Source: a virus. Taken from it: a stretch of DNA of 32,328 nucleotides. Within the stretch, counting starts at the first letter, position 1. Each line of letters begins with the position of its first letter. The DNA is taken from IMG/VR virus record IMGVR_UViG_3300048592_000365, positions 1 through 32,328 of that record, one strand, 5' to 3'. A program made the translations under genes and the position numbers. The notes below the pieces were generated by a model. That model was not told where the DNA came from. It was given only the letters and a program-made list of their open reading frames with translations, and ran no database searches. Positions 1 through 32,328 of the stretch are shown here, in pieces.

Positions 1-609
1 TGGGTCGGCACGCTCGGCGGAATGCTCGTGAGCGATGGGCAAGTAATCGCAATCACCAATGCCCACGTGACCGGCCTCACGCGCGCAGCCAATTGGCCTA
101 TGCACCAACCCGCCGCGACGAACCCAAATTACTTCTCGCTCGTGCGGCGCGTGGTGCCAATCACGATGGGCCGCAATGGCCGCAACGTGGTCGATCTTGC
201 GATTCTCGACCCGCGCGACAAAGACGGAAAGCACCGATGCACGCCGGAGCAAATTGGACTCGGCAAGCTCGGCACGAAAGCCGTTGACGCAAAGCTCGGT
301 ATGCAAGTGGTCAAGAGCGGACGCACGACCGGCAACACCAAAGGGCGATGCGTCGGCGTGAAGGGTGTTTCGCAGGTCAGCTACGACGCGGGCAAGGTCG
401 GGCGATTCGTAGACCAAAACGTGTTTTCCAGCGACGACGGTTCGTTTTCCGCCGCTGGTGATTCCGGCTCGATGATTCTTGAAGCGGGAACAAATAACTT
501 TGTCGCGCTGCTATTTGCCGGTTCGGGCAGCGGGCGCGGCTCGGACACTATCGGCAATCCAAGTCACCACGTATTAGCGGCTGCGAAAGCAACCATGTTT
601 CCCCAATGA
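1..609 (+). CDS. Trypsin-like serine protease, 5'-truncated by the window edge
   Basis: The frame is open from base 1, so the true start lies upstream; the first in-window ATG is at 22. Counting from that ATG, the chymotrypsin-fold triad is visible: His15 in TNAHV, Asp58 in VDLAIL and Ser148 in AGDSGS. The stretch KSGRTTGNTKG (98-108) is typical of a bacterial and phage trypsin-like group. The protein would cut peptide bonds; the substrate is unknown. No signal peptide can be judged because the N-terminus is missing. It sits just upstream of exported cytochrome-like proteins, so a role at the cell surface or in virion processing is possible but inferred. The head-protease job is more likely filled by the gene at 12729. 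The fold is confident; the role is not. Confidence 0.85.
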   Translation, partial: WVGTLGGMLVSDGQVIAITNAHVTGLTRAANWPMHQPAATNPNYFSLVRRVVPITMGRNGRNVVDLAILDPRDKDGKHRCTPEQIGLGKLGTKAVDAKLGMQVVKSGRTTGNTKGRCVGVKGVSQVSYDAGKVGRFVDQNVFSSDDGSFSAAGDSGSMILEAGTNNFVALLFAGSGSGRGSDTIGNPSHHVLAAAKATMFPQ

Positions 610-612
610 AAA

Positions 613-642
613 GACACCTAGGCGTTGGCTCGCCTAAGTGTC
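613..642. other. 12-bp hairpin after the protease stop codon
   Basis: Bases 613-624 (GACACCTAGGCG) pair with 631-642 (CGCCTAAGTGTC) with one C-A mismatch around a 6-base loop, three bases after the protease stop. There is no U tract on the plus strand, so a classic intrinsic terminator is doubtful. It may protect the 3' end of the message or mark the edge of the HNH gene insertion. Confidence 0.5.
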
Positions 643-672
643 GAAACACACTTTGTTGAAAAGGAACAAAGC

Positions 673-1347
673 ATGTCAAACGCAATTGTACGGAACAGCA
701 AGTTTTTAGACATCACCGGAAGAAAGTTTGGGCGACTGCTCGTTGAATCACTGAAGGGACGCGACCGCGGACACATCGTTTGGAACTGCCTTTGTGAGTG
801 TGGCAATCAAATGACTTGCACAACTGGCAGGCTCACGAGCGGAAACACCAAGAGTTGCGGCTGCGTTAAGCGTGAGGTGACAGGGAATCTGAATCGCACG
901 CACGGAATGTCCAAGACGCACCCTGATTATGAAATCTGGAAGGGGATGATTAAGCGGTGCGAAAACCAAGCCCACAAGGATTTTCACCTTTACGGCGGTC
1001 GTGGGATTCGAGTGTGCGATAGGTGGCGCAATTCATTTGAGAACTTCATCGCTGATATGGGAGATCGACCGTCGGCAAGGCACTCGATTGACCGCCGAGA
1101 GAGTGACGGACACTACGAACCATCCAACTGCCGATGGGCAACGCCAGTAACGCAGGCTCGCAATCGTTCAAGTGTGGTCACGTTTACGAAGGACGGAAAA
1201 ACCCAGTGCCTGTCAGCGTGGTCCGAAGAGCTGGGGATTCCTTACAGAACCTTGCAAATGCGAATCAAGCGCGGTTGGGATTTTGAGTTAGCCGTTTCGG
1301 CCCCAATCGCTGTCGGCCAGAAAGTCAGAAACAAACTAGGAGCTTAA
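673..1347 (+). CDS. HNH-family (homing-type) endonuclease
   Basis: A 224-residue protein of the free-standing phage HNH family. The N-terminal part has a Cys-rich zinc region (C39, C41, C43 and the SCGC motif at 61-64). The middle has the family signature: YGGRGIRVCDRW (108-118), then HSID (137-140), and DGHYEPSNCRWAT (145-157), which supplies the catalytic His/Asn area. The C-terminal 35 residues look like a helix-turn-helix DNA-binding tail. ATG 673 is chosen because AAGGAAC precedes it at good spacing; a TTG at 625 would put 16 residues over the upstream hairpin. Such genes move by cutting cognate sites and being copied in, and this one stands alone between unrelated genes, as expected for a homing intruder. 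The cut site cannot be read from the sequence. Confidence 0.85.
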   Translation: MSNAIVRNSKFLDITGRKFGRLLVESLKGRDRGHIVWNCLCECGNQMTCTTGRLTSGNTKSCGCVKREVTGNLNRTHGMSKTHPDYEIWKGMIKRCENQAHKDFHLYGGRGIRVCDRWRNSFENFIADMGDRPSARHSIDRRESDGHYEPSNCRWATPVTQARNRSSVVTFTKDGKTQCLSAWSEELGIPYRTLQMRIKRGWDFELAVSAPIAVGQKVRNKLGA

Positions 1348-1350
1348 ATC

Positions 1351-1725
1351 GTGAGTGAAATTCAAGCATTGACCGCACGGCTCGAAAGCGTCGTCGCACA
1401 AGGCGCGCCAGAAGATATTCGCGAACTGCTGGTTCACATTCGCGGTGCGGCTCGCATCATCGCCAAGTGGACGCCAACGCAATACGACGATCAGCTTGTC
1501 ACGCTGCTGGATTTCATCCTGGGCACCGGGGAAACGCAGGCGCAGGCGGTCAATGTGCCGTGGGATCAGTTGGTCAAGCTGCTGTTGCCGCTGCTGATGG
1601 ATTTGCTGGCCAAGTGGCTGGCGGCGCAGGGCGGCAAGAGCGGCGGCGGGCTTGGCGACATTATCGGCGGGCTGATTCCCGGCATTCAGTACGAACCGGC
1701 GACCACGGGGCGATGCAGCCGTTAG
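1351..1725 (+). CDS. Small protein with a C-terminal hydrophobic helix, unknown function
   Basis: 124 residues from a GTG start preceded by CTAGGAG. The N-terminal half is helical and charged. Residues near 70-90 form a Leu-rich amphipathic or membrane helix (DQLVKLLLPLLMDLLAKWL), followed by a Gly-rich stretch (GGKSGGGLGDIIGGL). I do not recognise a family. A holin or membrane-linked accessory protein is conceivable because the next gene begins with a membrane anchor, but nothing proves it. It starts 3 bases after the HNH stop and ends 4 bases before the next ATG, so it is probably co-transcribed. Confidence 0.6.
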   Translation: MSEIQALTARLESVVAQGAPEDIRELLVHIRGAARIIAKWTPTQYDDQLVTLLDFILGTGETQAQAVNVPWDQLVKLLLPLLMDLLAKWLAAQGGKSGGGLGDIIGGLIPGIQYEPATTGRCSR

Positions 1726-1729
1726 CCCA

Positions 1730-3358
1730 ATGACCGACCGCAACTCCAGATACCGCGATTACCGCGAGCAAGCCGATGGGGCGCATCCACCGGCCAAGGA
1801 GTTGTCGTCGGCGCTTCGACCGAATTTGGCGAAGCTGATGGATGAGAACGACCGGCTGCGAGCGGAGCGGGACAGCTACCGCGCTTGGTCGTGGGGCGGC
1901 TGGCTGGTTGTAGCGTTTGCGATTTTGATGCTGGTTGCTGATGCGGCGATGGGGGCCGACCCGCTCAACGACGCCCTACGCGACGCCGCTGGCCACTCCG
2001 TCACCTACCACGGCACGCCGCTTTACATCAGCCTGTACGACATTCCCGCCGACAAGCGAGCGCAGGCAATCGACGCCATCGCTTTCGCCGCTCACCACAT
2101 GAGCCATAGCGGTGTGCCGGTGCGCCCGGTGCGCGTCAGTGATATTTGCGTGATGCTGCCGGCCGAACAGTACGACCCGTTCAACAAAGGTTGGCTGTCG
2201 GCATGGTCGAAAATCAACGATCCGCGCTATTCAGCATTCGCCTACGAGTACCAATTTGTCAACGAGCGATTACACGTTTCGTCGGTCGTCATCAACGGCG
2301 ATCGGTGCTCGTTTGTCTGCAAGGGACATTCCTACGCCAATGTGGCCGCCAAGCATCTCGTCAAGTGCGAAGTGCGAGCTTACGGCCCCTGGATTGATTC
2401 TGCTGCCGCTCAACTGCTTTACGAGCGCACCGGCTACGACATGGTGACGGCGAGCGAGTTTGTCGCGCAGGCGTGTGTTGCGCCCCTCTACTACGAATTC
2501 ACGGCGGCACCCAAAACCCTGGCCGAATTTCTCGGCATCAAATCGCATTCGGCATTCGGGCTGGCAGGCGCTCGCGGCGCAAACCTGGACGAATCAGGCG
2601 TCACCGGCACGCAGCGCGGCACCGAAGCCTACGAAGATTACTTGCTCTCGTTCGACATCGACAAATCGCAATTGCTGACACCGGAGCGCGATGTTTTCGG
2701 CCTGCCAGACCGCACGAACAAGAGCGACGCTTACGAGGCATTCAAGATCGGCACGGGCGGGCAAGCCTACACGTTCATCGCTGGCGGCAATCAGGCGCGG
2801 GTTGAGAACGGCATCGTTCCCGGTCAAATCGCCCTTGATTACTCCCACGGCAACCGCGTTATCTACGTTGGTCTAGGCTGCTGGTCGTGTCACTTCGCGC
2901 GGGCAGGCAACGCCGAGCAAGGCGGCTACATCGAACATCAGCACAGCAACGGCATTCCGTCGGCCAAAGACAAGATTGCGGCGGCGCAGATCGGTGCGTA
3001 CTACGGCGACCAACGGCGGCGCGAGCGTGACGGATTGCGGCATCGCGAAGATTGGTACGAAGCCAGCAGGCTCGCGTGCGACGGTGCGGAACCAAGCGAT
3101 TGCGTCGATGCCCTGAATTGGATGTTCGACCAGGTGATGATTTCGCCGGTGACGCCAACGCGAGCTTGCATCGAACTTTGCTTGGCGGTGGATGCCGACA
3201 GCACGCCAGAGGCAACGCTCACCCAATGGCTCAAAGGCGTGAGCAACGACGCCCTAGGCCAGCTTGCCAAGGGTGAAACAGTCAACCCGCAACGCTTCCG
3301 CCAAGCCCTGCCGCTCGCTCTTTCGCACATCAGTTATGCCCGGAGGTTCGCCAAGTGA
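1730..3358 (+). CDS. Membrane-anchored protein with a c-type haem motif (CWSCH)
   Basis: 542 residues. A charged coiled N-terminus (about 1-50) is followed by one membrane segment (about 54-74, WSWGGWLVVAFAILMLVADA); the rest should lie outside the membrane. Near residue 384 there is a haem c attachment motif, C384-W-S-C387-H388, inside GLGCWSCHFARAG. The preceding block (about 340-380) resembles the region that leads into CMSCH motifs in planctomycete cytochrome-domain proteins; that similarity is recalled, not searched. Covalent haem would need the host cytochrome c maturation system in the periplasm. The stop overlaps the start of a second CxxCH protein by 4 bases, so the two are probably translated together and may exchange electrons. 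A non-haem role for the Cys pair cannot be excluded. Finding such a gene among phage genes is unusual. Confidence 0.7.
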   Translation: MTDRNSRYRDYREQADGAHPPAKELSSALRPNLAKLMDENDRLRAERDSYRAWSWGGWLVVAFAILMLVADAAMGADPLNDALRDAAGHSVTYHGTPLYISLYDIPADKRAQAIDAIAFAAHHMSHSGVPVRPVRVSDICVMLPAEQYDPFNKGWLSAWSKINDPRYSAFAYEYQFVNERLHVSSVVINGDRCSFVCKGHSYANVAAKHLVKCEVRAYGPWIDSAAAQLLYERTGYDMVTASEFVAQACVAPLYYEFTAAPKTLAEFLGIKSHSAFGLAGARGANLDESGVTGTQRGTEAYEDYLLSFDIDKSQLLTPERDVFGLPDRTNKSDAYEAFKIGTGGQAYTFIAGGNQARVENGIVPGQIALDYSHGNRVIYVGLGCWSCHFARAGNAEQGGYIEHQHSNGIPSAKDKIAAAQIGAYYGDQRRRERDGLRHREDWYEASRLACDGAEPSDCVDALNWMFDQVMISPVTPTRACIELCLAVDADSTPEATLTQWLKGVSNDALGQLAKGETVNPQRFRQALPLALSHISYARRFAK

Positions 3359-3864
3359 AATCGCTCATCGCCGCAATTCTCGTTCTCGCGCTGCCGCTCA
3401 CCGCCCTAGCCGGAAACCCGTCCTGCAAAGTGCAGGCGGTGCAAAAGGTCGTGGTGCAAAAGCAAGTGGTCGCGTATCCCGTTTACGCACAGCAGTACTA
3501 CTACGCGCCGGTAGGGGCGAACTACGCCAGCTACAAGACGCAAGACGAATTGACCGCCGCCGCCCTCGACCGGCTCAACGTGACGATTCGCGAGGCTCAG
3601 GGCTTGCCCGCAACAGCGCTGGCTTCCACGGACATCGGCGGAATCTTGCAGAAGTGCGCCAAATGCCACGGCTACGACAAGCAAGCTGCCGACCACTGGA
3701 CGCTTGACCCATCGGCACCGCTTGACGCTTCGGTGGCTGCTTACGTTGGTCGCGGCCTGCGCAACGGCATGAGCGAGAAAGCCAAGCTGACCGACGCCGA
3801 GCAGGATGCGCTGTTTGGCTGGTACGAAGACATCGCGTTTAGCAATCTCACCAAAGGAGAGTAA
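3355..3864 (+). CDS. Secreted mono-haem cytochrome c-like protein
   Basis: 169 residues. Residues 1-19 are a clear signal peptide ending in ALA before GNPSC. A Val/Gln/Tyr-rich segment follows (about 27-60, with VVVQKQVV and QQYYY), probably a flexible surface region. The cytochrome c fold follows: haem attachment C101-A-K-C104-H105, a candidate axial Met139 in LRNGMS, and a C-terminal helix (LTDAEQDALFGWYEDI) typical of class I cytochromes. It would be exported and haem-loaded outside the cytoplasm and carry single electrons. It overlaps the upstream CWSCH gene by 4 bases and is followed after 2 bases by another signal-peptide gene with the same VVVQ repeat style, so the three form one transcription unit. 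The electron partner is unknown. Confidence 0.8.
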   Translation: MKSLIAAILVLALPLTALAGNPSCKVQAVQKVVVQKQVVAYPVYAQQYYYAPVGANYASYKTQDELTAAALDRLNVTIREAQGLPATALASTDIGGILQKCAKCHGYDKQAADHWTLDPSAPLDASVAAYVGRGLRNGMSEKAKLTDAEQDALFGWYEDIAFSNLTKGE

Positions 3865-3866
3865 CC

Positions 3867-4190
3867 ATGCGTTCCCTACTCGCAATTCTGATTCTCGCAG
3901 CGTGTGCCTCAATGGCTCATGCTCATGGCGCGGCGCAGGCGTTTTGCGGCGGCGCTCAACAAGTCGTCGTGCAACAGCAAGTCGGCCACGTTCAGCAGTT
4001 CACTCAACCCGTTGTCGTTCAACGCCAGTTCGTGCAACCCGTCGTCGTTCGCCAGCGATTCGTTCGCCAACGCGCTTTCGTGCAGCCAGTGTTCGTGCAA
4101 CGGCAATTCGTTGGTCGTCGTGCGTTTCTCGGCGGCCGCGGATTCATCAACAACACGAATCAGTTCGGGCTTATCAACATCGGTTTCTAG
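3867..4190 (+). CDS. Secreted Val/Gln/Phe repeat protein
   Basis: 107 residues with a signal peptide (1-19, cleavage after AHA). The mature part is low-complexity and built of repeats such as QPVVVQRQF, QPVVVRQRF and QPVFVQRQF (about 32-85), rich in Arg and Gln, then a Gly/Asn tail. The start is set by AAAGGAG 8 bases upstream. The same VVVQ style occurs in the preceding cytochrome, which suggests a shared location outside the cell, possibly a basic or adhesive surface protein. No enzymatic motif is visible. I do not recognise a named family. Confidence 0.7.
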   Translation: MRSLLAILILAACASMAHAHGAAQAFCGGAQQVVVQQQVGHVQQFTQPVVVQRQFVQPVVVRQRFVRQRAFVQPVFVQRQFVGRRAFLGGRGFINNTNQFGLINIGF

Positions 4191-4204
4191 TCGTGCGTTA
4201 CGCC

Positions 4205-4240
4205 ACCCCGCACCCCGTCGCAATTGGCGGGGGCGGGGGT
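4205..4240 (+). other. Strong GC hairpin between genes, possible weak terminator
   Basis: Bases 4205-4217 pair with 4228-4240 to give 12 base pairs with two single-base bulges (A4212 and G4235) around a 10-base loop. Only three T residues (4240-4242) follow, so termination is likely partial. It lies between the secreted-protein operon and the run of small genes and may lower read-through or stabilise the upstream mRNA. Confidence 0.4.
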
Positions 4241-4255
4241 TTGAAAAGGAAAGCT

Positions 4256-4474
4256 GTGAGCGACGTTGACTTTCATGTTGGATTGGCAGACGCAGAACCA
4301 GAACGCGAATCCATTCCAGTATCCGACATTGCCGATGCACTTGGCTACCTAACCGACGCATACGGCAAGGCGTGCCAACGTGGGCGCAGCGAGGATTGCA
4401 AGGCGTTGCTTGCACTGATGAAGCCGCTGGCGCAATCCCTAGGCTTGCCCGTGTACACGGTGAACGTGCCATGA
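4256..4474 (+). CDS. Small protein of unknown function (72 aa)
   Basis: GTG start with AAAAGGA upstream; 72 residues ending in VYTVNVP. It is acidic at the N-terminus and helical in the middle (DIADALGYLTDAYGKACQRG), with two Cys at 40 and 48. I recognise no family. The frame is open further upstream, but that part runs through the strong GC hairpin and the preceding gene, so the GTG is preferred. It is the first of a run of micro-genes. Confidence 0.5.
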   Translation: MSDVDFHVGLADAEPERESIPVSDIADALGYLTDAYGKACQRGRSEDCKALLALMKPLAQSLGLPVYTVNVP

Positions 4475-4521
4475 CCATGCCCACCTACGACGAAATGCCA
4501 GTGGACCCAACGAGGAAGTAG
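4471..4521 (+). CDS. Possible 16-residue overlapping micro-ORF
   Basis: ATG 4471 overlaps the upstream stop as ATGA and encodes MTMPTYDEMPVDPTRK before a TAG that touches the next start. It could be a leader that couples translation to the next gene rather than a functional peptide. Its ATGCCCACCTAC start region recurs in the micro-ORF at 5899. Low confidence because it is so short. Confidence 0.25.
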   Translation: MTMPTYDEMPVDPTRK

Positions 4522-4523
4522 TG

Positions 4524-4712
4524 ATGCAGCACACGCCAACCATCAAGATCGGGGACCGTGTTCGCATTATGCAAACGAACGCGATGGTATTCCAGGGGTG
4601 GGCAAATGTTATCGGGCGGGTCGTTGGGTTCAATTCCGATGGCCTCGCGATCGTGAAAGATGGCGGCGACACAAAGTATCCGGTTCCTTCATCGGCGTTA
4701 ATGAAAGCGTAA
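4524..4712 (+). CDS. Small beta-barrel-like (KOW/SH3-type) protein
   Basis: 62 residues from ATG 4524, with GAGGAAG 5 bases upstream. The pattern IGDRVRI...VIGRVVGFNSDGLAIVKDGG resembles short KOW/SH3-like barrels that bind nucleic acid or protein. This is a fold-level guess from the alternating hydrophobic pattern and the conserved GDRV opening. It is followed 4 bases later by another small gene. The phage role is unknown. Confidence 0.6.
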   Translation: MQHTPTIKIGDRVRIMQTNAMVFQGWANVIGRVVGFNSDGLAIVKDGGDTKYPVPSSALMKA

Positions 4713-4716
4713 GGCA

Positions 4717-4908
4717 ATGAAGATCGGCGAAGTGCGATTTGAGGATGGCGAGTGCATTCAGGGGTGGAACCCACAGGCAATGTCGCCAGCGATTCGCAAG
4801 CAAATTGCAACGGAGCTTGAGGATATTGCGAGCCACATGCGCAGAGGCAAGTTTCGTGAGGGCGAAAAGTACGTTACGCGACCATACAAAAAGAAAGCGA
4901 GAGCATGA
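4717..4908 (+). CDS. Small basic protein of unknown function (63 aa)
   Basis: 63 residues with a TAAGG-type ribosome site just upstream. Residues 24-50 form a probable helix (AIRKQIATELEDIASHMRRG), and the end is strongly basic (YKKKARA), so nucleic-acid contact is possible. No known family. Its stop overlaps the start of the Acb2-like gene as ATGA, so the two are probably made together. Confidence 0.55.
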   Translation: MKIGEVRFEDGECIQGWNPQAMSPAIRKQIATELEDIASHMRRGKFREGEKYVTRPYKKKARA

Positions 4909-5105
4909 ACGAAGAACGAATGTTGAAGTGGTTTGCGTACTCGCATCTGCCAGAGCATTTGCAGGCGCACTCTAAGCCGTTCGGCGAACTTGCTGAACAC
5001 ATCGTAAATTCTGTCTCGCCTGGACCTGAACGCACGGTAGCTCTGCGAAAGCTGCTTGAGGCAAAAGATGCGGCGGTACGCGCGGCCCTCAATCCTGGCG
5101 GCTGA
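4905..5105 (+). CDS. Acb2/Tad1-like helical hairpin protein, candidate anti-CBASS/anti-Thoeris sponge
   Basis: 66 residues. The pattern FAYSHLPEHLQ (10-20), then SKPFGELAEHIV (23-34), then PGPERTVALRKLLEAKDAAV (39-58) matches a widespread small phage family that I associate with the Acb2/Tad1 hairpin domain. Known members bind cyclic oligonucleotides or cyclic ADP-ribose variants and so blind host CBASS or Thoeris defence. Two helices joined by a Pro-Gly turn are predicted from the sequence. Y12 and K24 are candidates for ligand contact, by analogy only. The location in a run of tiny non-structural genes fits an anti-defence role. The family assignment is from memory; biochemical activity is inference. 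Confidence 0.6.
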   Translation: MNEERMLKWFAYSHLPEHLQAHSKPFGELAEHIVNSVSPGPERTVALRKLLEAKDAAVRAALNPGG

Positions 5106-5113
5106 ATTAACCA

Positions 5114-5338
5114 ATGCCCGACCCCATCAACCCCGCCGAGAACAGCACAAAGACAATTGCAGGAGTGCAACACGTTCGCCTTCGATGCTCAGGCTGCGAC
5201 GGGCTTGTGTGGGTGGCATTTTCCAACCGGATACGAGAAGTGCGTTGCGACGACTGCTTAAACGGCACGAGCTTTATCGGAGAGATGCACGGCACGAATG
5301 GAGGGCGGCGAGTAGATCGGCGTAAGGGCGAGGCATAG
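5114..5338 (+). CDS. Small zinc-ribbon protein
   Basis: 74 residues with two Cys pairs, C25-S-G-C28 and C45-D-D-C48, spaced as in a zinc ribbon (knuckle, beta strand FSNRI, knuckle). The tail is basic (GRRVDRRKGEA). Such phage proteins may bind DNA, RNA or RNA polymerase, but there is no evidence for a specific partner. It starts 8 bases after the Acb2-like gene in the same direction. Confidence 0.65.
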   Translation: MPDPINPAENSTKTIAGVQHVRLRCSGCDGLVWVAFSNRIREVRCDDCLNGTSFIGEMHGTNGGRRVDRRKGEA

Positions 5339-5372
5339 GCAGTTGGAAAACCACGGAATGTATGAGGTGGCC

Positions 5373-5549
5373 ATGAGCGATGCCGAACTGATGGCCGAAC
5401 ACATTCGAGCGATTGAAATGCTGTTGATTGGAGGCGTGCTGACGGAAAGCGATAAGACGGTAGCGCGGGCAAGGCTCATGGTCATTGTCGGAAAATTACG
5501 ACAGAGCGCCGGTGATCGGCGTAGCGACCCGCAAGGGCGCGGAGAGTGA
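5373..5549 (+). CDS. Small helical protein of unknown function (58 aa)
   Basis: ATG 5373 is preferred because GAGG lies 5 bases upstream; an ATG at 5358 would add 5 residues with a poorer ribosome site. The product is mainly helical (AELMAEHIRAIEMLLIGG, then SDKTVARARLMVIVGKLRQ). No family is recognised. The stop is directly followed by the GAGG that serves the next, TTG-started micro-gene. Confidence 0.5.
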   Translation: MSDAELMAEHIRAIEMLLIGGVLTESDKTVARARLMVIVGKLRQSAGDRRSDPQGRGE

Positions 5550-5557
5550 GGTGATCC

Positions 5558-5668
5558 TTGCGGCAGGCGTTAGCAACCTTCTGGACGACCTACGGCGATT
5601 GCATAGGCGAAGTGCTTTACGGATGGGCTGGAATCGCCGTGGTGGCGAACGTGGTAGTGCGACTCTGA
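5558..5668 (+). CDS. 36-residue single-span membrane peptide with TTG start
   Basis: TTG 5558 is preceded by GAGG (5548-5551) at 6-base spacing. The 36-residue product has one hydrophobic span near the C-terminus (GWAGIAVVANVVVRL), preceded by TTYGDCIGEVLY. The frame is closed 6 bases upstream, so no longer version exists. It fills the gap between neighbours with the right spacing and is too small for standard gene callers. It could be part of a lysis or membrane-modulating set with the genes at 5687 and 6038; this is inference. Confidence 0.45.
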   Translation: MRQALATFWTTYGDCIGEVLYGWAGIAVVANVVVRL

Positions 5669-5686
5669 GGCAGAAAGATATGCGAC

Positions 5687-5902
5687 ATGAAGTGGTCAAG
5701 CTCGACAATCATCACGCTCATCATCGTGGCCGCTTCGGTCGTGGGGAGTTATGCCGTCGCGCAGTACCAAATATCAGAGCTGCGAGGCGACGTGCAGAAG
5801 CTGCAAGAGCAGCGGGATATTGACCGGGAATCGCTGATTGAAATGCGGGCTGATGTTCGCTGGATTCGACTGACACTAGAGCGGAACGGACTGAAGCCAT
5901 GA
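5687..5902 (+). CDS. Small membrane-anchored coiled-coil protein
   Basis: 71 residues: one N-terminal membrane span (about 7-25, IITLIIVAASVVGSYAVA), then a charged coiled coil (about 30-62, ISELRGDVQKLQEQRD). This layout is common in small phage proteins near lysis genes (holin or spanin-like accessory proteins) but is not diagnostic. The ribosome site is weak. The stop overlaps ATG 5899. Confidence 0.6.
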   Translation: MKWSSSTIITLIIVAASVVGSYAVAQYQISELRGDVQKLQEQRDIDRESLIEMRADVRWIRLTLERNGLKP

Positions 5903-5970
5903 TGCCCACCTACCTAGCCCGCAAGTTCGCTAACCGCTTCGAGGTGTACGAGCACAACACCCTAGCGTGA
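5899..5970 (+). CDS. Possible 23-residue micro-ORF
   Basis: ATG 5899 overlaps the previous stop (ATGA) and encodes 23 residues starting MMPTYLARKFANRF. The same 12 bases ATGCCCACCTAC open the micro-ORF at 4474. Its end overlaps the left arm of an inverted repeat. It could be a leader peptide or a remnant of a longer gene. Confidence 0.3.
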   Translation: MMPTYLARKFANRFEVYEHNTLA

Positions 5971-5999
5971 CGGCGTGGAATGGCTGAAACAAGCTAGGG
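5960..5999. repeat. Perfect 7-bp inverted repeat CCCTAGC/GCTAGGG
   Basis: CCCTAGC (5960-5966) and GCTAGGG (5993-5999) are perfect complements separated by 26 bases. They span the stop of the 23-residue micro-ORF, 38 bases before the next GTG start. It may be a protein-binding operator or an mRNA stem controlling the downstream ribosome site. The stem is short and the loop long, so this may be chance. Confidence 0.3.
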
Positions 6000-6037
6000 C
6001 ATAACAAATCAGCCCGTGCGGCTGCGGAGGTGAGGTG

Positions 6038-6169
6038 GTGACATTCTTCTGGTTTGTAATCTGGCCGATTCTCACGCTTATCGTGGGCTACGGCATGGGC
6101 GTATTGAGCGCGAAAACCAACAACGTGGCGGACGCGATTCAGCGGTATGTGGAGCGGAATCGGAAATGA
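6038..6169 (+). CDS. 43-residue single-span membrane peptide with GTG start
   Basis: GTG 6038 has a strong ribosome site (GGAGGTGAGG). Residues 3-22 form a membrane span (FFWFVIWPILTLIVGYGMGV), followed by a short cytoplasmic or periplasmic tail ending ERNRK. The stop overlaps the start of the next gene as ATGA, which supports its reality. Function unknown; the topology would suit a small holin-like or regulatory membrane peptide. Confidence 0.6.
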   Translation: MTFFWFVIWPILTLIVGYGMGVLSAKTNNVADAIQRYVERNRK

Positions 6170-6579
6170 TCTTCACCATAGCAATCATCGCTCTCTGCAT
6201 CATCCCGCCCGACGAGGCAACGGGCGTGGTGTGTGATGAGGTAAGCGTGATTGAGAAGAACGCATTTTTTGACGACGCCGGGCGGCATGTATTCGACCAG
6301 TTCGTGTTTTGGCGCAAGGGCGAAGAACGACCGTTTGACGTATCCGACTGGCGACTAGCAAAGGGGCAATCAATCACGCGAGACTTCGCCCGCAACCGCT
6401 GGACGATGACTTGGCATGACGGACAAGTAACGCGGCGAGTTGAGGCGCGAATGTATCGCGAAACTTTTCGGCAATACGACATCGAATTGACAGAGCGTGA
6501 CCACCTGCCGAAAGAGCGCAGATTGACACTACTAAAACTCCGCGAGCAGCCGCACGTTAGCGATTTGGAAACCCCGTAA
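6166..6579 (+). CDS. Conserved-looking hypothetical protein with hydrophobic N-terminus
   Basis: 137 residues. Residues 1-14 (MIFTIAIIALCIIP) look like a short membrane anchor or weak signal. The body contains many Trp and charged residues (VFWRKGEERPFDVSDWRLA, then RNRWTMTWHDGQ), suggesting a beta-rich domain, and ends in a helix. I do not recognise the family. It starts inside the preceding micro-gene stop and is followed immediately by the next ATG. Confidence 0.6.
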   Translation: MIFTIAIIALCIIPPDEATGVVCDEVSVIEKNAFFDDAGRHVFDQFVFWRKGEERPFDVSDWRLAKGQSITRDFARNRWTMTWHDGQVTRRVEARMYRETFRQYDIELTERDHLPKERRLTLLKLREQPHVSDLETP

Positions 6580-7062
6580 ATGCCACTACGACGTTTCACC
6601 ATCGACCCGCCTTTCGCCCATCAGCCCGGCGATACGTTCGTGCGCGTCGGCAACACGTACAAGCAGATTCGCGCGGGAGTGGAAATCGACAGCCGCACCA
6701 TCGCAGCCCCCGCCATCCTCACCGATCAATTTCACTTTGGTACGAACAGCGTCACGGAACTTTTAGAGGAGTTTCACATGCCAGGCCAGAACGTCAGTTG
6801 CACTCGTGTTCAAGAGAACCAAACAAGCGGCGCGATCACGTTCTACTTTTCGAGCGGCAACGCAATTGAGTATGTCGATTGGGCGGCAGTCGGCGCGGTC
6901 GCTGACGAAATGGATGCTGCGCCCGACATTGCCGAGAAGTTGTTGGCGATGAAGGCGTATCGCGCCTCGCCCGATGGCGCGAACAAGACCACGCAAGTCG
7001 GCGCTTCGATCAGCGTTAACGGACTCGCTGACACCCCAGTTGTCTACACGGAACCACAGTAA
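6580..7062 (+). CDS. Hypothetical phage protein, 160 aa, with a likely internal start
   Basis: The frame opens at ATG 6580, directly after the previous stop, with a weak ribosome site. An in-frame ATG at 6778 has a much better site (AGAGGAG, 6-base spacing) and would give a 94-residue product starting MPGQNVSC. The N-terminal 66 residues (FAHQPGDTFVRVGNTYKQIRAG) look like a compact beta domain. The C-terminal part contains a helix (AEKLLAMKAYRASPDG) and may be structural. It lies just upstream of tail-fibre-like genes and overlaps the next start by one base. Function unknown. Confidence 0.6.
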   Translation: MPLRRFTIDPPFAHQPGDTFVRVGNTYKQIRAGVEIDSRTIAAPAILTDQFHFGTNSVTELLEEFHMPGQNVSCTRVQENQTSGAITFYFSSGNAIEYVDWAAVGAVADEMDAAPDIAEKLLAMKAYRASPDGANKTTQVGASISVNGLADTPVVYTEPQ

Positions 7063-7304
7063 TGGCGAGCATTCGCAACATCGAGCGGCGCGGGGATAAG
7101 ACATATCTCCGCTACGGCAAGACGGAAATCGAAGTTAGCGGCGGCATGCGCGGCCTGCGCGAGTGGGTGCGCGACAACCAGCCGACCGACGAGCAGGCAA
7201 TCGCCATGATCCTCAAAGAGCACTTCAAGAGCGATGCGGACGCCCGCGACCTCTCGCCGCTCAAAGGTCGTGAACTCGCTGTTGCGGTGAAGGAGGCAGG
7301 CTAA
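7062..7304 (+). CDS. Small hypothetical protein (80 aa)
   Basis: 80 residues: an N-terminal beta hairpin (RNIERRGDKTYLRYGKTEIEV), a Gly-Gly turn and a helical half (REWVRDNQPTDEQAIAMILK). It overlaps both neighbours by one base (TAATG). No family is recognised. The position just before the first tail-fibre-like gene suggests a structural or chaperone role, which is weak inference. Confidence 0.55.
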   Translation: MASIRNIERRGDKTYLRYGKTEIEVSGGMRGLREWVRDNQPTDEQAIAMILKEHFKSDADARDLSPLKGRELAVAVKEAG

Positions 7305-8380
7305 TGGCTGACGCACTTTATTCCACACCGTTTGGCGGCACTGACCGTGGTGCAAGTACAACGGTTCTGAATCACACCTTGGACGCCAACAACGACGGAC
7401 TGGCGTTCATTTTTCAGACAGACTCCGCCGACGCCATTACACACCTGGGCTTTCGCTACGGTGCGCGAACCGGCACGCCACCCACTTATATCATTGGCCT
7501 AGAGGGCGTAGACGCATCAACCGGCAACCCCGATGGAACGTATCTCGGCGGCGGCACCCCGGCATCATCGACATTTACGCCGCCTGCCGATGCAACATGG
7601 GATGGGCTATGGAAATGGGAGGCTCTTGATAATTCCTACACACCAACTCGCGGCCAGCTAATGGCGCTGACGATTCGCTACAGCAGCGGCACCGTGGATG
7701 GAAGCAACTTTTCGACATTCACCCGCAATAGCAGTGTTGCTGCAAGTATCGTAAGTCTCCCCTACGCCAACACGCTCACTGGCGGCACATGGGCAAAGCA
7801 AATTGGCCAATGCTTCGGCTATCGCACGGCAAGCGGTCGTCACGGCATCATCGCTCAAAGTGTGTACTCGACCACTGAAAGTACATCCGGCAACCGACAG
7901 GCAATGCACTTCACGTTGCCAAGTGGCCACGGCGACACGTTCACTGTGCTTGGAATGCGCGGGGCGTTCCGGCTGCCGTCCGGCTCGATGATTCTCGGCC
8001 TATGGGACGCGGCAGGGTCGGTCATTCAGTCGATCACGCTCGACACCGACAAGTTCAACACCTTCAGCCCACCGCAAGCGGGACGCATCACGTTCGACGA
8101 AGCCAGCCTTACGGCGCTGAACTTTGGCACCAAATACTACATCGGCTTCGAGAGCGTGTCGTCATCGGCTGTCGGAATCGCAGGTATCCAACTTGCCGAA
8201 GCGGCAGACCGCCACGCCTACCCCTACGGCGAGAGTCGCGGGCTATCGACTTGGAACGGCTCAGCGTGGACGGATGACGATACCGTGCTGCCGATCTTGG
8301 ACATTGTGCTTGGGGATATCACGGAGCCGAGCGGGGGTGGTGCGGTATTCATGCCTCGTGCAATCCAAGTGGGGCTATAA
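7304..8380 (+). CDS. Tail-fibre-like virion surface protein
   Basis: 358 residues, rich in Gly, Ser, Thr and aromatic residues, with no catalytic motif. The sequence is strongly beta-type, with repeated short strands (ALTIRYSSGTVDGSNFSTF, then GTKYYIGFESVSSSAVG) as in phage fibre or receptor-binding jelly-roll domains. A good GGAGG lies upstream, inside the preceding gene. The next gene, 3 bases on, is also tail-fibre-like. Assignment is by composition and context, not by a defined domain. Confidence 0.55.
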   Translation: MADALYSTPFGGTDRGASTTVLNHTLDANNDGLAFIFQTDSADAITHLGFRYGARTGTPPTYIIGLEGVDASTGNPDGTYLGGGTPASSTFTPPADATWDGLWKWEALDNSYTPTRGQLMALTIRYSSGTVDGSNFSTFTRNSSVAASIVSLPYANTLTGGTWAKQIGQCFGYRTASGRHGIIAQSVYSTTESTSGNRQAMHFTLPSGHGDTFTVLGMRGAFRLPSGSMILGLWDAAGSVIQSITLDTDKFNTFSPPQAGRITFDEASLTALNFGTKYYIGFESVSSSAVGIAGIQLAEAADRHAYPYGESRGLSTWNGSAWTDDDTVLPILDIVLGDITEPSGGGAVFMPRAIQVGL

Positions 8381-8383
8381 GCA

Positions 8384-10024
8384 ATGCTGTTCAAAAACAC
8401 GGCCAGCCAGAAGATTCACGTTTACGCCTACGACTCGACCACGGGCGCGGCGAAAACGGGCGATGCTGCGAACATCACGGGCTATGTCTCGCTCGATGGG
8501 ACGGCGAACGCCATTGACGATACGAACCCCACGGAAGTCGATGCGACGAACATGCCGGGCGTTTACGCTTTCGACTTGACGCAGGCAGAAACCAACTGCA
8601 ATGCGTTCGCGCTCTACGCCAAGAGCGCCACGGCGAATATTCGGCTAGAACCGATCATTGGTTTCACGACGCCAACGAACCTGAAGAGTGCCATCGACAA
8701 CTACTCGGCGACCCGTGGGCTTGCTGGCACGGCCCTCCCCAATGCAGCCGCCGATGCGGCGGGCGGCTTGCCAATCAGCGATGCTGGCGGGCTTGACCTT
8801 GATACGCAACTTGGAAAGCTCGTCGGCACCCTAGCCAGCGGCACGCACAATCCACAGAGCGGGGATGCGTATAGCCGTATCGGGGCGACGGGTAGCGGGT
8901 TGACTTCGCTGGCCAGCAACGCCGATATGGCAACGCTGCTTGGCCGCCTAACCGCAACCCGCGCCGGCTACCTCGACAACCTCAACACTGGCGGCACAGT
9001 CGCATCACAATCCGACATCAACGCCCTGAATCAATCAGCCTCGCGCCGCGTGATTCTCACGACCGTCGGCCAGTATGAACGGCCCGACACCGGCACCGTT
9101 GGCTACACGATCGAAGCACGCACGTACGACGGCGATGGCGCGGCAGTCGATGCCGACAGCACGCCAACACTCACGGCAACCGGCAGCGTTAGCGGAAGCC
9201 TCGCGGCGAATCTCGGCAGCGCAACCAATCCCGCAACGGGCGTCTATCGCTGGACGTACACCGTCGATGATGCGGCGGGCTTGGAGCAAATCCGCTTTGA
9301 CCTCTCGGCGGTCATCGGGAGCGCCACATTCCCAATGTCGGTCTACACACAGACCACCGATGCCGTCAAAGCCGATTTCACGACCAGCGACCGCAGCAAC
9401 CTGGAGGCCATCGTCAACAAGCTGCCGAGTCGTGATTACCTGGCTGGCACCGATCAATCGACGGGGGCGATCGACGCGAGCGATAAGATGGGGTACGAGT
9501 TGGTCAGTGCGTACGACGCGGCCAAGACGGCGGCCAGCCAAACCAGCGTGGACGACATTCCGACCAATGCGGAGTTTGCTGCTGCATTCCCCGCCAACTT
9601 CGCCGCACTGGGCATTGATGTGACCGGCGCAATCGAGCATGTGATTCTCGTTGATACGACGACTGAGAACACCGATATGCGCGGGACGGACGGGGCCGCT
9701 ACGCAGGCGAGCGCCGACGCTGACCACGATGCTACGCAGGCTGCGGTTGCCGCATTGAACAACCTGGCCGCCGGCGCCGCCATGACGCTGACCAGTGGCG
9801 AACGTACAGCTATCGCCGATGCAATTCTCGACCTAGCCAACGGCATTGAAACAGGTAAGACGCCCCGCCAAGCATTGCGACTCATGGCCGCAGCACTCGC
9901 TGGCAAGCGAACCAACGCAGGAACATCGACCGAACAATACGATGCGATTGGCAACGTCGGTACGGCTCGCATCGTGATTGACGCAGACGAGGACGGCAAC
10001 GGTACGCCGGTACTAACACCATGA
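8384..10024 (+). CDS. Large tail-fibre or baseplate-like protein with Ig-like segments
   Basis: 546 residues. The N-terminal domain (1-95, KIHVYAYDSTTGAAKTGD, then GVYAFDLTQAET) is of a type I recall from phage tail-fibre or baseplate proteins. Residues about 100-175 are a Gly/Ala-rich linker (GGLDLDTQLGKLVGTLASG). Residues about 225-330 form an Ig-like beta module (GYTIEARTYDGDGAAVDADS). The C-terminal module (TPRQALRLMAAALAGK onward) is common at the ends of phage structural proteins. It likely forms part of the adsorption apparatus. Its stop overlaps the start of the small repeat protein. Confidence 0.6.
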   Translation: MLFKNTASQKIHVYAYDSTTGAAKTGDAANITGYVSLDGTANAIDDTNPTEVDATNMPGVYAFDLTQAETNCNAFALYAKSATANIRLEPIIGFTTPTNLKSAIDNYSATRGLAGTALPNAAADAAGGLPISDAGGLDLDTQLGKLVGTLASGTHNPQSGDAYSRIGATGSGLTSLASNADMATLLGRLTATRAGYLDNLNTGGTVASQSDINALNQSASRRVILTTVGQYERPDTGTVGYTIEARTYDGDGAAVDADSTPTLTATGSVSGSLAANLGSATNPATGVYRWTYTVDDAAGLEQIRFDLSAVIGSATFPMSVYTQTTDAVKADFTTSDRSNLEAIVNKLPSRDYLAGTDQSTGAIDASDKMGYELVSAYDAAKTAASQTSVDDIPTNAEFAAAFPANFAALGIDVTGAIEHVILVDTTTENTDMRGTDGAATQASADADHDATQAAVAALNNLAAGAAMTLTSGERTAIADAILDLANGIETGKTPRQALRLMAAALAGKRTNAGTSTEQYDAIGNVGTARIVIDADEDGNGTPVLTP

Positions 10025-10245
10025 GCAAGAGATTATTTGCAACGAGGATGTTTGCTGGGCGATTATTCGCGCCGGCGCTGTTTCGCGGTACGGGTGCGGC
10101 CAGCGTCGAACCGCAACCTGGTTGCCTCGCAATCAGCGATTCGGCCAAGTGGAATGTCTGCGTTTCCGATCGAGCGAAATTCAATGTGGCCGTAAGTGAC
10201 GCGGCGAAATTCGATTGTGCGGCCAGCGATAGCAGGTGCAACTAA
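10021..10245 (+). CDS. Small two-repeat protein (5- and 10-residue repeats)
   Basis: 74 residues made of two repeat blocks. Residues 3-22 repeat a 5-residue unit (KRLFA, TRMFA, GRLFA, PALFR) that would form a basic amphipathic segment. Residues 39-68 hold three 10-residue units of the form SDxAK(W/F)(N/D)xxx. Such a periodic beta design could add to a fibre or trimerise. It overlaps the upstream fibre-like gene by 4 bases and the next gene by one base, so it is likely virion-associated. Function unknown. Confidence 0.55.
   Translation: MSKRLFATRMFAGRLFAPALFRGTGAASVEPQPGCLAISDSAKWNVCVSDRAKFNVAVSDAAKFDCAASDSRCN
10135..10224 (+). repeat. Three 30-bp coding repeats (SDxAK[WF] units)
   Basis: Residues 39-68 of the small repeat protein are three in-frame 30-bp units. 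The protein repeat is clearer than the DNA repeat, which suggests selection on the peptide rather than recent duplication. Confidence 0.6.
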
Positions 10246-10550
10246 TGAGCGACGGATATAACACGCACGACCTGGGCGATCTTGTGCCAGTGCGCGGGCA
10301 TTTCACAACCGCGGCCGGCGTCGACCAAGATCCCGACGTGGTGAAGGTTTCGATTCGTCGGCCCAGCGGCAGCATTAACACCTACACCCATGGCGATGGC
10401 GCCGAAGTCGTGAAGGACTCAACCGGCCACTATCACTTGGACGTCAACTGCAATGCAACGGGCACTTGGCATTATCGCTGGTGGTCGACAGGCGACGGGC
10501 AAGCGGCGGAAGAGAAGATGTTTAAGGTTCGTGGGGCGCGGGCAGTTTAG
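10245..10550 (+). CDS. Ig-like phage structural protein (101 aa)
   Basis: 101 residues from ATG 10245. The pattern YNTHDLGDLVPVRGHFTT, DPDVVKVSIRRPSG, then GTWHYRWWSTGDGQAAEE is typical of small single-Ig-domain phage proteins encoded near head and tail genes. A GTG at 10236 would add three residues; the ATG fits better with AGCAGG upstream. It immediately precedes the small terminase gene. A decoration or joining role is plausible. Confidence 0.6.
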   Translation: MSDGYNTHDLGDLVPVRGHFTTAAGVDQDPDVVKVSIRRPSGSINTYTHGDGAEVVKDSTGHYHLDVNCNATGTWHYRWWSTGDGQAAEEKMFKVRGARAV

Positions 10551-10621
10551 GAGATTCTGTAATTGCGAAGTCAAGACGAAAGCCGCCGAAGCAAGAGCTG
10601 CTGCCGCCCGATCCGGCGGGC

Positions 10622-11170
10622 GTGTGGAGCCCTGCGCTGCCGTCGCCAACTTTCGATCCATCGACCGCGCTTACCGAGACGCAGCAGGCCGTACTTATTG
10701 CACTGGCCGAAACCGACAGTATCACGCAATCGGCGCGGCTGGCCGGAACGCAAAGGCAGCGGATTTCCGAATGGCGATCGTCCAGTGAGTTATTTGCAGA
10801 GGAAGAAAAGCGGGCTTACGAGTTTTATAAGGATCGACTGCGGGCCGAAATTCGCCGGCGAGTTTTTGAGGGACAGCGAAAGCTGGTGCTCGATCGGAAC
10901 TCCAGGCCAGTTTTTATCAACGTCAGTGCGGATGGTGAGGTCGTGCCCGAGGGCGATCCGCGTGCGGTAAAAAAAGTGGCTCTTTGGGAGACTAAAAAAA
11001 GCGACAACATGCTGATGTTCGAGGCGAAAAAAACGATGCCGGAATACAGAGACAACCCCAAAGTAGTCATCAACCAAAACGGGGCTGGTGGAACGGAAAT
11101 TACGCCCGATCAAATCGTACTGGCGATGGATGGGACAGTGCCGAGTGAGCCTGAGGAAAATGAAGCATGA
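10622..11170 (+). CDS. Terminase small subunit
   Basis: 182 residues from GTG 10622. A helix-turn-helix lies at about 20-52 (QQAVLIALAETDSITQSARLAG, then RISEWRSS) and would recognise viral DNA for packaging; the rest is helical with an acidic end. The best ribosome site (AGGAG 10549-10553) is not next to this GTG. The frame stays open upstream, and AGGAG sits 8 bases before an ATT at 10562, which would add 20 residues including a basic segment (KSRRKPPKQ). The true start may therefore be the rare ATT. The partner large subunit is displaced to 28334. The ATGA overlap with the next gene indicates coupling. Confidence 0.75.
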   Translation: MWSPALPSPTFDPSTALTETQQAVLIALAETDSITQSARLAGTQRQRISEWRSSSELFAEEEKRAYEFYKDRLRAEIRRRVFEGQRKLVLDRNSRPVFINVSADGEVVPEGDPRAVKKVALWETKKSDNMLMFEAKKTMPEYRDNPKVVINQNGAGGTEITPDQIVLAMDGTVPSEPEENEA

Positions 11171-11598
11171 GTAGTTCATCCGATTGCATCGCCTACGCCG
11201 AACGGGCCGACGTCGAAATTGTCTATGGACGAACCAACGTCGAGAAATGGGCATCACTGGATAACGACCAGGATGAGGAACAAATCGGCGACCGCATCAC
11301 ATGGGCGTGCTGTCTCGCAACCGAACGACTCAACAACGACCTACGCAACGGGCCGTATGAAATTCCATTTTTAGAACCATGCCGCGAAGTCGTCGACCTG
11401 ACAGCGCGACTGGCCGGCACAATCCTTTACGACTCACGAGGAATTACCGACACAAATACTGACGGCAACCCGATGGATAACCTTGCAGTTCACCGCCGTT
11501 TCGTTAAGAATAGAGTGGTTGAGATTTGTCAAGGTCGTGTGCGGCTGAATCACACAGAGAAAGCCGTGTACTATCCTCAGGTTGCTTCCGACGATTAG
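11167..11598 (+). CDS. Mu gp36-like head-tail joining protein (DUF1320 type)
   Basis: 143 residues starting MSSSSDCIAYAERADVEIVYG. The layout (start with an Ala/Asp helix, DRITWACCLATERLNNDLR, then an acidic middle, a hydrophobic LTARLAGTILYDSRG helix and a basic end) fits the phage gp36/DUF1320 family that helps join head and tail. It overlaps the terminase by 4 bases. It is the last gene before a 157-base structured gap. The family assignment is moderately sure. Confidence 0.6.
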   Translation: MSSSSDCIAYAERADVEIVYGRTNVEKWASLDNDQDEEQIGDRITWACCLATERLNNDLRNGPYEIPFLEPCREVVDLTARLAGTILYDSRGITDTNTDGNPMDNLAVHRRFVKNRVVEICQGRVRLNHTEKAVYYPQVASDD

Positions 11599-11755
11599 TG
11601 ACTGACTAGGAAGAAACCGGGGGCCGCGCGAAGTGATTCGTGCGAGCCTTGGCAAAGGCAGGGCCGGCCAGCCCTCACCAGATGCCTTCAACGTCGAGCC
11701 TTTGAAGGGGGTTCGTGCGATTCGTCGCGCGTGCCCCCTTTTTAATTTACTCGAC
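11599..11755 (+). ncRNA. Structured intergenic leader with mutually exclusive stems, possible attenuator
   Basis: This gap lies between the gp36-like gene and MuF. Two structures compete. The terminator hairpin uses 11705-11740. An alternative 12-bp stem pairs 11619-11630 (GGGGGCCGCGCG) with 11726-11738 (CGCGCGTGCCCCC), with one bulged T, and would consume the 3' arm of the terminator. A local stem GCCTT/AAGGC (11647-11651 with 11656-11660) and the 9-base direct repeat TTCGTGCGA (11638 and 11712) add structure. This is the layout of an antiterminator/terminator switch controlling the head operon. No known riboswitch consensus was recognised. The reading is inference from base pairing only. 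Confidence 0.4.
11705..11743 (+). terminator. Intrinsic (rho-independent) terminator before the head operon
   Basis: AAGGGGG (11705-11711) pairs with CCCCCTT (11734-11740); an inner stem CGTGCG/CGCGCG (11714-11719 with 11726-11731) has a 6-base loop. TTTTT (11739-11743) then AATTT follow. This is the best terminator in the window. It sits only about 12 bases before the MuF start, so expression of the head genes needs read-through, antitermination or a promoter I could not find. Confidence 0.65.
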
Positions 11756-12721
11756 GTGAAGAAAAACGACACTCACCGCACCGCCCGCATCATCGTCGCC
11801 GAGCTACACAAGCTCGAGGTGCGCGGTGCTCGCCGCGCTCGCGAATTGTCGGCCCGCATTCAGTCGGGTGTTATCGGCTCGTTCCGCCGCAAGCAAACCC
11901 CGCAGTTTGCCAATCGGTTCATTGAGCTAATGCAGCCGGTGCTGGCCGAAACGATGACGGCCGCCTATCTCACCGGCGCGCGCCGCAGCGAACTCACCCT
12001 CTCTGGCCGCATTCAGCCGCGGTTGATCGTCCAGGGTGGTGGCGACGGCGCAGCCCTTTCCGACGGGCTCGCTCTTGGCATTTTCGATAAGACGTTGAAG
12101 TTCTTGCGTCGCATCCTGGACGCCGATCTTCCGACGATCGAAGCTCAGGCCGAAACCCAAGCCTTTCGTGCTTTGCGCGGCGAATCAGCCACGGCGGAAC
12201 GCGAAGTTCAGCGAGTCGTCCAGCAGCTTATCGCCGAGGGCTCGCACGTCCGCAACGGCATCGACGTGTTGCGCGAGACGTTCGCCCGTCTGGGCCTGTC
12301 GCCACGCAGCGATTGGCGGCTGGAAACCATCTTTCGCACGCAAACGCAGCTTGCCTATGGCGCCGGCCGCTACGAAGCCTACAGTGACCCCGCCGTGGAC
12401 GAAATTCTGTGGGGCTACGAATACACGACCGCCGGCGATGATCGCGTGCGACCCTCGCACGAAGCCATGGATGGTGTTCGCTTTCGCAAAGACGATCCGC
12501 GGCTAAATCAGTGGTGGCCGCCGAACGGCTGGAACTGCCGCTGCCAACTCATCCCGATTTTTGTTGATGACGAAGCCAACTTGGCATCGCCGCGCGAGCC
12601 CGAGCCCATGCCCGATGGCTTCGCCCCGCAGCCTGATCGCGGCTTTGCCTTCAATCCATCGCTGGCCATCGCTGGTCGAGTGACCGTGAAGAAACCCGCC
12701 GAACCAATCCTTGCGCCATAG
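11756..12721 (+). CDS. MuF-like minor head protein (SPP1 gp7/Mu gpF family)
   Basis: 321 residues from GTG 11756. The C-terminal signature of phage head morphogenesis proteins is clear (about 195-268): TQTQLAYGAGRYEAY, DDRVRPSHEAMDGVRFRKDD, then WWPPNGWNCRCQLIPI. The N-terminal 190 residues are helical and probably contact the portal. The frame is open back to 11633, but that part crosses a strong terminator and structured region, so the later GTG is preferred even though it lacks a good ribosome site. It acts in the capsid near the portal vertex. The protease/scaffold gene follows in 7 bases. Confidence 0.85.
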   Translation: MKKNDTHRTARIIVAELHKLEVRGARRARELSARIQSGVIGSFRRKQTPQFANRFIELMQPVLAETMTAAYLTGARRSELTLSGRIQPRLIVQGGGDGAALSDGLALGIFDKTLKFLRRILDADLPTIEAQAETQAFRALRGESATAEREVQRVVQQLIAEGSHVRNGIDVLRETFARLGLSPRSDWRLETIFRTQTQLAYGAGRYEAYSDPAVDEILWGYEYTTAGDDRVRPSHEAMDGVRFRKDDPRLNQWWPPNGWNCRCQLIPIFVDDEANLASPREPEPMPDGFAPQPDRGFAFNPSLAIAGRVTVKKPAEPILAP

Positions 12722-12728
12722 GTGAAGC

Positions 12729-13853
12729 ATGACCATCGACATCGAACAACTCATCTTCATCACGCCCGACGCCGAGCATCCCGGCGCGTGGTTGCGGCCG
12801 TTGGGCCTGGATGAATTCAAAGCGGACGAAGCAGCCCCGCTCAATTTCCGCAAAGAGTTGATCTATGCCGGCGAGCTCACGCTGCAAGACCACAACGGCA
12901 AGCGATTCAGCCGCCGCATTGAACGGGCGATGCTCGAGCATTGGGCGAAAACCGACAACGCCCTGATTGCCAACGGGAATGAAGTCCCTTTGCCGGTTGG
13001 GCATACGAAAGACCCGGCGGCCAAAAAGGGAACGATTATCAAACTGGCCGTTGAAAAGAACAGCCGCGGCGGCGATGCACTCTTCGCCTATGGACGGTTC
13101 AACGATGCCGAGGCGGCTAAGGCTTATGGCAAAGCACAAGTTTCGATTTGGGTGGACCCCAAGCATGTGGACGGCGCCGGCAACGAATACGTCAGCCCGA
13201 TCCGCCACGTTGCCCTAACGGATTACCCGATCATCCCAAAACTCGACAAGTTCGAGGCGATGCCGGCGATTGCCGCGTCGCTGTTATCGCCCCCTGTCAC
13301 CCCCAAGGAGTCCGACATGAACATTCGCGAACTCGCGAAGAAGGTTGGCGTGAAGCTGACCGACGAAGAAAAGGACGAGGCGATCAGCGAGAAGCTGGCC
13401 GCGCACGTCGAAGGCATGAGCACTCGCCTGAGTGAGTTTGAAAAGGCGAAGGCAAAGGCCGACAAGGAAACGGCCAAGGAAACCGAGCCACCAAAGAAAA
13501 TCGCCGCGGGCCTGCTTGGCATTCTCCGCGATAACCGCGAACTGAAACTCGCCGGCCTCGTGAAAGACTGCAAGATCACGCCGGCGGTGAAGGACGAACT
13601 CGCCAAGCAGTTCTGTAGCGATGACGCGCTGTCGCTCGCCCTGGCCGACGACGGCAGCACCAAAGCCGACGGCTTCGATACCGTGCTTTCGGCGCTTACC
13701 AAGAACGAAGCGGTTATTTCGATGAAGGAAAAGACCGGCGCTCAAACCTTGGGCGAACTTTCCCTCGCCGATGAATCGCTGAAAAAAAGCGGTGACGAAT
13801 CGCCGCTCGTGAAGAACGCCGAAGCGCGGGCCAAAGCGGCCACCAGCAAGTAA
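12729..13853 (+). CDS. Mu gpI-like prohead protease fused to scaffold
   Basis: 374 residues. The protease part (about 1-190) carries VPLPVGHTKDP with candidate catalytic His92, then AQVSIWVDPK with candidate Ser139, then SPIRHVALTDYP (156-167). This is the serine-type prohead protease arrangement of Mu gpI-like proteins. After a Pro-rich joint (SPPVTPKES) the rest is a charged coiled scaffold region (TRLSEFEKAKAKADKETAKE). A strong ribosome site inside the gene drives a separate scaffold product from 13317. The protein would shape the procapsid and then cut the scaffold before DNA entry. It lies between MuF and the decoration/capsid genes, the standard place. Confidence 0.85.
   Translation: MTIDIEQLIFITPDAEHPGAWLRPLGLDEFKADEAAPLNFRKELIYAGELTLQDHNGKRFSRRIERAMLEHWAKTDNALIANGNEVPLPVGHTKDPAAKKGTIIKLAVEKNSRGGDALFAYGRFNDAEAAKAYGKAQVSIWVDPKHVDGAGNEYVSPIRHVALTDYPIIPKLDKFEAMPAIAASLLSPPVTPKESDMNIRELAKKVGVKLTDEEKDEAISEKLAAHVEGMSTRLSEFEKAKAKADKETAKETEPPKKIAAGLLGILRDNRELKLAGLVKDCKITPAVKDELAKQFCSDDALSLALADDGSTKADGFDTVLSALTKNEAVISMKEKTGAQTLGELSLADESLKKSGDESPLVKNAEARAKAATSK
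13317..13853 (+). CDS. Nested scaffold protein from an in-frame internal start
   Basis: ATG 13317 is in frame within the protease gene (Met197) and is preceded by AAGGAG at 6-base spacing, the best ribosome site in the region. It would give 178 residues of scaffold only, starting MNIRELAKKVGVKL. This mirrors Mu I/Z and lambda C/Nu3, where the assembly scaffold is made in excess from the protease frame. The site is seen in the sequence; the role is known for the families. Confidence 0.8.
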   Translation: MNIRELAKKVGVKLTDEEKDEAISEKLAAHVEGMSTRLSEFEKAKAKADKETAKETEPPKKIAAGLLGILRDNRELKLAGLVKDCKITPAVKDELAKQFCSDDALSLALADDGSTKADGFDTVLSALTKNEAVISMKEKTGAQTLGELSLADESLKKSGDESPLVKNAEARAKAATSK

Positions 13854-13908
13854 CCAATCCCGCGGCCACGACCGCTTTTCTAATCAAACACACTCGGAGT
13901 TTTGAACC

Positions 13909-14325
13909 ATGACCACGACTCTTACCAAGCCTCGCACTGAGGGCGACGTTGTTATTCGGAATTTCGATCCCGAATACTGCTACGACTCGGTGACGATCAC
14001 CAACAACAGCGGTGCGGAGCGGGATTTCGTTCCCGGTACGCCGTTTAACGAATCGGGCGGCACTTGGGATCCGACCCAAGATACCGAAGAGGCGAGCATT
14101 GACGGCATCCTGGTGGAGCATGTCAAAGGGCTCGCCAACAACGGTACGAAGGTGGTGCGGATGCTCGTTCGCGGGCCAGCCGTGCTTAACCGCGACGCCC
14201 TGCCGACGGTGGACTACACCAACACGGCTTTCAACCTGGCGACGGTCGCCACGCGATTGCTGGCACTCTCCCCGCCGATCATCTGCCGCCGCGAACCGAC
14301 CAAGGTTAGCCAGCAGACCACGTAA
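13909..14325 (+). CDS. Head decoration protein (lambda gpD-like)
   Basis: 138 residues, beta-rich, with the layout of capsid-stabilising decoration proteins encoded just before protein E: DVVIRNFDPEYCYDSVTITNN at the N-terminus, GTPFNESGG, a central DGILVEHVKG, then KVVRMLVRGPAVLNRDALP. It would bind the outside of the capsid at three-fold sites after expansion. CGGAG lies 11 bases before the ATG. The 55-base gap upstream has only a short 4-bp stem and no clear promoter. Confidence 0.75.
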   Translation: MTTTLTKPRTEGDVVIRNFDPEYCYDSVTITNNSGAERDFVPGTPFNESGGTWDPTQDTEEASIDGILVEHVKGLANNGTKVVRMLVRGPAVLNRDALPTVDYTNTAFNLATVATRLLALSPPIICRREPTKVSQQTT

Positions 14326-14395
14326 TTTCCCTAGTTCACTTTGACTCAATCCATTTCGGGGCGCGGCGGCGCTTACCAACCACAAGGAATCGGAA

Positions 14396-15427
14396 ATGCT
14401 AGACGTTTTCAATACCGACGCCTTCAACATGGTGTCGTTGACGACCGCGCTCAACAAGCTGCCCCATGTTCCCATGCGCATCGGGCAGATGAACTTGTTC
14501 ACGCCCAAGGGCATCACGACCCGCACGCCTGTCATCGAAGAGCGACACGGCCGCTTGTCGTTGCTGCAGACGAAGGCGCCGGGCACGCACGACCAGGTGT
14601 GGCGTTCGAATGATCGCACCGCCAAGGCGTTCAACGTGCCTTACATTCCGCTGGATGCCGAAGTCAAGGCTTCGGACGTCGCCGGCGTGCGAGCTTTCGG
14701 CAGCGAAACCGTGCTGGAAACGGTCGCCGGCAAGGTGAACGACGTGCTGCAGGAAGCCCGCAATTCGTTCGAGGCGACGTGGGAATTCCATCGCGTCAAG
14801 TCGCTGCATGGCCAATTGGTCGACGGCGACGGCTCGACGGTGCTCTACAACTGGTTCACCACGTTCGGCGTTACCGAAACGGTTGTCGCGTTCAACTTCG
14901 ACAATGCGAATCTGCCGATCACTGACAAGGCTCTGGCCGTGCATCGCGCGATCGAAGACGCCTTGGGTGGTACGCTGTTCACGGGCGTTCACGCCATCTG
15001 CGGCAACGACTTTTTCGACGCCTTCATCAAGCATCCGATGGTGAAGGATGCGTGGGACCGTTGGCAGGATGGCGCGTTCCTCCGCACCGTCAATCGCCCG
15101 CTGGGCGGCAGCGGTGGCGGCTTCAATATGTTCGACATCACCTGGGAAAACTATCGCGGTGCGATTGGCGGGACGAAGTTCGTCGCCGACAACGAGTGCC
15201 GGTTCTTCCCGACGGGCGTTTCGAACCTGTTCGAAGTTTATTACGCGCCCGCCGACTGGACGGAGACGGTCAACACGACTGGCCGCCCGCTCTACGCCAA
15301 GCAAGAGCGCAAGAAGTGGGACGAGGGCATCGACCTGCACATGCAGTCGAACCCGCTCCATATCTGCACCCGGCCGGCGTGCCTCATCAAGGGCGAAATG
15401 GGCGAAGGTTCGTCGAGCGCGTCGTAA
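14396..15427 (+). CDS. Major capsid protein (lambda gpE family)
   Basis: 343 residues, the usual length for protein E. Recognisable features are an N-terminal arm (LDVFNTDAFNMVSLT), the LTPKGI-like FTPKGITTRTPVIEE segment, VPYIPLDAEVKASDV, the ARNSFEATWEFHRVKSLHG helix, and the C-terminal VYYAPADWTETVNTTGRPLYAK block typical of the family. It forms the HK97-fold icosahedral shell. It ends in a Ser-rich tail (GEGSSSAS) that is unusual and resembles tails on two other virion proteins here. AAGGAATCGGAA precedes the ATG. No proteolytic pro-segment is obvious. Confidence 0.9.
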   Translation: MLDVFNTDAFNMVSLTTALNKLPHVPMRIGQMNLFTPKGITTRTPVIEERHGRLSLLQTKAPGTHDQVWRSNDRTAKAFNVPYIPLDAEVKASDVAGVRAFGSETVLETVAGKVNDVLQEARNSFEATWEFHRVKSLHGQLVDGDGSTVLYNWFTTFGVTETVVAFNFDNANLPITDKALAVHRAIEDALGGTLFTGVHAICGNDFFDAFIKHPMVKDAWDRWQDGAFLRTVNRPLGGSGGGFNMFDITWENYRGAIGGTKFVADNECRFFPTGVSNLFEVYYAPADWTETVNTTGRPLYAKQERKKWDEGIDLHMQSNPLHICTRPACLIKGEMGEGSSSAS

Positions 15428-15501
15428 GTCGTGCGGTCGTAGCGTTTTGGCGAGTCGCACAGTGCCTCTCGCTTGCACAGAAACCATCGGGAGAGTTTTT
15501 C

Positions 15502-15909
15502 ATGTCGCATCTACAGCAATCGACGTTCGAAGTGGACAAGTCCGGCGGCGGATTGATGCTGCTTTGGCGAGAACTGTCGGCCATCGGTGCTTTCGCCCGC
15601 AACGACAGCGGCAAGTCGCTGACGATCATTTGCCCGAGCAACGTGATGCGCGGGGCTCGCGAGTTGATCGAGAAGTACAGCTACCCCGAGAACGTCACCG
15701 CAGACAACGCCGGCGGTCGCAGCGACGACTTGCCGAATTACGACGAAGATCCACCCGAGCCGCAACGTGAGGAAGTTGCCGCCGACGATTCGCCGGTGGG
15801 AAGTGAAGGGCCGACGGCTGGACCCGACGATCCAACCACCCTGGACGAATCGCCCGAGGAAGCCCCGCGTCGCAATCGTCGCGTCCGCAAGGAAGCCGCT
15901 GCCGAATAA
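15502..15909 (+). CDS. Probable head-tail protein with acidic disordered tail
   Basis: 135 residues from ATG 15502 with GGGAGAG upstream. Residues 1-60 are a compact helical/beta part (TFEVDKSGGGLMLLWRELSA, then KSLTIICPSNVMRGARELI). Residues 70-120 are acidic, Pro-rich and probably disordered, and the end is basic (RRNRRVRKEAAAE). A longer upstream reading overlaps the capsid gene in another frame and is rejected. It lies between the capsid and gpG-like genes, a position used by head-completion proteins, but I do not recognise the family. Confidence 0.6.
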   Translation: MSHLQQSTFEVDKSGGGLMLLWRELSAIGAFARNDSGKSLTIICPSNVMRGARELIEKYSYPENVTADNAGGRSDDLPNYDEDPPEPQREEVAADDSPVGSEGPTAGPDDPTTLDESPEEAPRRNRRVRKEAAAE

Positions 15910-16475
15910 TGACCACCATTTCCGCCACCGTTCGCGTTGATCTTCGACCCCTGCAGCGTTTTCGCGCGCAGGTGGATCGGGATTTGCGCGGCAGTGGCAA
16001 TGGTCCGATTCGGCAAGCGTTGAAGCAATGGGCGGTTCGCTACATGACGTTTATCCAGCGTCGGTATCGCGCGAACTCGCGCGGGGCTGGAGAGTGGCCA
16101 GATTTGGCAGAGTCGACCAAGCGACGACGGCGCGGGCCGCGACGCGGGAGAGGCGGAGCTCGCAAGTTTTCCATCCTCATCGACACGGGAACACTGTTCG
16201 CCGCGACTGATCCTATCTTCCAACGCAAGCCCGGCCAGCTACAGGACGACATTCCATTCGGCGTGCGCGTCGGATTTGGTGGGCCGGCAGGGCATCCAGG
16301 TGGGCGAGCAACCATCGCGGACATCGCCAGCTTTCACCAAACCGGCGCGGGCCGACTTCCGCGCCGCGAAATCCTTGTTCCGCCGACGGAAACGGTCATG
16401 CGGCAGATGGGCAGTGACATGAGCCGCGCTGTCTCGCGCATGATCGGCGAAACCGGAAACGGAGGTGGTTTGTGA
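15909..16475 (+). CDS. Phage virion morphogenesis protein (Mu gpG/tail completion type)
   Basis: 188 residues. The family pattern is visible: an N-terminal helix (QALKQWAVRYMTFIQRRY), a basic stretch (TKRRRRGPRRGRGG), LIDTGTLFAAT (90-100), then IASFHQTGAGRLPRREILVPP (139-159). This is the tail-completion/gpG layout, where the protein connects the neck to the tail. It overlaps the preceding stop by one base (TAATG) and the next start by 4 bases. Confidence 0.75.
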   Translation: MTTISATVRVDLRPLQRFRAQVDRDLRGSGNGPIRQALKQWAVRYMTFIQRRYRANSRGAGEWPDLAESTKRRRRGPRRGRGGARKFSILIDTGTLFAATDPIFQRKPGQLQDDIPFGVRVGFGGPAGHPGGRATIADIASFHQTGAGRLPRREILVPPTETVMRQMGSDMSRAVSRMIGETGNGGGL

Positions 16476-17047
16476 GCAATAAGATACTCACCCCAAACCC
16501 GTTGACGCTGGTTCACGATGCGTTGTGGCGCATGGCTGATGCTGCGATGGATCTTGATAACATCGTTCGCGCCGGCAACCGTATTAGATTCAACTCGCCG
16601 ACGAATCGCGATCCGCTCAAGCAGACAGTTGCCGACGCTGACTTGCCAGAACTGATTCTCGAGCCGGCAGGGACGCCGCGTTCGAACATCTGCAACACCA
16701 GTAGCACGTCGATGCTAACGCAGCGCTGGCGATGGGTGGTTTCGACGGGCGATCTTCGCGCGAACTATCGGCTGCTGCCCGTGAAGTGGGCGATTTTCGT
16801 CGCCATGGTCAACTGGAAAACCGAACTCTGCGCCCTCGAATGGCCAGTCGGTAGCGGGCGAACTTTCGTGAAGATGGCCAACACCCTGGACGCCCAAGAA
16901 GGCGAAAGCGATCGCGCGTTGAACCGCGGCATTGTCGGTTGGTCGTGCGTATGGGCGTGCGAAATTGAAATGCATCTTAAAACCCAAGACATTCGGAATC
17001 TCCTGGCGGACGAATCTGAAATCGAATCTTCTTCATCGTCCGCATAA
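16472..17047 (+). CDS. Probable tail terminator protein
   Basis: 191 residues from a GTG start inside the previous stop. The pattern RWRWVVSTGD, LPVKWAIFVAMVNW, FVKMANTLDAQEG, then NRGIVGWSCVWACEIEMHL resembles tail-terminator proteins that cap the tube. The position just before the tail tube gene agrees. It ends with a poly-Ser tail (ESEIESSSSSA). The assignment is moderate and rests on pattern and order. Confidence 0.6.
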   Translation: MSNKILTPNPLTLVHDALWRMADAAMDLDNIVRAGNRIRFNSPTNRDPLKQTVADADLPELILEPAGTPRSNICNTSSTSMLTQRWRWVVSTGDLRANYRLLPVKWAIFVAMVNWKTELCALEWPVGSGRTFVKMANTLDAQEGESDRALNRGIVGWSCVWACEIEMHLKTQDIRNLLADESEIESSSSSA

Positions 17048-17062
17048 CCGGAGCAACGAAAT

Positions 17063-17965
17063 ATGTCAGGCCCGCACAGTGGTAAATTCGGCGTTGTCAA
17101 CGGTCAGTCGACGGTTCGCAATTGGTCGATCGGCGAAACGATGGCACCGGCGCCGTTCGTCGCGAGCAACACAAAAGGCGGCACCGGCCGGCGCACAGGC
17201 GTGAAGGCTTGGGCGGGCTCGTTCAATCAATTTGGCGGCATCCCCACGGTGCTACCAGGTCAGTTGTTCGCGTTTGCGGGCTACACCGCCCCCGACAACG
17301 ACACGCTCGCCGGCGTTGGCACGAAATACAGCGGCCAAGCAATCATCGATCAACTCGTAGTCAATTTCGATTGGACGAGCGGCGCTGTCATCAACACGCA
17401 ATCGAGCTTTTCGGGGCACCTCGCCTTGACCGTGGAAGATGGCGCGGCAGCACTGGCCGACAATACCGATCCCGACGTTCCAAGCGTCTGCTGTGCCAAG
17501 ATCGAAGTGGGCGGCATGGGCATGGAAGATTGCTCAGTGAGCGAGCCCGAAAGCAGCCTGGGCGATGCAAGCGACGAGTGGGAGAACCTTGCCCAAGCAA
17601 CGCTCACGATCACCGCCGCGAATCAATCGTTCGTGAATTCGTCGACGAACTGCTGGACCGGCCGCAAGCCCGGCAACATCGACTGGACGCTGGCCGTCGT
17701 CGAGCAGCAAACGCAACGATTCGGCGGCATCTACGAAAAGATCAAGCGGGGAAATTCAGTCGAACTGAAATTGTTCATCGACGACGAAAATTACTGGTGG
17801 CTGAAGTGGGGCATGGTGCATGACTTTAGCGACATCACGGTGGAACGCGAAAGCGGCGCGATCATCGCGCGAACAGTGAACATCAGCAAGAACGGATTCC
17901 TCAACGGCAACACGGGCCTCATCCGCCTGCCGGGTGCGGGCAGCAACTTCTGGCCGGAAGCGTAA
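17063..17965 (+). CDS. Tail tube (major tail) protein
   Basis: 300 residues, beta-rich, with GRRTGVKAWAGSFNQFGG near the start, GQLFAFAGYTA, a repeat of Trp-containing strands (KPGNIDWTLAVVEQQTQRFGG), then LKLFIDDENYWWLKWG. Order (after the terminator, before the frameshifted chaperone and tape measure) makes it the tail tube subunit that stacks in hexamers. No sheath gene follows, which supports a non-contractile tail. CGGAGCAACGAAAT provides the ribosome site. Confidence 0.75.
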   Translation: MSGPHSGKFGVVNGQSTVRNWSIGETMAPAPFVASNTKGGTGRRTGVKAWAGSFNQFGGIPTVLPGQLFAFAGYTAPDNDTLAGVGTKYSGQAIIDQLVVNFDWTSGAVINTQSSFSGHLALTVEDGAAALADNTDPDVPSVCCAKIEVGGMGMEDCSVSEPESSLGDASDEWENLAQATLTITAANQSFVNSSTNCWTGRKPGNIDWTLAVVEQQTQRFGGIYEKIKRGNSVELKLFIDDENYWWLKWGMVHDFSDITVERESGAIIARTVNISKNGFLNGNTGLIRLPGAGSNFWPEA

Positions 17966-18001
17966 GTTGCGATTCGGGGCAGTTACTATCGGGAGAAAAG
18001 T

Positions 18002-18511
18002 ATGTCGAATTCGTCCAGTGATTCGCGATTGCGAAAGCGCCTTACCAATGGCGGTACGCCGGTTACGTTCTATGAAGATGATGGCACCGGCCAGTTTGTC
18101 GAGCGTACTTTCTTCGCCAGCGATTTTTCGGATCGCGACGTAACCGAACTCGATGAGTGGGTGCGCACGCAATACATCCGCACCGCCCGGCAAAGCCTCA
18201 CGCCCGACATGGACGAGGCGGATCGTAAGGAGACGATCGGAATTGCGCTGGAAGCCGCCGCAGGGCTGACCTGGACGAGCCCGCGAGGCATTCGCATGGT
18301 GAACACTCCCGCCGGCTGGACGCAGATCACTTGGCGTTTTCTGCGCCGCAACCATCCAGAAATCACAATCGATCGCGTGCAATCGTTACTTCTGAATCCG
18401 CAGAACCGCCAAGAGGCTGAGCAGGTTTTGGAGCGAATCAACGAGTCGAATAACGAAGTCGCCACGGCCAGTCAAAAAAAAACGCGCGGCAAGGCAAGGA
18501 GCCGGAGGTAA
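18002..18511 (+). CDS. Tail assembly chaperone, upstream (G-type) product
   Basis: 169 residues when read without frameshift. It is helical (ELDEWVRTQYIRTARQSL, then IGIALEAAAGLTW) and ends in a basic tail after an A-run. It binds the tape measure during tail building in the known families. The stop (18509-18511) lies 27 bases past a slippery A-run, and the -1 frame continues to 18696. GGGAGAAAAGT precedes the ATG. It lies between tail tube and tape measure, the classic place. Confidence 0.8.
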   Translation: MSNSSSDSRLRKRLTNGGTPVTFYEDDGTGQFVERTFFASDFSDRDVTELDEWVRTQYIRTARQSLTPDMDEADRKETIGIALEAAAGLTWTSPRGIRMVNTPAGWTQITWRFLRRNHPEITIDRVQSLLLNPQNRQEAEQVLERINESNNEVATASQKKTRGKARSRR

Positions 18512-18696
18512 CGGCGGCGCAGCGATACCGCTTACTCGCTCGCATGTACGGATGGACGTTTGATGAAATTGCGTCCATGACGATCGATCAGCAGATATTA
18601 GCGATAGGGGGCGACGAGGCAGACCCCGACGACAACCGCATGACGTTCCGCACGCAAAAAGAATTTGAGCAATGGCTCGCCAATAAGAGCAAATAG
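18002..18696 (+). CDS. Tail assembly chaperone, -1 frameshift fusion (GT-type)
   Basis: Slipping back one base at A_AAA_AAA (18475-18481) joins the first 160 residues to 71 further residues in the -1 frame, 231 in total. The extension reads through AAQRYRLLARMYGWTFDEIA and FRTQKEFEQWLANKSK to TAG 18694-18696, just before the tape measure ATG. Its protein-like sequence and the lack of its own good start support fusion. Known chaperone pairs are made this way in set ratios. Other readings such as an independent start at ATG 18544 lack a ribosome site. Confidence 0.8.
18474..18482 (+). promoter_or_regulatory. Programmed -1 ribosomal frameshift site (A9 run)
   Basis: Nine A residues contain the heptamer A_AAA_AAA in correct register with the zero frame (Gln-Lys-Lys). 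The zero-frame stop is 27 bases downstream, and the -1 frame is open for 71 codons. Confidence 0.8.
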
Positions 18697-18701
18697 CGCC
18701 C

Positions 18702-20957
18702 ATGTCAAATAAAGTCGTAACCGAACTGACGACCAACAATTCGGGCCTCAACACGGGCCTGAATTCTGGCGAAAAGTCTATTCGCAATTACGCGAATCGC
18801 GTTACGGGCATGATGCGCGGAGTCGCCACATCCCTGGCCGGATTCTTCGCCGTGCAAAAGCTGGCGGACTTCACGATGGAGGTTCGCAATCTGTCGATGG
18901 AGGCAGAAGATGCGGGGTCTAAGTTCGATACGGTGTTTGGCCCTGCCGTCGGCAAGGTAACGAAGTTCGTGGAAGAATTCGCGAACATGGCCGGCTTCGC
19001 CAAGCACGAATTGAAAGACCTACTTGGTACTTCCGGCAACGTGCTGCAGGGACTCGGGGCAACCGAAGGGCAGGCGGCCGAGCTCGCCGAGGGCATGGCA
19101 AGGCTGGCTGGCGATCTTGCGAGCTTCAATGGCGCCACGAAAGACACGCCCAACGTGCTGCGAGCCCTGCAGTCGGCGCTCACGGGCGAGCGAGAGGCGT
19201 TGAAAACCTATGGCATCGTCATCACGCAGGCGGAAGTGGACACCGTAGCGTTAGGCATGGCCGGAAAGAAAACGGCAGGCGACCTAACGCAGCTCGAAAA
19301 GGCGCAGGCGACCGTTGCTCTCGCCTACGAAAAGGCAGCCAAGGCAGTGGGCGACCTCGAACGCACGCAAGATTCCGCCAGCAATAAAGCCGCCGCCCGC
19401 GCCGCACGCTGGAAAGATTTGAAGGTGGCAATTGGCGATCAACTTGCCCCAGCATTTGACAAGCTCGGTGACGCGACCGGCGCATTCGTCGAAGAGTTGA
19501 GTCGAGCCATGCCCGTGGTCGTCGAATTCGCTGATGCGATCGGCGAGTGGTCTGATTCGCTATTCGATGCTGGCACCGAAGTTGATGAGTTGGGTGGAAA
19601 GCTGACCGCATTTCAGTCGGTGACGACACGAGCCATGGTCGCAATTCAGATGGCGTTCGAAAGAACATTTGGCAATCTCGCCATCCTGACCAAAGGCGCG
19701 GGCCGCAACCTAGGCGATTTGATCACCGTGCTTGAATCGCTCGCAACCGACGGGCCGATGGCGGCAAGCAAAACGGTTTTGCGGCTAGGAAAAGATGCCG
19801 CCAAAAATCCCAACGAAAGCCTGAACCTGTCGCCACTCAAGGATGAATTTGAGAAGCGAGTAAAAGACATCGAAGAGTCGTTTCGGCTACAGAATAAAGA
19901 TGCCGCACGCCAGCGAGAGCGTGCTCCACGCGAGCCACGCGGCCCGATGGATGCGCCAGATGCGCCAGGCAAGGCGACCAAGGATAGCGGCGGGCGTGCC
20001 GGCGGCACCGAAGGGTTGGAAGCCCTCTACAACCGGATTAGCGGCGCGGCATCGCAGAACCCGCAGGTGAAGGCCGTCGAAAAGGTGAAGGCCGCAGTCG
20101 ACGCTGGCGCTGAGAAGATCGTGGAAGCAATCAAAGGCGGCAAGGATGGCGCTGTACCGGCCGGCGCTGCCGCTCCGCTTGGCCCAACGCCCGAGCAGGC
20201 CCGCGCGGATCGCGCCGACGCAATTAACCGTATCCAGCAGAATCGCGCCGCGGAAGAGCGTCGTCGTGCTACTCGTGGCGATCGACCAATGCGGACGGCG
20301 GAAGATGACACGGGCGAGCGTGAGGGTCGTCAGATCCAAAATGCCTTTCGCATTGTGGAAGCCCGCGAAGCACGCGAAAAGCGAATGCAGGAAAATGCGG
20401 CCAGGGTTAAGGCGGCGAACGCTGAGCGAGACGCCAAGCTGCAGGAAAAGTACCTCCAAGACGTGCTGGCCGGTCGTCGGCTCGGTGGCGATGACGGCGC
20501 CAAGGCGTTGGGCGACTTCGCAGCCCGGCGCGACGCTGACAGTGGCTATCGCACGGTCAAGGGTGACAGCGGCCCAACGACCATGGGTAGCCAAAACCGT
20601 GGCGACGGACGCACCCCCACAGCGACGCTCGACCGAATCGCCGAAGTCGAAGCCTTTCGCCGACAAGCCGCTGACCGTTCGGCTGCAGCAGATCGTGAGC
20701 GAGCAATCGAAGCCGCGGCCAAGCAGCGGCAGGAAAGCGAAGCACGAATCGCCGCTGCAGGCAACGTACTGGCTGCGGCCGGCGCGGCAGGACGTGCTGG
20801 CCAAAGTGGCACAGCCGACGAATTTCTAAAGATGAACGACAACCTGGGTAAAGCTGTTCGCGAGTTAGAGAAAGCGACCGCCGAAAACGCGAAGCAAACG
20901 CAGCAACTCCAAACCCTCAACGCCCAAATTCCCCAAGTCGGCACTCTAGCCCGCTAA
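18702..20957 (+). CDS. Tail tape measure protein
   Basis: 751 residues, the longest gene here. The N-terminal part has the tape measure pattern (NYANRVTGMMRGVATSLAGF, hydrophobic 40-57) and the conserved ALTGEREALKTYGIVITQAE stretch (about 160-180). The second half (about 390-751) is Ala/Arg/Glu-rich, coiled and of low complexity, with no lysozyme or peptidase domain visible. At the usual ruler value of about 1.5 angstrom per residue the tail would be near 110 nm. It follows the frameshifted chaperone, as expected. No clear ribosome site is seen, so coupling to the chaperone stop (5 bases upstream) is likely. Confidence 0.85.
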   Translation: MSNKVVTELTTNNSGLNTGLNSGEKSIRNYANRVTGMMRGVATSLAGFFAVQKLADFTMEVRNLSMEAEDAGSKFDTVFGPAVGKVTKFVEEFANMAGFAKHELKDLLGTSGNVLQGLGATEGQAAELAEGMARLAGDLASFNGATKDTPNVLRALQSALTGEREALKTYGIVITQAEVDTVALGMAGKKTAGDLTQLEKAQATVALAYEKAAKAVGDLERTQDSASNKAAARAARWKDLKVAIGDQLAPAFDKLGDATGAFVEELSRAMPVVVEFADAIGEWSDSLFDAGTEVDELGGKLTAFQSVTTRAMVAIQMAFERTFGNLAILTKGAGRNLGDLITVLESLATDGPMAASKTVLRLGKDAAKNPNESLNLSPLKDEFEKRVKDIEESFRLQNKDAARQRERAPREPRGPMDAPDAPGKATKDSGGRAGGTEGLEALYNRISGAASQNPQVKAVEKVKAAVDAGAEKIVEAIKGGKDGAVPAGAAAPLGPTPEQARADRADAINRIQQNRAAEERRRATRGDRPMRTAEDDTGEREGRQIQNAFRIVEAREAREKRMQENAARVKAANAERDAKLQEKYLQDVLAGRRLGGDDGAKALGDFAARRDADSGYRTVKGDSGPTTMGSQNRGDGRTPTATLDRIAEVEAFRRQAADRSAAADRERAIEAAAKQRQESEARIAAAGNVLAAAGAAGRAGQSGTADEFLKMNDNLGKAVRELEKATAENAKQTQQLQTLNAQIPQVGTLAR

Positions 20958-20960
20958 CCC

Positions 20961-21749
20961 ATGCCAATTACATTCTCCACCGTTGCGTGCAGCGAGTTTC
21001 ACACTTCGCTGCAACCCCAACAGGAAACGATTGGGCGCGAGGATTGGACTGCGCAGGCAACGCTGCAATGTGCCTGGGCAGATCGGCATGCGCTCGTATT
21101 CGACATTCTTTCGAACCAGCGAGTGTGGCCTTACGGCTCGCACAGCCTAAAGCCCCGCGCCCATCAATGTTCAATCGGCGTGCTGCCCTCGAGCGGATCG
21201 CAAGACGGCCAAGGTTATTCGTACAGTGATGCCCTTGTCACCGTGCATTACGCCGTGCCGCCGGATGGTGGCGGTGATCAACCGTTGATTTCGGAAGAGA
21301 TTGAGCCAGCCACCGAATTTATCACGCTCGACCATAAGGCATTTCTCTGGACGGACTCCGACGGCGATCCGCTGTTGGAAGATGAGTCGCCCGGCAAGCT
21401 AGTGCGAACGGTTCGTTTTCGCCGGACCTACTTTCAGGTGCCGCCTGGCTTGCACGTCGATTTCATCAACCTGCCCGGCTCATGCAATAACGATTCGGTT
21501 TCATCGTCCAGTTTCGGCATGGCGTTCGCCGCGCAGACGCTGGTGTTCGAAGATCCGATTGTTAGCCGAACGATCAAGACCGACGGCAGCGGTTACGCGC
21601 TCACGGTGGCGACCAGCTTTCTCTACAAAAACACCGGCTGGAATAAGTTCTGGCGAGCCAAAACACAGACGTTCGAAACGATTGTAACTCGCGATGGAAC
21701 TCCGTACATCAATTACCCGCTCGCCACCTGGACGAACATCTGGATTTAA
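20961..21749 (+). CDS. Minor (distal) tail protein
   Basis: 262 residues, beta-rich, with WTAQATLQCAWADRHALVF near the start, a variable middle and a C-terminal GTPYINYPLATWTNIWI. Position directly after the tape measure suits a distal tail or hub protein. I cannot assign a named family. It starts 3 bases after the tape measure stop and is followed by the Ser-Gly protein after 3 bases. Confidence 0.55.
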   Translation: MPITFSTVACSEFHTSLQPQQETIGREDWTAQATLQCAWADRHALVFDILSNQRVWPYGSHSLKPRAHQCSIGVLPSSGSQDGQGYSYSDALVTVHYAVPPDGGGDQPLISEEIEPATEFITLDHKAFLWTDSDGDPLLEDESPGKLVRTVRFRRTYFQVPPGLHVDFINLPGSCNNDSVSSSSFGMAFAAQTLVFEDPIVSRTIKTDGSGYALTVATSFLYKNTGWNKFWRAKTQTFETIVTRDGTPYINYPLATWTNIWI

Positions 21750-21752
21750 GCC

Positions 21753-22892
21753 ATGCCCGGCGGTGTCACTCGCGATAATCTCCCGTTGTTCAAGACGTCG
21801 CAGGATCGCTTGCGCGCGCCCGAGTACAACGCGATCGCCGAATCACTGCGGCCCAATCAGAGCATGCGACAGGGGTTTTCCGCCCAGGGTGAAGCTAATG
21901 GACGTGACGCGCCGCGCAGTCGTAACAAAGAACAATGGGTATATGCTCAGTCGGAAATTCCCGCCTACTCCATCTTCACCCTGCAGGGAAATATTGTTCA
22001 CCCGGCGAACGACCCGGTTCGCTTTCAATCGGCGACCTACGGCATCAATAACGGCGGAAGCCCGCTGATTTTCTTCACCAATGACCAGTTCCCAATCGCT
22101 GCTTGCCAGTGGGGCAACTGCCGGCCGATCAACGATTTCGACACGTCGCTGATTCGCTGGGGCGGTGGATCGTCGCCAACCGTCGGCATGTGGTGTGGGC
22201 CGCGGCTTGACGAATACACCCTGGACGCCGAGCGGTTCGGGTTTGTCGTCATGGGCGTTGAAGGCGAAATGGTGCGCGTGATGCGCAGCGGCGAGCCCAA
22301 GGCAGTTGTGGGCACGGTGACGCAGAAGATCACCGCTTTTGATCCATGCTTACGCACGCTGGGCAAAGGCAAGATTGCCATTGAGTATCGCGAGAACGAC
22401 AGCAACGACCTGCGACCAGCAGCCGATCCACGAACATGCGTACCGTCCGGTTGCGGTGACGACGACACCGGCGAATGCGGCAGCGGCAGCGAAGGCGGCA
22501 GTGGCATGTTCGAAGTCGACGTTTACAACGCGACCGAACGTGAATATCCGCCGAGCAATTGCTATCGAATGATGGCGGTCAACACGCTGGGCCTGGGGTT
22601 GCTGGTGCTGACAACTTTGGGCGAGCCACCGCCGACAGAATGCTGCAGTTCGGGTTCGTCCAGTGGAAGTGGTTCGTCGAGTGGGTCGTCAAGCGGATCG
22701 AGCAGCGGCAGCGATTCAAGTTCGGGAAGTGACTCGGGCGGGGAGACATGCATCGACACGATTGAAGGCGTGGCCTTGGTTGACATACCGGGTTGGGAAG
22801 CCGGGCGATGGCAGGCGCTGGTTCACGCGCCTGACGACGCTTGCTTGCGATGGAAGAACATCGGGCCATGCGCCGAAGGTAGCAGCAGCTAG
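21753..22892 (+). CDS. Distal tail protein with Ser-Gly-rich linker
   Basis: 379 residues. The first 230 residues are beta-rich (EIPAYSIFTLQGNIVHPAND, then RFGFVVMGVEGEMVRVM). Residues 228-250 are Cys/Gly-rich. Residues 299-330 are an almost pure Ser/Gly linker (GSSSGSGSSSGSSSG and on), after which a final beta module (IDTIEGVALVDIPGWEAGRW) ends in Cys and a Ser tail. Such linkers often join fibre domains. Repeated Ser-Gly is also the attachment pattern for proteoglycan-like glycans, and a glycosyltransferase/sulfotransferase cassette lies 1-4 kb downstream. That link is a hypothesis. Family unknown. Confidence 0.6.
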   Translation: MPGGVTRDNLPLFKTSQDRLRAPEYNAIAESLRPNQSMRQGFSAQGEANGRDAPRSRNKEQWVYAQSEIPAYSIFTLQGNIVHPANDPVRFQSATYGINNGGSPLIFFTNDQFPIAACQWGNCRPINDFDTSLIRWGGGSSPTVGMWCGPRLDEYTLDAERFGFVVMGVEGEMVRVMRSGEPKAVVGTVTQKITAFDPCLRTLGKGKIAIEYRENDSNDLRPAADPRTCVPSGCGDDDTGECGSGSEGGSGMFEVDVYNATEREYPPSNCYRMMAVNTLGLGLLVLTTLGEPPPTECCSSGSSSGSGSSSGSSSGSSSGSDSSSGSDSGGETCIDTIEGVALVDIPGWEAGRWQALVHAPDDACLRWKNIGPCAEGSSS

Positions 22893-22901
22893 GAGAGCCG
22901 C

Positions 22902-23735
22902 ATGGAACTATGGATGAATGAATCTGGCGAGATCATTATGAATAAACTGGGCGAGCTCGTGCTCTGTGAAGAGTGCCCATGCGATGGATTCTCGTGCCCC
23001 AACTACCTCGTGGGAGTCGCTACCGCCGGTGTGGACGCATCGGGCAGCATCAATGTCGATTTCTCGCACATCCCCGTGCAAGCCGGCGACCTTATCTGCC
23101 AATGGCTTGTCAATTGGCGATCCGGTGCAACATTCCTTCCGCTACCAAGTGGCTGGCTGTTCGTAACGCAGATCAACTTTGAAGTGATTGGTAACTTCCT
23201 CAACCTGCACCACTCATTCAAAGTTTCGGACGGCACAGAAACAGACGTCACGCGAACCCTATCAAGCGGCACCGCGGACATGGCGTCGATCGTCGCAGTA
23301 TTCCGTCACCCGCTGGGCTCGTTCCCGGTGGCGTCGGGCATATTTGACGGTACGTATGCGAATGGCTGGTATCTCAAAACCTACTCTTCGGACCCGTTAT
23401 CAGATCCATTTCTCATCCACAACAACGGCCCGTTTCTGGTGCAGACCGTTGGCGAGGCCGACATGCTACACGCATTCTCGTGGGCATCGGGCGGCGCCGG
23501 CCTGGACTTGTTCGATGGCCAAGCGTGGCTGACCGACCCGAGCGCGGTCGTGGTGGGTGACACGATTCTAGGATACGCGACGTCGCCAAATTTCAATGCC
23601 CAACTAATGGCTGGTTTCCGCTGCGTGCCGTATAGCGGAGAAGTCGCGGACACTGCGCTGTTCACGTATCCAATCAATGCGGACGTCGGAGGCGTCGCTA
23701 CTTATGCGGGCTATCAGACAGCCCCGCCCCCGTAA
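22902..23735 (+). CDS. Probable tail-fibre/adhesin-like protein
   Basis: 277 residues. AGGAGAG lies 4 bases before the ATG, overlapping the previous stop. The N-terminus has a short Cys cluster (LCEECPCDGFSC, 21-32). The rest is a single beta-rich domain (VDASGSINVDFSHIPVQAGD, then LPSGWLFVTQINFEVIG), of the kind found in phage surface proteins. It ends in a Pro tail. It is the last structural gene before the strand switch; its end overlaps a minus-strand gene by 38 bases. Confidence 0.55.
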   Translation: MELWMNESGEIIMNKLGELVLCEECPCDGFSCPNYLVGVATAGVDASGSINVDFSHIPVQAGDLICQWLVNWRSGATFLPLPSGWLFVTQINFEVIGNFLNLHHSFKVSDGTETDVTRTLSSGTADMASIVAVFRHPLGSFPVASGIFDGTYANGWYLKTYSSDPLSDPFLIHNNGPFLVQTVGEADMLHAFSWASGGAGLDLFDGQAWLTDPSAVVVGDTILGYATSPNFNAQLMAGFRCVPYSGEVADTALFTYPINADVGGVATYAGYQTAPPP

Positions 23736-23886
23736 GCCGATCATATTTTCGCTTCAGCGTTAGACCATCTTCATAGCCATGACCATAGCCAACTTGATAA
23801 GCGGCGAGCAGCGAGCCGCCGAGAATGCCAAAGAGCACGGCAGACAAAACGGCGAGCCGCGCGAGTTTTTCGAGCCTGGCGATCAT
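23698..23886 (-). CDS. Small minus-strand membrane protein
   Basis: 62 residues from ATG at 23886 with GGGGGAG just upstream on that strand. One membrane span (about 8-28, RLAVLSAVLFGILGGSLLAAY) is followed by a short charged tail. A longer reading back to 24039 lacks a better start. A plausible promoter is TTGGGC and AATAAT with 16-base spacing further upstream on the minus strand, but it is weak. It overlaps the preceding fibre-like gene tail-to-tail. Its opposite strand suggests separate control, perhaps a cargo gene. Plus-strand readings here (23779-23979) look random. Confidence 0.45.
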   Translation of the reverse strand: MIARLEKLARLAVLSAVLFGILGGSLLAAYQVGYGHGYEDGLTLKRKYDRLTGAGLSDSPHK

Positions 23887-24025
23887 CAACTCCCCCATTG
23901 CTGCCCCGCAACTATTCGCCAGCGTGAAGCGATTATTGCTGAAAAGCCAAATTGCCCAAGGCGAATCAAGGGAAATTAACGCACGTTCGACCAAAAAGCA
24001 ACCAATTTCGACAAGAGACTGACTA

Positions 24026-25342
24026 ATGTTTGCCCGCACCTACTGTGTAACCCTCGACCGTCGGCCCGACCGCTGGACGGAATTTCAAGCGGCATTACCG
24101 CAACCGCTGCCGTTTCCGGCGCCGGTGCGATACGCGGCGATCGACGGCAAGATTTGCAAGCCGCCGGCGTGGTGGAGGCAGGGCGCGCCGGCCTGGGGCT
24201 GCTATCGATCGCACCTGAACATCATCGAATCATGCCTCAATGAAGGCGTCGAATCGGTGATGATCTTCGAAGATGACGCGACGTTCTGCCCCGATTTCAA
24301 CGACAAGCTGACCGAACTGAAGGCGAGCCTGCCGAACGATTGGGACATGCTCTATCTCGGCGGGCAACTGTTGTTCGCGCGAGACAAGGGCAATGAACCG
24401 CTGCGGCTCAACGACTGGTGCTATCAGCCCTACAACGTCAACCGCACGCACGCTTACGCGGTCAACGGCAAGTTTCTTTCAACCCTCTACAAGCACCTGA
24501 ACGCGACCGACGTTTGGCGCAGCGGCCATCACATCGACCATCACTATGGACGTCTGCACCAGCAGCGGAAATACAACGTCATCATTCCGCCCTATTGGCT
24601 TGTCGGCCAAAACGAATCGCACAGCGACATCAAAGGGCAGGAAATGCCGACGCGATTCTGGCTTGACGCGACGACCTACGAAAAGGACGTCGTACATCCG
24701 TTTGTGCTCGTGGTTGGACTTCATGCCAGCGGTTCGTCGTGTCTAGCAACGTGCCTGCACAAGCTCGGCGTCCACATGGGCAATTCGTTTGCCTACCGAC
24801 CCGACAGCGGCGAAGCCAAGGGGCTGGCGAAAATCTGCGAGGACATGATGCCGTTTCCGCGCGTTGACTGTGCGAAGTCGCAGGAGTGGTTGACGCGCGA
24901 GCTGGTGAAGTGGGCGAAAGGCCGATCGGCCGAGGCTCATCAAAAGGGCGGCATCGCCGGCGCGAAGTATCCGCATTTGTGCGCGTTGTCCAAGCCGCTG
25001 GAAGATTACTTTGGCGACAAGCTGCGGGTGATTCACATTGACCGACCGCTGGGCGACTCGATTGCATCGCTGCAGAAACGCGAACCGCACCGCAAGCCTG
25101 AATCGATCGAGGCTTTGCAGAGATATTTGCACGACGAAAAATCCAAGATGCTCGCGCGGCATCCCGACCACCTGACCATCAACTATTACGACTTGCTGGC
25201 GTCGCCGGCGGAAGAATTACAGCGGGCAACGGAGTGGCTAGGAATTCGCCCAAGCGGTCATCAAATCTCGCAAGCGGCCTTTCACGTCGACCGGAACAAG
25301 CAGCACGTTGGGCCAAAGGAAGAATTGCAGGAGGCTGGCTGA
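24026..25342 (+). CDS. GT25-type glycosyltransferase fused to a sulfotransferase-like domain
   Basis: 438 residues with two domains. Residues 1-215 match glycosyltransferase family 25: RTYCVTLDRRPDRW at the start, GCYRSHLNIIE (58-68), and the metal-binding IFEDDA (80-85). Residues 226-435 resemble a sulfotransferase: a PAPS 5'-loop-like VLVVGLHASGSSC (227-239), a central helix, then LRVIHIDRPLGDSIASLQKRE (333-353), which supplies the 3'-phosphate-binding Arg/Ser, and a C-terminal YYDLLASPAEELQR stretch seen in sulfotransferases. It would add a sugar and possibly a sulfate to a cell-surface glycan or a virion protein. The fusion itself is unusual. It opens a five-enzyme cassette. Acceptor and donor are unknown. 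Confidence 0.75.
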   Translation: MFARTYCVTLDRRPDRWTEFQAALPQPLPFPAPVRYAAIDGKICKPPAWWRQGAPAWGCYRSHLNIIESCLNEGVESVMIFEDDATFCPDFNDKLTELKASLPNDWDMLYLGGQLLFARDKGNEPLRLNDWCYQPYNVNRTHAYAVNGKFLSTLYKHLNATDVWRSGHHIDHHYGRLHQQRKYNVIIPPYWLVGQNESHSDIKGQEMPTRFWLDATTYEKDVVHPFVLVVGLHASGSSCLATCLHKLGVHMGNSFAYRPDSGEAKGLAKICEDMMPFPRVDCAKSQEWLTRELVKWAKGRSAEAHQKGGIAGAKYPHLCALSKPLEDYFGDKLRVIHIDRPLGDSIASLQKREPHRKPESIEALQRYLHDEKSKMLARHPDHLTINYYDLLASPAEELQRATEWLGIRPSGHQISQAAFHVDRNKQHVGPKEELQEAG

Positions 25343-25359
25343 TTCTCCCGATGCTGGGT

Positions 25360-25395
25360 CCGGTGGCGGTGGATTCCGCCAGCCATCGCCGCCGG
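25360..25395. other. 12-bp intercistronic hairpin
   Basis: Bases 25360-25371 pair with 25384-25395 (two G-U pairs) around a 12-base loop, and three more G-C pairs extend it after a bulged T. No T tract follows, so it is probably an mRNA stabiliser or translation control element between the fusion enzyme and the next glycosyltransferase. Confidence 0.4.
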
Positions 25396-25423
25396 CCCGG
25401 CTCGTGGGGAGGTTTCGCTCACC

Positions 25424-26119
25424 ATGAAAATCCACAACCTTATCACCGGCACGAACCCGCTCCACATCCATGCAAATGGTGGGCTGAAATCGTTGGGGTC
25501 GGACTGCTACGCGCGTGCGCAAAACATCATGCAGGCGATTGCGCCTCGCACGCGAAAGTGTCATCGTGCCAGCCAGTTGGAAGTCGCGGTTTATTCCAAC
25601 TTCACCGAACCAACCCTGGCTGAAACTTCGCTGGCCGAACATGGATATGTTCCAGCGTCGCTCGGCAATCCTGGCGGCCTATGGAAAAACCGTTACAAGC
25701 CACGGCTGTCGCTCGAGCACATTCAGCGAAGCTCGGCTCGCTGGCTGATGTTTTCCGACGCGACCGACGCGATATTCCTCGCCCACCCCGACGTGCTGCT
25801 GGAACGCTTCCTGGCCATGGATTGCGACGTGCTGATTTCGGGCGAGCGTCGACCGTGGCCGTCCGACTGCCCGGCTGGCGAACCCGATGCCGGCCGCTAT
25901 CGGTACGGCAACAGCGGCGCCGTGATTGGCTGGCGAGATTCCCTGGCCGAACTGTATGCGGCTGCGCAGGTTTATTCACCGTCGAAAGTTCACCCGGCCA
26001 GCGATCAGCATGGACTGCGGCAAGCGGCCATGAAATTGGGCGTGCGAATCGACGTCAACGCGGAACTATTTCAAACCCTGGCGTTTATCGACGAAGGCGA
26101 AATTCAGGTGCAAGCATGA
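25424..26119 (+). CDS. PLOD-like (collagen-type) glycosyltransferase
   Basis: 231 residues. The match to the procollagen-lysine glycosyltransferase fold is clear in order: FSDATDAIFL (110-119) with the DxxD metal site, LISGERRPWP (137-146), RYGNSGAVIGW (160-170), SDQHGLRQA (193-201), then VNAELFQTLAF (211-221). In animals such domains glucosylate hydroxylysine; in bacteria and viruses the acceptor is usually unknown. GGGAGG precedes the ATG. The stop overlaps the methyltransferase start (ATGA). I see no lysyl hydroxylase domain or collagen Gly-X-Y repeats in the window, so the acceptor may be a different protein or glycan. Confidence 0.75.
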   Translation: MKIHNLITGTNPLHIHANGGLKSLGSDCYARAQNIMQAIAPRTRKCHRASQLEVAVYSNFTEPTLAETSLAEHGYVPASLGNPGGLWKNRYKPRLSLEHIQRSSARWLMFSDATDAIFLAHPDVLLERFLAMDCDVLISGERRPWPSDCPAGEPDAGRYRYGNSGAVIGWRDSLAELYAAAQVYSPSKVHPASDQHGLRQAAMKLGVRIDVNAELFQTLAFIDEGEIQVQA

Positions 26120-26694
26120 AGCGAACGCGAAAGACTCGGGCCGATTTTTACAAGCAGTTTCCGCATGGCGGTGCGGGGCTCGAAATTGGCGTGCAATACG
26201 GCGAGAACGCATGGGCCTTGTGGGAGAACGCAAATCCGTCGCACTTGCTCTTGGTCGACCCCTGGCGGCCGATGGGCCTGCCGAATTGGGAAGCGATCAC
26301 CGAAGAGAAGCACATTGCGGCCATGTCGCAGGCGATAGACCGATTCCCCGACCAGATATTGGCCGGCCAAGTTGAGTTTCGCCGCGGTTCGTCCAGCGAA
26401 GTGCTGCCGAGCCTGCCTGATGATTCGCTCCACTGGGCCTACATCGACGGCGATCACCGTTTGCCGGCCGTGCTGTTCGATCTTCGCGAGTGCGCGCGCC
26501 TCGTCAAGGATGGCGGTGTCATCGCCGGCCACGACTATTTGCCGGCCAAGAGCAATGCGTGGGCTCGACGCGGCCAGTGGGGCATCGTCGAAGCCGTGTC
26601 GCAATTCTGCCGGGAGTCGAACTGGCGATTGGTCGAAGTTGCCGCCAGCCCCGAGCATCAAATCTCGCCCTCGTTTTTACTGAGGCAAGCATGA
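26116..26694 (+). CDS. Class I SAM-dependent methyltransferase
   Basis: 192 residues from ATG 26116. Motif I is GLEIGVQYGENA (21-32), followed by LLLVDPW (44-50), then YIDGDHRLPAVLFDL (109-123) and GGVIAGHDY (133-141). This is the Methyltransf_24 type that often methylates sugars or small acceptors in surface glycan clusters. It overlaps both neighbours by 4 bases, so it is part of the glycan cassette and probably modifies the same product. A longer upstream reading in this frame overlaps the PLOD-like gene and is rejected. Confidence 0.8.
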   Translation: MKRTRKTRADFYKQFPHGGAGLEIGVQYGENAWALWENANPSHLLLVDPWRPMGLPNWEAITEEKHIAAMSQAIDRFPDQILAGQVEFRRGSSSEVLPSLPDDSLHWAYIDGDHRLPAVLFDLRECARLVKDGGVIAGHDYLPAKSNAWARRGQWGIVEAVSQFCRESNWRLVEVAASPEHQISPSFLLRQA

Positions 26695-27344
26695 TCGAGG
26701 CCGTTGTCACCTGCGTAAATTACGCGGACTACCTGCGCGAAACGCTGCCGCTGTTGCGGTCGCGCGTGGATCGCGTTTTGGTTGTGACGACGCCTACCGA
26801 TGAACAAACCATCGACGTGTGCGAGCAGTGCGACGTGCAATATTTGCCGACATTCGCGTTTCATCGCGACGGGGCGAAGTTTGCCAAGGGGCTGGCCATC
26901 AATGAAGGACTGCGCAAGCTGCAGCGAACCGGCTGGCTGTTGCACGTCGATGCGGACACGGCCATTCTCGATTCGTTCAATGTCGACAATCTCGCCCCGC
27001 AATGTCTCTGGACGGCTCCGCGGCGGCGCGTGGTGGGCAAGCGACAGTGGCGTGAGGTTTTGAAAACGCCAAGCGTGCGCGGCTCGCTGAAGGAAATGCG
27101 AAACATTCGTCGGCATGGACACCTCGTGCCGTCGGGCTACTTTCAACTGTGGCATTTTCCGACGCGCGGGCGATTCTACGCTGAGGACAGTTCGACCGCC
27201 GCGCGCAGTGACATGACGTTTTCAAAGCTGTGGAGCGGGGCGAATCGCCGGCTAATCCCCGGCCTGCACGTCTACCATTTGGAAACCGCCGACAATCACA
27301 ATCGGGCCAACTGGCAAGGACGAACCACTGCGGAGTTTTCCTGA
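26691..27344 (+). CDS. GT-A-fold glycosyltransferase (DADT motif)
   Basis: 217 residues. The N-terminal beta strand (MIEAVVTCVNYADYLRETLPLL) begins a nucleotide-sugar-binding fold, and VDADTAIL (86-93) is the DxD metal site. The C-terminal half contains WTAPRRRVVGKRQWREV and a final HVYHLETADNHNRANW typical of such enzymes. Donor sugar unknown. It overlaps the methyltransferase by 4 bases and the next glycosyltransferase by one. Confidence 0.7.
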   Translation: MIEAVVTCVNYADYLRETLPLLRSRVDRVLVVTTPTDEQTIDVCEQCDVQYLPTFAFHRDGAKFAKGLAINEGLRKLQRTGWLLHVDADTAILDSFNVDNLAPQCLWTAPRRRVVGKRQWREVLKTPSVRGSLKEMRNIRRHGHLVPSGYFQLWHFPTRGRFYAEDSSTAARSDMTFSKLWSGANRRLIPGLHVYHLETADNHNRANWQGRTTAEFS

Positions 27345-28114
27345 TGCGCTGCTATGTGACCATTCTCGATAACGACCTGGCCATCCTGCCATTTTTCGTG
27401 CGGCACTATCGCCGGCTCGGGGCGACTGTTTTCCCGGTGACGATCTACGGCATTGAACGCGAGAATGCAGGGACGGAAGCCGCAGCCCGCAAGATCATCG
27501 AAGCGGAGGGCGGCGAATTTCTGCTACTTGGCAGCTTCAAGCAATTCAAGTTTTCCGCCCATGCTCGCGAGGCATTCATTCGCGATCAGCACCCCGCGGG
27601 CGAGTGGGCGTTTTTCTGCGACTTGGATGAGTTTGCCGAGATCACGCCAGAATTCGTCCAAGAGGTTGTCGCCGGTGAAAAACCTTGCTCGTTTGTGGAG
27701 GGACGCTGGCGCGATCGCGTCGCCGCCGGTGGAAAGCTCGCCAATATTCAAGCGGAGATCCCGCTCGAGCAGCAATTTCCGCTGGCCAGTAACGGCCGCT
27801 CGCTCAATCAGCGTTTGCATTTTGGTGGCCCGTGCTACGTGTTGTCGCCGTTTGCGCCGACATCGCACCATCCGAACGTCTGCCGCATGGGCAGGAGCAA
27901 ACGCGGGCAATCGCTGAAGGTCACTGTTCACCACTTCAAATGGCAGGCGAATGTTGTGCGTCGATTGGAACGTCGGCTGCGGCGGATCACTCGCAAGGGG
28001 AAAGTCGATAGCGGCTGGGCGGCTCGCGTGCGGCGCAAGCTGAAATACCTGCGCGAGCACGACGGCATCCAGTTGAATTGGCTGGTTGAAATTGGCTCCG
28101 TCCTAGGAATCTAA
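27344..28114 (+). CDS. GT2/GT92-like glycosyltransferase
   Basis: 256 residues from ATG 27344 (TGATG with the previous stop; CGGAG upstream). The start VTILDNDLAILPFFVRHYRRLGA is typical of the family that begins with a search strand and helix, followed by WAFFCDLDEFAEI (88-100) with the DxD site. His-rich HHFKWQANVVRRLERRL follows near the end. It would transfer a sugar in the same surface pathway. The stop is 1 base before the next ATG. Confidence 0.75.
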   Translation: MRCYVTILDNDLAILPFFVRHYRRLGATVFPVTIYGIERENAGTEAAARKIIEAEGGEFLLLGSFKQFKFSAHAREAFIRDQHPAGEWAFFCDLDEFAEITPEFVQEVVAGEKPCSFVEGRWRDRVAAGGKLANIQAEIPLEQQFPLASNGRSLNQRLHFGGPCYVLSPFAPTSHHPNVCRMGRSKRGQSLKVTVHHFKWQANVVRRLERRLRRITRKGKVDSGWAARVRRKLKYLREHDGIQLNWLVEIGSVLGI

Positions 28115-28115
28115 G

Positions 28116-28337
28116 ATGCCACTGCAACCCATCCCCCTGGACGGCATGCGCACGCCTGCGGAAATTCAGGCGATCAAGCGCGAACATTGCTGGCAGTGCC
28201 CGCTGTGGAAGTGGATCGGCGTGCCCGCGCGACGCAATCGCGGCTGCACCAAGCATCGTATTTGCGAGCGGTTTGATCGGACGGCCAGTATGTTTCGCGT
28301 TGGGCGATGCCCTGAGAAGAAATGGGGCTGGCAATGA
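28116..28337 (+). CDS. Small Cys-rich zinc-binding protein
   Basis: 73 residues with Cys at 25, 28, 44, 50 and 65 and His47, in the form CWQC...C-T-K-H-R-I-C...C. This could bind one zinc ion or a metal cluster. It is rich in Trp and Arg. It overlaps the large terminase start and may be co-expressed with packaging genes, but could equally belong to the glycan cassette. No family recognised. Confidence 0.6.
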   Translation: MPLQPIPLDGMRTPAEIQAIKREHCWQCPLWKWIGVPARRNRGCTKHRICERFDRTASMFRVGRCPEKKWGWQ

Positions 28338-29623
28338 TCGCGAGTACGCCACCACTCCCGCCGGCGTGGAAGCCGCTGCGCTATCATGCTCGGCAAGACG
28401 CCCTTTGGCGCACGACCGCCAAGCGAGTGGCCGTAGCTGCTGGTCGTGGAAGCGGCAAGACGGAGGTGGCTCGCCGCCGGGTTGTGCGATTTCTTCCGGT
28501 GAAAAAACCGTGGCCAGACCCGATTTACTTCTATGCCTTGCCGACACGGGACCAAGCGAAGCGAGTGGCGTGGGGGCCGTTAAAAAACCTCGTGCCGAAA
28601 TCATGGGTCGCCAGCATTAGTGAAAGCGACCTGACAATCAGGACAGTGTTCGGCTCGACGCTGTTTCTGCTGGGGCTCGACAAGCCGGAACGCGCGGAAG
28701 GCGTCCAGTGGGATGGTGGTGTGGTTGATGAGGCGTGTGACCAGCAGCCGAAGATTATCGACTTGAACCTAGGGCCGGCGCTTACCCACCGCGACCCGTG
28801 GCTGTGGGTCATCGGCGTTCCGAAGCGTGCGGGCCGTGGCGCCGCCGATTTCAAATCGTTCTGTTTTGAAAAGGCCGAGGAATACTACACTTGGCCGAGC
28901 GAAGATATTTTGACTCCAAAGCAAATCGCTTACTGGAAAGAAAAGTTAGACGCCAAAGATTACAACGAGCAGTATCGGGCCTCGTGGGAGTCGGCCAGCG
29001 GGGCAATCTTCCATGCGTTTGACGACGCCGAGGGCTGCAATGTTTCCAGTGAAGCCGCTTACCGCCACGACCGCCCGTTGCTTGTCGGCTGCGATTTCAA
29101 CGTCGACCCGATGAGTTGGGTTATCGGCCATCGTGAAGGCAAGAAAATTGAGATTCACGACGAGCTATTCATCCGCAACACGAACACGCGAGCCACCCTA
29201 GACGAACTGCACCGGCGTTACGGCACTCACAAGGCCGGCTTCGAATTCTACGGCGACGCCAGCGGCAAGGCTCGCAAGACATCTGCGTCATCGTCCGACT
29301 ATTTGCAGATCAAAAACGATGAGCGGTTCGCCGGCCGCCGCGTCTACTTTCGTGACTCGAACCCGCCCATCGCCGATCGGTTCGCCGCGTGCAATGCGAT
29401 GTTTTGCAATGCCGCCGGCGAGAGGCGTTGCAGGATCAATCCAAAGTGTAAGAATTTGATTCGCGACCTGAACACCCGCGCGTATAAAGAGGGCAGCAGC
29501 GACCCCGACGACTACGGCGACATCGGCCATATGAGCGATGCGCTAGGCTACCCGGTTCACTACCTGTTCCCCATTCGCATCAACTTCGCCCCGGCCCCGC
29601 CGGTGAGCATCGCCACACTATAG
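28334..29623 (+). CDS. Terminase large subunit
   Basis: 429 residues from ATG 28334 (in the overlap ATGA); ATG 28322 would add four. Using the longer numbering, the ATPase has Walker A GRGSGKT (41-47) and Walker B VVDEA (134-138). The RNase H-like nuclease has Asp258 (LLVGCDFNVD), Asp312 (FYGDASGKAR) and Asp406 (HMSDALGY). It packages DNA into the procapsid and cuts it. It is far from the small subunit (10622), with tail genes and the glycan cassette between them, which is an unusual order. The portal follows after 10 bases. Confidence 0.9.
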   Translation: MIASTPPLPPAWKPLRYHARQDALWRTTAKRVAVAAGRGSGKTEVARRRVVRFLPVKKPWPDPIYFYALPTRDQAKRVAWGPLKNLVPKSWVASISESDLTIRTVFGSTLFLLGLDKPERAEGVQWDGGVVDEACDQQPKIIDLNLGPALTHRDPWLWVIGVPKRAGRGAADFKSFCFEKAEEYYTWPSEDILTPKQIAYWKEKLDAKDYNEQYRASWESASGAIFHAFDDAEGCNVSSEAAYRHDRPLLVGCDFNVDPMSWVIGHREGKKIEIHDELFIRNTNTRATLDELHRRYGTHKAGFEFYGDASGKARKTSASSSDYLQIKNDERFAGRRVYFRDSNPPIADRFAACNAMFCNAAGERRCRINPKCKNLIRDLNTRAYKEGSSDPDDYGDIGHMSDALGYPVHYLFPIRINFAPAPPVSIATL

Positions 29624-29633
29624 GACCGCTGAC

Positions 29634-30959
29634 ATGGCCAAACGCAAAGGCAAGGAACTGACGCCGCCGCAAGTGCTGACGCTGCTCTTCGAAGGGCAGG
29701 AATTGCCCAAGCAAGCCGGCACCACCGGCTATGCCAAGATTCGCGAAATGCGCCGCGATCCGACAATCGCCTTGGCTCGCTGGCTGACCGTGGCGCCCAT
29801 CCTCGAAAGCGAGTGGAGTGTTGACGCGAACGAAGATGCACCCGAGGGCGCGAAAGAGTTTATCGCCAAGGCGATTCTGCCACACCAAAACCACCTGATG
29901 CGCACCGGCCTGTACGGCTGCATCGACTTCGGCTGGCAGTCTTACGAAAAAGTGTGGGGCATGAACCGCGATGGCATGTTTGTGGTGCAAAAGTTCAAGC
30001 CGCTGCTGCATGACATCACGAAGATCCTGGTCGACGTGGCCACGGGAAGTTACGAAGGCTTGCGGCAGTGGCCGTTCACGACGTCGCAAATTGACCTGAT
30101 GGGGGCCGACACGTTGCTGTACAGCTTCGACGTCGAAGGCACCGATTGGTACGGGCAAGCGATCATGCGAATTGCCGAGGGGCCGTATGATGCATGGGGA
30201 ACTGTCGATGGTGCGGCGCAGCGCTACGATAAGAAAATCGCCGGAACGAAGATCGTCGTTAAATACCCGATGGGCTACGAAGATGAGAGCGGCCAGTTGG
30301 TCGACAATCAGGAAAAGGCGCTGGCGGTAATCAATGCGCTAGGCCAGTCGGCCGGCGTGGCGATTCCCAAGCGCATCCAAGATTCGATGGATGCCGCGGC
30401 CATTGAAAAACTGGCGTGGGAAATCGATTTGCTGGAAGGGTCCGGCAATACCACCACCACGTTCATCGACCGCATGAAATACCTGGACGTGCTGAAGGTG
30501 CGAGCATTTGGCCTGCCCGAGCGGGCCATCTTGGAAGGCCAGTACGGAACGAAGGCCGAGGCCGGCGAACATGCCGACTTCGCCATCAGCAACATGCAAC
30601 AGCGGCACAATTTGCTCGTTCAGCACACGAACAGCTATTGCGTCAACGACATGCTGCGAATGAACTACGGGCCGGAAGCAGAGGATTCGGTTTTCATCGT
30701 GCCATCGCCGATCAACGATTTGGCGTTGGGATTCCTGCGCGAGATTTACAAGAGCATCATCGCGAGCCCCGAAAACTTCCTGCTGGAATATGGCAACATC
30801 GATTTTGAAGGGATGCGCAAGCGGCTCGACATTCCGACGCTGACAGAGGAAGAGCGAGAGGATGTTGACGTGGTTCGCGAGCTATTACGGCCAGAGGCTG
30901 ATCCAATCGAAACCGAAGAGGAAGAGGTAGCGGAGGAGCCTACTTCCGTGGCTTCTTAA
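29634..30959 (+). CDS. Portal protein (Mu gp29/DUF935 type)
   Basis: 441 residues. The pattern fits the DUF935 portal group: KIREMRRDPTIALARWLTVA near the start, an IDFGWQSYEKVWGM stretch, a wing (VDVATGSYEGLRQWP), KIAGTKIVVKYPMGYEDESG, then a long helix (DSMDAAAIEKLAWEIDLLEG), ERAILEGQYGTKAEAGEH, and an acidic C-terminus (ETEEEEVAEEPTSVAS). It forms the ring through which DNA enters. It follows large terminase, as in Mu-like phages. It ends 4 bases inside a convergent minus-strand gene. Confidence 0.85.
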   Translation: MAKRKGKELTPPQVLTLLFEGQELPKQAGTTGYAKIREMRRDPTIALARWLTVAPILESEWSVDANEDAPEGAKEFIAKAILPHQNHLMRTGLYGCIDFGWQSYEKVWGMNRDGMFVVQKFKPLLHDITKILVDVATGSYEGLRQWPFTTSQIDLMGADTLLYSFDVEGTDWYGQAIMRIAEGPYDAWGTVDGAAQRYDKKIAGTKIVVKYPMGYEDESGQLVDNQEKALAVINALGQSAGVAIPKRIQDSMDAAAIEKLAWEIDLLEGSGNTTTTFIDRMKYLDVLKVRAFGLPERAILEGQYGTKAEAGEHADFAISNMQQRHNLLVQHTNSYCVNDMLRMNYGPEAEDSVFIVPSPINDLALGFLREIYKSIIASPENFLLEYGNIDFEGMRKRLDIPTLTEEEREDVDVVRELLRPEADPIETEEEEVAEEPTSVAS

Positions 30960-31450
30960 CGCCGCCACTGATCGACCTCGGCAATTCGCACCGAGACGAA
31001 TTCCGCAGTATCGGACCTAGAAGCGAGAACATCAAACGCGACGGTTTCGCCGGGCGCAATGTTCTCCGTGCTGGCTGGATACATGCGTCGGCTCTCAATC
31101 AACTTTTTGTCTTTATCTTTTGCGTTGATTTCGAGCACGACATAGGCCGGCTCGCTTCCGTTATTTTGCACCGTGCCAACGGCGTAAAGGCCATAGTCCC
31201 TACCGATGGCCTCAAACTCCAAAACAAAGTCGGATTCCGTTGGGCCTTGCGGCGGAGCGGCGGGTTTGAAATTGCGATCGTTGCTTTCAACAGCGTTGTG
31301 CCCATGTAGAAATATGAGCACCTCTCGGTTAAGCGACGTTCCAGGCGTCATGGCAACGAGCCCGGCGCAGCCAAGGATCGTGAATATGATGATCGCGGCA
31401 AGAAATCCGCATCCGGCATTCAGGCCGCTGGAAAAATCACTGCGTCCCAT
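30956..31450 (-). CDS. Membrane-anchored FxLyD-like protein
   Basis: 164 residues on the minus strand. Residues 12-34 form a membrane span (AGCGFLAAIIIFTILGCAGLV). After a Pro-rich linker, about 75-164 match the FxLyD-type beta domain: GLYAVGTVQNNGSEPAYVVLEINAKD, then IAPGETVAFDV. Such domains face the periplasm or outside and are found in bacterial envelope proteins. The gene converges on the portal gene and overlaps the next minus-strand gene by 14 bases. It may be cargo or a superinfection factor; this is not shown. Confidence 0.65.
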   Translation of the reverse strand: MGRSDFSSGLNAGCGFLAAIIIFTILGCAGLVAMTPGTSLNREVLIFLHGHNAVESNDRNFKPAAPPQGPTESDFVLEFEAIGRDYGLYAVGTVQNNGSEPAYVVLEINAKDKDKKLIESRRMYPASTENIAPGETVAFDVLASRSDTAEFVSVRIAEVDQWRR

Positions 31451-31754
31451 TTCCTGCCTCCATTCTCTTTACCACGGGAAAGCAACTCAACGTGCCCGCA
31501 AAGTATCCAGTTGGGTAAACATCTTCCGACCACCCACGCTCATCATCTGCAATCCAAAATCCGCAGATCAGCGTCAGGTCGACGGTAAATTCAAAGCTCG
31601 CCCAAGCCAGCATTCCGGCCGCGTGCCCAAGCAAGGGCGATTCGTTGCGGTGGAATAGATAGTCCAGCACGTCGTCGCCGTTCAAGCTCAATACCCAAAT
31701 ATCGCCAAACTCGGCGATTAGGTCGGGCGGCTGCGGTGTGGCAGATTGGATCAC
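31437..31754 (-). CDS. Minus-strand protein of unknown function (105 aa)
   Basis: 105 residues from a GTG on the minus strand with AAGGGA upstream. It is acidic and rich in aromatic residues (SEDVYPTGYFAGTLSCFPVV at the end). Its 14-base overlap with the FxLyD-like gene argues for a two-gene unit. An AT-rich patch (TAGTAATAA) just upstream on the minus strand could be a -10 region. No family is recognised. Confidence 0.5.
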   Translation of the reverse strand: MIQSATPQPPDLIAEFGDIWVLSLNGDDVLDYLFHRNESPLLGHAAGMLAWASFEFTVDLTLICGFWIADDERGWSEDVYPTGYFAGTLSCFPVVKRMEAGNGTQ

Positions 31755-31907
31755 GAGCGATGTCCCTTATTACTATTGCCCCTCACCACCACACCCCCGC
31801 AAACTTTTCCCAATCGGTGTGACCAGACTTGTCTTGCTAGCTGCGACCCTACCGTTAGGAATAAACCGGCCCCACGGATGCGGCTCTTTCCAACTGAGGG
31901 TATGGCG

Positions 31908-32312
31908 ATGCAGAAGATCGAATTTGTCGTTGATTTGGATGGGGAGATTTTGCAGCACGCGACGGACTTCGAGGCTGTGGGCAGAAATCTTTCTGAGGTT
32001 CTTTCGGCTAGGACATGGCCCGGGGCGAAGCGAGCGATTGACGACGCAGCAGCCGGGGATGAGGTGACATGCTTTTGCGAATTTCGCGACGTTGAGCCAG
32101 CGCTTTCGATTGTCGAATTTCGAATGTCCAAGGCTCGGCAAGGCGTAAAAGTCATCGCCCAACATCGCCGCCAAATTCCCGCTGAATTGTACGTTGCGGT
32201 TTGCCTGAACGGAAAACTCGAAAAACGGCGCCGGTTTGCCGATCCGCGCGTCGAGTATTGCCGCGAATATAATCGCCTGGGCGGCGACGGGCGAATCGCT
32301 TTTTTGGATTGA
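31908..32312 (+). CDS. Protein of unknown function (134 aa), weakly PAS-like
   Basis: 134 residues from ATG 31908 with GAGGG at 7-base spacing; ATG 31902 would be too close to that site. The order VVDLDGEILQHATDFEAVGR, VTCFCEFRDVEPALSIVEFR, GVKVIAQHRR loosely resembles a small PAS-like sensor fold. This is a weak match, with no ligand residues to point to. It is divergent from the minus-strand pair, with a 153-base gap between them that may carry both promoters; no consensus promoter stands out. Confidence 0.5.
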   Translation: MQKIEFVVDLDGEILQHATDFEAVGRNLSEVLSARTWPGAKRAIDDAAAGDEVTCFCEFRDVEPALSIVEFRMSKARQGVKVIAQHRRQIPAELYVAVCLNGKLEKRRRFADPRVEYCREYNRLGGDGRIAFLD

Positions 32313-32325
32313 TCGATCATCCAAT
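32304..32325. terminator. Possible terminator hairpin at the right edge
   Basis: TTGGA (32304-32308) and TCCAA (32319-32323) pair, with an inner TGA/TCA stem around TCGA after one bulged T; the hairpin overlaps the stop codon of the preceding gene. TTTC follows at the window end, so the T tract cannot be judged fully. Confidence 0.3.
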
Positions 32326-32328
32326 TTC

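Follow-up and report, generated by a model that had tools for sequence, protein, structure and literature searches.

c-type cytochromes require host export and covalent haem attachment, and they are very rarely encoded by phages. Multihaem genes have been reported for Borg elements. We asked whether two neighbouring genes with haem-attachment motifs in a phage genome fragment encode c-type haem proteins, whether they belong to the phage, and what a phage might gain from them. The genes lie in IMG/VR virus record IMGVR_UViG_3300048592_000365 (G000), a linear sequence of 32,328 nt that represents a partial genome; the whole of it is referred to below as the window.

The haem genes and their phage surroundings

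The two genes are on the + strand at positions 1730-3358 and 3355-3864 and overlap by 4 bases. The first has an ATG start and encodes 542 amino acids with a CWSCH haem-attachment motif at residues 384-388 (positions 2879-2893). The second begins with GTG behind a GGAGG ribosome-binding site at the start codon at 3355 and encodes 169 amino acids with a CAKCH motif at residues 101-105 (positions 3655-3669). Both open reading frames, both motifs and the overlap are thus as originally predicted. By composition, about 0.04 CxxCH motifs would be expected in the roughly 9,990 predicted residues of the window. Two were observed, and they fall in neighbouring genes whose products are both of the exported type.

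The 542-aa protein has a single hydrophobic segment (residues 57-76, positions 1898-1957, KD 2.0-2.2; best 19-residue window at residue 58, KD 2.16). The original prediction called this protein membrane-anchored. The segment itself was found, but Met37 within the reading frame is an alternative possible start, so the segment may be either a cleaved signal peptide or an anchor. The 169-aa protein has the expected signal-peptide-like N-terminus (KD 2.22), followed by a V/Q/Y-rich linker. Its only internal methionine, M139, lies downstream of CAKCH and remains the candidate axial ligand.

The claim of phage origin, which had been based on linkage to head and tail genes, held up well. TerL, portal and tape-measure-like genes are on the same strand as the haem genes, as are an E-type major capsid gene and a small terminase gene (10622-11170). 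The haem genes are preceded by a member of a phage protease family and an HNH gene of phage type, and they are followed by a phage-specific small gene (4905-5105, + strand; phrog_1761, E 1.2e-27) that anchors the block to the phage genome. The intervening genes are co-directional and lie close together, either separated by small gaps or overlapping by a few bases, and the GC and GC3 of the haem genes are uniform with the rest of the block. This packing, with phage-type genes on either side, makes a contig join at 4-5 kb unlikely.

The haem genes sit in a compact block on the + strand. Its first gene (1-609), which has lost its N-terminus at the contig end, encodes a trypsin-like (S64/Nal1-like) protease that matches phrog_20754 ‘protease’ (E 5e-15) and falls just under the Pfam cut-off for Peptidase_S64/Nal1_C. 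It is followed by an HNH endonuclease gene (625-1347; phrog_374, E 1e-71; TTG start uncertain), which is probably a mobile or homing insertion between the protease gene and the next one. That gene (1351-1725) encodes a small protein with an amphipathic or hydrophobic C-terminal helix (LVKLLLPLLMDLLAKWL), described here from its position and composition. After the haem genes comes a 107-aa V/Q/R-rich exported repeat protein (VVVQRQFVQPVVVRQ; 3867-4190) with a signal-peptide-like N-terminus and an AGGAG site. No relative of this protein was found in 246 Planctomycetota genomes.

Family and fold of the two proteins

The 542-aa protein had no match in Pfam, NCBIfam, or PHROGs. We scanned a species genome collection for DNA encoding NG[x]SCMSCHxxG and obtained fifty-eight loci, mostly from Planctomycetota but also from Myxococcota, Alphaproteobacteria, Poribacteria, and others. 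With a profile built from fifty-four proteins of these loci, the 542-aa protein obtained 34.8 bits (E 5e-13 at Z=1), and the best of 2000 shuffles reached 5.0 bits. The family alignment spans the APLYY/SGV region through CxxCH, and twelve of its columns are invariant across forty-two members, including Gly381, Cys384, Cys387, and His388. Judged by profile and alignment, the 542-aa protein is a very divergent homologue of large, secreted c-type cytochromes that make up an unnamed family, found mostly in Planctomycetota.

The bacterial proteins are 500-1500 aa long and combine an N-terminal PSCyt1 haem domain, a central domain with NG[LIV]SCMSCHxxG, for which there is no Pfam family, and variable C-terminal domains (FGE-sulfatase, TPR, LRR, SHD1). 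The phage protein shares the central domain, with the SGV/APLYY region and, at the domain's end, the invariant CxxCH. Unlike the bacterial fusions, to which it is about 20-30 per cent identical, it carries this domain as a stand-alone unit, and a separate monohaem gene follows. It has one CxxCH, and Pfam finds no PSCyt1 in the same polypeptide. Lacking that N-terminal domain, it is by architecture a homologue rather than a full family member. We thus describe it as a membrane-anchored or exported protein that, from its sequence, is a divergent member of the central-domain cytochrome family. The window copy stands on an extremely long branch of the family tree (length 6.9), with a top identity of 28 per cent.

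An AlphaFold model of the 542-aa protein was of moderate quality (mean pLDDT 58), better past residue 225. It contains five strands and then the CxxCH helix, and for residues 254-433 the top VIA-align match (rank 1) was cytochrome c'-beta 7s5o, with similar strands and CxxCH helix but a Z of only 4.7 at 4.2 Å. The profile similarity is confined to the haem motif, with hhalign aligning nine columns to P460 proteins, at CxxCH only. A P460/c'-beta fold is a structural lead from this model and not an assignment to that group. Foldseek returned nothing from the PDB at E<=0.001, and a PDB sequence search gave no relevant match.

The evidence for the 169-aa protein is of another kind. It resembles class I cytochrome c, PF13442 (Cytochrome_CBB3), and PSCyt1 (PF07635) in having a signal peptide, one CxxCH, a downstream Met, and an LTxxE...W pattern in the C-terminal helix. 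It differs in that a long V/Q/Y-rich linker separates the signal peptide from the haem domain, and in its PF13442 score of 20.7 bits, which is below the curated cut-off of 27; nine shuffles that kept CAKCH also scored against PF13442, reaching 18.6 bits. Against a profile of the large-phage monohaem proteins described below, it did no better than such shuffles. Considered by itself, the sequence makes a class I cytochrome plausible. Its standing as a haem protein comes mainly from gene context, namely synteny with the CAQCH...MPP monohaem proteins of two other phages. The prediction of two c-type haem proteins is therefore borne out by profile homology for the 542-aa protein, while for the 169-aa protein it stands on architecture and synteny, with weak evidence from its own sequence. 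Modelling the 169-aa protein from its single sequence gave a structure of too low confidence to use (pLDDT 44). We also considered whether this protein derives from the PSCyt1 N-domain of the bacterial family through a split and swapped gene. It scored 10.8 bits against the N-domain profile, a value matched by 83 of 3000 CAKCH-keeping shuffles, and we do not claim such a derivation.

Direct searches found no close relatives of either haem protein in viral contigs, GenBank phages, or plasmids, and neither had a relative at E<=1e-7 in 392 Planctomycetota genomes. Within the collections searched, this supports the view that c-type cytochromes are rare in phages, with the proviso that the viral scans were pattern-based and miss divergent copies and that the bacterial side is one scan of a genome collection.

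The same gene order in other phages

Homologues in other phage contigs, which the original prediction had proposed to look for, were reached with a bacterial family member as the query against GenBank phages. This search led to LR756511.1, an uncultured phage of 595 kb that we take to be from the huge-phage study. It encodes two family members of 392 aa (120.7 bits) and 611 aa. The larger is membrane-anchored, carries CIVCH, and lies in a run of genes at about 481-486 kb. The order there is an exported Ig/thioredoxin-like protein, a papain-like protease (PF00112, E 0.003), a 149-aa protein, the 611-aa cytochrome, an exported 243-aa protein with a Y/V/P-rich linker and CAQCH...MPP, and an exported, V/A-rich 204-aa protein. 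The same six genes are present on a 187-kb contig, IMGVR_UViG_3300036766_002288 (L230), whose cytochrome is 60 per cent identical to that of LR756511. By overall genome type, both are unrelated to the window phage.

The order common to all three is protease, small protein, anchored cytochrome, exported CxxCH monohaem protein, and Val-rich exported protein. Two points count against full equivalence: the large phages have a papain-like rather than a trypsin-like protease, and the HNH gene, which they lack, interrupts the window copy. They also have the additional Ig/thioredoxin-like exported protein at the front. The cytochromes themselves are detectably related, with a BLASTP E of 7e-6 between the window and LR756511 proteins and an alignment score of 16.6 bits against 5.3 for the best of 2000 shuffles. 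The other cassette genes match by order, export signals, and composition, and their pairwise scores are not significant. The product of 1351-1725, for example, occupies the place of the 149- and 221-aa small proteins of the large phages. The 107-aa protein has the position and VVVxRxF repeats of their Val-rich last protein, with a pairwise E of 0.017 in low-complexity sequence.

A short motif sets the phage cytochromes apart. YISLYDIP in the window (positions 2024-2047, + strand) conforms to YISLY[ND][IV]P, which is found in all three phage cassette cytochromes and in none of fifty-seven bacterial members. This phage-only motif suggests a single phage lineage of the cytochrome gene and not separate captures, and on the strength of these sequences we argue for one lineage. 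CxxCH is kept in all three cytochromes and all three partner proteins, though most other positions have changed. Between LR756511 and L230, dN for the six genes is 0.24-0.47 while dS is saturated or 2.35, which indicates that the haem genes have been maintained under purifying selection in the large phages. Closer relatives did not turn up either in additional scans that used the protease, the capsid protein, or the 392-aa protein of LR756511 as the query. The gene for that 392-aa protein, located elsewhere in LR756511 (L196, 7228-9134), follows an exported C39-like peptidase gene, so that a haem protein and an exported protease are again paired.

The closest relative of the window phage, IMGVR_UViG_3300037478_000397 (G008), has the head and tail genes in common with it but not the left 10 kb, and no relatives of the haem proteins were found in the whole records of thirty terminase-related viruses. 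Several of these viruses do have a pre-terminase block with a small hydrophobic protein, an exported Ig/thioredoxin-like protein, and a papain- or trypsin-like protease, some of these assignments having been made by eye from translations. The G008 block, for instance, includes PF13365 and PF13098 matches. The exported payloads in the relatives are Cys-rich or thioredoxin-like and are not haem proteins. The block of exported genes thus seems to vary in its payload, with the haem pair as one version of it. Two related phages encode exported Cys-rich proteins at the cassette position (L004, 7653-8141, CLCDDCTCKDCKCKLC; L013, 5130-5612, CSCEKCDCAKCDGRCD).

A further viral family member has a different setting. 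The virus record L191, which is Poribacteria-like, carries a 1426-aa two-haem protein between tail genes. This protein groups with Poribacteria on the tree, which points to a recent capture. The two-haem cytochrome lies there in an insert of about 10 kb (5914-16785) that separates the tape measure from the tail genes beyond it and also encodes ParA, lipoproteins, and LRR/cohesin/dockerin proteins.

The host of the window phage is probably a planctomycete. This is suggested by the profile of the phage monohaem proteins, which matches PSCyt1-type cytochrome domains in Planctomycetota genomes, and by the cytochrome family being centred in that phylum. Against it, just 4 of the 392 Planctomycetota genomes contained relatives of the terminase, at no more than 37 per cent identity.

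Both the bacterial cytochrome family and the conserved multi-gene cassette go beyond the original prediction. We found no description of this haem cassette in the literature, and the main text of the huge-phage paper does not mention cytochromes.

Possible functions at the host envelope

That two far larger, unrelated phages carry the exported block with its gene order preserved makes the cassette look like a genuine, maintained viral tool for the host envelope and not stray bacterial DNA. We give a probability of about 0.55 to the reading that the haem pair belongs to a phage-borne exported cassette and carries out electron transfer at the host envelope, most likely for redox-assisted remodelling of the envelope or withdrawal of electrons from it. 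During infection, the host Sec system would export the cassette proteins and the host cytochrome c maturation machinery would attach haem. The small soluble monohaem protein could then exchange electrons with the larger anchored protein at the cell envelope. In bacteria, PSCyt1 and central domains are fused, which hints at joint action of the two haem domains, and the phage pair may stand in for this fused two-haem protein while serving the envelope-directed task of the cassette. A maintained pair, in a gene order common to an ordinary-size tailed phage and to phages of 187 to 595 kb, is more than a curiosity and gives a phage function that can be tested. It also points to an envelope-directed toolkit with a variable payload of cytochromes, thioredoxin-like proteins, or Cys-rich proteins.

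One could also read the cassette as a kit for lysis and release from a host whose wall is rich in protein and linked through cysteines. The protease would take a role similar to that of an endolysin, the small hydrophobic or amphipathic protein that of a holin, and the exported redox proteins would act on disulfides or the redox state of the wall. This idea draws on the combination of protease, membrane-active-looking small protein, and redox proteins in the cassette; proteases, small hydrophobic proteins, and exported redox or Cys-rich proteins recur before the terminase genes of the relatives, and none of the window genes scanned with Pfam came out as a peptidoglycan hydrolase. It also draws on a report that the planctomycete cell wall is made of proteins, including Cys-rich YTV-domain proteins (PMC8567305). 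Nevertheless, no cassette protein has a lysis annotation, an endolysin could sit elsewhere in a genome of which the window is a fragment, and there is no evident way for a c-type cytochrome to aid disulfide breakage. Many planctomycetes do make peptidoglycan, and the planctomycete host is itself only inferred. We regard such a kit as unlikely, though worth keeping in mind, and the broader proposal, that the cassette of these very different phages breaches or remodels a protein-based, disulfide-linked wall and achieves lysis or release without peptidoglycan hydrolases, as slightly less likely still. If the host is a planctomycete, how phages exit cells with a cross-linked protein wall becomes a question in its own right. 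The window does encode a small membrane protein with weak matches to Rz-like spanins (5687-5902, E 5e-4), which lies outside the cassette.

Envelope electron transfer has also to be set against a metabolic role, in which the pair would be an auxiliary metabolic gene set that keeps up or redirects periplasmic respiratory electron flow and so sustains energy during infection. Like auxiliary metabolic genes, the pair is encoded in a viral genome with hallmark genes and shows homology to host-type cytochrome genes, here secreted ones; as such genes, the two would have to yield active haem proteins that change host metabolism. There is also a precedent in phage-encoded SoxD, a c-type cytochrome subunit (PMC8190135). 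SoxD, however, acts in a defined thiosulfate-oxidation pathway, whereas the window pair is without a pathway partner and its neighbours, exported proteases, a Val-rich repeat protein, and a small hydrophobic protein, have no respiratory function. Moreover, the relatives swap the cytochromes for other exported proteins and not for other respiratory genes, and we consider this role rather doubtful. The extreme divergence of the window copy and the resemblance of the Val/Gln/Tyr-rich linkers to surface proteins could instead mean that redox function has been lost, leaving surface or superinfection-exclusion proteins with CxxCH as a relic. Such a loss is hard to reconcile with the retention of CxxCH in all three cytochromes and their partners and with purifying selection on both haem genes in the large phages, and we judge it very unlikely. 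Least credible of all is that bacterial DNA was joined to the contig by assembly error or is passenger DNA, as might be supposed from a cytochrome family that is bacterial and from terminase-found relatives without haem genes. The 4-base overlaps, continuous packing, uniform GC, and phage genes on both sides all speak against it, as do the lack of a close homologue among the 392 Planctomycetota genomes and the presence of the same cassette in two other phages. The original prediction had named bacteria-only homologues together with a join near 4-5 kb as grounds for abandoning a phage origin; what we found were phage homologues in the same gene order and closely flanking phage-type genes. A contig chimera was accordingly rejected on the basis of packing and GC, the phrog_1761 flank, and the cassettes in LR756511.1 and L230.

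Several other features lie elsewhere in the window. The gene order at 28116-30959 and 10622-11600 is unlike that of G008. A block of glycosyltransferase, TerL, and portal genes comes after the tail genes in the window, whereas in G008 it separates the small terminase gene from the head gene that follows. Given the natural short overlaps at the junctions, this displacement looks like a real rearrangement. Near the terminase, positions 24026-28114 hold a cluster of glycosyltransferases (GT25, PLOD-like, GT2) with a methyltransferase and a sulfotransferase-like domain, and several of these genes have relatives in G008. Proteins of the capsid and tail region (at 15427, 17047, and 22892) carry Ser-rich C-terminal tails (GEGSSSAS, ESSSSSA, EGSSS) that are possibly a shared C-terminal tag, and the product of 21753-22892 contains a long SSGS repeat.
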